Below are positions 1-64,000 of a DNA stretch of 64,000 nucleotides, in pieces. Position 1 is the stretch's first letter; every line of letters begins with the position of its first letter. The notes beneath the pieces were generated by a model. It was not told the DNA's origin, made no database searches, and saw only the letters and a list, made by a program, of their open reading frames with translations. Source of the stretch: Pegoplata infirma (lineage: Eukaryota > Arthropoda > Insecta > Diptera > Anthomyiidae); contig OY992537.1 of assembly GCA_963921195.1 (NCBI GenBank), forward strand, positions 79,200,426-79,264,425, written 5' to 3'. The position numbers and the translations under genes were made by a program.

Positions 1-631
1 GGGCGCCACGGCTTAAAGTGATCGGATTTGGCTCAAATTAGTTATATATGAAAGATTGTTTCAAGCTCTACAAAAGGGTCTGCGGAATGGAATTTTTAGA
101 CTTTTTTTTTAAAAATTTCTTGAACGTAGGAAAAAACCGTAATTTTTTACAAATTTGAAATGGCGATATCTCGAAAACCGATCGAGTGTTTTTTTTTCGG
201 AAATTTATTTATTAAATTTAAATAATAATTAATAGTAAATAATCAAGCTCGAGGTCTTTTATTTACTATTAATTATATTAATAAAAAGGTCGAATAAAAA
301 CAAACTTATTTAAATTTAACTAATTTTAATTTATTTAAAAGTGACATTTTTTTTTTTAGGTAAAAGTTGAAAAACCGCCAGGTTTGATGGAATAAATCTA
401 AAATCCGTGATCTTAAATTTTCTCCAACATTTTTTTTGTGTAGTTCAAAGCTACATCTTTCTGATAATTAAAAGAAAAGTTGCATATTTTTCATTCCTTC
501 TATGAGAAAGAAATATTTTTATAATGGCTATTTTTGACAAAAGTGCAGTTTATGTGGGACACTTTTATCGAAAAAAAAATGGATGATTTTTTTTTCGTGC
601 GATTCATTTTCACTCAAATTAAAAAAAAAAA
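1..631. other. AT-rich non-coding stretch
   Basis: No gene is visible. The stretch has long A and T runs and a short inverted repeat (about 222-240 against 261-278) around a CTCGAG-containing loop. The words CTCGAG and AAGGTCGAATAAAA near 250-300 recur near 56780-56835, and AAGGTCGAATAAAA again at 57912, so this is probably old repeat sequence. Confidence 0.5.
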
Positions 632-1980
632 CAAGTAAGAGTGTTAAATTCGGCTGTGCCGAATCTTTTATACCCTCCAACACGTTTAAAATTAAAAAAA
701 AAATTGCGGGGGCGTCTGTTTTTTTGGTGGGGTCGGATGGGGGGGGTCGGCGAAGTTGGTGGGGGACACCTGTACCCCCGCTATATATGTTTACACATTA
801 TTTGTTTATGATATTGACGCTAAAATAATAAATTTTTATCGTTATTTTTAATTAATTTCTATAACAACGCCCCTAAAGGTGGCGGCCTGAAAAAATCGAA
901 TTTTCTAACTTGGTCCAAGCGCAGGTCTATGAACATAATATGGCATACAAATGTTACATTTGTTGAGCAAAAATTAAAAAAAAACTCTTAAAAATATCGT
1001 ATTTTTTAGGGGTCGTTTTAGTTCTTCAAGGGGGAACTTTTTCCCCCCTGGTCCGATATTGCCCATCTTCGAACTTAATGTTACCAGTAAAATAAGAGAT
1101 TTGGACTGCATCGTTATTTCTACAGACGGACGGACATCGCTAGAATGTCTTAGATTCTATCATGGATCAATATTATATATGGGGCATTCCAAGCCAGATC
1201 ACTCACTTTTAGACCCGACCCCTTTCGATTTATTTTATTTTTGGATATGTTTTAGGCCTTATTAAATGCAACTTGGACACCAATTTTCAGTCTTTTATTA
1301 CAAGATGGTGTTGAGCAGCGTTGCCAATTTAGCTTTTTTCCCGCTAGATTTAGTTTTTTTTTAAAAATTTTCGCGGGAAAATTTTGCATTTAGCTTTAAG
1401 CGGATTTTTTAGCTTTTTTGAAAATTTTTTGGCTTTTTTTTAGCTTTTTTTAGACTTTCTTTAGACTTTTTTTAGACTTTTTTTAAACTTTTTTCATTAA
1501 ATATCAATGTAAAAAGAGAAGAAACATACATTTTTACTTGAAAAATTTCTAGTTGTGTTCAAAAACACAACTATATTTCAGAAACATCTAACTATTTATA
1601 TTTTAAAGATTGTCTAAATGAGTTTTAGGAAGTTTGTTTTTAATTTAAATTTTTTTTTCAGAATTCTAATAAGTAATTGAAAATTTTTAAAACTTTAATA
1701 AAAATTTTTAAAATGTATTTGGAAATTTCTTAAATATAAATTTGAGAAAATGAAAATTTTTGGAACATATAAAGAAGATTCTAAAATTTATTTAGTATTT
1801 TGTGAAATAAAATTAAAAAATTTTAAATTTTTTTTTTTTTTTTAATTCTGTTTTATATATTGTTGGACTTTATATTTTATAACTGAAGTTTTTATTTATT
1901 TCGGTTTGAGTCCATATTAATTATTTCTGAGAAATAATTATTTTTGTTGTACAATGAGAAAATCTGAAAAAAAATTAATT

Positions 1981-2057
1981 GACAACACAGGCTAAGTGGA
2001 GATGTCGACAGCTTTCGGAAGAAGCCACCCTTCCTTCGTCAGCACTCTTCGATTGTC
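1981..2057 (-). ncRNA. Hammerhead ribozyme, copy 1
   Basis: Read on the minus strand, the order is: outer stem I GACAA, inner stem I GAGUG, core CUGACGA, an extra A, stem II GGAAG/CUUCC with an 8-nt loop, core GAAA, a short stem III, then cleavage triplet CUC followed by CACUU and outer stem I UUGUC. Stem III pairs A-U and G-C next to the core, then has one mismatch, two more pairs and a UCGA loop. The predicted cleavage lies between 1999 and 1998. The unpaired stretches inside stem I and loop II could make the tertiary contact seen in natural hammerheads. This is a self-cleaving RNA that would cut tandem transcripts into 515-nt units. Confidence 0.85.
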
Positions 2058-2994
2058 ACTGTAGGTGTGTAAGATTAAGATCAGCTATTTAAACGTACAT
2101 TATGGTGAAAAAGCGAACGGGAATTATATCACATTGCATTACCCATATGTTACGTTTAGCACGAACTTAATGAATCTATTTTTAACTTTTTCCAACACAG
2201 TTGTAATTTCTTACACTGCACACTGGGCCGAGATGGTAGTTTTTTTGGCCAAAACTAAAAAAAACAAAATTATTAAATTAAAAAAAGCGAATGCACTATT
2301 GTATTAAGTATGACTTGCTGCACCTTGTCTGTAATTTTTGTAAAAATCGGTACACCCATTCTCTTGGAATGATCCATCAAAGATAAAATATGTATGCTTA
2401 AATCTCCATATACCGTAATCAAAAAAGCTAGCAAATTTATACATTATTAAGATGGGACCTTGTTTTTTTTTGGGGATTAATTTATTTGACAAAGGGAAGT
2501 ACAGCATGTAAATGGGTATGAACAGCTCTTTTTCCCTATTTTTTTTTTTGATGATTTTTGATATTTTTATATAAATTTTGAAAAATTGTTCCATTTGATA
2601 TAGTTGTTCCAAAATGTTCCGCGACATAATCCAAAAGTTAGGATGCCAAAATGTTCGTTGGTTTACTAGCTTTCAGACTGACCTGCCCGCTTTTGCCCGT
2701 TTTTCCATCTGCGTATATAATATCAATAGAAAGGGAGATGAACAAGTCTAAAGTTGTTAAAATGAGCCTTTTTTATTGAATTAAATTAATTTTATGAATT
2801 AACAATTTTCAAGTTTTTCCTAAAGTACATACATAGTGTTTTTCTATATTAAAACGGGATAAAATGAAACCCGGTTACCCAAAAACCCGAATACAAAAAA
2901 AAACCGGTTACGAGAAAAACCCGGTTACACGAAAAATATTTTTTTTTATCGTATTAAAATTTGTTTTTAATACATTGAAAAAAAAAAAAAAATT

Positions 2995-4720
2995 ACCCGG
3001 TTAGGCGGTCCTGACAGCTTTTTGAAAGAGTGTGGAACTTTTGATAACGATGAGTTAAAAAAAGGGTTTTTTTAAACGGGTTTTCAAAAAAAAAATATTT
3101 TTTCTAAATTTTATTTCCATTACATTTTTTAAAACGGGCACAAGCTGGCAACTATTATGGAAAGTGTGGATAGGAAGAATAATTCTGGCCCAGACAGTTT
3201 TTTGAAAGGGCGTGGAACTTTTGATAACGATGAGTTTAAAAAAGGGGTTTAAATAAAAAAATATTTTATTTTTTCAAATTTTTAATATTTCAATAACATT
3301 TGCCTAAACGGGCACAAGCGGGCAACATTTTTAGATAGAAGGGATAAAAAGGAAAATTTTGGCCCAGACAGTTTTTTGAAAGGGAGTGGAACTTTTGATA
3401 ACGATGGGCTTAAAAACGGGGTTTACAAAAAAAAATCAGATTTTTATAAACTCTTATTTCAATTAAATTTTTGAAATCGGGCACAAGCGGGAAATTTTTT
3501 TGGAAAGTGTAAATAAAAAGGATAATTCTGGCCCAAACAGTTTTTTGAAAGGGCGTGGAACTTTTGTTTACAATGAGTTTTAAAAAAGGGGGTTTTCACA
3601 AAAATTTTTTTTATTTTTTTTAATTTTTGGTATTTTAATCTCATTTGTGTAAACGGGCACAAGCGGGTAAGTTTTTTCTAAGGTGGGGTTAAAAAAGGCT
3701 AATTCTGGCCCAGACAGTTTCTTGAAAGAGCGTGGAACTTTTAATGAGTTTAAAAAGGGGGGTTTCAGAAAAAAAAAACAAATTTTTTAAATTTTTTATT
3801 AGCTCTTATTAGAAGTAAATTTATTTTTTTTGAAAACGGGCACAGACGAGTAACTTTTTTGGAAAGTGCTGATAAAAAGGGCAATTCTGGCCTAGACAGT
3901 TTTTTGAATGGGCATGGAACTTTTGATGACGATAACTTTAAAAAGGGGGTTTTCAAAAAAAGACAACTTTTTTCCAATTTTTTATAAACTTGTTTCAATT
4001 TAATTTTTGAAAACGGGCACAAGCGGAAAAGTTTTTTGGAAAGTGGGGATAAAAAGGATAATTCTGGCCCAGAGAGTTTTTTGAAAGAGCGTGGAACTTT
4101 TGATGAGTTTAAAAAGGGAGTTTTCAGAAAAAAAAATAATTTTTTCCAATTTTTTATTAGCCCTTATTAAAAGTAAATTTTTGAAAACGGGCACAGGCGG
4201 GCAATTTTTTTGGAAAGTGCTGATAAAAAGGGTAATTCTGGCCCAGACAGTTTTCTGAAAGGGCGTGGAACTTTTTATGACGATGAGTTTATAAAGAGGG
4301 TTTTCAAAAAAAAATGTTTTTTCAATTTTTTATAAGCTCATTTTTCAATTCAATTTTTGAAAACGGGCACAAGCAGGTAACTTTTTTGGAAAGTGCTGAT
4401 ACAAAGGATAATTCTGGTCCAGACAGTTTTTTGAAAGGCCGTGGAACTTTCCATAACGACGAGTTCTTAAAAGGGGGTTTTCAAAAATGAAATAATTTTT
4501 TTCATTTTTTTATAAATTTTATTTAAATTCCATTTTTGAAAACGGGCACAAGCGGGCAACTTTTTTGGAAAGTGTGGATAGAAGGGATAATTCTGGCCCA
4601 GACAGTTTTTTAAAAGGGCGTGGAACTTTTGATAACGATGAGTATATAAAGGGGGTTTTCAAAACAAAAACAATTTTTTTTTTCAATTGTTTATAAACTT
4701 TTTTTCAATTATATTTCGGA
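2995..4720. repeat. Satellite-like tandem array, about 10 copies of 175 bp
   Basis: The block GGCCCAGACAGTTTTTTGAA recurs near 3013, 3188, 3362, 3531, 3706, 3890, 4067, 4241, 4419 and 4597, a spacing of 170-180 bp. Each unit also carries GGGCACAAGCGGG, TGGAAAGTG and GATAACGATGAG. Copies differ by substitutions and short indels. The unit length is not a multiple of three and indels differ, so the short open frames crossing it are incidental. Confidence 0.9.
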
Positions 4721-4724
4721 AAAA

Positions 4725-4895
4725 GGTATATTCACGTGATTTAAATGAAAATCATTCACGCTCACGCGTGAATCACGTTATTTTTAAACTTTTTTTCAAT
4801 TCAATTTTTAAAAACTTTTATATCACGTGATTTAAGTGAAAATCACTCACTCTCACGCGTGAATCACGTTGTTTTTTGAGTCACGCAAATCACGG
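4725..4895. repeat. CACGTGATT / CACGCGTG palindromic words
   Basis: Two copies of a roughly 75-bp block contain CACGTGATTTAA and CTCACGCGTGAATCACGTT, with related fragments to 4895 ending near AGAGACCATCTC. The same vocabulary occurs at 31590-31770, 41795-41995 and 59040-59140. Probably the subterminal region of a hAT-like family. Confidence 0.6.
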
Positions 4896-5439
4896 GACCA
4901 GAGACCATCTCCAATTCAAAAACATAAACAAAAGACAAGTTTCTCTTCATTTGTTTCATCCATAACATCTGTAAATTTTATTAAAAATTAAGTGTCCACC
5001 CTGAAACAGTTTCCTTGTAGGTCCGATTCCAAAAAGTTTCAAGTCACTTATTTATTACCCTAATATAGGCTTATATTCTGAATTTCAACAAAATCGATTA
5101 ACATTTACGACCTGTAGAGACTTTTGGCCAAAAAACCTACCATCTCGGCCCAGTGTGCACTGTAGTAGATTTTCTCAGAGTTGCAACCCTTAGTAGGACT
5201 TTTCAAGTCTTGAAAAATGTCCGTTAGGTTTGAATTTATATTTCGTATTTCTAATTCTTAGAAATATTACTAAATTGCATTGTACCTTATGAGTTGAGTT
5301 TTTAATTCTGTTTTATATATTGTTGGACTTTATATTTTATAACTGAAGTTTTTATTTATTTCGGTTTGAGTCCATATTAATTATTTCTGAGAAATAATTA
5401 TTTTTGTTGTACAATGAGAAAATCTGAAAAAAATTAATT

Positions 5440-5516
5440 GACAACACAGGCTAACTGGAGATGTCGACAGCTTTCGGAAGAAGCCACCCTTCCTTCGTCA
5501 GCACTCTTCGATTGTC
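5440..5516 (-). ncRNA. Hammerhead ribozyme, copy 2 (one stem I mismatch)
   Basis: Same fold as copy 1, with CUGACGA, extra A, GGAAG/CUUCC, GAAA and CUC intact. The plus-strand base at 5455 is C where the other copies have G. This turns the stem I strand CACU into CAGU and breaks the third stem I pair, so activity may be reduced. Predicted cleavage is between 5458 and 5457, 515 bp from copy 1 after removal of the nested element. Confidence 0.8.
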
Positions 5517-5906
5517 ACTGTAGGTGTGTAAGATTAAGATCAGCTATTTAAACGTACATTATGGTGAAAAAGCGAACGGGAATTATATCACATTGCATTA
5601 CCCATATGTTACGTTTAGCACGAACTTAATGAATCTATTTTTAACTTTTTCCAACACAGTTGTAATTTCTTACACATGTCCTAACGGACATTTTTCAAGA
5701 CTTGAAAAGTCCTACTAAGGGTTGCAACTCTGAGAAAATCTACTACAGTGTAAGAAATTACAACTGTGTTGGAAAAAGTTAAAAATAGATTCATTAAGTT
5801 CGTGCTAAACGTAACATATGGGTAATGCAATGTGATATAATTCCCGTTCGCTTTTTCACCATAATGTACGTTTAAATAGCTGATCTTAATCTTACACACC
5901 TACAGT

Positions 5907-5983
5907 GACAATCGAAGAGTGCTGACGAAGGAAGGGTGGCTTCTTCCGAAAGCTGTCGACATCTCCACTTAGCCTGTGTTGTC
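5907..5983 (+). ncRNA. Hammerhead ribozyme, copy 3 (opposite strand)
   Basis: CUGACGA lies at 5922-5928, GAAA at 5948-5951, and the CUC cleavage triplet ends at 5965. Inner stem I pairs AGUG (5918-5921) with CACU (5966-5969); outer stem I pairs GACAA (5907-5911) with UUGUC (5979-5983). All core bases and stems match copy 1. It is inverted relative to copies 1, 2 and 4. Confidence 0.85.
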
Positions 5984-8535
5984 AATTAATTTTTTTCAGA
6001 TTTTCTCATTGTACAACAAAAATAATTATTTCTCAGAAATAATTAATATGGACTCAAACCGAAATAAATAAAAACTTCAGTTATAAAATTTTAAAATATA
6101 AATGAAGATTTCTGAAATGTATTAGTAAACTTTTTTAATATTGTTCCCGTGTAAAAAAATAATTATATCAAAACATATCTCCTTTGATAAAAACATATAT
6201 GGATCATATATAAATGGATGTAATCAGATCTACATCATATTCATATCTGCTTTAGATATTTTTTGATCCGTAAATTGAGTCATTCTGACAATTTTACATA
6301 TATGTATGCACAGTCGACGTATTTACAAACTGTTTTTCTTAATATTCAGAAATTATAAAAGAAATTTCCACTTCCAATATTTCCCAAATTTCTAAACTTT
6401 ATTTGAAAATGTAATTCAAACAATTTGAAATACATTCTGAAATGCAATTGAAAAATCCCCAAAAAAATCTAAATTGTATTCAAAAATTCCTTTGATTTAT
6501 TTGGAAATTTTGTAGACAATGTTTTGAAATTTCTGAAATGCACTTTGAATTTGTTAACGTTAAAGATTTTCTTGATTGTATTATTTTTAATCTTTATTAA
6601 TATATACCTACATTCGAAATTTTCGGAAACATAATTTTTTTCAAATTTATATTTGTTAAATTTTAATATTTTGTTCATTAATAAGCATAATTTTAGTCCC
6701 AAATATGCTATAGAAGGAATAACATATCCCTATTTTGCAATTCAATTGTAAAATTGAAGAAAAAGCTAATTTAAATTAATAAAAAAAAAGTTTAGCTTTA
6801 TTTTTTAGCTTTTTTTTAAATTTTTTAGCTTTTTTTAGCGGGTTTTTTGAAAAAATCTAGCTTTTTTTGTTTTCAAATTCTGGCAACGCTGGTGTTGAGT
6901 AATCAATTTTTCAAAATGGCAATTTTCTCCAAAAAGTTAAAAATTGAAATTTTTAATTAATTTTGACCATTGAAAAATATAGATATTTTAAAAAAAGTTG
7001 GACAACGTTTTGTTGGTATTTAAATGTAATTTTAGAAAAAAAATATGAAAAAATTATTCGAAGTAATTATCACTTATTTTTTGACGTTTAAAAATTAAAA
7101 TCGACTTTTTGCAAAAGTCCGAAACCTTCGATTTTTTTGTAAAAAACTATAAAAATTCTACTCTAAATTACACAACTTTTAAGCCATAACTCGAGATGTG
7201 ATCACAATTCTTTCTATTTTTTTTTTTTAATTTTTAAAATTGCACCTTTTATGTTTGGCTCTGATTTATTTTATGTGGAGCTCCAAAAAAAAAAAAAAAA
7301 ATTGGTAGATACTGACCCTAACTTACCCTAAATATATTCATTTGGAGGTAAATATACGTCTCACAAAAATTTAGGACGATCGGACATGTTTTTTTTAAAT
7401 AGAGATTTCACATTTTTTTAAAAATAGAGATTTCACAAGGGTGTTGAAAATGTAGGCATTTTTAGCACTAATTTAAAAAATGTTAGCAAAACACAATATG
7501 TAAAATACTTGTCATCTAATTACATTTGAACTTGAAGAATAAAAAAATGTTATTACAGTACAAAATTTCAATGAATTTCCAAAATCGTATTATATTGCTT
7601 AATCAAGTGTTCTGCCATACGTTAGATGCCTGGGGAAGTTGTAATAACTTGGCTGATTTCCAACCGATTTCAGTCTTTGGTACCTTATTAGAGAGGCATT
7701 TTACTCCGTATTATAATTCTGTAACCACTTGAATTAAAACTTAACTTAAAATACCAAAAAATTTGAGAAAACAGAAAAAAATTCATATTTTTCCTTCTAA
7801 TCCGTTTTCTAAACTTCAAGGCCCATGCGGAACACCTTATCCATGTCCGATCGTTCTTAATTTTTGTGAGGCGTATTTTTGTCTCGAAATGAATATATCT
7901 AGGGTAAGTTAGGGTCAGTATCTACCAATTTAGTTTTTTTGGAGTACCATATAAAATAAATCAGAGTCAAAAAATAAAAGGTGCAATTTTCAAAATTTGA
8001 AAAAAATAGAACAAATTGCGATCACATCTCGAATTATTGCTTAAACTTGCAGACGTTTGTAAAAAAAAAAATCGAAGGTTTCGGACTTTTTCAAAAAATC
8101 GATTTTAATTTTTAAACGTTAAAAAATAAGTGATAATTACTTCGAATAATTTTTTTAATATTTTTTTCTAAAACTACATTTAGATACCAACAAAAAGTTG
8201 TCCAACTTTTTTTAAGATATCTATATTTTTAACTGGTCAAAATTAATTGAAAATTTTAATTTTTCCATTTTTTTGAAAAAATCGCCATTTTGAAAACTTG
8301 ATTATTCAACACCATCTTGGAATAAAAGGCTGAAAATTGGTGTCCAAGTTACATTTAATAAGAACTAAAACATATCCAAAAATAAAATAAATCGAAAGGG
8401 GTCGGGTCTAAAAGTAAGTGATTTGGCCTGAAATGCCCCATATACTTTGTGGGGTCCCCGACCGATATTTCGATGTGTTACACACGGAATGACAAAGTGA
8501 GTATACCCCCATACTGTGGTTGGAGGGTATAAAAA

Positions 8536-9258
8536 TTGTATGGCCCACTGTAGTGTTCAATTTTTTTCAATGGCGTTGGAATGTGTAAAACAAAATGAAT
8601 TAACCCATTTCGATCCTCTGTTCGATTTTTCGAAGAGTAGAGAACACCTTTTCAAAAAAATATTTGTGTATGAAAAAGGTGAAATTTCGGGTAAATATGG
8701 TTACGAATGAGAGTCTCATCTTTCTGCAATAAAAAAATATCCACACTTGACCACTGCAATTTATAAGCCCGTAAATGCAATGCAAATCAGCCCAGAAATT
8801 GTTTCAAGCAGAAACAAAAATTTATCATTTTTTGATTTTCGGCTTTTAATTTTTTTTTGATTAATTTTAATTTTTTTTAATTTTTATTTATTATCAAATT
8901 CCACTTATTTGAATCATTTTGAAACTATTTATTTTGAAAATAATGAAATAAATTAAAAAAATAGCAAGTAAATCAACATATTAAATATGCATAAAAAGCT
9001 GAAATGCAGACTTTTGTGGGATAACGTTACCTACATTGAAAATTTTTTTGAGAAGATTTTAGAGATCAGCAGGGTGCTAATTAAGCTAAAAAAGTACCTT
9101 TTTCAAAAAGAAAAATAAAATTGAATATTCAATAAAATTGAATATCCAAAATGGGTTAAATAAACTTCTAAGATAAATAATATTTCCATGTATCTTCAGT
9201 GAAATTCATCATTTTATATTTGGAAAAAAAAGTCTCAATAAATTTAAACTTTAAACTT
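8536..9258. repeat. Diverged dispersed repeat, direct copy at 11600-12280
   Basis: The segment from about 8790 (TTTCAAGCAGAAAC) to 9170 (CCAAAATGGGTTAA) aligns by eye with 11955-12275 in the same orientation. GGCCCACTGTA at 8538-8548 faces an inverted TACAGTGGGCC near 11601. These look like outward-facing ends of Tc1-like sequences. No gene is visible. Confidence 0.5.
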
Positions 9259-11510
9259 CAGTGAAATTTGATGGCGGTTCTTTTCTTAGAATGTATTAAC
9301 CCGCTATCCCCTATTTTAAGGGGTCATTTTAGTCCTTTTTCTCAAATATCATTATTGAACACCTTTTTATTGGGTTTAAAATGTTCCAAAATTATTTTAG
9401 CATTGAATTTTAATAGAGTTGTAGTCACATATTGGTGGCTTTTAAAAACTCTTCGTAAAAATTTGATGCACAAAATTTTTGTAGAATATTTTAACCTTTA
9501 AAGCGCAGGTTTTATTGGCTTTCTTTAAAAATATTCGAAAAGGAACTAAAATGACCCCTTAAAATGGGAGATAGAAGGTTAAAATGTTTTAAGAAAAGTG
9601 ACGCCATTAAATAAAAGACGTGTATAAACAATATTTAGCTCAGATATAGATTTTATATTTTTTTTTCGACTATTTTACGTTGGTCTGATAAAACACAATT
9701 TTACAATATATGGTACTTTAAAATTTTACATTTTAACGAATTTTGCTTATATCGCACAAATTTTCGGCTTTTGGGAACCCTCAGTGAAATTTGATGCAAA
9801 ACATTTTTAGACCATTTTTACCCTTTAAACGCACGCACACTGTGACATGTAGAACAAGCCAGCGGGACAAAATTGAATCTCCTATTTTTTAAAAAAATGG
9901 GTTCAGTGTAATCGATAATAGTCCTAAAGTCACGAAATTGCCGTTTTTTTTAGCGCATAATGTCAGTGAGCTATAAACCAATCCGTTGAAGTCAAAAAAT
10001 TGGTCTTTGAAAACAATTAATTTTTTTTTAATTTTTTGAATAGTGCTCTTAGACTGCTGTATTTTTAACCTGTGAATTTTTGCAATATTTTTTTGCAATG
10101 GATTTTTAAGAAGAGGGTTGGAATTAGTGAATTTAACTTTCCCTATTGAACAGAGCTTAAATTTTTTTTTATAAGAATTTTTCAGAAATCCCCAAAAAAG
10201 CAATTTTTTTTTGTTGTTACATTGAACTTTAGTAGAATAGGAAAATGTTGTCTCCACGTGTCCCATGGCTATTTTTTTTTTAAATGAAAGGTACGATACT
10301 AGGCTATATTACCATGGCAATATCTCTTTGCACACGCTTGCACATCAGGTATTTTATGTGCGATGTCCGTCCGACTGTCTGTAGATCTAATAAAAACCCG
10401 ATAACTTTCGAAAGACAAGTCTGAAGCTACTGAAGCTTGGCATATATATTTTAAATTGCTCGTGTCATATTGGTATTAAATTATAGCGATATTCGTCCAG
10501 GAGTTCAGAAGTTATGATCAAAAACGTATGTTTTAGATAGGTTTCATCACGAATTAACATATTCAAAAAACCCCTAAACACACTTTAAAAGACATTCATA
10601 GGCCACTAATATGTTTTACAAAGCTATTCTGTCATTTGCCAAAATTTGTACACTAAAAAAAATATAAATACACTTTAAAAAAATGTACACTACAAAAAAA
10701 AATGTACACTACAAAAAAAAATAGTAAATATTTTGGGAATTATGGATAGTATTTATGAATTCGGTCAAGTACATTTTTTTCAATTATACGTATATGTATT
10801 AGTATTATTATTATTATATTGTAATTATTATTATTTTATTTATGTTTTTTAATTTTTCTTAAAAATATTAATTTGGATATAATTAGTCTGAAATTTCTAA
10901 TTTTATGGGCAATAAAATTTTATAAAGATTTTGGAATATGCAGAAATTTTGCACAATTATTTATTACTATTAAATAAACATTAGCAAATGTACAAAAAAA
11001 AATTATTGTTACATTCACTTCCTTTATAGTGGTTATACCAAACGTAGGGTATACATGTAAAACAAAAATATACAAATTTATGACCTTAGAAAATGTAAAA
11101 TGTGAACAAAAATAATTAACTGTTACATGCACTATCCATATAGAGGGTATGCCGAACGTAGGGTGCACAAGCGATTTAGAAATATACAAGTTTGATATAT
11201 TTATGACCCTAGAAAATAAAAAATGTTAAAAAAATAATTAATTGTTACATGCACTATCATATAGAGGGTATACCGAACGTAGGGTGCACAAGTCAGATAA
11301 ATATATACAAATTGGAAACACTTATGACCTTAGGAACTCAAATATGTCAAAGAAGAATTTTGTCCCGCTAGCTTGTTCTAGTCGTCACAGTGTGGCACGT
11401 CTTAATGAGGTTCTATGACGATATTTAAAAAAGAGACTAAAATGGCCCCCAAAAATAGGAGATAGAGGGTTAATATGTTCTAAGAAAAGAACCGCCATTA
11501 AATTTCACTG
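9259..11510. mobile_element. TIR element starting CAGTGAAATTTGATGGCGG
   Basis: The left end (9259-9355) and right end (about 11430-11510) are inverted and share CAGTGAAATTTGATGGCGG with few changes, then TCTTTTCTTAGAA and TTAACCC. A third copy of the arm lies inverted at about 9533-9610. Inside, 9853-9885 and 11350-11395 are inverted around GCGGGACAAAATT. I see no convincing target duplication. A short GTCY-containing core near 10366 may be an embedded mini-me-like fragment. No transposase frame. Confidence 0.6.
10985..11345. repeat. Three tandem copies of about 120 bp
   Basis: The marker GAACGTAGGGTGCACAAG (AAACGTAGGGTATACATG in the first copy) occurs near 11039, 11154 and 11276, each preceded by TGTTACAT-CACT and followed by TTATGACC. 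The copies are diverged. Confidence 0.8.
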
Positions 11511-11599
11511 AATACATGTGAAAACTTTTTTAGGTTAGAAGTTGACTAAATTAATTTTATTTTACTTATTATAACGCCATTGACACAAAGAATTGAAAA

Positions 11600-12280
11600 C
11601 TACAGTGGGCCATAAAAAAAACTTTAGCTATACTTTCAAAACACTTTGGTGGTTTTGGGGTATTATGGTATACCCTAATTTTTGTATGGTGTCATTAAAT
11701 ATATATAATCTTTTTGCAGAGTGTTGTGTACCACATTTATTTTTTTGCTCAAATTCAAATTTTTCTCAAATACGTCATCTCAGATTTTTTTCTTTTAATG
11801 AATTTTGGTAGTTTAATATCTTTTGAATTACAAAAAGAAAAGTCGCGTATTTTTAACTTCTTATATTTTTAATTTTTATTTTTGCAAAAGCATTTTTATA
11901 CACCCTTGACCATATATTTATATGTGCATAAAATGCAATATGCATCCCCACAGCAATTGTTTCAAGCAAAAACGAAAATTGTGTTTTTTTTTATTCACGG
12001 CTTTTATTTTTTTAATTATTTAAAATTTTTTTTTTAGATTTAATTTATTAATAAATTCAACTTGTTCGAAGCTTTTTAAAACTGTTTATGTTGAAAATAA
12101 TGAAATTAATTAAAAAAAAAGCAAATTAAAATTGCATAAAAAGTTGAAATACAGACTTTTTTTTAAGGATAACGGAACACTGAAAAGTTTTTTTTGGACA
12201 AGAGTTTTAAGATAAGCGGGTGCTAATAACCTTAAAAAAAGAAAAAAGAAAGAAGCTTGGTCCAAAATGGGTTAAGAGTA
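11600..12280. repeat. Second copy of the dispersed repeat of 8536-9258
   Basis: Begins at TACAGTGGGCCATA and ends near CCAAAATGGGTTAAGAG. The second half aligns with 8790-9170. No coding potential seen. Confidence 0.5.
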
Positions 12281-13485
12281 AATGTCAGGGTTTCGAGAGT
12301 CAGGATTTTTTTTAAAAGTCGTTCCAAAATGGTGATTTTGAGCATTTTTTGACACTTTAGCCGCCATTTTTTTTTAGCAAATTTTTAATAGCGATATCAT
12401 AGAATTTATTTTATCGATTTTAATTTTTAATGATTTTGCATAATAGACACCTTTTATTTCTTCTTCTTTTCATAACACAATGTTTTCTAACGAAATGGAT
12501 AAAAAGGGATATAAAATATTATGACAATTTATCCTTCAGTAACAAATCTTAGATTCTAAATCATTTGTTTTCTTAACATTAAATAGGTTAATTCGAAGAC
12601 AGAATATAAACATCTGAGCTTAGGCATTATTTTACATAAATCGGGAAAGTATGACCCTCTGCTCCAATACACCGTACAAATATAAAACAGACATTTTTAC
12701 TTACGAAAAAATCATTTTAAAATTGTGGCTTATATGAATCAAGTACAGTAACCACATTTTATGCTTCTTAAATATTTGTTTTTAATTGAATACTCAGGTC
12801 AGAAGCATGTTTTATGTTTTTTTTTATTTATTTAAAAAAAAAAAAAATAAAAAATCAAGAATACCATTAAAAAAAATGAACAATATGCCACTATCTCTTA
12901 TATTCTATTAACAAAAACGTATGTTTTCTAAAAAAATATTTTTAGTTTTTAAGGATTTTTATAGAAAAATACCATTTAAAACCACAACTAGCAGACCGCA
13001 ATACTATGGTAAATAAATATTTTTTATCATCCAGAAATTCAAACACTCGTGAATTTTATAAAGCTAATATTACTCTTTTTACTATGGGCAACTGCAGTCA
13101 TATCCACATTAGGGGTTTAATTTTTTTCTTTTAAAATATGACGCTACGAAAAATTTGTTAATACCCACATGATTTCAAAAATTTCAAAAGAAATGTTGGT
13201 GCGTATAATTAATATTGAAAACTAAAAAAAAAAAATAATACATCACTCATTCGCCTTCTGGTTCTCAACGAAAATAAAAAATAATTACACTACTATGCAA
13301 AAATCATCTTTTATTTTGCTCAAACTTTTAGAATACGTTGTTTTGCAAGTAATGTGGCCTTCTCAAACACGAATCTGTCATCAGAAAAATTTTATCAAAT
13401 AGCAGTTTTGAGATACGGTATTTTTGATTTGTTGCGGCCCAAACTCTCAAAAGCAAATGTCTTTATTAGAAAAGCAATACATATT
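12281..13485. other. AT-rich stretch, nothing recognised
   Basis: No repeat boundary, RNA gene or convincing coding frame was recognised. Confidence 0.4.
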
Positions 13486-13580
13486 TTTATACCTTTTAAC
13501 CACAGTACTCACTTTGTCATTCTATATGTATCGCACTTAAGTATCGGTCCGGAAACCCATAAAGTATATGAGGCATTCGA
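13486..13580 (+). mobile_element. mini-me-like fragment (terminal part)
   Basis: TTTATACCTTTTAACCACAG, then ACTCACTTTGTCATTC, ATCGGTCCGG and CCCATAAAGTATA match, with changes, the left end of the complete copy at 61519-62084. The rest of the element is missing. Confidence 0.6.
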
Positions 13581-13939
13581 CATCAAATGTCCAGTGAAAA
13601 AAAAAAACATGTGTCCAATAAATGTCTGAATAGATGGTATGGATAGCACTATATAAAACAAAGAAAATTGCGTTTTTGGCTTTTTAATTTTTCAAAAACT
13701 GGGCTAAGGAGGCGTGGTTAAATATTGGAAAAATGGTAAAATTTGTGTCTAGTCCCCTTGATTAAATATTTATCAATATTTATTTAATTTTAAGCCAATT
13801 TTAACTAGAATATGGGAAAAATTATATTGCACTTCAGTTAATTCACATTTTAGGACTAGATTGTGTCCAGAACCTGTTAACTCGAGACCCCGTTGGGTTG
13901 TTTAAGGGTCGCCATACATTTTTTATGAACTATTACATT

Positions 13940-14095
13940 CGTATAAGTAGTACAGTTTTTTAGTGATTTTTATTTAATCCACGATGTGGGTGCCCCAGGA
14001 TTTTTTTGATTTTTATTTGACTTCGAGGGAGGCATTTGGAATACTAGCAGAAGGTTTTTCACCATAGTATAATTTTTTGAAATGTCTTAACTCGG
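13940..14095 (+). repeat. Dispersed repeat, 5' half
   Basis: Matches 22455-22585, including GACTTCGAGG-AGGCATTTGG and AATACTAGCAGAAG. In the 22.4-kb copy the second half follows directly. Here it lies at 16190-16350, so this copy is split by the insertions in between. Confidence 0.6.
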
Positions 14096-14107
14096 AGAAA
14101 TTGCTAC

Positions 14108-14612
14108 ACTAACAAGGGAAGTCTCCCTAGTGTCACCCGCGGATCTTTATGGAATTGGTTTTATTTTGTAGATCAGAAAAAATAAAGGGACACGTATGTT
14201 TTTTTAGCGGCCCAAATTCATATTTAGGGGGTAAAAAGGAGGGGGGAAGACAAGACCATTTTCCAGTTTTTTCGTTTATCTCCTATATTATGCAAAGAAA
14301 CCTAGACATGTTACATACCAAATGAAAGGTCTTTGGAAAACCTATCTACGTGTGCTAAGAAAGTGTCCATGCTCAACTTTTCGTCATATTGAGTAAAATA
14401 CCAAAATTATAGGACATTTTTGTTAATAAGTCAAAAATATTAACTTCTTTCGCCCGACATTAGCACCACGAGATATGTATTTTTAATACCTTTAAATTGA
14501 TACCACACATGCCTATATTAATATTGTTTAAATAGGCGTAAATCGTAAAAAACTGAAAAAGGTCAATTTTCCCCCATACAAATCGACCCCCCCAAAAAAT
14601 GAGTTTGTAAGA
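14108..14612. mobile_element. Truncated copy of the TIR element at 47471-48077
   Basis: Starts AAGGGAAGTCTCCCTAGTGT and runs in the same orientation as 47476-47976, including GCGGCCCAAATTCATATTTA and GGTCTTTGGAAAACC. The right terminal repeat is missing; similarity stops near GAGTTTGTAAG. Confidence 0.7.
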
Positions 14613-14686
14613 AAATTATGTCATTAACTGTTTGTAGTTTATTTAAAAAAGTAACACTGAGCTCGAATTTGACACTTTTTTTTAAC

Positions 14687-15516
14687 AAGCTGGGCACCCT
14701 ACTAGTAAAGTTAATTCGGGCACGCTGAATTTAATGGTGCTAGCCGTTTTTCGAAGTTAACGCTCGTATTCGCGATTTTCGCGATTTTCGCGATTTAAAA
14801 TTTTGGTGCTTAAGTACAATACCCAGCAAATACCGTGAATTTTTTTTCGCGAAAAACATTTGTTGTTTGCGAAAAATCTTGATTTTCGTTAAAAAATTGG
14901 TTCAATACAAATATTTTTTGTTTGATTTGAATTTACGACAGCCATATGGTAAAGCTAGTTCGTGTACACTAAATCCCATTGTAATATCAGTTTTTTTTCA
15001 AAGTTTGCGTATGTATTAGCGATATTCGCGATATTTTTCTTATTTTTAAGTAAAAAAAAATATTTTTTTCATATTATTTAGTCAATTGCTGAATATTTAT
15101 CATCTAAACTCTATTGAATATACAAACAAAAAAAATTTTGCTCGTAAATTTTTTCGCAAATTTTTGTTCGCGAATTTTTTTTTCAAATTTTTTTTATTTT
15201 CCTGTTAATTTATGAAAATGAGTAGAATACGATAAATTGCAGATACAAAATTTTTCGAAAAAAAATTTTTTTTCGCAATTTTTTTTCGTGGATTTTTTTT
15301 TTTTTGCGGAAATTTTTTTTTTAAAAAAAAAAGCATTTTCTAAATTTTTTATTTAAAAACTATCCCAAAGCATAAAAATTTAATTTTTGTAGTACCAAGA
15401 CTTTACAATTTTAAATCGCGAATATCGCGAATATGAGCGCTATCTTCGAAAAACGGCTAGCTCCATTGAATTCAGCATAACCGAAATAGCTTTACCAGCA
15501 GGGTGCCCAGCTTGTT
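14687..15516. mobile_element. Long-TIR MITE with TCGCGA-rich arms
   Basis: The left end AACAAGCTGGGCACCCT and right end AGGGTGCCCAGCTTGTT are perfect inverted copies. The arms continue through GCTAGCCGTTTTTCGAAG and clustered CGCGATTTTCGCG words. Arms are at least 120 bp. Related copies lie at 27003-27790 (arms only) and 22866-22990 (one arm). No coding sequence; the target duplication is unclear. Confidence 0.75.
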
Positions 15517-16189
15517 ATTTTTTGCGACTAGCACAGTGTAATCAGTAAAGGTATTTTAAAAGAAAAATCACTTATTTTATTAAGGATTTGTTGTTTTCTA
15601 CTTTTTCTGCAGTTAAAAAAAAAAAAAATTACTGTCTAAAGCATAGTACTCTGTTCGATTTCACGGGAACAAATCTGTCAAACTACAAATAAAAAAAATA
15701 AATTTCGGCAACGCGAGGAATTATTGGGAAATTGTTAAAAAAAGTTTTCACGCATTTTTATTATACAAGACAATTTAAAATGCCTTGAAAAAGTGACATT
15801 TCAGTTTTTTATGATCGTTTTTTTCTTATAATTGTCAGAAGTTGTTGATTTTTAATGTTTTATTGCGATTTGAGGCGTTTAAAGTTTAAATGAAATTTTC
15901 ATCGTAAAAAACATAGTACTAGGCTTTAAAAATGAATTTTTCTTTACATTTAATTTCGGCAGTAAAAAATTTGTTATAGTAAAAAATTTCTTATATGTTT
16001 TTCAATACAAAATAAGAGAATATTCATTAGTTTTTTATTGTTTTTGTTAGTCATTAAATAAACATTTAAAATTGACTGTAATATTATTTTATTTTAAATG
16101 AAAAATCAGTGGAATGGTTTTTTAATAAAATTTCATTTGTTTTAAGTAAATATTCAGTGCAATTTAACTACATAATTTTTTGAGTGTAA
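15517..16189. other. AT-rich stretch, nothing recognised
   Basis: No coding, RNA or repeat boundary seen apart from an ATAATTTTTTGAGTG word at the right edge, the terminal motif also seen near 16356 and 31257. Confidence 0.4.
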
Positions 16190-16350
16190 AGAAATTACGA
16201 TTTAGCGATTTTTTATCATTAAAAAGTCCCATTATTCACGAACAAATTTTTTTGTGAAATTTTTTATAATTGTGATCTTGTCTAGACATGGAAGGTATAA
16301 TTTTACAAATAGATAAGACCTGGTTTCCTAGAAATAAGCTGAAATATCAC
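16190..16350 (+). repeat. Dispersed repeat, 3' half
   Basis: Aligns with 22600-22770, including TCTAGACATGGAAG and GACCTGGTTTCCTAGAAATA. A diverged inverted copy is at 17325-17395. Confidence 0.6.
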
Positions 16351-16357
16351 TCAAAAA

Positions 16358-16800
16358 ATTATGTCATTAACTGTTTGTAGTTTATTTAAAAAGTTTTACG
16401 TTTTGTCATTTTTAAAAGAAAAAACATTTGTTTAACGTTCAGTTTTTTAAATGACTATTTCTGTTCTTTGTTACAAAAATAAAACACTAAAAAATAAAGA
16501 CTTTCATTAGCATTCAATTTTTTAAAGTCATTTATTTTTGTTCTGTAAGTAAAAACTACTGATTATTCTTTAAATTTTTTAATGATTTGTGTAAGTATTT
16601 TTTTTTTTTAATTGTTGGTATTTTTTTAATGAGATATCATTAATTTTTACCTACACAAGTAGGTTATTTTTTTGTAGAACAAAAATTAAAAAAATATAAA
16701 AACATGTTTGTATCAAAAACATGCTTGTATCAAGTGACTTTGGCACGATGGGTAGAGTGTGTGGCCAGAATGTAGTTGATTTTCAGAAACCGTTCTGAAT
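16358..16800 (+). repeat. Dispersed repeat with tRNA-like module, copy 1
   Basis: Begins CACTCAAAAAATTATGTCA and runs about 440 bp to a tRNA-like segment at 16725-16800. This has an A-box-like TGGCACGATGG at 16741-16751; its B box is degraded (near CCGTTCTGAAT). The inverted partner at 30820-31265 has a better B box. Interpretation: a tRNA-derived SINE or tRNA relic embedded in a repeat. Confidence 0.65.
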
Positions 16801-16978
16801 TTATTAAAAATCCGGCATTTATTTTTTATTTGTTTTTTTAAGTTTAGATGATTGTCTATCCACACAAAAAAAAATCAGCAGGGCTTTTTGCGTATTTTTC
16901 AAGAAAATCGCATTTAAATATTGGATTTCATAAAAATAATGTTTTAATACCTATAATATCGGATTTCATAAAAATTCT

Positions 16979-17086
16979 TTAATTCTCTTGTATTTTATTG
17001 TGTCAACACCGCGTATGAGTAACGTTGGTGTGCAAATATACGTTACTCATACGTGGTGTTGACACAATAAAATACAAGAGAATTAA
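16979..17086. repeat. Near-perfect 46-bp inverted repeat
   Basis: Arms 16979-17024 and 17041-17086 differ at one position, with a 16-bp spacer. The arms contain TGTCAACACC and GTATGAGTAACG. Weaker complementarity continues outward, suggesting the centre of a larger foldback element. Confidence 0.9.
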
Positions 17087-17417
17087 AAAATTTTTAAGAA
17101 ATCCAATATTTTAATAAATCTGATATTTTTATAACTGTGATAGTCACAAATTTCATCACGCTGTAACGATTTTTACTTTTATTTTTTGTTTGCCCTGACA
17201 GGGGTACAACAAATTTCTAATGGGTTTCCAAATGACTCCATAAAGTTTTCGTGAAAATCAAAACTTTCCTTACCCTCCCGAATCGCGGTTAAAATAAAAC
17301 ACCATAAAAAATTCCATGTTTCATCTTATTTCTTGGCAACCTAGGTTTTTTGGTTGATCTATTTGGAAAAATATGTCTTCCCTGTCTAGACAAAATCATA
17401 TTCATTAGCGTATTCTC

Positions 17418-18312
17418 CCACACTCAAAAAAAAAAACTGTAAAGTTAGCAAAAAAAGCTTGTAAACCTACAAGAAAATTTGCTGATTTCGAACCCACAAT
17501 TTTTTTGGTAAAGTTAGCAAAAACGTTTTGCTAAAAATTAGTTAACTGAAATAATTTTTATTTCGACTTAGTTTATACACATTCGAGGACCCCATTGGGT
17601 TCGGATCCAATAGGTCCAGACCCCGAAGGGCCTAGACCTAGTTGGGTTCCTTAAAAATCGTCATAGTTTTTGATCCAAAATTTGTGTCCGTTTCGCTCTA
17701 CCTTGCTTAGTTTTTGAGATACGTGATTTTAGCGGATCAATGGGGTCTTGAGAATTAAAAAACTCGATAACTTCAAAAATTTTACTCGGAGAGCTTTTGG
17801 TTATTTTGCGGTCTTGTTCTACGTGTTGAGAGCTACAAAAATTCTTTTGGACTTTTTGTTGTGTCGGCAATATTTACCGAGATATGAGCATTTTAAAATT
17901 TTCGGGAATGCTAACTTTTTTGGATCCAAAGTTAGGTCCCAATAGGGTCCACACATGTGAAGAGGACCCGCGAAAGTATGGAGATTCTAAGAACCAAAAA
18001 TGCCCTCCATTTTGCTCTATCTGGCTTAGTTTCCGAGATAGCGCCATTTTAACTTTTCTGAAAATAAAAAAAAAATTACCATTTATTTTTGCTAATGTTA
18101 GCAAAAAATCTTGTAAAAATGTTGTCAACTCAATTTCAAATTTAGCAAAAGAAATTAGTTCAAAGTTTGTTTAAAATTGCTAATGTGCTAAATGAAGTTT
18201 ACAAGAATATTTTGCTAACATGCTAATCTCAACTAAAAATTTGCTAAAAGTTAGCTAACTAGCATTAGCAAAAAAAAATTAGTAAATCTACTAACGTATT
18301 TTTTTGAGTGCA
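17418..18312. mobile_element. CACTCAAAAAA-ended TIR element
   Basis: Ends CACTCAAAAAA and TTTTTTGAGTG are followed inward by GTTAGCAAAAA words on both sides. Single copies of the same terminus occur at about 16180, 16356, 31257 and 56088. The flanks (17210-17275 and 18360-18410) form another inverted pair. No target duplication was established and no transposase seen. Confidence 0.5.
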
Positions 18313-18580
18313 GGTCAGACACTTTAGAAAATTATGCTATGGTGTAAAACCTTCTGTTCAGAAGGAAATTGATTTTCACGAAATTTTTATAGAGTCATTT
18401 TTACTCCTAATAGTAACTTTCTGGACCTCTTTAAGCTAAAAAGAAGTCGATACGGACTATTGAACTGCCCTCCTAAGTGCCAAAATCCCAAAATTGAGAT
18501 AAGGGCAGATTCAGAGCCGTGAATGTGTTAATGATTTTTGTATTAAGTTTAAAAAACCAATTTCAAAAGTAAATGACTAG
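18313..18580. repeat. Inverted fragment of the 13940/22455 dispersed repeat
   Basis: AATTATGCTATGGTGTAAAA and CCTTCTG match the reverse complement of the sequence near 14050. No gene. Confidence 0.45.
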
Positions 18581-18977
18581 GGATGAGATTTTTATGCACT
18601 AAAAAATCGAAAATATGCGCTTAAATATGCACTAAAAAATTCAAAATATGCACTAAAAACCCAAAAAATATGAACTAAAAAATGAAATGTGTGCAATAAA
18701 AGTCTTGTTTTCATTCGAAAAACTTTTTAAAAAAGCAAAAAATAACACCGGGCTTAAATAGTAACATTTAAAACTTTATATAAGCAGGGTTTTTTTTAGA
18801 AATTAGGACAATCTTTAAAAAAAATTAAAAAGCAAAAAACATTTTTCTTATTTTCAAAATAAATTTTTAAAATTTAAAATAGTTTTTGAAACAAATAAAT
18901 TTCAATTTGTGCTTTAGCTAATTTATATCAAAATATGCAAAAATACGCACTTAAAAGTTGGAAATATGCACAATATA
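18581..18977. mobile_element. hAT-like MITE fragment with ATGCACTAAAAA words
   Basis: The left end CTAGGGATGAGATTTTTATG is followed by repeated ATATGCACTAAAAA words; inverted versions recur before the right end. Clustered subterminal words of this kind are usual for hAT-type MITEs. The right side abuts another element at 18978 and no duplication can be shown. Confidence 0.5.
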
Positions 18978-21052
18978 TGCACTAGAGTGGCCATAGTAGA
19001 AATTTTTTGAAAAGTTAAATTTTTCGCACTGAAAAATGTGAGGTTGGGGATAAAAATAATTATGTATATTTAAAAAAATTTTTTTTTTGTTCCGAGTACC
19101 TCCGGGTTGAGCCTAAAGTTTGAAAAACGGATTACAAGGGAAAAATATGACTTTTTTTCATTTTCTCAATTTTTTTGATATTTTAAGTACAGTTTGAATT
19201 CAAATGGTAACTGAATTTTGATTAAGAGTTAATTGTCTATCAAATAAGATGTTAAAAATTAAAATCGGTTGAAAATTAGCCGAGTTATGACAACTTCCCC
19301 CGGCAACTAAAGTGTGGCAAACCTCCTGATCAAGGAATTCGAGCCCCATTTTTGAAATTTATTGAAATTTATTACTGTAATTAATTTTTTTTATTCCTCA
19401 AGTTCCAATGTACTAAGAAGATACATATTTTCATATTGCGTTTTGCTAACTTGTTTTAAATAAATGCTAAAGTGGTCTGAATTTTTCAACACTATTTTCA
19501 AATCTCCAATTTCACATTTTTATTTTTTTGTTAAAGAAATTTTAAAAAATCGGCTATTGGAGTTTAGGGATTTGTTAAGCACATATAAAGGAATAAAAAC
19601 CCCAAAAATTGTAGGGTTTGCTGTTTTCATTTGGCTATTACAGTGATGTAATATCGGCGGATTTCGGGAAAGTAGTGATTTTTGGCCCTTTTTTAGCTTT
19701 TATTTATTTTTTTTTGGTTTTTTTTACAAACTTGATATGTTTTGGACCGAATTATATCCACACGAGATAGAATACTTCAATTTGCAAAATTAGGGCGAAA
19801 TTGACATATAAAAAATTGCCCCTGTTAAGGGTCAAAGGTCAAATTTTAGAAAATTTTTAATTTTTAAACATTAACAGATTTGCTGGGCGGATTTTGCTGA
19901 ATCTACTCGATGTTATCTTAATTGGTCTAAACTATATGGCAAATAATTAAAATTTAAAAATTTAACCCTTAAGTGCTGTTGGGGCCTATAATTTTTTTAA
20001 TTTAATGGAGATAATGTAAGTGTATTTTGTTCAAATGGTCGAATAGGCCCCACCATCACTAAAGGGTTAATATTCTGAATTTAAATAAAAAGACATATGT
20101 TAAGACCTTTTAAAATGACATCAAGTAGTTTCATATATTTCCACTCAGAAAATCTGTTAATGTTTAAAAATTCAAAATCTTCTAAAATTTGACCTTTGAC
20201 CTCAAGTTGGGGAAATTTTTAATTTCTCAATTTTGCCCTAAATTTGCGAATTGAAGTATTCTACCTCGTGTTGATATAATTCGTTCCAAAACATATGAAG
20301 TTTGTGAAAAAAACCAAAAAAAAATAAATAAAAGCTAAAAAAGTGCCAAAAATCACTACTTTCCGAAATCCGCCGAAATTACATCACTGTAATAGCCAAA
20401 TGAAAACAGCAAATCCTACAATTTTTGGGGCTTTTATTCCTATATATGTGCTTAACAAATCCTTAAACTCCAATAGTCGATTTTTTTAAATTTCTTTAAC
20501 AAAAAAAAATAAAAATTTTAAATTGGAGATTTGAAAATAGTGTTGAAAAATTCCGACCACTTTAGCATTTATTTAAAACAAGTTAGCAAAACGCAATATG
20601 AAAAATATTAATCTTCTTAGTACATTGGGACTTGAAGAATAAAAAAATGTTGTTACAGTAGATAATTTCAATAAATTTCAAAAATGGGGCTCGAATCCCT
20701 TGATTAAATGGTCTGACACACGTTAGTTGCCTGGGGAAGTTGTAATAACTTGGCTGATTTTCAACCGATTTTAGTTTTTAATGCCTTATTCGATAGATAT
20801 TTTACTCCAAATCACAATTCTGTGACCATTTGAGTTCAAACTTAACTCAAAATATCGAAAAAATTGAGAAAATGGATAAAAAGTCATATTTTCCCCTTGT
20901 AATTCGATTTTCAAACTTCAGGGCCGATGCGGCAGGTCTTACCCATATCCGATTTTCCTAAAATTTTGTGAGACATGTTTTTACCCCCAAATGCACCTTT
21001 CTAGGGGGGGTCCCGGTCAATATCTAACAACTTCGTTTTTTTGGTGCACCCT
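18978..21052. mobile_element. Large foldback element, arms about 1 kb
   Basis: The left arm (about 19080-20000) and right arm (about 20130-20990) are inverted with moderate divergence. Matched landmarks include GGCTATTACAGTGATGTAAT with ATTACATCACTGTAATAGCC, and TTAGCCGAGTTATGACAACT with its counterpart near 20740. The ends GAGTGGCC and GGTGCACCC are next to TA on both sides, compatible with a TA duplication. The right arm is related to 7520-7860. No transposase. Confidence 0.65.
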
Positions 21053-21119
21053 AATAATCATATATAATTTATTATGTTTGTATCAAGTTATATATTGTAA
21101 CATATGTCTATTTTTACTC

Positions 21120-21500
21120 GGGTAATTTTTTTTTCATAATTTTTTTTGTTTTTTCATCAAAAAAAATTTTTTTTCATCTAAATTTTTTTTTTCATCAGTT
21201 TTTTTGTTTTTTCATAAATTTTTTTTCATTATTTTTTTTTCAAATTTTTTTATCAAATTTTTTTTTATAAATTTTTTTCTCACCAAAAAAATTTTTTTTT
21301 CATCTATTTTTTTTCATAAATTTTTTTTGACATCAAAAAATTTTTCTTTTTATCAAAAAAATTCATCAAAAACTTTTTTTCATCAAAATTTTTTTTCACC
21401 AAAAATTTTGGGTTCATTAAATTTTTTTTAAAATAGTTTTGTTTTTCGTGAAAAAAATCTTTTTTTTTTTACCAAAACTACTTTTTCACCAAGTCTAAGC
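21120..21500. repeat. Low-complexity TTTTTTCATCAA tract
   Basis: Imperfect repeats of T runs with CATC or CACC. The complementary form (TTGATGAAAAAA) is at 27825-28064 and 28644-28870. The F- and K-rich open frames here are composition artefacts. Confidence 0.85.
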
Positions 21501-21543
21501 TTTTCGCATAAAAGTTTTCCATTTGTTTATCAAATGTACATAA

Positions 21544-21720
21544 AACAAGTGAGAGTTGTATATTCTTTGGTGCCGAATCTTTTATACTCTTCAAAATGTA
21601 AAAACACTTTTTTGCACTTATTTTTGCACTCACTTACGAAATGTACAGCTCTATTGGTTTTTTAATGGGGTCCTCGACTGATATTTCAATTCGTTTTGCA
21701 TGGAATAGCAAAGTAATATA
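21544..21720 (-). mobile_element. mini-me-like degenerate copy
   Basis: Contains CAAGTGAGAGTTG, GTGCCGAATCTTTTATACTC and later GGGGTCCTCGACTGATATTT. The hairpin arm is broken and the GTCY core is absent. Confidence 0.6.
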
Positions 21721-22094
21721 ACATTATTTTTTCTAATAAAACTTTGCTTCTACACCCAAATCTTCCGCAAAACATTATCATGATTTAATGTTTTGGGCAA
21801 GAGTACAAAATTTGCAGGCATTTTTTTCAAAGTTTTGGCAAAAAACCTAAAAATTTTGCTTTATCACCAACTTTAAAAATTTATTGCTCGACAACGCCAA
21901 AAAACACTTCCCTGAAATTTAAGCAGGGTTAAAAGGACATTCTAAGCTTTAATAAAAAATTTTGGTTTTGGAAATCCATGGTGTCATTGGTAGAATAAAA
22001 GGACATTCCAATATTGTTTTAAAAAATTTTTGTTAAATTTTTTTTTGTTTCAAAATTTAAAATCTCCATAATTTTATCAGAAAGTTTTTTCGTA

Positions 22095-22117
22095 CATCTT
22101 ACGGTTTCCGTAAGATG
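22095..22117. repeat. 10-bp perfect hairpin
   Basis: CATCTTACGG, TTT, CCGTAAGATG; flanking TTTTTTCGTACA and TGTACGAAAAAA extend the complementarity in an outer stem. Function unknown. Confidence 0.7.
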
Positions 22118-22439
22118 TTGTTTCGTAAATGTACGAAAAAACTGTAAGATGTACTGTCTAAAGCCAAATATTATTTTTATTGTGAACAATTTGGATTTCG
22201 TTAGATTTTTTGGGTGCCTTTACTAGTCAAAAAAGTCATAAGGCCATTTTCTCTACTTTATCAAAATTTTTCCCGTTTGTTGAGATAATAACATTGAATA
22301 AAATAATATATTTTTAAATCAGTTTTGAAAATTTTCAAAAATATTTAATTAAAAGGCGCGAAAGATAAAAAACTTAAAATCTTAATATCTCAAAACTACT
22401 AAAATGAACTTATGACTTTATTTCTAAGCAGGGCAGTGT

Positions 22440-22800
22440 ACTCGTATAGCATATTCTTTTGGGGGATTTTTATTTAATCAGCGATATGAGTGCCCGAGAA
22501 TTTTTTTAAATTTTATATGACTTCGAGGTAGGCATTTGGAATACTAGCAGAAGATTTTCCATCATAGTATAATTTATTAAAGTGGCTCGCAGAAATCGCT
22601 AATGAAATTACGATTTCGCGGTTTGTTATTACTTTAATGTCCCATAATTCGCGAAAATTTTTAATTTTTTTTTGAATGTGATCTTTTCTAGACATGGAAG
22701 ACCTAATTTTACAAATAGATTAGACCTGGTTTCCTAGAAATAAGCTGAACTATGTAATTTTTTGGGTGTTTTTACTTTAACCGCGATGCGGGAGCAAATA
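22440..22800 (+). repeat. Most complete copy of the split dispersed repeat
   Basis: Joins the two blocks separated at 13940-14095 and 16190-16350, which supports insertion into the latter copy. Confidence 0.6.
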
Positions 22801-22865
22801 TTTTTTTTTATAAACAATAGAAACAATTTGCTCAAACAAAAAATAAAATTAAGATCGATCCGTCC

Positions 22866-22990
22866 TACTGGGCACCTTGCTGATAAAGTTAATTCGAGTA
22901 CGCTAATTTCAGAAGTGTTAGCCGGTTGCTGAAGTTGACGCTTGTATTCTACATAATTTCAACTTTTAATGCTACAGTAAAAACACAATT
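22866..22990. mobile_element. One-arm remnant of the GCTGGGCACC MITE family
   Basis: ACTGGGCACCTTGCTGATAA, then AGTTAATTCGAGTACGCTAA, then GTTAGCCGGTTGCTGAAG follow the arm of 14687-15516 with many changes. Confidence 0.6.
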
Positions 22991-23100
22991 TTTAATCTTG
23001 AAGGATAATTTTTGAATTTTAATTCAGAAAATGCTTTGTTTTCCTTAATGAAAATTTTTTTTTTTCCCAAAAAAAAAAAAAACATGTTTTTTTTTTTGGA

Positions 23101-23143
23101 AATTGTGGGTGGTATTTCCAAGTCGGAAATACCACCCACAATT
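23101..23143. repeat. 19-bp perfect inverted repeat
   Basis: AATTGTGGGTGGTATTTCC at 23101-23119 and its exact reverse complement at 23125-23143, with a 5-bp spacer. A strong potential hairpin or cruciform. Confidence 0.9.
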
Positions 23144-23471
23144 CTTTGTACCGAAAACATTTAAAATCAATTCCTAATGTCTTTTGGTGACTTATCGAGA
23201 ATGTATCATCAAATCGCCTTATCTAAAAGTATAACTAAACATTGTCAATTTCTAGGTATTACTATATTTCTTAAAAAGCTTTATCCCTAATTAACATACT
23301 ATTTGTATTAAAAATTCTACACAATATGAACAAAGCTAAAAAAATAAATATTTTAGATTTTTATTATCACCCTCAGAAGAAATTTTAGATGTATATAATA
23401 AAACTTCGCCAAAACAAGTGAATGATGGTATCATGTTGGATTATTAAGCTCACATGATGAAAATGTTATGT

Positions 23472-23880
23472 ATGGTCAGTAGGGCATCCCTTCAAATTTA
23501 AATTTCGAATTTCATGTCATAATACCTGACAAACGATGGCCACGTTAGAGCTGATTGTGGGTAAAATTTATAAAAAAAAAAATTCAAGGTCATCTTCAGT
23601 CGGAAACAAGCAGTTTGGGATTTTTTTTAAATATTTTTCCAATCAAGTACGCAAAATTTCTGAATTTTTGAGCAGGATTTGGTCAAAAAGTACGGACATG
23701 CATTGTGGTCGAAATACGTATTTTTTCCAACTCTGACCGCTAGTTGCCAACTGAAGATAACCTTGCAAAATTTTTTCATAAATTTTTCCACAATCAGCTC
23801 TAACGTGGCCATCGTTTGGCAGGTATTACGACATAAAATTTAAATTTGACGGGACGCCCCAATGGTCAATGTTGTTGATT
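23472..23880. mobile_element. TIR element around CGATGGCCACGTTAGAGC
   Basis: GACAAACGATGGCCACGTTA (about 23529) is inverted at about 23801-23820; GTCAGTAGGGCATCCC (23475) has an inverted counterpart near 23855. Arms total about 110 bp with gaps. No coding sequence. Confidence 0.6.
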
Positions 23881-24204
23881 GAACAAAAAAAAGTGTTGTT
23901 AGACTTCAGCTGCCAACAACTTAAACAAATTGGTTTTGTTTTTACTGTTTTCTAAACAATTAATTGTTGACGACCATGATATTTTTAGGGCTTCATTTTT
24001 TGCAAGTAAGCTTAAATAATAAAAAATATACATAAATCTTAAATATGTTAAAACATTTTAATTTTTAATAAATTATAAGGATTTACAACGAAAAATGATT
24101 TAATTAGCTATCGAGGGCTTATATTTAAAACTTGCTATTAGCATAATCATAATAACTCTTTAAGAAAATGTCTAATAGGTTGAAATCGCAACTCACAGGT
24201 GGCC

Positions 24205-24400
24205 GAGGCCGAATGTACTAGGGCTTCCAATCGAGATTGATTTTTCTGAATACCAGGATTCGGGATTTAAGAACAATTTTCGGGATCCCAATTTAAGGAT
24301 TTCGGGATCTCGGGATTTTCGGGATATTTTGAATCCCGGAATTCACGGGATTTTTCTGAAAGTTTTCGGGGTTTTTCGAGATTTTTAAAGATTTTCAGTA
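24205..24400. repeat. CGGGATTTCGGGAT-rich segment
   Basis: Repeated CGGGAT and CCCGGAATTC words after a TAGGGCTTCCAATCGAG left end. This resembles the subterminal region of the hAT-type MITEs nearby, but no right end was found. Confidence 0.45.
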
Positions 24401-24479
24401 TTTTTTTCACTTTGGTTAACTTTCACTTTGGTCACTTTCGTTAAGATTATCAAAGTTCTGTTGAAGTTGTGAAATACAA

Positions 24480-24700
24480 TAAAAGTAGAGCACATGTAAA
24501 AATATATAAGATCTTATATGATCTGTTCATATATGTTTATATATGGTCGTATCTGATTGCATATAATTATATTTAAAATTGTCAAAAAACGAGATCTTAT
24601 TATATCTCGGATTTGGTCAACATTGGCACTAAATTGACATTCAATTATATCTGATCAGGCGAAAAGCGTCAACGGCCCACACCAAAAAACCTATTTAAGT
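24480..24700. repeat. ATATGATC-type palindromic words
   Basis: Repeated CATATATG and GATCTTATATGATC words. The same vocabulary is seen at 6170-6260 and in the MITE at 57586-57806. Confidence 0.45.
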
Positions 24701-24736
24701 ATAATTGTGTCAAAATGTTAGGATAATAGTAGGTAG

Positions 24737-25739
24737 TAGGGCTGCCAATACCGAATTCGGTAATACCGAATTCGTCGAATTTCGAGTCATTTTTTCAAAT
24801 TCGAAATACCGATTTTTAGTTAATTTCGATTTCGGTATTGCATACAACTTTTTTTTTGATTTTAATTAAAATTTATATGACGATTTTCTAAAAAATTTAA
24901 GAAAATAATTTGCATGTTATCTGTTTATTGTAACATTTCCTTAGTTTCCAAATAAACTATGATTTCGACATACTTTTTATAATACAACTCTGATTTTAAA
25001 ACATAAAAAAAACAATTATTTTGGTGTTTTATGAAATTTTGTTTCTCAATAAAAATAAAAAAAAAAAATATTTACAGGCCTATTCGCAGTTATGACTGGT
25101 TATGACTAATTTTATTATTTTCAAACTTCATATTTCCTGTGTATGTTGTAAACACAATCATAAAAAGTCTTAAAATTTAAAATTATTTGTCAATTTAGAG
25201 ACGATGTGGGTAGCAGGTCTTTATTTTTTTTTTTGAAATTTTCAAACAAAATTGGAATTTTTTTATGATTGTTTACAAAAACCACTTTTTTGTGAATATG
25301 CACCTTAATTAACTAAGGTGAATAAGTACGAATAGACCATTTTTATAGTTTTACAGGGGACAATAAAAACGCAGGAAACTGTTAACAACAGTATTTTTGT
25401 CCACAGTTTTACATTTGCTTCAAAATTTAATTCACTTCTATCCACATAAAAAGTTTTAACAAGGTAATTGAACTTCAATTTTTGCTGAAATGGAAAGAGG
25501 GCAAATTACCAAAAAGATTTTATTAAAACTTGACTAAAAATATGTTATTTGGCAGTAAATTTTGACTACCTTCTTTGAGACTTGCTAAACTTGAAGAACT
25601 ATTGTTGGTATTTTTTGTAACATTTGCATTAAAAAAAAATATTTTATATGAATACCGAAAATACCGAAAATTCGGTATTGAAAATTTTCCAATATCGAAA
25701 TACCGATTTTCTAATACCGGTCCGGTATTGGCAGCCCTA
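24737..25739. mobile_element. hAT-type MITE, GTAGGTAG duplication
   Basis: Ends TAGGGCTGCCAATACCG and, inverted, CGGTATTGGCAGCCCTA; perfect 8-bp flanks GTAGGTAG at 24729-24736 and 25740-25747. Just inside both ends are clusters of TACCGAATTCGGTA-like palindromic words. At 1003 bp with no transposase, it is non-autonomous. TAG ends plus an 8-bp duplication indicate hAT. Confidence 0.9.
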
Positions 25740-26289
25740 GTAGGTAGTCTAAAGTTCAATTAAAAAAATTTTCGTCGAAATATTTTTATAGTTACAGAGA
25801 TATAACTCTTTGAAATAGAAGAAGTCTAATTTTCCCCAAAGAAAATTTTTTAGATTTTTTCCTTTAACAGTTTAGATTTTTTATGAAAAATTTTTAGACT
25901 TCAACATTTTTTTCTTTAGAAAATTTTTTAGAAAGATTCATTCTTTCTTCGTTTTCCTGTTTTCTTATTTTTCTTTCTTTTTCTTTTTTTCCTCTCTTTC
26001 CCTTTTTTCTATTTTAAATTTGGTCTGGGGTTCGGGGAAATTTTCCCCTCCCCCCAACTTGTACCTGCGCTTGATATAGGAAATAAATTCGGAGGTCTCT
26101 AAAATTACCTTTTTGAACAAATTTTCGTTCAAAAAAAGAAAATTCTTTGGTTATGGAAATTTTCTGGGTAAATTTTTGGGATTGAAAATTTCTCTATACA
26201 TTTTTTTAATGTTTTTTTTTTTTTTGGAAAAAACTCTCAGTTTTCTCTTAATCAGTTATGTTAAAGTTCTAAGGACACATGGTTTAATA

Positions 26290-26799
26290 TAGTGCCCCCC
26301 ATTTCCCGGTTCTCGGTATTCCCGGGAATACCGGTATTCCCGGTTCTGGAACCGGTTTCCCGGTTCTAGATATATTCCCGGGAATACCGATATTCCCGTT
26401 TCTGATCCTGGTACCGGTTCTCAAAAAACAAAACAATACTATACCACAAAATATTTAAATTACACCATTTAATCAGTATTTCAGAAATATTTAATTGTGT
26501 TTGTAAAATTATTTAAAAATCATGTAACTATTTTCTTCTTAAATTCATAAAAAAATGGAAGTGGTGTTTTTTACATGTTTTGTATTTTTTTTGGTAAAAG
26601 CGAAGAAAAATTTTTATTTATACGAAATGTTACAAAATATGCATAACGGTAGTCCCGGGAATACCGTCAGAACCGGAACCGTTAATACCGGTATTTCCGG
26701 TAATAATTCAAGAACCGGGAAACCGGTACCATTTCCCGGTAATACCGAGAACTGGGAATACGGGTATTACCGGTACTACGGTACTGACCGCAGGCACTA
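26290..26799. mobile_element. hAT-type MITE, GTTTAATA duplication
   Basis: Ends TAGTGCC and GGCACTA; perfect 8-bp flanks GTTTAATA at 26282-26289 and 26800-26807. Both halves are packed with GGAATACCGGTATTCC and CCGGGAATACCGG words. Length 510 bp with an AT-rich centre. No coding capacity; the open frames on either strand are by-products of the palindromic words. Confidence 0.9.
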
Positions 26800-27002
26800 G
26801 TTTAATAAGTATTTTTGTGTTAGTAAACCTTTTAAATACTTTGATCTCATAAAAGGTTTTTTTTATATTTGCGAGAATTCCCGGGATCCCGGGAAATTCG
26901 AAAATGAATCCAGCTTTCCCGGGAAATGAAAATGTCTGGGAAAAGAAAACCAAATTCACTGTTGCACAGTGTAAACAACAAAAAAGTGAAATCCACCAAT
27001 AA

Positions 27003-27790
27003 TTAGGGTACGCTGAATTCAATGCTGCTAGCCGTTTTTCGAAGTTAGCGCTCGTATTCGCGATTTAAATTTGTAAAGACTAGGTACTGCAAAAATTAAA
27101 TTTTTATGCTTTTGGGATTGTTTTTAAATATAATTTTTTCTTTCGCGAAAAAAATTTTTTCCGCAAAAAAAAAAAATCCGCGAAAAAAACATTTTTTCGG
27201 CAAATTTTGTGTCTGTTTTGTTTCGTATTCTACTCATTTTCATAAATTAATAGCAAAATAAAAAAAAAAATATAAAAAATTTCGCGAAAAAAAATTTCCG
27301 CGAATAATTGTTTTTTTTTGTTAACTCAATAGATTTTAAACGAAAAAAATTCGGAAATTGTCTAAATAATATAGAAAAATAGTTTTTTACTTAAAAATAA
27401 AAATAAAAAAATAATCGCGAATACCGCTAATACATACGCTAACTTTAAAAAAAACTGATATCGCAATAGGATTTAGTGTACACGAACTAGCTTTAACAGA
27501 TGGCTGTCGTAAATTTAAATCAAACTAAAAATATTTGTGTTGAACCAATTTTTTAACAAAAATAAAAATTTTTCGCGAACAAAAAAAGTTTTTCGCGAAA
27601 ATTTTTTTCAGTATTATGGCTTGTTATGTTAGTTTAACAGACTTGAATGATATTAAATTTAAAAATTATCGCAAAAGTTTAAAAATATCGTTTTAATTGC
27701 ACTTTGAGCATCAAATTTTTAAATCGCGAATATCGCCAATACGAGCGCTAACTTCGAAAAACGGCTTCCACCATTGAATTCAGCGCACTC
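27003..27790. mobile_element. Second copy of the TCGCGA-rich long-TIR MITE
   Basis: The left arm starts AGGGTACGCTGAATTCAATG, then GCTAGCCGTTTTTCGAAG and GCGCTCGTATTCGCG. The right arm mirrors it at about 27725-27790. The outermost GCTGGGCACC part present at 14687 is missing here. Confidence 0.7.
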
Positions 27791-27824
27791 GAATAAACTT
27801 TAACAGAATTTTGTACTCTTGCCC

Positions 27825-28064
27825 AACTCTTTTTGATGAAAAGAACAATTTTTTGATGTAAAAAAAATTATGAAAAAAAAAAAATTTTGGTGAGAAAAAA
27901 AATTGATAATAAAAATTTGATAAAAAAATTTGATGAAAAAATTGATGAAAAAATTGATGAAAAAAATATGATTTTGATGAAAAAAAAAAATTTGATAAAA
28001 AAAAATTAATGAAAAAACAAAATTTGAAGAAAAAATAGAATGAAAAAAAAATTTTAATGAAAAA
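27825..28064. repeat. (TTGATGAAAAAA)n low-complexity tract
   Basis: Repeats of TTGATGAAAAAA with variable A runs. The tract continues at 28644-28870, after the mini-me-like insertion. Confidence 0.85.
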
Positions 28065-28643
28065 CAAGTAAGAGTGTTAAATTCGGCTGTGCCGAATCTT
28101 TTATACCCTCCAACATGCAAATAAATAAAAAAAAAAAAATTTTGAGGGGGGGGGGGGTCGGTAGTGGTAATTGGGGGGGGGGGCACAGTTCCTCTCGAAT
28201 AAGTGTTAAAAAAAATAATTCTTATGCTTTTTGCACTAAAGAAATACAAATTTATCATTATATAAAAAAAAAATCATGTAAAAATATGATATTTTTCAGA
28301 GGTTGGTTTAGTTCTTCAAGGGGGAACTTTTTCCCCCCTGGTCCGATTTTGCCCATCTTCGAACTTAACCAGCCTATGAACATAAGACATATATGTGCCA
28401 AATTTCAGGAGTCTATCACTTTTATTTTGGACTGTATCGTGTCTTCCACAGACGGACGGACAGACGGACAGACGGACGGACGGACGGACGGACGGACAGA
28501 CGGACATCGCTAGAATGTCTTAGAATCGATCACTGATCAAAAATATATATACTTTATGGGGTCCTAGACCGATATTTCGATGCGTTACACACGGAATGAC
28601 AAAGTGAGTATACCCCCATACTGTAGTTGGAGGGTATAAAAAA
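28065..28643 (-). mobile_element. mini-me-like element, complete copy
   Basis: Runs from CAAGTAAGAGTG through the hairpin ATTCGGCTGTGCCGAAT, TATACCCTCCAAC, a G-rich patch, the CTTCAAGGGGGAACTTTTTC block, a GACGGACGGACAGACGG run (28450-28505), the TA run and GACCGATATTTCGATGCG, to GTTGGAGGGTATAAAAA. It is inserted in the TTGATGAAAAAA tract. Orientation is given with the hairpin end as 3'. Confidence 0.8.
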
Positions 28644-28870
28644 TTGATGAAAAAATTGATGAAAAAAATTTATGAAAAGAAAAGTTTGATGAAAAAAAAT
28701 TGATGAAAAACAAAAAAAAAAATTTATGAAAAAAAAATGATGGAAAAAATTGATGAAAAAAAAATTTATGAAAAAAAAAGTTAATGAACAAAAAAAAAAA
28801 TGACGAAAAACAATTTGATGAAAAAAAATTGATAAAAAAAAAAATTAATAAAAAAAAAATTAACAAAAAA
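28644..28870. repeat. (TTGATGAAAAAA)n tract, continuation
   Basis: Same repeat as 27825-28064, lying between two mini-me-like copies. Confidence 0.85.
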
Positions 28871-29405
28871 CAAGTGAAAGTGTTAAATTCGGCTGTGCCG
28901 AATCTCTTATACCCTCCAAAATGTAAAAAAAAAATTGTCAGGGTCGTTTGTTTTGGGGGGAGGGTGATGTGGGTCAGTGGGTGACGTTGAGAGCACCTTC
29001 CCATCCCGATAAATATAACAAATGTTTCATTTATTTAACAAAAATTCAAAAAAATGTAAAAAAGTGTATTTTTTCAGAGGTTGGTTAAGTTTTTCAAGGG
29101 GGAAATTTTTTCCCCCTGAGCCGATTTTGTCCATTTACATTTAACCTGCCTAGGACCATAAGACATATTCATGCCAAATTGCAGGAGGCCAGCTCTTTTA
29201 TTTTGGACTGTATCGTGCCATCTACAGATGAACGTACGGACGGACGGACGGACATTCACAGAATGTCTTAGAATCGATCATGGATTAATAATATATATAC
29301 TTTATATACTTTATGGGGTTCCCGACCGATATTTCGATGCGTTACAAACGGAATGACAAAGTGAGTATACCCCTATACCCATACTGTGGTTGGAGGGTAT
29401 AAAAA
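28871..29405 (-). mobile_element. mini-me-like element, complete copy
   Basis: Same order of blocks as 28065-28643, with a short GACGGACGGACGGAC run near 29237 and the TA run near 29291. Both terminal blocks and the hairpin are present. Confidence 0.8.
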
Positions 29406-30555
29406 ATTATTTTTTGTTGAAAAATAATTATATTACTTTTTATTCACCAGCTGGTAAAAAAACGGGTTTATTCACCACGAGGTTAATTATTATCCAAGCT
29501 ACAAATCCAAGTTATTAAAATTTTTGCTTTTAAGAAAATGAAAATACTAGTTCTTGTTTTCTTTTTCGTTAATTGTTAGCTTATATAAATTTTTTTAAAA
29601 TTAGACAGCAGCCCAAAAACATTATCATGTTAAAAGTGTCAAATCCGAGCACAGTGTATTTAGTGTATGTTTGCATACACTCGCTCCGGGCACTTTGTAG
29701 ATATTCATTTATAATGGACATATGTGTTAACAATAAATCTCTTTGCATTCTATTCAATTATGTTATATATCTGACAATTTCCTTGGTCAGTTTTTGGTGT
29801 TGAAATTTTATATGTATTCAATGTCTTTATAACATTAATCACCCTTCAGCATATACATTTCAACATCGTTCAACAAATTCAATATTACATTTATGTTAAA
29901 AGCAGAAATATTTACAATGAAAATAATTCCAAAATGAATATAAAAATGGCGAACGAAAAAATATGTTTGTATGTATCAACCAGTAAAAGAAATACAAATC
30001 AAATATGGCTTAAGGATAATTTGAAACATTTTTACAATGTGCCACATCTAAATTTTGCAAATGTTAGTGGAGCATTTTATTGCATTTATTTTGTTGCAAC
30101 CAGGCAATATCAAAATAGCGTTAGCAAATATTTTTCATGGCTGACAAAAAGAAATACTAATGTCAAAATGGTTAAAGGCAAAAGTAGGAGGACGTAAAGG
30201 GGTGGAAAAAATGTCAGTTTCGTAACGTTAGTTGGATTATGTCTTTAGGAAAAAAACAAAAATATCGTTTTCATATTTTTTTTTTCTTTGTTGTATAAAA
30301 TGTGCATTTTTTTTATTCAATGTTAAATCATTTTGCTTCCAGGCACTTTTTTCGCTTCCATTATTTTAGGTCTTTTTTTTCTAGATGGGTGGTAGTATCA
30401 ATATCTGGATATAGGTTACATTATGTATATAAAAGCAACATGTTTTTATTTGCACTCAAAATATTTTGTAGGCAAAAACAAAAGAAAAACACACTTAAAA
30501 CCAGTGAATAAACAATTGAAAACTATCCCAGTAATTATTCATTTGTTTTAAAAAC
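29406..30555. other. AT-rich stretch, nothing recognised
   Basis: No repeat boundaries, RNA gene or protein domain recognised. The open frames of 60-90 codons here have no family features. Confidence 0.4.
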
Positions 30556-30559
30556 ATCA

Positions 30560-31265
30560 ACATTTATTTTTTACTGTTGGCAAAATTCTCTAAAATAAAT
30601 AACACTAAACATTAAAAAATTACGGATTTTTCATTCTTTTTTACCAACAAATTCGAAAAAAATAACCTACGAAAACATTAAAAATTAATGATAGTTCTGT
30701 TATTTTTACCAACAAATTCCAAAAAAATAACCTACCAAAACATTAAAAATTAATGATTTCGTAGGTTATTTTATACAATTTTCTATTGAAATATTTTTTT
30801 AAAATTTTTTAATAAAATTTTGGGGAATCGATCCCGCAATCAACTACATTCTGGCCAGACACTCTACCCATCGTGCCAAAGCCACTTGATACAAATATGT
30901 TTTTATATTTCTATAAATAATTTTTTGAATTTTTTTCTACAAACAAAGTACTGACTTGTGTAGGTAAAAACTAATGATATATCATTAAAAAATACCAACA
31001 AATTAAAAAAAAAAATTACTTACACAAATCATTAAAAATTTAAAGAATAATCAGTAGTTTTTACTTACAGAACAAAAATAAATGACTTTATAAATTAAAT
31101 GTTAGTGAAAGTCTTTATTTTTTAGTGTGTTATTTTTGAAACAAAGGACTGATGTAGTCATTAATAAAAACTGAACATCAAACAAATGTTTTTTCTTTTA
31201 AAAACGACTAAACGGAAAACTTTTTAAATAAACTACAAACAGTTAATGACATAATTTTTTGAGTG
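30560..31265 (-). repeat. Dispersed repeat with tRNA-like module, copy 2
   Basis: 30820-31265 is the inverted counterpart of 16358-16800. On the minus strand an A-box TGGCACGATGG (30878-30868) is followed 32 bp later by a B-box-like GGGATCGATTCCCC (30835-30822), the spacing of a tRNA gene. 30639-30758 holds a tandem pair of a 66-bp unit with TTACCAACAAATT. Likely a tRNA-derived SINE head or tRNA relic. A complete tRNA fold is not convincing. Confidence 0.65.
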
Positions 31266-31329
31266 TGTACTCTACACGACATTGTAATAAAGGTGTGAAT
31301 ATATTTTGTTGTTAATCTTGATCAATTTG

Positions 31330-31787
31330 TATATACACTAGGGTGGCACGAATTATGACTTTTTCGAACTTCTTCGATCGCCAAATTATGGTTCGTTTTG
31401 GTCTACAAACTCTATATTAAAATTTTTAGCCAAATCAGACAAAACTAACCACCCAAAGGCAGTTAAAGTTAAAGTTTTGTCCAAAAAAAATTATTATTTA
31501 ACTTGATAAGCTTATTAACGACTAAAAATTTAATTTTGGTTCAAGGTTGAGTTCGAAAAAAGTTAAGTTAGCCGTTGGGCACATGAGCAGATTAGAGCGT
31601 GATTCATTTGATTCACGCGTGAGTGTGACTGAATTCAATTTTACTCACGTGATTGTGAGTGAGTGTGAGTGGAGTAAAAAATTGCGTGAGTGAGTGTGCG
31701 TGAGTAAGATTTTTGCGTGAGTGAGTGTGCGTGAGTCGATTTTTTTGCGTGAGTTTGCGTGATTTATTTTCTCTTCATATTTCCTTT
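31330..31787. mobile_element. MITE end and GTGAGTGTGAGT-rich segment, cut by BEL insertion
   Basis: CTAGGGTGGCACGA at 31338 looks like a TA-site MITE end. 31590-31770 is made of GTGAGTGTGAGT and CACGTGATT words. Similar words resume at 41795-41995, beyond the BEL and mini-me-like insertions, so this may be one older hAT-like element split in two (inference). Confidence 0.45.
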
Positions 31788-31792
31788 CATAC

Positions 31793-32141
31793 TGTTGACT
31801 TCCAAAGTCAGTTTAAGGATTAGAAATGAAAAGTCCTTGTTTTATTTAATGTTCTTCACGAACCAAATTTGTTTAAAACTAGGCGCTTTTATTATAGGCT
31901 TCAATGCCCTTGAGTTGTTCTTCTAATACTAAAAATGTAACTGACTTCTATTTTGTACAATAAAAAGGAACAAAAAAATCATGTTACTAAAAACTAATAC
32001 ACACAAAGAAAAGTGTGTATATCAAATTTAAATGAGCCAATCAAATTGGTATAAGAGATCAATACAAAATTAAACGATCTTAATATATACATCACCATCC
32101 GTTGACATCTCAATTAACCCATTGTTAAACAGGGTTTAACA
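31793..32141 (-). repeat. 3' LTR of the BEL/Pao element
   Basis: 349 bp, TG...CA on either strand, identical by eye to 40629-40977. Contains an AATAAA poly(A) signal on the minus strand. Its minus-strand 5' end is the 19-bp palindrome TGTTAAACCCTGTTTAACA. Confidence 0.95.
31841..31846 (-). promoter_or_regulatory. Poly(A) signal AATAAA in the 3' LTR
   Basis: AATAAA on the minus strand, about 100 nt downstream of the LTR initiator position and about 50 nt before the LTR end, where the R/U5 border would be expected. Confidence 0.6.
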
Positions 32142-32718
32142 TATTCCCGGGCGGAAGTGAAAGGAGCACCCATTCCACGTTTCGGAAATGACCCAGCCAA
32201 AGATCGGATGTTATGCATTTAGAAGGCTCGGCTTTGGATGAACGATGTCGCTAAACAAAATCTGGGCAATTGTAAGATACCCGATGACGCCGTCAACTCT
32301 TGACAAGTTGCAGATCTATGGTGGACCAGGGAGGCTTGCACATGTTCGGGAGCCAGCGCTGCCTGTGCCAAGGAGGCTGGAAAATTAACTGGAACATGAT
32401 CTGATTATTTTACTGATGATGATTCGTGTAGCATCAATATGGATCTGACGCTGCCTACTTCACAATGGCGTTGATATTAACATGTTTCGGTCGTGGTTTA
32501 CGCGACCATTGCAGCGCTAACCCATTCTCTTCACAAAGGGTTAAATTCCAGGAATAACCAGCCATAGTTGAGTGGGTGATTTAGAAAGCACAGATGGCAG
32601 CGGGGCTTACTAGACATCGTCTAAATATGTTAAAAGGGAAGAAATAAAAAAAATAATGTAATGTGCATATTAGTATTCTGTTAAGCGACTATCTCTTGTG
32701 GATTGGTAATTTGGTGGA
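32142..32718 (-). other. 3' untranslated region of the BEL/Pao element
   Basis: 577 bp of mixed composition, clearly less AT-rich than the flanking DNA. Stops occur in all frames, so there is no env. A clear polypurine tract is not visible next to the LTR; the minus strand ends only in CCCGGGAATA before TGTTAAAC. Confidence 0.7.
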
Positions 32719-35700
32719 TTATTGAGTGTTGGTTGGGAGTGGTGAAGGGGGGCCACAGTTTGTGGGCAGTAGGCATAGTTTTACTATTGAGCGCCGTATA
32801 AAGCCGTTTTGGGTTTTGATTTCGGCAACTCGAACTTTGCTGTCGGTTCCGTAGATCACTTTGGCAACACGGCCAAGCCGCCACTCGGAGGGGGGTAATA
32901 AATCGTCCTTGATGATGACGAAATCGTTTTCTTTGATGTTATGGCATTCAGTCTTCCACTTGAATCTTCGCTGGAGCTCAGTGATATACTCGTTTTTCCA
33001 GCGTCGTGCGAATACGTGTTGAAGAGCTTTAAGTCGATCCCATCGTTTGAGGAAACTTATTTTTTCTAAAGGTGGCTCTTCAGGGGCTTCAGGTGGTGCT
33101 ATCAGAGGGGCGCCTCGTAGCAGATGACCTGGAGTCAGTGGAAGGAGTTCGGTAGGGTTTTCACTTAATGGAGACATCGGACGCGAGTTCAATACTGCTT
33201 CGATGCGAACGAGGAGAGTGCTGAATTCTTCGAAAGTGAAAGTGAGATTATTTGCAACTTTCTTCAGATGCGATTTCATGCTCTTGACGGCAGCCTCCCA
33301 GAGGCCGCCCATGTGAGGAGCATATGGCGGTATAAAAGACCAGGTAAAGCCGTGGGAACCGTACTTTTCAATTAAAGCTTGTTCGGCGGTTTTCAGAAAG
33401 ACGTTATGTGTTTTTAATAACGCGTAGCTGGCACCCAGGAAATTGCGACCGTTGTCGGAAAACATGGTTTTAGGCAGACCTCGTCGGCCCGTGAACCTAG
33501 CGAAGCAGGCCATGAAAGCCTCTGTGGAGAGGTCGGAGCATGCTTCGAGGTGTACTGCTCGAGTGGAGAAACATACGAATACTGCTGCGTAACCTTTAAT
33601 TAATTTTGCGTTTCTTAAAGGTGATGATTTCACGTTGAATGGGCCAGCAAAGTCAACACCGGTGTAGGTGAACGGCAACGAAAAATTTACTCTCTCTGGA
33701 GGAAGTGTAGCCATTATTTGAAGCTGGAACTTGTGTTTGTAGATGGTGCACGCTCGGCAATTTCGAATACATTTTCGAACAAGGCTTCTAAGCCGCGGTA
33801 TATAAAAACGTTGTCTAAGCGCACGTAGCATAATGTGATGTTCAGCGTGGAGCAGTATGCGATGAGTATATTCGACGAGGAGTTTTGCAAAATGAGACTT
33901 TTCAGGTATTATTATAGGATGGCGTTCGTCGTAGCTTAACCCGGAGTTACTTAGCCTGCCTCCTACTCGGAGGAGCCCTTCTTTATCTATAAATGGGCTT
34001 AGGGTAAGTATTCTACTTTTTCGATGAACAGGTCTTTTATCTTGAAGACAATCGTACTCTCTGTTGAAGTGATTTTTCTGAGCGACCATGATAAGACGAG
34101 TTTTCACAAATTGAATTTCGTTGGAAGTGATGTATGGATCAATACAAAATGGTCGCTTGCAGATGCGGTTGATAAATCTAAAGCGATAACTTATTACTCT
34201 TAGCGCCTTGTCAAGCGATGAAAACTCTTCAAGCACGTCAGACTCATCCATCGGTGTGACCGAGGAGGTATTTTTTTCTTTACCTTCACCAGGATTGGTA
34301 TTTAGATGAAAGTTAGCGCTAAGTTGTGTTTTAGGACTTTTTTTCGTTTCCAAATCGGTTGGATCGAAAGTTCGAGGTTCTGGCCAGAGCTCGGGAGGTT
34401 GTCTTAGCCAGGAAGGCCCATGCCACCACAATTCACTTACTATAAGTTCTTGAGGGGAGCAGCCACGGGTACCAAGATCGGCGGGGTTGTCGTCGGTCTT
34501 TACATGGTTCCAATGATTTTGATTTGCAAAAGCACTAATTTTCTTGATACGATTTGAAACAAAAGTCTTTAAAGTATCAGGCGGTTTTTGCAGCCAACCT
34601 AGAACGATTGAGGAATCCGTCCACAGGTACATTTCATATTTGAACTTGTAGTCCGTTATTAGGCTTTTCATCAGCGTTGTTAATAACAGAGCTCCACACA
34701 GTTCGAGCTTAGGAATTGTCAGCTTTTTTAGAGGTGCGACTTTTGTTTTTGCTACCAGCAAATGACAGCTAATTGACCCGTCAGGAGCGGTTGTCCGAAT
34801 AAATACTGTGCCACAGTATGCCTTCTCGGACGAATCACAGAATCCGTGGATTTGTATTTGATGCTGCGGAGAAAAGTTTACCCATCTAGGAATCTTTAAG
34901 GTTGCTAAATGTGGGAGATTTTGTAGAAATTTGTTCCACCGTACGAGAATGTGTGGTAAAACGCCTTCATCCCACCCTGCCTTATCTTCCCATAACTCTT
35001 GCATCAATAGTTTTGCTACTACAACAACTGGGCCTAACCACCCTATTGGATCGAAAAGTTTTGCGATGACTGATAAGATCTGTCTTTTTGTAGCTAATGG
35101 GGTAATTTCAATTGGGTCAATAACATAGTAAAACGAATCTGTCATAGCATTCCATCGAATGCCCAATGTTTTGATAGAGCTAGAATCGTCAAACTTTAAA
35201 AAATCTTCGTCCAGAAGATCTTCCCGGGGCAAATGTTCAAGGAGAACTCGATCATTTGCAGTTATTTTCTTCATTGGAAGGTAAGCTGAGTTTAAAGCTT
35301 TTATAAGCTGGCACTGTTTGGTCTTTGCTTCTTCCAGATCATGACCACCAGACAGGATGTCATCCACGTAGATTTCGTTTTTCAAAATAAACGACGCTTT
35401 CGGATACAGATTCTTGCATGCGTTGCTAAGCTCTTGAAGAGTTCGAATGGCCAGGAATGGCGCACAATTTACACCAAACGTTACTGTCTTCAGTTGGTAT
35501 GCTTTCACTTGGTTTTCAGATTCGCTTTTGAATAAAATTTGTTGGTAGGGGCGGTCGGCTTCATGCACCAAAATTTGGCGATACATCTTCTCGATGTCTC
35601 CGGTGAAAACAAATCTATAATTTCGCCATTGCAAAATGATTTTCATTAAATCTGATTGTAGAATTGGACCCTGATGTAGAACGTCATTCAAGGAGAATCC

Positions 35701-38058
35701 ACTATTTGTTTTCTTAGAGGCGTTGAAGACGACGCGAACTTTTGTAGATTTACTTTCAGGTCGTACGACCGCATGATGGGGTAGAAAAAACGAGGAGTAT
35801 TTTTCAGCTGGAGCTTCATTGTGCAATACGGGTTCCATATGATTCAAGTCGATGTATTCTTGAAGAACCTTACTATATTGTGACTTTAATTCAGGCGTCC
35901 TGTTAAGTGTTTTTTCCATACGTAAATATTGCGCTAGTGCCATATTCCTTGAAGGACCCAAATAGATGTCGGTTGGAAATTCTTCTTTGAACGGCAGGCG
36001 AACGACATATCTACCCTCTGGCTGTCGGAAAATGGTTCTTTGGTAGTATTTTTCGCAGTAATCATAGGCTTCTGATATCTCAGTGTCCTTTTCAACCTCT
36101 TCTATCTCCCAAAACTTTTTAATTTGTTCGTGGAGAACGAAGTCTGCCGATGGCGAAACCATTGTTGAAAATGAATGTACCTCACTAATTGCCGCTGGTC
36201 CGGACAAATACCAACCAAAATGCGATTCTCTAGCTTCGAAACAGTCTAAAACATTTGATTGAACACCGCTAAGGTTTATATATGGCAAATAATCACTTCC
36301 AATGATCATGTCAATAGCTGCCGGCTTATAAAAATAGGGATCCGCCAGATCTAAATGCTTAACATTCTCTATACCGGACACCTTTACTCGTCGGGAGGGC
36401 AAAAAATGTGAAAGTTTTGAAACCACAATAGCCATGATATTTATTTTAAAATTCGACCCTCTTGATTTTAACGTCAAAAAACAACGACCTTTAGAACTAC
36501 CTACGACAGTTCCTCCCAGACCAGAAATTTGAGAATTATGAGCCTCCATTGGCAGCTCCAATTGTTGTTGAATACGCTTGGTGACAAATGATTTCTCAGA
36601 ACCGGCATCCAGGAGAGCCCTAATGGTGAAAAATTCTCCAGATTTTTCAATATTGACTAACGCTGTAGGCAAAACTGTTGTGCTTTCATTTTGAGCGAAA
36701 TGTGCTTGCACCCTTTCTGCGGGAGCGGTGGATGCTGCAGCTGTGTTTACTTGAGTTTTTGGAGCATTCGATTGTGCCTGAGCCCCAGAAAATGACGGCC
36801 TTTCGTCATCATGACGATACGGATGTGTTGTAGTTCTTGTATTTGCGGGCTTCTTGCGCTTATCACCGTCTTCGATGTGTAGCATCGTATGGTGCTTCTC
36901 ATTGCACCTCGTGCAAAGATTTTTACTCTGACACTTTGGTTTGAAGTGACCCGGGGAGAGACAATTAATGCAATATTTTTCATCGTATGCATATTTTACT
37001 CTTTCTTTCGGTGACAGGGACTTGAAATGTTTGCAGAGCCTCAAGGGGTGATTCTGCCTACACTTTTTGCAGCTAAACTTAGACTTTTCTGGAACCGATT
37101 GCGCGTGAAAAGACTGATTTTTTGACGATTGGCTTTCCTTTACGTAAGGTTTTCGCAAATCGGCAACTGTTTCCAGCATTTCGACCCTCTGGGAGAGGTA
37201 GTCACTCATGTTCTGCCATGTTGGCCAAACTTTGTGATCTTTTAAAGTGACCTCCCAAGCCCGTATGGTTTCTTCTGGAAGCCGTGATGCACACAAATGT
37301 ATTAATATTGCATCCCAAGTCTTTGTAAGCCCTAAAGTTTCAAAAATTTTTAAACTTTCGTTGATAACGCTTTGAATCTGCCGGATTGCCTTTGAAGATT
37401 CATTTTGTATGGCCTGCACCCCGAACATCGTCTTCATTTGTTGATGGGCCAGGATACGAGGATTTTCATACCTATCTTCTAATGCTTCCCAGGCTAAATT
37501 GAAACTTTCGTCAACTAAATCAAAACGACAAACTATTTGATTAGCTTCCCCCTTTGTTTTGCTTCGCAAATGGTAAAGTTTTTGCGCTTGAGACAAATGC
37601 GGATGTTTAATAACGACTGCCTTAAACATATCGCGGAAAGCTGGCCACTTGGAGTACCCTCCTTCAAACACTTGAATTTCACATGCTGGTAACTTCAACC
37701 CCGAATGATGACTTGTTGTTTTGTTTGCTTCTTGCTTTTCACCGGGTTGTTCCTTTTCTGCAATGTTCTCAGTTTTTATTCGGTCCAGTATGGCCGCCTT
37801 GCAGATTTCAAATTTGTCGCATGCTTCTTCAAACTTAGTCGATACTTCATCTTTGGCGTCTTCCTCCTGATCTTCTTCCTCCAATGAATATAAATATGCT
37901 TCATATGATTCTGCTGCTTTCGTCCATCTTCTATCCAACTCGACTAGTTTCACCTCAATGACAGATACTGTTACGTCGTTTTGCAGTAATATATCGAACT
38001 TGGAGCAACATGTGTTCAGCTGCTTGATGTCGGCTTTGCACCTCTTCTTTGCTGTCAT
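32719..38058 (-). CDS. BEL/Pao gag-pol polyprotein, intact
   Basis: One frame of 1779 codons encodes all proteins for reverse transcription and integration. N-terminal gag-like region with a DUF1759-type block (about residues 125-275). Three zinc-binding motifs: C330-C333-H337-C342, C363-C366-H371-C376, C382-C385-H389-H394. Aspartic protease (DUF1758-type) with DAGS, D484. Reverse transcriptase with D821 and YVDD (897-900). Pao-type RNase H with D1075, E1119, D1148, D1194. Integrase zinc motif (H1404, H1408, C1434, C1437), DDE core D1469, D1535, E1588, and a DUF5641-like C-terminus (about 1685-1765). No stop or frameshift, and no catalytic residue missing. The start ATG at 38058 has A at -3. 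Gag and Pol in one frame is normal for this family. Length is in the usual BEL/Pao range. Confidence 0.97.
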   Translation of the reverse strand: MTAKKRCKADIKQLNTCCSKFDILLQNDVTVSVIEVKLVELDRRWTKAAESYEAYLYSLEEEDQEEDAKDEVSTKFEEACDKFEICKAAILDRIKTENIAEKEQPGEKQEANKTTSHHSGLKLPACEIQVFEGGYSKWPAFRDMFKAVVIKHPHLSQAQKLYHLRSKTKGEANQIVCRFDLVDESFNLAWEALEDRYENPRILAHQQMKTMFGVQAIQNESSKAIRQIQSVINESLKIFETLGLTKTWDAILIHLCASRLPEETIRAWEVTLKDHKVWPTWQNMSDYLSQRVEMLETVADLRKPYVKESQSSKNQSFHAQSVPEKSKFSCKKCRQNHPLRLCKHFKSLSPKERVKYAYDEKYCINCLSPGHFKPKCQSKNLCTRCNEKHHTMLHIEDGDKRKKPANTRTTTHPYRHDDERPSFSGAQAQSNAPKTQVNTAAASTAPAERVQAHFAQNESTTVLPTALVNIEKSGEFFTIRALLDAGSEKSFVTKRIQQQLELPMEAHNSQISGLGGTVVGSSKGRCFLTLKSRGSNFKINIMAIVVSKLSHFLPSRRVKVSGIENVKHLDLADPYFYKPAAIDMIIGSDYLPYINLSGVQSNVLDCFEARESHFGWYLSGPAAISEVHSFSTMVSPSADFVLHEQIKKFWEIEEVEKDTEISEAYDYCEKYYQRTIFRQPEGRYVVRLPFKEEFPTDIYLGPSRNMALAQYLRMEKTLNRTPELKSQYSKVLQEYIDLNHMEPVLHNEAPAEKYSSFFLPHHAVVRPESKSTKVRVVFNASKKTNSGFSLNDVLHQGPILQSDLMKIILQWRNYRFVFTGDIEKMYRQILVHEADRPYQQILFKSESENQVKAYQLKTVTFGVNCAPFLAIRTLQELSNACKNLYPKASFILKNEIYVDDILSGGHDLEEAKTKQCQLIKALNSAYLPMKKITANDRVLLEHLPREDLLDEDFLKFDDSSSIKTLGIRWNAMTDSFYYVIDPIEITPLATKRQILSVIAKLFDPIGWLGPVVVVAKLLMQELWEDKAGWDEGVLPHILVRWNKFLQNLPHLATLKIPRWVNFSPQHQIQIHGFCDSSEKAYCGTVFIRTTAPDGSISCHLLVAKTKVAPLKKLTIPKLELCGALLLTTLMKSLITDYKFKYEMYLWTDSSIVLGWLQKPPDTLKTFVSNRIKKISAFANQNHWNHVKTDDNPADLGTRGCSPQELIVSELWWHGPSWLRQPPELWPEPRTFDPTDLETKKSPKTQLSANFHLNTNPGEGKEKNTSSVTPMDESDVLEEFSSLDKALRVISYRFRFINRICKRPFCIDPYITSNEIQFVKTRLIMVAQKNHFNREYDCLQDKRPVHRKSRILTLSPFIDKEGLLRVGGRLSNSGLSYDERHPIIIPEKSHFAKLLVEYTHRILLHAEHHIMLRALRQRFYIPRLRSLVRKCIRNCRACTIYKHKFQLQIMATLPPERVNFSLPFTYTGVDFAGPFNVKSSPLRNAKLIKGYAAVFVCFSTRAVHLEACSDLSTEAFMACFARFTGRRGLPKTMFSDNGRNFLGASYALLKTHNVFLKTAEQALIEKYGSHGFTWSFIPPYAPHMGGLWEAAVKSMKSHLKKVANNLTFTFEEFSTLLVRIEAVLNSRPMSPLSENPTELLPLTPGHLLRGAPLIAPPEAPEEPPLEKISFLKRWDRLKALQHVFARRWKNEYITELQRRFKWKTECHNIKENDFVIIKDDLLPPSEWRLGRVAKVIYGTDSKVRVAEIKTQNGFIRRSIVKLCLLPTNCGPPSPLPTNTQ

Positions 38059-38377
38059 CTTTAGTAATCGCTAACCGAATTTGAAACCAATAAGAGAAAA
38101 ACCTAACCGATAACTTCACCTTGGCTATCTTCGTGGAGAAGGAAACAAACCTTCTGTTGATGCAGCAATCAAAGTGAAAAAGAAAAAAAAATTGTGCCAA
38201 ATCTGAGATATGATAACTACTGCTGAACTCCAGGAATGACCCCAATCGTATATAATTGATACTCCTTTTAATTACCGTCCGTAATTTTGAAGTGCCCCAA
38301 ATATACTTTATTGTATCGCACCTTTTGATTTGAAAATGTGTTTAAAAATCAAAATTTTATATGGTATAATCGCCTAT

Positions 38378-39257
38378 AAATTTCTCCAAGAAATTTGTTA
38401 AAATATGCCCAATACTCAAATAAAATTTCCAAGAAATTTTTCGCTGTGTACCAGAAAACGATAGCTTATCAATTTCCCCCGGAAATTGTGTTAAAAAATC
38501 CAAAAAATTCAATAAAAATTTTTCACGGTGAACCCTACTGGTTGGTAGGACAATTTCTCCAAGAAATTGTTTTAAAAAAAAATCGATAATAATCGATACA
38601 AATTTTCAAAAATTTTTGCGGCGTACCAAAGTCGTAGACTTAACAATTTCTCCAAGAAATTGTGTAAAAAAAAATCAAAAATAATCGATAAAAATTTTTC
38701 CAAAAAATTTTGCGGTGTACCAAAGTCGTAGACTTGACAATTTCTCCAAGAAATTGTGTTAACAAACAAATACAAATAAATCGCGCAAAAATCACTTAGT
38801 AAAACTCGTTGTGCCTAACCCCTTTTGTTTTCCAAAATATCACAATATAATGTAAAAGGTTATACAAAATAAAATAAATCTTTGAGAAAAAAAAATTGTA
38901 TATAAGTAGCTTTTGAATCATAAATTTCTCCCAGAAATTTTGTAAACGATCAATCAACAATCTTTATAAAATAATTTTCGCTGAGTGTACCCAAAAAATG
39001 TGTGATTGTGTATCAATATCAGTGGATTTACAATTTCTCCAAGAAATTGTGTTAAAAAAGCCAATAAATTCACTTAAAATTTTCACAGTGTACCAAAAAA
39101 ATTTGTTTGAGTGTACCAAAATTTGATTATAAGCTTCTCCAAGAAGTTTCGTAAATAATCAACCAGTAAAAAAAAGATTTTTTTTCAGTGTAATAATTTT
39201 TCTCCGTGTATACAATCTTTTGTGTCAGTGTATCAATAATTTCTCCAAGAAATATTG
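38378..39257 (-). promoter_or_regulatory. Array of ten stem-loops in the BEL leader
   Basis: Stem-loops at 38378-38396, 38422-38440, 38470-38488, 38550-38570, 38643-38663, 38737-38757, 38932-38950, 39030-39050, 39131-39149 and 39234-39257. In the minus-strand RNA the type form is ACAAUUUCU, UGG, AGAAAUUGU. All have a 3-nt loop (UGG, GGG or UUG). Stem changes are compensated: CAAUUUCC with GGAAAUUG at 38470, AAAUUUCU with AGAAAUUU at 38378 and 38932, CUUCU with AGAAG at 39131. GUACAC or GUACAC-like words lie between the loops. Candidates: packaging or dimerisation signal, Gag-binding sites, or translation control. Confidence 0.8.
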
Positions 39258-40615
39258 TAAAATATCACCAACGAAAATTTTTTATTTAAAAATGTACACT
39301 TTTTTTCTCACTATTTTGCCAAACAATTTTTCGACGTGTACCACTATTTTTTTTCAAAAACACAACTTATTTCCACCAAACTATTTTTCTTTAATTTCAG
39401 GGTTAAAAAAAAAATCGATTAACTAACTCACCGGTTTTTTAATTTTTCCCCTGGTGATCACTGGTATCGGAAACCCTGATTTTTTTTCTTCGTATGGTGG
39501 TGTTTTTTTTTCCAAGTATTGCTGTTGTTGTTATTTTTGTGAGACAGTTTCTAACTGTTGATTTTATAGCGGCACAAATTTATAAAAACACAAGAATTCT
39601 TTAATTGCAATTAAATTAAATGCACTTTTTGCTAATTCTTGGAGAATTGTTGTATTTGTTGTTTTTTTTCTTTATTATCTTTTTTTTTTTTTTTTATCCA
39701 CTGTTCTCCTTTTTGTTTGTTACCACTTGTTGCATTTTTTTTATTTCACTTTCACACACTATTTTTTTTATATGTATTTTGGAATATTTTTTTTGTAAAT
39801 ATTGCTTTTATTTATTTAATATTTGATTAATATTTTCTTCGCAATATTTTATACACGATCTCCTTACAAAAAAATAATTTCAGTGTGAAATTTAATTCGT
39901 GGGTTTAACAATATTTCGTCTTTTCCTCTCCTGTACCTTCCAATGCAATGAGGAACGATGTGGAATCGAAGCAATTTGTTGTAATTTCATGCGGTAAGAT
40001 AAATGACAATTCTTTAATTGCTACTGCGCATGACCGATAATAGTGATGATTTCTTTTTATTTTAGTTTGGTACTTTTTTAGATTTTAGTGGTACTTTTTC
40101 AATATAATGGTACAATTCAACGGAAATGTTAGGGATTTATCTTTTTTGTACTGGATATCTCAATTCTGATAATTTCTTTCAATATTTTTGCAATCTCGTA
40201 GAGAAAAAAAAAATATTGTCGCACAAAATACCAATAAAAAACACATTACATACCTTATTTATTCCTGAATTATGTTCAAACCTTTACAAATTCTTCTTGA
40301 ATTGTTCTGCCTTGGAGGTTTGGTGTGATTATCCTATAATCTGTGTGCCGGGATGCACAAAATTATGACGTCTCGTTCGATCGGTTTATAAGCACGGGAT
40401 GCTGTTGATGAAGAGCCGCTTGATGATAATGAAGTACTTGTTTTAAATTACTTCTGCTGCCGGGATGTAGCCTTGTAATTTTATTAGCCAAACAGTCCTC
40501 CAGTATGACTGCTGCTGTAGATGTTGGGGTTGTTCGGGTAGAGCGCAACCGCCGGGGGTTTTAGTGGACACCTTGTCACTAATTCTATTCCACTCCTAGC
40601 CAAATCTAGGAGGTA

Positions 40616-40626
40616 TCGAAGGACCA
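40616..40626 (-). promoter_or_regulatory. Primer-binding site, tRNA-Tyr type
   Basis: TGGTCCTTCGA on the minus strand starts 2 nt inside the 5' LTR. It is complementary to the 3' end TCGAAGGACCA, which matches eukaryotic tRNA-Tyr as I know it (11 nt). Confidence 0.75.
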
Positions 40627-40628
40627 AA

Positions 40629-40977
40629 TGTTGACTTCCAAAGTCAGTTTAAGGATTAGAAATGAAAAGTCCTTGTTTTATTTAATGTTCTTCACGAACC
40701 AAATTTGTTTAAAACTAGGCGCTTTTATTATAGGCTTCAATGCCCTTGAGTTGTTCTTCTAATACTAAAAATGTAACTGACTTCTATTTTGTACAATAAA
40801 AAGGAACAAAAAAATCATGTTACTAAAAACTAATACACACAAAGAAAAGTGTGTATATCAAATTTAAATGAGCCAATCAAATTGGTATAAGAGATCAATA
40901 CAAAATTAAACGATCTTAATATATACATCACCATCCGTTGACATCTCAATTAACCCATTGTTAAACAGGGTTTAACA
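40629..40977 (-). repeat. 5' LTR of the BEL/Pao element
   Basis: 349 bp, the same as 31793-32141. Acts as promoter for the genomic RNA on the minus strand. It begins with the palindrome TGTTAAACCCTGTTTAACA (40959-40977). Confidence 0.95.
40775..40780 (-). promoter_or_regulatory. Initiator-like TCAGTT in the 5' LTR
   Basis: TCAGTT on the minus strand matches the arthropod Inr consensus. No TATA box sits at -30, so a TATA-less, Inr-driven promoter is likely. This would put R between here and the AATAAA. Confidence 0.5.
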
Positions 40978-41043
40978 CATACCAAAAAAAGCAACAAAGA
41001 AGTTGTAAAATTTGGCTTTTCTTCCCAAAAAAAAAACAAAAAA

Positions 41044-41710
41044 CAAGTGAGAGTGTTAAATTCGGCTGTGCCGAATCCTTGATACCCTCCAATGCGTTTA
41101 AAATTAAAAAAAATCGCAGGTGCTTTTTTTTTGTGGAGGGGGGGGGGGTTGGCGAAGTTGGTGGGGGACACCTGTACCCCCGCTATATATGTTTACAAAT
41201 TATTTGTTTATGATATTAATGGTTAAATAATAAATTTTTATCGTTATTTTTAATTAATTTCTATAACCACGCCCCCAAAGAGGGGTGGCCTGAAAAAAAC
41301 CGTATTTTCTAACCCCCTTGATCCAAGCGCAGGTCTATGAACATAATATGGCATACAAATGTTACATTTGTTCAGCAAAAATTAAAAAAAAACTCGTAAA
41401 AATATCGTATTTTTCAGGGTCGTTTTAGCTCTTCAAGGGGGAACTTTTTTCCCCCTGGTCCGATTTTGCCCATCTTCGAACTTAACCTTACCAGTAACAT
41501 AAGAGATATTCTTGCCCAATTTCAGGGGTCTAGCTCTTTTGGTTTGGACTGCATCGTTATTTCTACAGACGGACGGACGGACATCGCTAGAATGTCTTAG
41601 ATTCTATCATGGATCAATATTATATAGACTTTGTGGGTCCCCGACCAATATTTCGATGTGTTATACACGGAATGACAAAGTGAGTATACTGTGGTTGGAG
41701 GGTATAAAAA
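41044..41710 (-). mobile_element. mini-me-like element, complete copy
   Basis: Hairpin end with ATTCGGCTGTGCCGAAT, a G-rich patch, GGGGGAACTTTTTTCCCCCT, GACGGACGGACGGACATCG, a short TA run, then GGTTGGAGGGTATAAAAA. Closest to the interrupted copy at 632. It lies 60 bp beyond the BEL target duplication. Confidence 0.8.
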
Positions 41711-41794
41711 TGTAAAATTTCGCAGACCTTTAAATTTTGCTGAAAATTTTGAAAGATTTTTGAAATTTTAGTTTTTGAAATTTTTTTTGTATAG

Positions 41795-41995
41795 TTTTGT
41801 GAGTGTGAGTCAACGTGAGTGTGAGTGCAGCTTGCGTGAGTGCACGTGAGTGTGAGTTGTATTAAATTTTCTCACGTGATTGTGAGTGAGTGTGAGTAGA
41901 AAAAATATATTCGTGAGTGAGTGTGCGTGATTCAAAAATTCCTGTCGTGAGCGTGAGTGAGTATGAGTCAAAAATCACTCACGCGCCCATCTCTA
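41795..41995. repeat. GTGAGTGTGAGT-rich segment
   Basis: Repeated GTGAGTGTGAGT and CTCACGTGATTGTGAG words ending in CGCCCATCTCTAATA. Same vocabulary as 31590-31770 and 59040-59140. Likely hAT-like subterminal sequence. Confidence 0.6.
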
Positions 41996-42150
41996 ATACA
42001 TATCCAAAAAAATATTATTCGTATCCGTGACATCTTTATCGTGTTGTGAAATGTATCAAAAATACAGTAAGAAAATGCGTTTTTAGCCTTTTTTCAAATT
42101 TTTTATAACAAAAAATTAATTTTGAGATTGCCTGAAAAATTATCGTTTCC

Positions 42151-42425
42151 CAGTTGGCAAAATAAAATCACACCTGACATACTGCTGACTCTCCCTTTAT
42201 GAAATCGCTGACATCTTCATACAATTTTTCAAAATGTCATCAATAACATGTCTGCAGTTGGTCAGCAGTGTCCACCAGTATCGGCCACTAACAATTCGTT
42301 TAAACAACCCCTGACCAACTGCTGACATGTCATTGATGACATTTTAAAAAATTGTATGAAGATGTCAGCAATTTTATAAAGGGCGAGTCAGCAGTAAGTC
42401 AGGTGTGATTTTTCTGCCGACTGGG
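42151..42425. mobile_element. Long-TIR MITE, ends CCCAGTTGGCA
   Basis: CCCAGTTGGCA and TGCCGACTGGG are ends of inverted arms about 130 bp long that share ATCACACCTGAC, CTGCTGACTC and GACATCTTCATACAATTTTT. No clear target duplication and no coding sequence. Confidence 0.75.
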
Positions 42426-42429
42426 TTGT

Positions 42430-42817
42430 TTTTTTCTAAAAACTATATGTTTAAATTTTTAGCCAAATCGGACAATTTTGACCCAGTCCCCTGGGGGGTT
42501 AAAGTTTTTTGTATAAACCAAAAAAAAAATTTAGGACCAAATTTTAACTCCCCAGCGGCACAGGTTAAAATTGTCAAATTTGGCTAAAAACTTATCAGTA
42601 AAAGCAAAATTTCAGCTTAAATCCTTTCAAGTCAAAAAATTTTTTTTTTTAAATTTTTTGAGCAGGACCCCAACAGCCTTAGTTTTTTTTCGAAGTCAAT
42701 TTTTAAGCGGAAGGGCTTATCCCAAAAAAATGTGACTACATAAATCTTATTTTTTTTTTTAAATTTCTGTCCATGAAGAAGAGGAATTTCTTTCGGAAAC
42801 AGTTTTTGTGAACGTGA
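42430..42817. other. Diverged repeat, no gene
   Basis: TTTTTAGCCAAATCGGACAA also occurs, diverged, at about 31420, so this is dispersed repeat sequence. No domain is visible in the frames present. Confidence 0.45.
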
Positions 42818-42825
42818 CAATTTTG

Positions 42826-44119
42826 CAGGGTTGACAACCGATACCCACCTAGAGTAACGGTATTTGGCTATTGTACCGCAACCAATAAAGATATGGACAT
42901 TTTCAAAAGCGATTATGAAAGCTGATGAAATTTCTAGCATTTTAAATGTGGCACTTCGTGTTTTTACCGGTTCGATTTAGTTATATAGGCCAATACCTTT
43001 ATAATACCGTTTAAAACGGTATTATAAAGGTATTGACCTATATTTCGAAAACGAACCGGTAGAAACACGAAGTGACACATTTAAAATATTAGAAATTTCA
43101 TCAGCTTTCATAATCGCTTTTGAAAATGTCCATTAGACCGGGTCGAAAAAAAAAAGTTCCCACTGTGCGGGCCTAATTTTAAAGCTTACCTCGAAAAAGT
43201 TCCATAGCCAAAATATAAGATTTTTAGGTCGCGATTTGGTACAGCCGAAATCGTTATTTGTTCATAACTTTGTCATTTGATGTCCGATCGTTTTAAAAAA
43301 AAATTTGTTTGAAAGTCCTCCGCGAGTACTAAATTTGACCCATATCTGATTTTGACCTCTGAGCTCATCTTCGTGTCATGAGTGTTAGTTTCTCAGCTTT
43401 CTACCCACCTAAATGATTTTTATTTTTCCATTAAATTATAGCATTAAAAAATTCATGAAATTCTTCCCTTAGAAGTACCCTCTTAAATTAATTAACAAAA
43501 AAGTTACATTCAATTTTAAATTTCCATAGAAAAAGATTTAAAACACTTGTTCGTATGTATTTAAATACAAACTAAAAAAATTAAATATAGTTTAAAGGCA
43601 TAATAACAAGTGTTTTTTCTAATTTTCTTTATATTGTATATGAAAATCTTAAATCAAATGTAACTTTTTTGTTAATAAATTTAACTGGATACTTCCAAGG
43701 GAAGAATTTCATGAATTTTTTAGTGCTATAATTTAATGGAAAAATAAAAATCATTTAAGTGGGTAGAAAGATGAGAAACTAACAATCATAACAAGAAGAT
43801 GACCTCTGAGGTTAAAACCAGATATGAGTCAACTTTAGTACTCGCTGAGGACTTTCTAACAATTTTTTTTTTAAAACGATCGGACATCAACTGACAAAGC
43901 TATGAACAAAAAATGATTTCGGCGGTACCAAATCGCGACCTAAAAATCTAATATTTTGGCTATGGAACTTTTTTGAGGTAAGCTTTAAAATTAAGCCCGC
44001 ACAATGGGAACTTTTTTTTTCTCCTTTATGGTCGACCCAGTCTAATGTCCATATCTTTATTGGCTGCGGTACAATAGCCAAATACCGTTATTCTAGGTGG
44101 GTATCGGTTGCCAACCCTG
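42826..44119. mobile_element. hAT-type MITE, CAATTTTG duplication, interrupted
   Basis: Ends CAGGGTTGACAACCGATACC and, inverted, GGTATCGGTTGCCAACCCTG; perfect flanks CAATTTTG at 42818-42825 and 44120-44127. The right arm is split at 43133/44053 by another MITE. Without it the element is about 375 bp and nearly a perfect palindrome. Confidence 0.9.
43134..44044. mobile_element. hAT-type MITE nested in the previous MITE
   Basis: Ends TAGACCGGGTCGA and TCGACCCAGTCTA; perfect 8-bp flanks ATGTCCAT at 43126-43133 and 44045-44052. Arms of about 400 bp are inverted and diverged, with landmarks AAAACGATCGGACATCA and AAATCGCGACCTAAAAATCT. No transposase. Confidence 0.9.
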
Positions 44120-44127
44120 CAATTTTG

Positions 44128-44608
44128 TTACAAAAAAAATTCTTAGAATATCCTTTTTTTGCATAGAAAATGTTACAGGATCTGTATTTGTTTTACATTA
44201 AAAAACTTTTTTTCTATTACATTAGAATAGGAAAATATCTAAAAATCTAAAACATTTTGATAGTCTAACTTTAGCAAAACTGTTTTGGGATTTTTTTTTA
44301 AAATTCACAGAACCGGAAATTTGTTGTTTAGAAAAAAAGCTACAAAAAATTTTGAGAATTGGAAAATGTTACTTAACAAAAGTCTTAGAATCTTATATTG
44401 TTTTACAAAAAAGCGATTAGAATCTTAATATTAAATGAAGGAATAATGCGACTAAATCTTCAAAAGTTTTTACAAAAAAACAAAAAAATGTTTTAGAATT
44501 TGAGAATTTTGCTATAAAAATAAGGAATGAGGGTTTTTCTGAAATAAACATTTACGACTGACTTAATCTGACTTTAGATAAAAAAAATTATATTAGAAAA
44601 ATGTAACT
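44128..44608. other. AT-rich stretch, nothing recognised
   Basis: Repeated TTAGAATnTTnnAA words only; no gene or element boundary identified. Confidence 0.4.
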
Positions 44609-45128
44609 GAAGTTTTATTTATTTCGGTTTGAGTCCATATTAACTATTTCTGAGAAATAATTATTTTTGTTGTACAATGAGAAAATCTGAAATAATTAAT
44701 TGACAACACAGGCTAAGTGGAGATGTCGACAGCTTTCGGAAGAAGCCACCCTTCCTTCGTCAGCACTCTTCGATTGTCACTGTAGGTGTGTAAGATTTAG
44801 ATCAGCTATTTAAACGTACATTAAGGTGAAAAAGCGGACGGGAATTATATCACATTTCATCACCCATATGTTACGTTTAGCACGAACTTAATCAATCTAT
44901 TTTTAACTTTTTCTAACACAGTTGTAATTTCTTACACTGTAGTAGATTTTCTCAGAGTTGCAACCCTTAGTAGGACTTTTCAAGTCTTGAAAAATGTCCG
45001 TTAGGTTTGAATTTATATTTCATATTTCTAATTCTTAGAAATATTACTAAATTGCATGGTACCTTATGAGTTGAGTATTAATTCTGTTTTATTTATTGTT
45101 GGACTTTATATTTTATAACTGAAGTTTT
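44609..45128 (-). repeat. Hammerhead-bearing 515-bp unit, isolated copy
   Basis: Runs from TGAAGTTTTATTTATTTCGG to a second TTTTATAACTGAAGTTTT, so it is one full unit closing on the start of the next. It is uninterrupted at TTACACTGTAGTAG, and so serves as the empty site for the insertion at 2219-5157. Confidence 0.8.
44702..44778 (-). ncRNA. Hammerhead ribozyme, copy 4
   Basis: The same 77-nt fold as copies 1 and 3, with CUGACGA, extra A, GGAAG/CUUCC, GAAA, CUC, inner stem I GAGUG/CACUU and outer stem I GACAA/UUGUC all intact. Predicted cleavage is between 44720 and 44719. Being far from the other three copies, it shows that the ribozyme block is preserved across dispersed units. Confidence 0.85.
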
Positions 45129-45187
45129 AAAATGTTTCAGAATCTTGTATTTTTTTTTCTTTTAAAGAGTCTTACAAACACAACCAG

Positions 45188-45965
45188 GTTAATTTATTAT
45201 GGGTACCAGGACACAACGGAATACAGGGAAATTAAAGGGCAGACGAACTCGCGAAACTTGGAGCGGATGGTGTAGGTACCACTGTGCTAGATTTACCACC
45301 GCTCAAACACTTCAAACAAAATCGAGATTCCATAAATGTTGCAATAGCGAACAGGAAATGGATACAACTAACAACATGCAAAATCAGCAGAATTTTATGG
45401 CCAACTTATGACCAAGGGAAACTAAATACCTTTTATCACTTACGAGAAGGGAATGTCGAGCTTTGGCGGGAATAATAACTGGTCACTGTCTCATCGGCAT
45501 TAATGCTAAGAATATTAGACTCATCCCAGACGCCAGTTGTAAAAGATGCGCCTCACCAGGAGTGGATGAAAACATAGAACACTTACTTTGTCACAGTCCA
45601 GCGGTGGCAAGGAGTCGTCGATTGATTACTGGTCAGAAAACTTTTTTATAAGACAGAAAAAACTTTTTTATAAGACAGATGCATTAGGTAAAAGAACTCC
45701 TCAATATGATATCAAAACAATTTTTTCAAAAATCTTCTAAGTCTTTCTGGCTTGCTGCTACAATATCCTGGGGGTCGCGACCCCCCGTTTGAGAAGCATT
45801 GCTTTGGAGGATATAACGCGAATGGATCTTAGAATATTAAAAAGATTCGCAATGTCTTTGAACGTGTTTAACTTGCACCGCTGGCGAAAAAAAAAAAGTT
45901 TTATGGTATCGCTATGGACCAAAAGATCCATGCAAGGTGTAAATCGTACACCGCCACCCTAACCT
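45188..45965 (+). pseudogene. Non-LTR retrotransposon tail: RNase H domain remnant
   Basis: The translation begins with WVPGHNGIQGN, the RNase H motif of non-LTR elements with a C-terminal RNase H (I, LOA or similar clades). An in-frame TAA at 45233-45235 follows directly, and a frameshift lies near 45440. After it the frame reads TRRECRALAGIITGHCLIG and then CKRC...HLLCHSP, the usual C-terminal cysteine/histidine cluster. A last piece (DITRMDLRILKRFA) lies near 45815, after CGCGACCCCCCGTTTGAG, which may mark a further small insertion. The sequence ends in CACCCTAACCTAACCC. The 5' part, with endonuclease and reverse transcriptase, is absent, as usual for a 5'-truncated dead copy. It directly abuts the hammerhead unit. 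Confidence 0.8.
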
Positions 45966-46344
45966 AACCCGTCTTACAAAGGTATGCAATTTTTAAAAAT
46001 GGCACCGAATCGGCTAATTTTTATTTTTATTTAGGATATGAAAATATTTGTAATAAAAAATTTTCTTTATAGATTAAAATGCATTGAGCGACTTAAAAAA
46101 ATGTTAAGTTCACATTTTTCGATAGTATACACTTGACTCAGAAAGTGAGGGCTCACTACGACTTTTTACTTTCAGATCATTTGTTTTGTAGGAAAATATG
46201 TTTTTTATGCAATGATTTTTTTTTAATGATTTTTTTTTTCATTATGATATCTATTTTAATATTATTGACTTTAGCAGCCAAAAATACTGGCCGTATTTAA
46301 GGTGCAGCCCCAGAAACAAAATGGCGGCTTATTTTAGGGTTCAA

Positions 46345-46640
46345 CAAGTCAGTGCTCATTTCGCTCATTTACTTGTATAGTGTCATAACTCAAAATATGT
46401 CGTTTTTGGGTAAACAATACAGAATTATTTGTTATATCCTGCTTTATATTGTGTCAAAAATTCGTATAATTATCTTTTAAACTCATCGTTTGAGAAGAGA
46501 ACACGCCATTGTAACATTTTCTACTCACGGGCCTTTTGTAACGTAAACCAAGTTTCAATTGTAAACTTTAAACAGGTTTTCTGTAAAATCAAACATTTTG
46601 AGTTATGATACTATACAAGTAAATGGGCGATTTATGTTTA
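46345..46640. repeat. Inverted repeat around CATTTACTTGTATAG
   Basis: ATTTACTTGTATAGTGTCAT at about 46366 and its inverted partner at about 46601-46625 form imperfect 38-bp arms. Probably the ends of a MITE. Confidence 0.6.
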
Positions 46641-47070
46641 AGCCGAAAAAAAAATATTTTTTGAACACGAAATGATACTGATTTTGAATACAGTTATTCT
46701 TTTTTATATATTTTAATAATCTAGGAGTTGAATTAAACATATTTTGTGGCGCCTCAGTTGAAAAATTTTGGAATTTATCCCAAAAACTGTGACCGGATCC
46801 TTTTTGGTAAAATTTTCATATTTTTTTTGACTTTTTATCCAAGTTATTACGAACATAGCAGAACTTAATTGTTTTTATGACCCAAGAAACACATTTCCAT
46901 ATAATTTTGAATAGCATTGTGTGTTAAATATCTTCAATTTTTCACCATTTTGTCTGGGTCCTCACCAGTCGTGGGGATGCAGTCATCCGTTTCTTTCTTG
47001 ACCGATTTCTTTCATGACTGGGAATGAGATAAGTTTGAAAAAAAAAAAAAAAATGTTGCAAGAGATTATG

Positions 47071-47288
47071 TGCTCGATTCTCGAATACGACTTCACCATT
47101 CACTCAATTTTTAAAAATTTGATATTCTCTCGAATTTTAAGATTTAAAATTTTTTTTCTTGTAACAATAAAAGATCTAGTTAATATATTTAATAATTACA
47201 AAAACAAATTTAAAAATCTTAAAGCTCGAAAGAATATAAAATTTTTAAAAATTGGGTGAATGGTGAAGTCGTATTCGAGAATCGAGCA
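47071..47288. repeat. Inverted repeat, arms of about 47 bp
   Basis: TGCTCGATTCTCGAATACGA (47071) and TCGTATTCGAGAATCGAGCA (ending 47288) are exact inverted copies; pairing continues through CTTCACCATTCA and AATTTTTAAAAATTT. Confidence 0.85.
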
Positions 47289-47470
47289 TTTTACTTTGAT
47301 ATGTGAGTTCTAGGCCGTAGTACCCGTTAAACATGCCCATAATATTATCTACCCTCCCACATTATATAAAAAAGTTGCATTGTGTTTGTAATGCGTGTTC
47401 TCTATAATGCGTGAACCGATTTTATTTTTGAAAATTTCTGATGAAATGCCAAGGGTTTTATATGTATGCG

Positions 47471-48077
47471 GTCTTACACGGGAAGTCTCCCTAGTGTCAC
47501 CCGCTGATCTTTATGGAATTGGTTTTATTTTGTATAGCAGAAAAAATAAAGGGACACTTATTTTTTTTAGCGGCCCAAATTCATATTTATGGGGTAAAAT
47601 GGAGGGGGGAATACAAGGCTATTTTTCAGTTTTTTTCGTTTATCTCCTATATTATGCAAAGAAATCTAGTCATGTTACATACCAAATGAAAGGTCTTTAG
47701 AAAACCTATCTACGTGTACTAAGAACGTGTCCAAACATGCACTCCTTTTCCTCATATTGAGTAAAATACTAAAATTTTTGGACATTTTTGTTAATAAGTC
47801 CAAAAATATTAACTTCTTTGGCCCGTTGTTAGCCACGAGATAGGTATTTTTAATACCTTTAATCTGATACCACACATGCCTATATTAATTTTGTTTAAAT
47901 AGGCGTAAATCGTAAAAAAACTGAAAAAGGTCAATTTCCGCCCATACAAATCGACCCCCCTAAAAATGAGTTTGGGCCGCTAAAAAAAATACGTGTCGAA
48001 TTAATTTTCGTTCTTAACAACATATCCAAATTTCATGAAGATCGGATGGTGACACCAGGGAGACTTCCCTTGTAAGA
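47471..48077. mobile_element. TIR element, complete copy
   Basis: Left TCTTACACGGGAAGTCTCCC and right GGGAGACTTCCCTTGTAAGA are near-perfect inverted ends that include TAGTGTCACC / GGTGACACC. The interior matches 14108-14612. About 607 bp, no coding capacity. Confidence 0.75.
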
Positions 48078-48099
48078 CATTTTTTTCATAAAAATGTTC

Positions 48100-48590
48100 T
48101 CAGATTCTGAGATGGTTCAAATTTTGAAGTTTAAAAATAGAGTCTGAGGCATTCTTCTCTAGAAAAATTCACAAATTCTGAGGCATTTTTTATGTTGTTG
48201 GTATAGAAAAATGCTGTAATTTCTAGAAATTTTTTTGGTCAGGGGGGGGGGGGGGGGGTTGTCCTAGAAAATAGTATTATTACATTGTGATTAAGAAAAA
48301 ATTTAGTTGGGCCCCCCCTTTTCAAATTCCTGGATACGTCGCTGGTTAACTATGTCCAAAAAATCTATAAATTTTTAATTAAATACTTAGGCTCAATTGT
48401 TAAAGAAACCCGGTTTTTATTTTTTTTAAACGTCTTTTTTGCTCTAGGGTCCGAACTTCAAGAGCCCGGTGCGACCTTAAGAACCTTTTCGAAAATTTTG
48501 AAAAAATTTTGGTATAACTTTTTTATGAATCTTAATAAACTGAAGGGGCGTCCCGTGCACAAATCCAACTTTTTGTTTTTAAGAACCACC
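48100..48590. other. Low-complexity and repeat scraps
   Basis: Contains a few TCTCAGATTCTGAGA-type words (48105-48200), an uninterrupted G run near 48242-48259, and a CCACCCTAATA MITE-type end at about 48588. No gene. Confidence 0.5.
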
Positions 48591-48593
48591 CTA

Positions 48594-49050
48594 ATATATA
48601 CTATTGATCAGTGATCGATTCTAAGACATTCTAGCGATGTTCGTCCGTCTGTAGAAGACACGATACAGTCCAAAATAAAAGATCTAGACTTCCTAAGTTT
48701 GGCACGAATATGTCTAATGGTCTTAGGCAGAGTAGGTTCGGAAATGAGTAAATCGGACTAAGGGGAAAAAGTTTCCCCGTGGAGAACTTAACCAACCTGA
48801 AAAAATGGCATATTTTGCAGGGGTTTCTGTACTTTTGTTAAGCAAATGCAACATTTTTTATGTGGACACAGCGGATTAAAGAAATAAAAAAAGGTTCGAC
48901 CCACCCCCTTTTGTGGTCGTGAATATAAAAAAAATATGTTCTTATAATGATTTATTGGATTAATTAATTGCAAGGAGAAGGTGTCCCCCAATGTCTCCCA
49001 CCAAACCCCCCTCCAAAAAACGCCCCTGAATTTTTTTTACATTTTGGACA
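48594..49050 (+). mobile_element. mini-me-like copy lacking both termini
   Basis: TA run, TTGATCAGTGATCGATTCTA, AGACATTCTAGCGATGTTCG, short GTCCGTCTG, then the ACGATACAGTCCAAAATAAA and GGACTAAGGGGAAAAAG blocks in the same orientation as 61519-62084. The GTTGGAGGGTATA end and the hairpin end are missing. Confidence 0.65.
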
Positions 49051-50024
49051 TCATAAAAAACTTTCACAAAAAATGATCTCAATAATGCACAAAAAAGCGT
49101 TTTTTGTGGAATTAACACTTAATTTTCTTAATAACCTGACGTTATAACAAATTTTGGAACCCAGATTTCGAATCAGCATTGAGATTTTAATCGAAAACGA
49201 GAGTCCATCCGCTGACCCATCCAAAAAAATTTAAAATTTCGTTCAGTGTTTGATAATTTTGTCATATTAAAAAAACTTTGGATCCTTATACAGTTTTAAT
49301 GGGTTGGTTGTGATAGAAAGGTGCTTTTTATAAAAATTTTCTTAGAAAAACTGCCTCTTCAGCCGTTTTTTCTCTGCAGAAAAATCAGCTCAAATCCGCG
49401 TTTTCAGATGCGTTGAACCACCCCAAGGAGATACATTTTTTTCCAAAAAAATACCGGTATTCTTTTTAGCTCCCCTAATTCCTCCAAAAATTGATGATAC
49501 CCGATAAACAGATGAAATGACATAGTTACCAAACGAACTCTAATATACATGGGTAAAATCAAAAAATGCCAGTGCTTTTGAGCCAAAATTGTACAAACAA
49601 AAAATTTTAATTGTTGGTTTTTTTTTTCATTAAAATCGATATGTTACATCACTACTAATATAACTATAAAAAATCTCTTCTACAAATTGTTTCAAACAAA
49701 TTTTATCGACAATTATATGATTTTTTTTTGTGACGGAGTTTACATTATTATAATTTAAAAAAACTTATTTATATAATTACTAACAATTTTTGTAAATAGG
49801 ATTTTTTTTCTTGTTTTGTTATTAAAGATTTTACAATTATTTTTTTTTTAACAGGATTTTTCTAAGGAAATGTAAAATAAATTTATTATTATATCTGTTA
49901 AAAATATTTTTTTTACTTTTTTGAGTTTACATTTCGTTACTTTTTGCCCTTTTTTTTCAAAAAATATTTGTCGGAAATTGGTTTCCGAAAAAAACCATTA
50001 GATGCCAACTAGCTACGTCAATGT
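49051..50024. other. AT-rich stretch, nothing recognised
   Basis: Only the word GACGGAGTTTACA (49733), which recurs at about 50828, 51220 and 51380, suggests an old repeat around the next element. Confidence 0.4.
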
Positions 50025-50032
50025 ATGACGAA

Positions 50033-50779
50033 TAGTGTTTGGGGTCCGGGAATTCCCGGGTCGGATTTCCCGGGAATTCCCGGGAAAACACTGACGGGAA
50101 TTCCCGGGAATTTTTTTAATTTTTCCCGGGAAATCCGGGAATTTTGTAAAATAAACCTTTTTACATAAAAACGTTTATTTTACATTAATTTTTACCATTG
50201 TTTTTACATACAGCTATAATTAAATTGATATTTTTTGTATTTTTTCTATTTGGAAGAACAGTGCAAATATATATTCATAGGAAGACTGACCAAGTGTAAA
50301 AAGTATGTTAATATCATGAAAAAACTTAGAAGTCAAAAAATATACGTCGGTTAATGATAATTTTGCTAAGACTGAAAAAAAAATATAAAAATTTTGAACC
50401 TAGAATTAACATTTCCAGAATAAATATTAAAAGTGCTGCCAACTATATTAGTTTTTTCTCGAATAACGCAGTTTTATTTTTTTTTGCGATTTTTAGCTAT
50501 TTTTTGCGATTTTTTGTGAAGGAAAAAGTTGCAATATTTTTTTTGGCTTGTTTTATTGTATTTCAGGATTTTTAACTTTTATGTTTTGATTTTTTATGTT
50601 TTAATTAATTGTTTATCTCTAATAAAACTGTTTTTAATAAAAAGATAATCAAATTTTAATGTTTTTTATGATTTACATTAATAATGAAAATTTCCCGGGA
50701 TTCCCGGGAATCCCGGGAAATAAATTATTTTTTTCCCGTTTCCCGGGAAATTGAAAAGTCCGGGAATTCCCAAACACTA
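50033..50779. mobile_element. hAT-type MITE with CCCGGGAATTCCCGGG words
   Basis: Ends TAGTGTTTGGG and CCCAAACACTA; flanks ATGACGAA (50025-50032) and ATGACGAT (50780-50787) match at 7 of 8 bases. Dense clusters of GGGAATTCCCGGG palindromes sit inside both ends. 747 bp, no transposase. Confidence 0.85.
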
Positions 50780-51104
50780 ATGACGATATTTCAGATACAC
50801 GCTAAGTAGTTTTGTTGTAAACGTGGAGACGGAGTTTACAGCATTTTTCGATTTTTCATTTATGATTTAGCTTTTCATACCGGGAAATTAATATGCAATA
50901 AAAAAACTTGAAACCAATGATGCACAATGATACTTTATAGCAGCGCGTTTAATAAATGAGACAATAACCTATTATTTTTCTAAATATAATACGTCAAAAC
51001 AACAAAATTCTTGGGTTACACAATGTCTAAAAAAAGTGTCGCAAAATCGTTACACAATTGAAACTGTGTTTGCATGGGTAAAAGAGATAGTTATGATAAA
51101 AAAA

Positions 51105-51416
51105 AAATTTAAGAACGCCAACATTCCCTCTTAAAAAATGTTGTCAATTATTAAGCTCTGGGTTTATTGGTTTTTAAGATATAATCGGTTAAAGTTTAAA
51201 AACTGAACTGGTTATTGGCGACGGAGTTTACATTTGGCCTACAAAAATGAAAATAATAAAGAAAAATTTTAAGAAGGCCAACATTCCCTCTTAAAAAATG
51301 TTGTCAATAATTAAGCTCTGGGTTTATTGGTTTTTAAGATATAACCGGTTAAAGTTTAAAAACTGAACTGGTTATTGGCGACGGAGTTTACATTTGGCCT
51401 ACAAAAATGAAAATAA
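51105..51416 (+). repeat. Tandem duplication of 160 bp
   Basis: Two copies beginning AAATTTAAGAACGCCAACAT / AAATTTTAAGAAGGCCAACA and ending CCTACAAAAATGAAAATAA differ by only a few bases, so the duplication is recent relative to its surroundings. Confidence 0.9.
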
Positions 51417-52390
51417 CTTGTTTAAAATAGCTTACTAATATCCGGATTGTTGTTAGTTATGTAGAGCGGCAATGTATATGACGTTGTACATAAGAAAATA
51501 TGCGAATACTTTAACCAATGTATGAGATATTACACGATTACATGGTTTGGTTGACATTTTTTGATTTCACCAACATATGAATGTAACTCAATAAAATCAT
51601 TTTTACATAATATTAAAATGTCCCCCATTCAAATGGCTGTAAATCAGAAAGAATAAGAGATAATCTAGGAGCTCCCCTATTGGACATCTGGGGTCAACCG
51701 TCCAAACTTAAGCTCAAAATTAGCTATACGTCAGCTATAACTAGTAAAAATTCACTGCAAGCAATCCAGTACTTATTGAATGAGCGAATTATTTCCACAA
51801 AAAAATATTACAATAAACCACTGTGCAGTGCAGGGTATAAAATAAACTTTTTAATGAAAGAAAATATTTGGAGTACGTATTTATTTGTAACTTCAATTTG
51901 ACTATAAATGATAGTTTTTGCCTTTTTCTATTTTGCCTTTTCTATTTCTATGACAAAATAACAACAAATCCTGAAAATAGAAAAATTTATACATATGTTA
52001 CAATCGCAAAACAGCTGTTGTATATGCTTCATGACATCCTGAAGCCATTTGTATGATGCATTTTTTGCTTCTATAAAATATTCAAAAACTGGAATGAAAG
52101 TACATAATTCTTCATTGTATATATGCGTAGACGTATGCAAAATTGTTTTTTTTTTGCAAAATTTTTGTATTTGTGCAGTTTTGTGCATTCAAATAATATG
52201 CAATAAATTTTATAGATTTGTAAAAATTGAAAAATTATAAAATAAAAAAAAAAAAATAAAATATATTTTTCATGTTAATATTTTTATATGTATGTCATAA
52301 TATTTTGTTTCGTTACATTTCTTTCTTTATACATTAGAATTGGGTTACAAAATATTTTTTTAATCTATTCCCCACCATTAGTTGCTGTTA
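51417..52390. other. AT-rich stretch, nothing recognised
   Basis: No element ends or domain-bearing frames seen. Confidence 0.4.
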
Positions 52391-52392
52391 TA

Positions 52393-53345
52393 ACATCCCG
52401 AGTAAAAATAATTCAATATGTTGTTTAGTGCTTTTATATAGTCATATTATTTCATATATGTAATCATGTGTGACTCTTTGAATTGCGAGACAAATTTATA
52501 TAACAAATTTTCAATTCCAGTTTTTTTAAGATATCGCCGTACATAACTAAATGTTATTATATGGTCCCATGCATCACTCGAAATTTATAACTGTTTTTAT
52601 AAAACGTTACAAATTTTACATGACTCCAATTTTTGAAATTTTTCTAAGTTTTTTTCAAGAATATGCTGTTTTTTATCGCGACTTTTTTCTAATTTTTTAT
52701 AAAAAATTTTATATGCACTTAAAGAAAAATGCTTCATAGTATTTATGACATAGTTTCATAAATTTTTTTGTCATAAAACTTCATTATATTAATGAAACCT
52801 TCATAAATATAATGATATTTTATGAAAAAAGTCTATGAAATGCACTTCATAAAATTTCATTATTTCATAAAAAAAAAATTCATAAACGTGTCATATGATT
52901 TATTATAACATGAATAAGAAATTGGGGCAAAACAAAACAAAAAATGAAGACGATTTTGAAAATTTAAATTCCTTATTATAATAAATATAAATATGTTTTC
53001 CAATGTAAATATCATCTATTTTTTTCTAAAAAAACTAATGCATTTGCGTTATTAATGAAACATTTCATAAATACTATGAAACCTTTCATCTTCATAAATA
53101 TAATGAAACTTATCATTGAAATTCATCCAATGTAACTGTTTCATAAATATTATGAAACGTTTCATAAATACTATGAAACATTTCATAAAAATAATATTAT
53201 ATTTTTAAATGTTTTATTATAATTATGGAACTATTTCATAGTACCAATGAAGTCGTTCATAAATACAATGAAATAGTTTCCTAAATAGAAAAGAACCCAT
53301 ATTAAATTTTATATTCCGTAATTTAAACTTTTTTACTCGGGATGT
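52393..53345. mobile_element. TIR element with TTTCATAAATATTATGAAAC array
   Basis: ACATCCCGAGTAAAAA (52393-52408) and its exact reverse complement (53330-53345) are the ends. The interior from 52740 to 53290 holds many TTTCATAAATATTATGAAA-type palindromic words. No convincing target duplication or coding frame. Confidence 0.75.
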
Positions 53346-53784
53346 ATATGAAATATATAATTTTTTTTCCATTTTGTTGAATGTAGAGAGTAGAAAAAAT
53401 GTGCCTGCAAAGAAATGTGGGTCAAATTAAAATATAAATATACATAAATAAGAGAAATTTACAGATTTATATTTAAAATAGCATGTACTTTAAGTGATTG
53501 GAATTGGAATAATATATTTTTAAATGATAAAGGGAAATTGATGAGAGTACTTTTAGTATGTGGAATATAAATGCAAATAAACAAATCTTTATTATGTTAT
53601 CAATTGAGTGGAAAAAAATAATGTATGAATTTAAGTGAAACATATTGAGAAATTGCCAATCGCAGGCAATTGAGTGCATACACTATACACGGTAACTGTT
53701 ATTCATTTAAAAGTGCAGCTTTATAGATCTCCAACTTGTCATAAGTTATCGTTCATAATACAATGAAAAAAAATCGGTGAGTTA
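53346..53784. other. AT-rich stretch, nothing recognised
   Basis: No feature seen; a 68-codon minus-strand frame lacks any motif. Confidence 0.4.
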
Positions 53785-54570
53785 ATTTCTGAGAAATTTC
53801 TATAGAAAAATATCTCAGATTCTTAGAAATTTTCTATGGGAAAAATATCTCATATTCTGAGAAATTTTCTATAGAAAAAATATCTAAGATTCTGAGAATT
53901 TTTCTATAAACAAAATATCTCAGATTCTGAGAATTTTTCTATAGAAAAAATAACTCAGAGTCTGAGAATTTTTCTATAGAATAAATATCTCAGATTCTGA
54001 GAATTTTTCTTTAAAAAATATAAATATGAGAATTTTTCTGTAAAAATATAGAAAAAATATATATATAATTCTGAGAGATTTTTCTATAGTAAAAATATTG
54101 CAGATTCTGAGAATTTTTTTATAGCAAAAACATCTCAGACTCTGAGAAATTTTCTATTGAAAAAATATCTCAGATTCTGAGAATTTTTCTATAGAAAAAA
54201 TATCTCAGATTCTGAGACTTATTCTATAAAAAAATATATCAGACTCTGAGAATTTTTCTATAAAAAATATTAAAGATTCTGAGATATTTTTTTTTATAGA
54301 AAAAAAATATCAGAGATTCCGAAAATTTTTCTGTAGAAAAAATATCTTAGATTCTGAAATATTTTTCTATAGAAAAAAAATCAGATTCTGAGATATTTTT
54401 CTATTGAAAAAATATATCAGATTCTGAGTATTTTTCTATAGAAAAATATTTTAGATTCTGAAAATTTTTCTATAAAAAAAATATACCAGATCATGATAAT
54501 TTTTCCATAGAAAAAATATCTCAGATTCTGAGAATTTTTCTATAGAAAAAATATTTCAGATTCAGATTTC
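53785..54570. repeat. Minisatellite of two alternating palindromes, about 36-bp unit
   Basis: About 20 units of TATCTCAGATTCTGAGAA plus TTTTTCTATAGAAAAAA. Each unit holds two separate palindromes: TCTCAGATTCTGAGA (with one central base) and TTTTCTATAGAAAA. Copies vary by substitutions and A-run length. Degenerate versions occur at 48105-48200, 57165-57370 and 60340-61230. Confidence 0.9.
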
Positions 54571-54571
54571 A

Positions 54572-55468
54572 GAAACTTTTGTATAGTAGATGAAATTTGT
54601 TAAAGACAAAGTTAACAATACTAAACGTTATAATTATAAAACAAGTATTATAAAAAAATGTTATATAGGTAATTTATCAAGCTTTAATTTAAGCTTAATA
54701 GCGTCCAGATTGGGAAAATAATGAATGTGTTACGTGGGTCGATGTGGAAATTGAAAAAAATTATAGACATTTTTCAGAACATTTTTAAAAAATATTTCCG
54801 AGTCGATTTTTTCCAAGTAAAAACATTAGAAATTTAAAAAAAAGTCCAATAGTTTTTATTCAGTGATCAAATAATTTTTCCAACAACCCAGACAAACAGT
54901 GGAATTTTTTAAGTACAGTAGCAAAAATCCACATTTTTTGACCTCCAATTCTTTTGACCACCAATTTTTTGTAAACAAAGAAAAGAAGTTATTGTTTACT
55001 AATTTTTGTACACTTAAGTATATGCTAAGGATATATAAAGATAATTTTAATTTTTCTTTGTTAACAAAAAATTGGTGGTCAAAAGAATTGGAGGTCAAAA
55101 AAATGTGGATTTTTGCTACTGTACTTAAAAAATTCCACTGTTTGTTTGGGTTGTTGGAAAAATTAATTGATCACTGAATAAAAACAATTGGACCTTTTAA
55201 CTTGGAAAAAATAGACCCGGAAATATTTTTTAAAAATGTTCTGAAAAATATCTATAATTTTTTTCATTTTCCACATCGACCCTCGTAACACATTCATTAT
55301 TTTCCCAATTTGGACGCTATTAAGCTTAAATTAAAGCTTGATAAATTACCTACATAGGATTTTTTTATAATACTTGTTTGATAATTATAACGGGTAGTAT
55401 TGTTAACTTTGTCTTTAACAAATTTCATCTACTATAAAAAAGTTTCCATTGTATTGTCGCCCACTGTA
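54572..55468. mobile_element. Long-TIR MITE, probably Tc1-like
   Basis: Arms of about 430 bp: AAATTTGTTAAAGACAAAGT, GCTTTAATTTAAGCTTAATA and AACACATTCATTATTTTCCC on the right have inverted partners on the left. The right end GTCGCCCACTGTA reads TA-CAGTGGGCGAC inward, a Tc1-like terminus. The left terminus is eroded next to the minisatellite. The centre (54899-55145) is a second, tighter inverted repeat. Confidence 0.8.
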
Positions 55469-56195
55469 TGTACTGATTGTACTAATTTTTGAACAATTCA
55501 ACATAAAAAGTAATTTTATTCGAATATTCTATACAAAAACTTGAATTTCCATAAAATAAGTCGCCAGAATAGTTTTTTATAACTTAAGTCTGACAATGAA
55601 ATAATTTATGATGAATTAATCTAATGAGATTAGAGTTCGCGAATCAAGAGATTCTTTAACACAAAAATGTATCTGAACATGAGGTTATTTTGAACTTTAT
55701 ACATTTATATGAAAAGGCGCACAGAATCTTTGAAGTTTTCTATAACGAAAAATTTATGTGATGATTTGTTTTTTATATTTTTAAAAAGATGATGCAAGTG
55801 CATGAGTCCAAATGATTCGATGAGGTAATATCATCAGAATTTATCGGAAAAACCGCTCAGAACATCAGGGCTATTTATAAAATAAGGTAATTGCATGAAT
55901 CCACAACATCTAACAACCTAACCTATCAAAACCTGTGGGTTTTTTATTTTCTTCACTGAAACGATCAAAGCATTAAAATGAAGTGGTTTAAAGTCAACTG
56001 AATTTTCTAAAACAACGGAAGTTGTTTTTTAACAGTTGTTTTCAATGAAACTACTAATTGACCCCAACTTTGTTAGTTTAACCGAAGTTTTTTGAGTGTT
56101 GGAAAAATCATCAGTGTTTTTCTATAGAAAGACTTTTTAGAGAGTTATTTCTGAAAAAAAAACTTGGGCGTACTGATTTGAGTGCAAAAAAAATG
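55469..56195. other. AT-rich stretch with a GAGTG terminus
   Basis: TTTTTTGAGTG at about 56088 is the terminus seen also at 18312 and 31257; no partner was identified. No gene. Confidence 0.4.
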
Positions 56196-56198
56196 GTC

Positions 56199-57158
56199 AC
56201 CCTATATATATACCCTACACCACTCTGTGGTACAGGGTATAATGATTTTGTGCTGATGTTTGTAACTACCCGAAATATTGGTCCTAGAGCTACCTTCAAG
56301 TATACCGATCGTATCAGAATTACTTTTGGAGTCGATTTAGCGATGTCCGTCCTCCCGTCCGTCCTCCCGTCCGTCTGTCCGTCCGTCCCTCTGTCCATCT
56401 ATCGGTTTAAGTACTATCTATACAGGTCGCAATTTTCAATCAATTGACTTGAAATTCGAAACTTAAGCATCTTTTGGTCCAAGGACGAAGCCTATTGAAA
56501 TTGGAGAAAATCGGTACATGGTAAGACCTAGCCCCCATACATTGGATTCGGCTTAAATGACAATAATAACCGTTTTATAATAGATATCGCTTTGAAATTT
56601 AGCAGGTAATCAAATTTTGTATGCAAGAAACCCCATTCCAAATTTCTAAGGAATCGGGTCAGTCCTTGTGGTAGTCCCCATACAAACCACCCTCCCGATA
56701 TTCACATAATTCCCTCAAAATTCATAAAAATTAATATATTTTATAAACATGTTAAAAAATAAAGTTGTTCAGCCTCGAGTTTGAACAACATTATTTTTTA
56801 ACATATTAAATCTGAAAGGTCGAATAAAAAACAACTTTATTTTATAAACATTTTTTTTTAGGTGTTAAACGTGTACTTTAGTAACCTCATCAAATCGGAA
56901 TATAATTGGACCATTTTTGGACTTATTGTTAGTCCCCAAAAAAAAACTATAGACCGATATTCAGTTAAATCGGTCCATTGACAAAAAAATAAACCAATTC
57001 CACTAAAACTTTATCTGTTTGTGTTTTCTATACTAAATAAAGATCTAACAAAAGACAGATCCAATTGATCCATGTTTAGACTTGGGACCCATTTTTCGGA
57101 AAACACTGGTGTAGGGTATCATATGGCCGGTCTTGACCGACTATAACTTTCTTACTTG
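56199..57158 (+). mobile_element. Second DINE-like family, full-length copy
   Basis: The left end TACCCTACACCACTCTGTGG and right end GTGTAGGGTATCATATGG form inverted ends. The core is TCGATTTAGCGATGTCCGTC followed by a GTCC/GTCT run (56340-56400). Near the right end the hairpin CGGTCTTGACCG (57128-57139) is followed by CTATAACTTTCTTACTTG. Same layout as the mini-me-like copies but different sequence. About 960 bp, no protein. Confidence 0.75.
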
Positions 57159-57164
57159 TTTTTT

Positions 57165-57585
57165 TTTTAAATCTCAGATTCTGAGAACTTTTTATGTGAA
57201 AAATTATTTTAGATTCGGAGAGTTTTTCCATTTAAAAAACATTTTTAGATGTTATAGAAGAAATATTTTATGTTTTGGGAATTATTGTATAGATTTTTTT
57301 TTTCTGATTTCGAAATTTTTTCTACAAAAACAGTGTTTTAAGTTCTAAGATTTTTTTCTTAAGAAAAAAATTATGAGATTTTAAAAATACGTCAATAGGA
57401 TGAAGGTTGACACGTTTTTTTTTAATAAGAGGAATTTCCCTTTTAAATTCCCAATGCTTATTTCTGTATATTGTTTTTATATTTTGCTATATTATCTTTA
57501 CAAGACCTTTATAAGATCGAAATAGGTGTTGGCTAAGTCGTGCAAAAAATGGCCAACATAAATAAATTTAAAACACCCGGCTAAA
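57165..57585. repeat. Degenerate minisatellite remnants
   Basis: A few ATCTCAGATTCTGAGAA-type words to about 57370, then AT-rich sequence with no feature. Confidence 0.5.
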
Positions 57586-57806
57586 AATGAATTGTATATG
57601 AGCATATATGAACACATCTGACCATACATCATTAATTCGAAAACATATATGATCATATAAGAACATATATTAAAATTGGCGCTTATTCAATATATGACCA
57701 TATATGGTAAAACATATGATAATATGCGATCATATATTGGCCCATCCTTAACATAAATTATCATATATGATCGTACATGAGCTTGTATACATTATTTTTA
57801 GCCGGG
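57586..57806. mobile_element. Small MITE, ends CCCGGCTAAAAAT
   Basis: CCCGGCTAAAAAT and ATTTTTAGCCGGG are perfect inverted ends, 221 bp apart. The inside is full of CATATATGATCATATATG-like palindromic words, also found at 6170-6260 and 24480-24700. No clear duplication. Confidence 0.8.
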
Positions 57807-59039
57807 CAGGCAAATAATTTCCTTGAAAATAATTTTAATAGACTATCATGATGTAATTAGTAAAGAAAAATTACCTCGAACTAGAATAATCCTACTTAAA
57901 ATATAATATCTTAAAGGTCGAATAAAACAATTTTTGCTTTAAATTAAAATTAATCAGAGTTAAAATTTAAAACCGAAAAATAAATTTTCTTGAAAAATAT
58001 TCTTTGAGAATATCAAGGGTTTTATTAGTAGAGAAAAAAATAACCTCGAGCTGGACTAACCGAAATGAAACAAAAAATTAAAAAAATAAATAATAAATTT
58101 TATATCTTCATAGTTTTATCTAAATTTTTGTTTACAAAAAGTTTTTTCGTTAAACTAAATATTTCTAAGTAAAACAAATATAAGAATTGTCAAAAAGATT
58201 GCCAAAAGAGCGTTTTTTTAAAAGCCCATCTCTTCCAAAGTGTTAAAAAACAGTCGTTGTTCAGCATTAATCGAGCTCTATCAAATACCTAGAAATTGAC
58301 AAAATGGGTGATCCGCCAGTTAAATTTCCCATACATCATGTAGTGGCCATTATTTTAGTGTAAACATTTTAAAATGTATAAATAAATATAAATAAATAAA
58401 TTGCATTTATTGTTTGTAATATGAAATTGTATTTGTTTAAATTGTTGAAATATACTTGCACTATACGTAAAGTTTTCTGATGAACAAATCAAGACCAATA
58501 AATATTTTTTCTTTTTTTATATGTTTGGTATGAAGCATAAATAAAGGAGAAACACCCAGTTTACATCTTGGACATACATATGTATTTACATTTAATTCAC
58601 ACGGTATGACATAAAAAGAAGACAAAATAAATGAAACAGTAGTTGTATGATATAAAATTACACATGGGCAAGCCCATGGGGAATTTATCTGGCGGTTTCC
58701 CTATTTTGTTAATTTGTAGGTATTTTATAGAGCATAATAAATCATGAAACCTTATAGTATTTCCCAGCAAAACTTAGATTACCAAATAAGGTATAAAATA
58801 AGGTATAGGATCTCTTATTTTATACATTGCAGCATTGATGATTTTAACAGGCGATGAGACTCAAAGTAATGCATCCACATTATCACAAAGAATACCAGTA
58901 AGGTATAAAATAAGTCATACATTTATAACGAAGAATACGAGTAAGGTGTAAAATATATGATATTTTATAGGTTACGAGAAATGAAATAATATAGCATACT
59001 AGAAGATAATATATAAGGTGTTACGAGTAGTGAAAAAGT
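57807..59039. other. AT-rich stretch, nothing recognised
   Basis: Contains AAAGGTCGAATAAAA (57913) and TAACCTCGAGCTGG (58040), words shared with 56780-56835 and the start of the window. A few GGTATAAAATAAGGTATA-like words lie at 58790-58970. No gene. Confidence 0.4.
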
Positions 59040-59140
59040 AATTTTGTATTAAATTTACTCACGTGATTGTAAGTGAGTGTAAGTAGATAAAATATGCTCG
59101 TGAGTGTGTGTCGTTAGAAATTTCCTGTCGTGAGCACATC
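59040..59140. repeat. GTGAGTGTAAGT fragment
   Basis: CTCACGTGATTGTAAGTGAG to CGTGAGCACATCTCTAG; a short copy of the family at 41795-41995. Confidence 0.6.
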
Positions 59141-59680
59141 TCTAGTTTAAACTTATGCATTTTTTTATAAAATAATTATTTTTTATGTTATTGTAATGCA
59201 TTATGCATCCAATTATAAATAATGCATTATTTCAAACTTTCAAATAATACATAATGTAACCAAATATAAGTCATCCATGATTTAATGTTTAGAAATAATA
59301 AATATGAAATACATTTTTTCCAATAATCATGCATTACGTAGCAAATTATTGGTAATGAATTATTTTTCACTTGAAAATAATACGTTGTGGAACAAATGTT
59401 TGGTAAGACATCATAAAATAATGCTACAAATAAGTTATATACATTACCTGGTAATGTGTTATATAATCACTACCCATTACCAAAGTTTTGCTGGGTTGCT
59501 TCGTTTTTGAGAAATACTTTGAAAGATATGGGCGTTTACAAAAGCGCTTGTTTGGCAATATTGATTTTGAAACAGCTTTTTATGTTATTTTTACTCCGAA
59601 ATTGTAAATTGTACGAAAAACTTTTTTGACAATATTGTAGATTGTGTATTGTAGAAAATTATGGAGAAAAAGTAGAAAAA
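59141..59680. other. AT-rich stretch, nothing recognised
   Basis: Repeated TAATGCATTAT words only. Confidence 0.4.
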
Positions 59681-59850
59681 ATAAAAAATCATCAACAAGT
59701 TTTGAAAGAAATATTAGAATGCCCGATTTTCCTATCAGGAACATCATGTTTTTGAGGAAACAAAGGCATTCTAATATTTTTTCAAAACTTTCTGATGTTT
59801 TTTTTTTTTTTTTTGTAAAAAACTATGTTTTTGAAAATTAATGATGTTCC
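59681..59850. repeat. Inverted repeat, arms of about 38 bp
   Basis: AAGTTTTGAAAGAAATATTA-GAATGCC (about 59697-59722) pairs with GGCATTCTAATATTTTTTCA (59764 on), and the pairing extends into CATCA/TGATG. GGAACATCAT at 59740 also has a partner at 59842. Confidence 0.7.
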
Positions 59851-60339
59851 TGTCATGTGATTTTTTTTCTCTTATTTAATTTTTGGCCAAATATTTATTC
59901 TTCTTTAATTATTTATTATTTTAAGCTAATTGGGCCTAACCTTGTAAATGTAAAATAAAACTCAGTTTTATCACATATTTCCCGTTTTTTTTTAAATTGA
60001 CACTCTATTATTGTATCACAATCAGGCGCGGATCCAGGAATTTCATTTGGGGTGTGAGATTTTTTGTTTTGCAAAAAAAAATAAAAAATTATGAGATCTG
60101 AAAGCAATAAAGTTTGGTTTGGTCGGAAGGGAGGGAGAGGGGGAGAGGGGCTTATTAAAAACAAAAGAAAAAAAAAATCAAATTAAAGCTAATGTATTTT
60201 AATCAGGCGCGAATTTGGGGGAACTTTTTTTAATCAAAAAATAGTTTTCAGGAGGCAATCCTGATTGACGGTCTTCATAAATAACACCGTTGAAGTTTAC
60301 CCAATTTATTTTAGGAAACTGGACTTTTTTAGAGTGTAT

Positions 60340-61240
60340 TTCTCAGATATTTTCCTTTATAAAAATATTCAGATTCTAAACATTGATAACAAAGTTCTTT
60401 AATTCTCAGATCATATTTTCTGTTGTAAAACTCTCAGATTCAACATTTTCTTATAGATATCTAAACTTTTTTCTATAGAAATAATCTGAGATTCTGAAAT
60501 ATTCTTTCTATAAAAAAATTCTGAATTCTGATTCTCATACTTTAAAGTAATTCTCAGATTCCAAGAACAGATTCCTGAAACACATTTTGTAAAAGAAAAT
60601 AATCAGATACTAAAAAATTATCAGTTTCTAAAACAATTTGTGAAGAAATTTTAATACACTTTTCTAAAAATTAAATCTTAAATATAATAGCATTTTTTAA
60701 TAGAAAAATTTTACGGTTTTAATGCCATCTAACGTTTCATAAGATTCTTAAAAATTTTTTATAGAAAAATTATTATTATTAGAAAAATTAACATATTCAG
60801 AGACACATTTCTTTTAGAAAAATTCCCAGGATTTTCCAACAGAAAAATTTTCATCAGAAAAATTTCCCACAGAAAAATTTCAATGTGAAAGATTTTTCAT
60901 ACAAAAAAAAATCTCTCAAAAAAAATTATAGATTTTCACAAAGTTTTCGTATAGAAAAATTAGCAAATCTAAATGATATCTTAAACAGAGAAAAAAAAAA
61001 TGTTTCCGATTTTTATTTTTTTTTTCAGAAAATTTCTTGGCAGATTCTGAAACATTTTTTCAAAGGAAAAATTCCCAGTTGCTGAGGAATTTTTCAAAGA
61101 AAAGATATAAGATATTTTTCTAAAATTTTTTGAAAATTATTCAATCAAAAAATTCTTTCATTCAGAGTCAAGTATATAACATTTTCTAAAGATAAAGTCT
61201 GGAATTCTGAGAAATTTTTCTATAAAAACATAATACTTTT
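60340..61240. repeat. Strongly degenerate copy of the 36-bp minisatellite
   Basis: Scattered TCTCAGATT, TTCTGAAA and TTCTATAGAAA words throughout, too diverged to define units. Reads like an aged version of 53785-54570. Confidence 0.55.
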
Positions 61241-61439
61241 TCCTTGAAAAATTATAAGGAAATTTATTCGGTTAGAAAATGTCCACGACTTTTTTTTAAG
61301 TTTTTCATATGAACTTTCATTAATTCCGAAACATTTTATCCCCAGGATGTAAAAAAAATTCTTAGGATGGAGGCTATGTGTGCTAACGTAAATCATCAGC
61401 ACACCTATACCTCCCCAAAGGATTTTTATACATCCTGGT

Positions 61440-61518
61440 CATTTTCTTTTCGATCCTTGTTCCTTTCCCTTCCCTTTTTTCTTTTCTTTTTTTCTCCCTT
61501 TTTTCTTTTTCTTTCCCT
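61440..61518. repeat. TTTTCTTTTTC / CCCTTTT pyrimidine tract
   Basis: An almost pure pyrimidine tract directly before the mini-me-like element. A similar tract is at 25940-26010. Confidence 0.8.
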
Positions 61519-62084
61519 TTTTATACCCTCCAACTACAGTATGGGGGTATACTCACTTTGTCATTCCGTGTGTAACGCATCGAAATATCGGTCGGGGACC
61601 CCATAAAGTATATATATTATTGATCAGTGATCGATTCTAAGACATTTTAGCGATGTCCGTCCGTCCGTCCGTCCGTCCGTCCGTCCGTCCGTCCGTCCGT
61701 CCGTCCGTCTGTCCGTCCGTCCGTCCGTCTGTAGTTAACACGATGTAGTCCAAAATAAAATAGCTAGACCCTTCAAATTTGGCACAAATATGTCTTATGT
61801 TCCTAGGCAGGTTAAGTTCGGAAATTGGCCAAATCGGACCAGGGGGAAAAAAGTTCCCCCTTGAAGAACTAAACCAACCTCTAAAAAAATACACTTTTTT
61901 ACATGTTTTTTTTCTATTTTTGTTAATTAAATGAAACATTTGGTATATTTATCGCGATAGGAAGGTGCTCTCAACGTCCCCCACTGACCCTATCAACCCC
62001 CCCTCCCAAAAAAAGAAACGACCCTGACAAATTTTTTGGAGGGTATAATAGATTCGGCACAGCCGAATTTAACACTCTCACTTG
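61519..62084 (+). mobile_element. mini-me-like element, complete copy
   Basis: Starts TTTTATACCCTCCAACTACA, then the TTTGTCATTCCGTGTGTAAC block, a TA run, GATTCTAAGACATTTTAGCG, a GTCC run of about 80 bp (61656-61732, the longest here), the AAGTTCCCCCTTGAAGAACT block, GGAGGGTATAATA, and hairpin ATTCGGCACAGCCGAAT with end CTCACTTG. The orientation is opposite to the copies at 28065, 28871 and 41044. Confidence 0.8.
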
Positions 62085-62189
62085 TTTCTTTTGAAATCCT
62101 TTTGAGGGGTTGGGGGAGAAATCCCATTCTCCCCCCTGGATCCGCGCCTGATCACAATACAGTAAAATATTTTTTTTTTCGTACAACTT

Positions 62190-62400
62190 AGACGGTATTT
62201 ATACACAGCCTTTTTTAGCTTGCAATAAAGTCTTGCAACTTTTTTTTTTGTTGGCAAACCGGGGTGAGAAGTATAAAAGAAGAAAAACAGAATTCGTGAT
62301 TTTTTTTCTACCCCGTTTTCTTTTCACCCCCGTTTGCCTACAAAAAAAAAGTTGCAAGCAAAAAAAGGCTGTAAATACCGTCTTACGGTTTCCGAGTAAA
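62190..62400. repeat. Inverted repeat, arms of about 75 bp
   Basis: AGACGGTATTTATACACAGCC on the left matches GGCTGTAAATACCGTCTT on the right; both continue through TTGCAA-AACTTTTTTTTTG and GGCAAACCGGGGTGA / TCACCCCCGTTTGCC. Likely a small foldback MITE. Confidence 0.8.
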
Positions 62401-62639
62401 ACAAATATAAAAAACTGTCTTAAAGTCAATATTGTCACAAAAAAAATCTTTTTTGAGCACCAAATCTTCAAAAAATTTTTAAAGTTTTTTATTATTTAAG
62501 TAAGCTGTACCAAATATCTAAAAATTCACAAAATTGGTGAAATTTTCAATGAATTTGCTACTGCGAAATTTCAACTTTGGATTTTTAACCTTGTCGGGTC
62601 GGAATATTGTGCCACATAGTCTAAAACTGACGTAGACAA

Positions 62640-63215
62640 AATTTCACCCAAATCGGAGAATTCTAACCCGTGCCCCTTTGAGGTCAAAGTTCACATGGTA
62701 AAAAAAAAATTCATACAAGCAAATTTTTTTTTTCGATTTTTTATTTTTGAATGTTAGTTGAGGCTGGTTGGAAGCTTACTCTGAAAATTTATCAAACATT
62801 TTTTTTTTAGTTTTGACAAGCATACATTAAAGATTTGTTATTGCTCTTGAAAATAGATGTAATTTCTTTTTGGTCTAAAATTGGGGTTAAAAACCAAAAA
62901 ATAAATGAATAAACAAAGAAAACCTATTTTAAAGAGCGACAAAAATCTTTAAAGTATGCTTGTCAGAAACAAAAAAAAATTTTGAAAAATTTTAGAGTAA
63001 ACACCAAACTAGCCTCACATTTCACATCGAAGTCCATTTGGGAATTGAAAAACTTGTCCGATCGAAATTAACTTTTTGGTCGTTAATAACCTAATAAAGC
63101 TCAATAACATTCGAAAATAAAAAAATAAAAAACCGAAAAAAAAAATTTTTGCTTGTGTGGAATTTTTTTGTTACCTTGATAACTTTGACCTCAAAGGGGC
63201 ATGGGTAGATGAAAA
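62640..63215. repeat. Inverted repeat, arms of about 170 bp
   Basis: CCCGTGCCCCTTTGAGGTCA (62669) and TGACCTCAAAGGGGCATGGG (ending about 63208) are inverted, and matching continues toward the centre near 62920. A foldback element without coding sequence. Confidence 0.75.
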
Positions 63216-64000
63216 TCTTTATATATGTATGTAAATTTGCTCGATCTATACCACTGTGAATTGTTTTTGTTTATCCATTATGATAACCATTAAATGAAAA
63301 ACTGAAAAATACAATTATTTTGATGCCCTCTGTAAAATGAGATGAAAATTGAAAAGTTATGGCAGTCAATATGTTAATATGAAAAAACAAGTTTATTAGG
63401 GTGGTTCAACAAATAAACGGCATCTTTATTTAAAAAAAAAATAATATCAAACATTTGAATTTACTTTGGAAGCATTTTTAAACTCAAAAAACGCTTATTA
63501 CAGATAAACTCAAGTCGGGCGGATTTTCGTCGTAAATTAAGAATTTTTAGCGTATACCTTAACCCCCTAGAATCAAAGATAAGTAAAAGGCGATACCATT
63601 TTTTTGCCACGCCCCTAGCCGTCAATCTTTTATTTTTTTATTCGCCGCATCACCATATTGAGTCCGATGTTAACATTTTGCAAATCCGTTAATCACGGTT
63701 TGACAACAGCGTTATTTTTGACTTTGATAATTTTTGGCTTAGGCGTCAGAACACAAAAATTGAATTATCCATCCCCTATGATTAAAGATTTGTTTAAAAC
63801 GATTTCAAAAAAATGGCGGCGTGACAAAAAAAAAATTGGAATCGGATTTAAATTTTCATTATTCTTAAGGGTGACCCAAAAAATTAAATTTAAGGTAATA
63901 GCAAAAAACCGATGCTCTTTAGAGAGCTGATGATGGGAAAGTAATAATTTTTTTTTTTTTAGGTTAAAGTTCGCAGTCGTAGTGCATTTTGTCAAAAAAT
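63216..64000. other. AT-rich stretch, nothing recognised
   Basis: TTAGGGTGGTTCAAC at about 63397 looks like a TA-site MITE end; no partner in the window. No gene was recognised to the window edge. Confidence 0.4.

Follow-up and report, generated by a model that had tools for sequence, protein, structure and literature searches.

A predicted type I hammerhead ribozyme in an abundant non-coding repeat of the fly Pegoplata infirma

The 64,000-nucleotide stretch of Pegoplata infirma DNA analysed here (the window) contains copies of a dispersed non-coding repeat with a unit of ~510-515 nt (GC 0.307), within which lies a motif that looks like a genuine hammerhead of slightly unusual build and for which self-cleavage is predicted. 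The repeat is probably a non-autonomous, non-coding retroelement that carries this type I hammerhead and moves by Penelope-like target-primed reverse transcription, the likely agent being a Penelope-like enzyme. The motif has 3,501 matches in the 1.38-Gb host genome, and sampled copies of the repeat are about 1% apart. Hammerheads in such mobile elements are already known; an extra A or U in the core, and a type I form with an AGCC:GGCU complementarity, are the variant features here. A first-pass annotation had placed hammerheads inside a dispersed fly repeat, and the core, the stems, the loop complementarity and the kind of element agree with this, but the core is not canonical, Rfam gives no match and stem I of one copy is impaired.

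All four 77-nt segments that had been annotated are present at their positions and on their strands:

1981..2057, minus strand: hammerhead motif copy A, predicted cut before 1998
5440..5516, minus strand: hammerhead motif copy B, one base off (5455), G.G in inner stem I
5907..5983, plus strand: hammerhead motif copy C, predicted cut before 5966
44702..44778, minus strand: hammerhead motif copy D, predicted cut before 44719

Copies A, C and D are identical, and copy B has a single difference, a C at plus-strand position 5455, by which the third inner stem I pair changes from G-C to G.G, breaking a stem I pair in one of the four window copies. Copies A, C and D pass a descriptor that demands 4 bp in stem I, which copy B, because of this G.G pair, does not. 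The predicted 5' ends (1998, 5457, 5966 and 44719) are right by counting. As copies of one repeat, the four segments were counted once. The annotated extent, 1981-5983, takes in two distinct insertions, of a repeat that exceeds 77 nt in length. The window insertions are as follows:

1840..2218, minus strand: insertion A, 5'-truncated, unit position 191 to 569, which is 54 nt into the next unit
5158..5675, minus strand: insertion arm B, from unit position 193 through the unit boundary to position 195 of the following unit; paired head-to-head with C
5680..6089, plus strand: insertion arm C, unit position 125 to 534, head-to-head with B
44604..45128, minus strand: insertion D, one full unit, unit position 1 to 528

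Units are arranged in tandem, and some insertions exceed one unit. The longest open frame in the unit has 59 codons; since there is no reverse transcriptase or endonuclease (GIY-YIG) frame, the unit can be at most a non-autonomous derivative of a Penelope-like element.

In all four window copies the CUGANGA and GAAA boxes and an NUH cleavage triplet occur in this order, as had been annotated, although the core departs from the canonical form by an additional A inserted after CUGACGA, ahead of stem II. The parts of copy C, read from its sequence, are:

5922..5928, plus strand: core box CUGACGA
5929..5929, plus strand: extra A between A9 and stem II
5930..5947, plus strand: stem-loop II, with UGGC and GGCU within the loop; -5.4 kcal/mol folded alone
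5948..5951, plus strand: core box GAAA
5952..5962, plus strand: weak stem III arm with the palindrome TGTCGACA; no predicted structure for the arm alone
5963..5965, plus strand: cleavage triplet CUC
5971..5974, plus strand: AGCC of the stem I internal loop, complementary to loop II GGCU (also from literature comparison)

Stem I consists of a 5-bp inner and a 6-bp outer part and is the open helix, which gives the type I topology. The stem III arm contains a C.U mismatch that the first-pass annotation lacked. Among 80 sampled copies that cover the motif, the core is kept in 74, and stems I and II plus the first stem III pair in 64. A type III reading using upstream bases, and a cut after GUC inside stem III, were each rejected by eye on the sequence.

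Neither the extra core nucleotide nor the AGCC:GGCU complementarity had been annotated. Between A9 and helix II the genome motif matches have A or U in 3,364 cases, C or G in 26 and no extra nucleotide in two, and the repeat falls into two subfamilies with A or U at this position. An active hammerhead, that of the plus strand of chrysanthemum chlorotic mottle viroid, is reported to have one extra A between A9 and G10.1 (PMC3705267); the likeness to this plant viroid implies no kinship. The AGCC loop beside inner stem I is complementary to GGCU of loop II, and a like contact between stem I and loop II, GCCR to YGGC, is reported for a set of delta-like-agent and dipteran hammerheads from toad, termite, D. 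pseudoobscura, Musca domestica, Rhagoletis zephyria and Hermetia illucens (PMC7936874). The unit contains GCC and UGGC but not the R of GCCR (GCCU here), and this contact was sought only after the literature had been consulted.

Compared by their published description, those hammerheads share with the fly repeat a 5-bp inner helix I, a 6-bp stem II and an internal loop that opens with a GCC run complementing loop II GGC, and the toad form also has the CUC site and the GAAAG box (PMC7936874). They are described as type III, whereas the fly repeat is type I, with GCCU and the extra core A or U; because its stem I is open we do not class it among them, and the resemblance is one of likeness with no descent implied. 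Penelope-like elements are described as having tandem, tailed and inverted copies and hammerheads, and the repeat shares with them full and partial tandems, head-to-head inverted copies, target duplications and a hammerhead upstream of a short 3' tail produced by an internal start of reverse transcription (PMC11167929, PMC3846280). They encode a reverse transcriptase and an endonuclease, unlike the fly unit, and their hammerheads are described as minimal, without stem III residues (PMC7761336), whereas a weak stem III arm is present in the fly motif. Animal non-LTR retrozymes are reported to have a type I hammerhead, short non-coding AT-rich tandems and a weak palindromic stem III, all shared with the fly repeat, with units of 150-450 nt against about 515 nt here (PMC7229834, PMC7761336).

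The insertion structure was examined in 85 insertions from contig C1 and the window, located with exact anchors, so that older copies are under-represented. Nine ends at unit positions U218/U230 in region C1:63428000 are alignment breaks in one array; this region was left out (6 + 6 ends), reducing 118 + 118 ends to 112 5' and 112 3' ends. The 3' ends concentrate at U11-20 (36 of 112) and U50-57 (40 of 112), where about two would be expected in each; they lie at the start of the next unit, without a constant poly(A). The 5' ends are scattered, and there is no pile-up near the predicted cleavage site at U411, with 2/112 within 3 nt against 1.5 expected; no trace of the defined RNA fragments that had been predicted for these repeats is seen among the 5' ends of sampled genomic insertions. 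Since insertions run through the cleavage site, their templates were uncut, rejoined or multi-unit at that point. There are 33 head-to-head pairs, no tail-to-tail pairs and 52 single insertions. A terminal match of at least 9 nt, the mark of a target duplication, is found in 32 of 85 insertions compared with 5.6% of swapped flanks; several of the 9-nt matches are A or T runs. Tandem and head-to-head copies, a tail, 5' truncation and target duplication are all Penelope-like traits.

A plausible mechanism is that multi-unit RNA would be transcribed from a tandem locus and then cut by the hammerhead after CUC, with the AGCC:GGCU contact, a pairing suggested by complementarity, aligning stems I and II. 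The core would accommodate the extra A or U beside A9, and the palindromic stem III may pair more readily across two units than inside one. Unit-length, multi-unit or circularised RNA would then be reverse transcribed by the presumed enzyme, which would use one nicked target strand or both and begin at one of two fixed internal points, about 11-20 or 50-57 nt inside the following unit.

It is improbable, in our judgement, that the motif is a chance resemblance to a hammerhead in an ordinary repeat that is never cleaved, despite several results on that side. The covariance-model half of the check proposed with the annotation was negative: no Rfam hammerhead family matched in the window, whether the cut-off was the gathering score or E up to 10, and none matched a 121-nt stretch with E up to 10. 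A genome-wide RF00163 search, which scored 73 of 166,337 candidates and recovered 0 of 14 controls, gave no match and bears on neither side. The hammerhead fold, at -8.5 to -11.4 kcal/mol, is not the predicted minimum (-16.8 kcal/mol); ensemble probabilities are about 2% for inner stem I, 8% for stem II and under 1% for stem III, and 169 of 200 shuffles fold equally well or better. The motif is under no clear constraint beyond its surroundings (its substitution rate is 0.0101; two flanking parts have 0.0091 and 0.0075, two others 0.0207-0.0324), covariation within the family is uninformative because every motif variant occurs in at most three sampled copies, and the insertions carry no cleavage footprint. 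A genome-scale scan of repeats would also yield some accidental matches: when the whole window was shuffled with dinucleotides preserved, a loose descriptor asking for 4 bp in each of stems I and II, composed after the motif had been seen, matched in 10/400; one with 4/5 bp and a short stem III matched in 2/400, and one with 5/5 bp in 1/400. However, when the 515-nt unit was shuffled and both strands were searched, the loose descriptor matched 13 of 60,000 and, in a larger run, 122 of 749,634 shuffles; of the latter, 25 had any 4-nt loop complement and none the GC-rich complement that the real unit has as AGCC:GGCU. Moreover, the organisation of the element, which played no part in finding the motif, is one with reported hammerheads (PMC7761336, PMC11167929), and an extra nucleotide at this place is reported to be tolerated by an active hammerhead (PMC3705267).

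A second possibility, to which we give some though lesser credence, is that the repeat is a retrozyme, whose hammerhead both cleaves and religates unit-length RNA, producing circles that template tandem insertions. The type I hammerhead, the non-coding AT-rich tandems and the target duplications are as described for animal retrozymes (PMC7229834, PMC7761336), and insertions longer than one unit with no stop at the cleavage site fit a rejoined circle, but the 515-nt unit exceeds the described 150-450 nt and multi-unit linear transcripts explain the tandems equally well. This reading is compatible with a retroelement using Penelope-like target-primed reverse transcription and makes a stronger claim about the template. 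Mobilisation by a LINE in the manner of a SINE seems unlikely. The 5' truncation of the repeat and its target duplications, some 9-16 nt long, are also LINE-like, and no reverse transcriptase linked to the repeat, Penelope-like or other, was found when flanking open frames were inspected by eye. Against a LINE, the 3' ends fall at the beginning of the following unit and have no constant poly(A), and the tandems and head-to-head pairs match descriptions of Penelope elements (PMC11167929, PMC3846280). The genome also has GIY-YIG matches in open frames, not linked to the repeat, at C1:208937798, C3:167103559, C4:130943985 and C4:87546985. A more specific and doubtful version of the Penelope-like retroelement would make the motif a type I, circularly permuted form of the delta-like-agent hammerhead whose core has a fixed additional A or U, in a young abundant fly retroelement spread through multi-unit or circular RNA by a Penelope-type enzyme on both nicked strands; if true, the ribozymes of delta-like circular RNAs would be linked to a common fly mobile element.

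The role of hammerheads in animal retroelements has been described as unclear (PMC7229834, PMC7761336), and a fly whose thousands of copies differ by about 1% offers a convenient system in which to test it, with the A and U subfamilies as a natural test of the extra core nucleotide. Priming on both target strands has been reported in vitro for one Penelope-like protein (PMC11167929), and the 33-to-0 excess of head-to-head over tail-to-tail pairs lends this genomic support. Because the Rfam models miss the motif, similar fly ribozymes may be under-counted.

An exact 22-mer was not found in viral contigs, nor was the repeat found in phages and plasmids. When two host frames were compared with Pfam, one matched Arrestin_C and the other had no match. 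For a host exon near one copy, the sole named protein among 22 matches is from Drosophila yakuba, with 89% identity over 67% of the query.

Four 77-nt segments of the window, found where the first-pass annotation had placed them, carry a hammerhead motif within insertions of a repeat unit of about 515 nt, in which positions are numbered with the prefix U.

1981-2057, minus strand: motif in insertion A (1840-2218, minus)
5440-5516, minus strand: motif in insertion B (5158-5675, minus), head-to-head with insertion C
5907-5983, plus strand: motif in insertion C (5680-6089, plus)
44702-44778, minus strand: motif in insertion D (44604-45128, minus)

Three are identical in sequence; the exception, 5440-5516, has a single change at 5455 that leaves G.G in the third pair of inner stem I, and it fails a 4-bp stem I test. 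Read on the sense strand, the 5' part of stem I is followed by CUGACGA, one extra A, stem-loop II (GGAAGGGUGGCUUCUUCC), GAAA, the arm GCUGUCGACAU, CUC, CACUU, AGCC, UGU and GUUGUC, with the palindrome TGTCGACA lying within the stem III arm. The core elements CUGACGA, stem-loop II, GAAA, arm and CUC follow in the order proposed earlier, except that the extra A interrupts them after CUGACGA. The motif is best read as a variant hammerhead ribozyme with putative activity.

In the type III hammerheads of PMC7936874, inner helix I has 5 bp and a GCCR pairs with a YGGC carried by a stem II of 6 bp; a toad example has a cUC site and a GAAAg box, and further examples from the housefly, a fruit fly and a soldier fly are announced there as in preparation. 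Common to these and the motif in the window are the 5-bp inner helix I, the complementarity for a loop contact, the 6-bp stem II, the CUC site and the GAAAG box; the R of GCCR and the topology differ. A loose descriptor with 4-bp stems I and II, defined only after the motif had been seen, matched in 10 of 400 shuffles of the window and, on both strands of the shuffled 515-nt unit, in 13 of 60,000 (122 of 749,634 in a larger run). The real unit has AGCC in the loop that follows stem I and the complementary GGCU in loop II, a potential contact looked for only after PMC7936874 had been read; any 4-nt complement between these loops was present in 25 of the 122 matching shuffles, and one holding at least three G/C in none.

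The covariance-model check suggested earlier listed no Rfam hammerhead family, either for the window (gathering score, then E up to 10) or for a 121-nt stretch (E up to 10); we infer that the models miss it because of the extra core nucleotide. A genome search with RF00163 is uninformative, as 73 of 166,337 candidates were scored and 0 of 14 controls registered. Folding predictions, in which energies leave out loop-loop contacts, give the hammerhead fold -8.5 kcal/mol (-11.4 with compatible pairs added) against a minimum of -16.8, and 169 of 200 shuffles fold as well or better. Ensemble pairing is 67-89% for outer stem I, ~2% for inner stem I, 8% for stem II and <1% for stem III. Folded alone, stem II is predicted to be stable (-5.4 kcal/mol), and no structure is predicted for the stem III arm. 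One-pair stems III capped by a palindrome are known in animal hammerheads, as excerpted from PMC7229834, and PMC7761336 describes a weak stem III as an obstacle to cleavage of monomers and not of dimers.

In the 1.384-Gb assembly that holds the window, 3,501 places match a 43-nt motif pattern (up to 3 mismatches; reversed control 0), a count that can take in copies of a second subfamily, which differ from the pattern at three known positions. One genomic unit (L002:1654-2168, a sampled copy) is 515 nt long with a GC content of 0.307, and its longest open frame spans 59 codons. Tandem periods are ~515 and 550-570, and 508-511 in the second subfamily. A large divergent tandem array at C1:38362221-38370173 holds 15 second-subfamily motifs spaced ~509 nt apart, the first eleven on the minus strand and the last four on the plus. 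The host is very likely a fly: an exon close to one copy has 22 matches, of which the only named one is from Drosophila yakuba, 89% identical over 67%. Full-text searches of a literature collection with few subscription journals gave no paper recognised as a description of this repeat. The repeat is best interpreted as a non-autonomous retroelement of a fly, Penelope-style and bearing a hammerhead.

The substitution rate per covered site, taken over 104 copies picked with an anchor that lies beyond the motif, was 0.0101 for the motif itself, 0.0091 for U61-200, 0.0075 for U469-515 and 0.0132 for U429-442, and higher for U1-60 (0.0207) and U201-351 (0.0324), where subfamily variants lie; every motif variant occurred in at most three copies. 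The motif was exact in 46 of the 80 copies spanning it; 74 kept the core, and 64 retained stems I and II and the first pair of stem III as well. A loop II signature pattern that accepts either C or T following GAAA matched 64 times (5 times in the reversed control), and of these matches 47, many of them subfamily copies, kept at least four of five stem II pairs. Two matches, on contigs C4 and C532 and with a single sequence between them, show changes in both partners of two stem II pairs, a candidate relative seen from the core to GAAAC only. The second-subfamily pattern had 1,653 matches, some places being counted twice, and its control 0; five strings among the matches listed show changes at N7, at the extra nucleotide (U in place of A) and at a single base of loop II, and one of them is altered in the stem III arm too. 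At the extra position, 3,364 matches have A or T and 26 have C or G, and 2 lack the nucleotide. In a viroid hammerhead, PMC3705267 reports that an extra A slows cleavage moderately, that U there is 3-4-fold faster than A, and that C or G is strongly detrimental. The counts found here would also follow from two source sequences that had decayed by about 1%.

We mapped the unit onto 70 merged regions of contig C1 and the window; with one array containing alignment breaks left out, 112 ends of each kind, 5' and 3', were kept from 118 of each. The 3' ends fall at U11-20 in 36 cases and at U50-57 in 40 (~2 expected in each), and the 5' ends are scattered along the unit. Of 85 insertions, 52 have one orientation, 33 are head-to-head with 3' ends outward, and 0 are tail-to-tail. 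Terminal matches of at least 9 nt, some of them A/T runs, occur in 32 (18 of 33 head-to-head, 14 of 52 single-orientation), against 5.6% for swapped flanks. The fixed 3' ends, scattered 5' ends, head-to-head pairs and terminal matches fit target-primed reverse transcription with internal starts on one or both strands. PMC11167929 reports a Penelope-like protein able to cut both strands and extend them, with an internal start yielding the genomic tail and the hammerhead dispensable for insertion in vitro; PMC3846280 describes Penelope-like copies as partial tandems, with inverted copies mostly head-to-head, a 31-bp tail that may be absent and target duplications of 8-10 bp. At the predicted cleavage site, U411, there is no cleavage footprint: 2 of 112 5' ends lie within 3 nt, where 1.5 are expected, and one of the two probably reflects a break inside a copy that carries an insert; copies chosen by a motif anchor (L001-L030) cannot start there, so this test rests on the second anchor and partner arms.

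About 43 nt adjoining insertion B (5122-5164) match the 5' flank of insertion A (2212-2254) at 95%, inverted, and the 3' end of B, at unit position 195, lies at neither usual point; rearrangement or a shared target might be involved.

PF01541 (GIY-YIG) had five genome matches, and three of them, in the 480-, 313- and 230-codon open frames, scored an identical 29.7 bits. These frames may encode Penelope-type endonucleases and, if so, would be candidate partners of the repeat. The low-scoring matches include:

C1:208937798, open frame of 480 codons
C3:167103559, open frame of 313 codons
C4:130943985, open frame of 230 codons
C4:87546985, open frame of 222 codons

The window also holds a BEL/Pao element, a recent insertion with one 1,783-codon open frame containing Pao peptidase, reverse transcriptase and integrase zinc-binding domains, together with several repeats:

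31793-40928, BEL/Pao LTR retrotransposon, 300-nt LTRs 100% identical
53760-54619, AT-rich satellite, period 35 nt
3007-4760, tandem repeat, period ~175 nt
43147-44020, palindrome, 387-nt arms 91% complementary and 100 nt apart
54572-55446 and 19152-20881, further large palindromes
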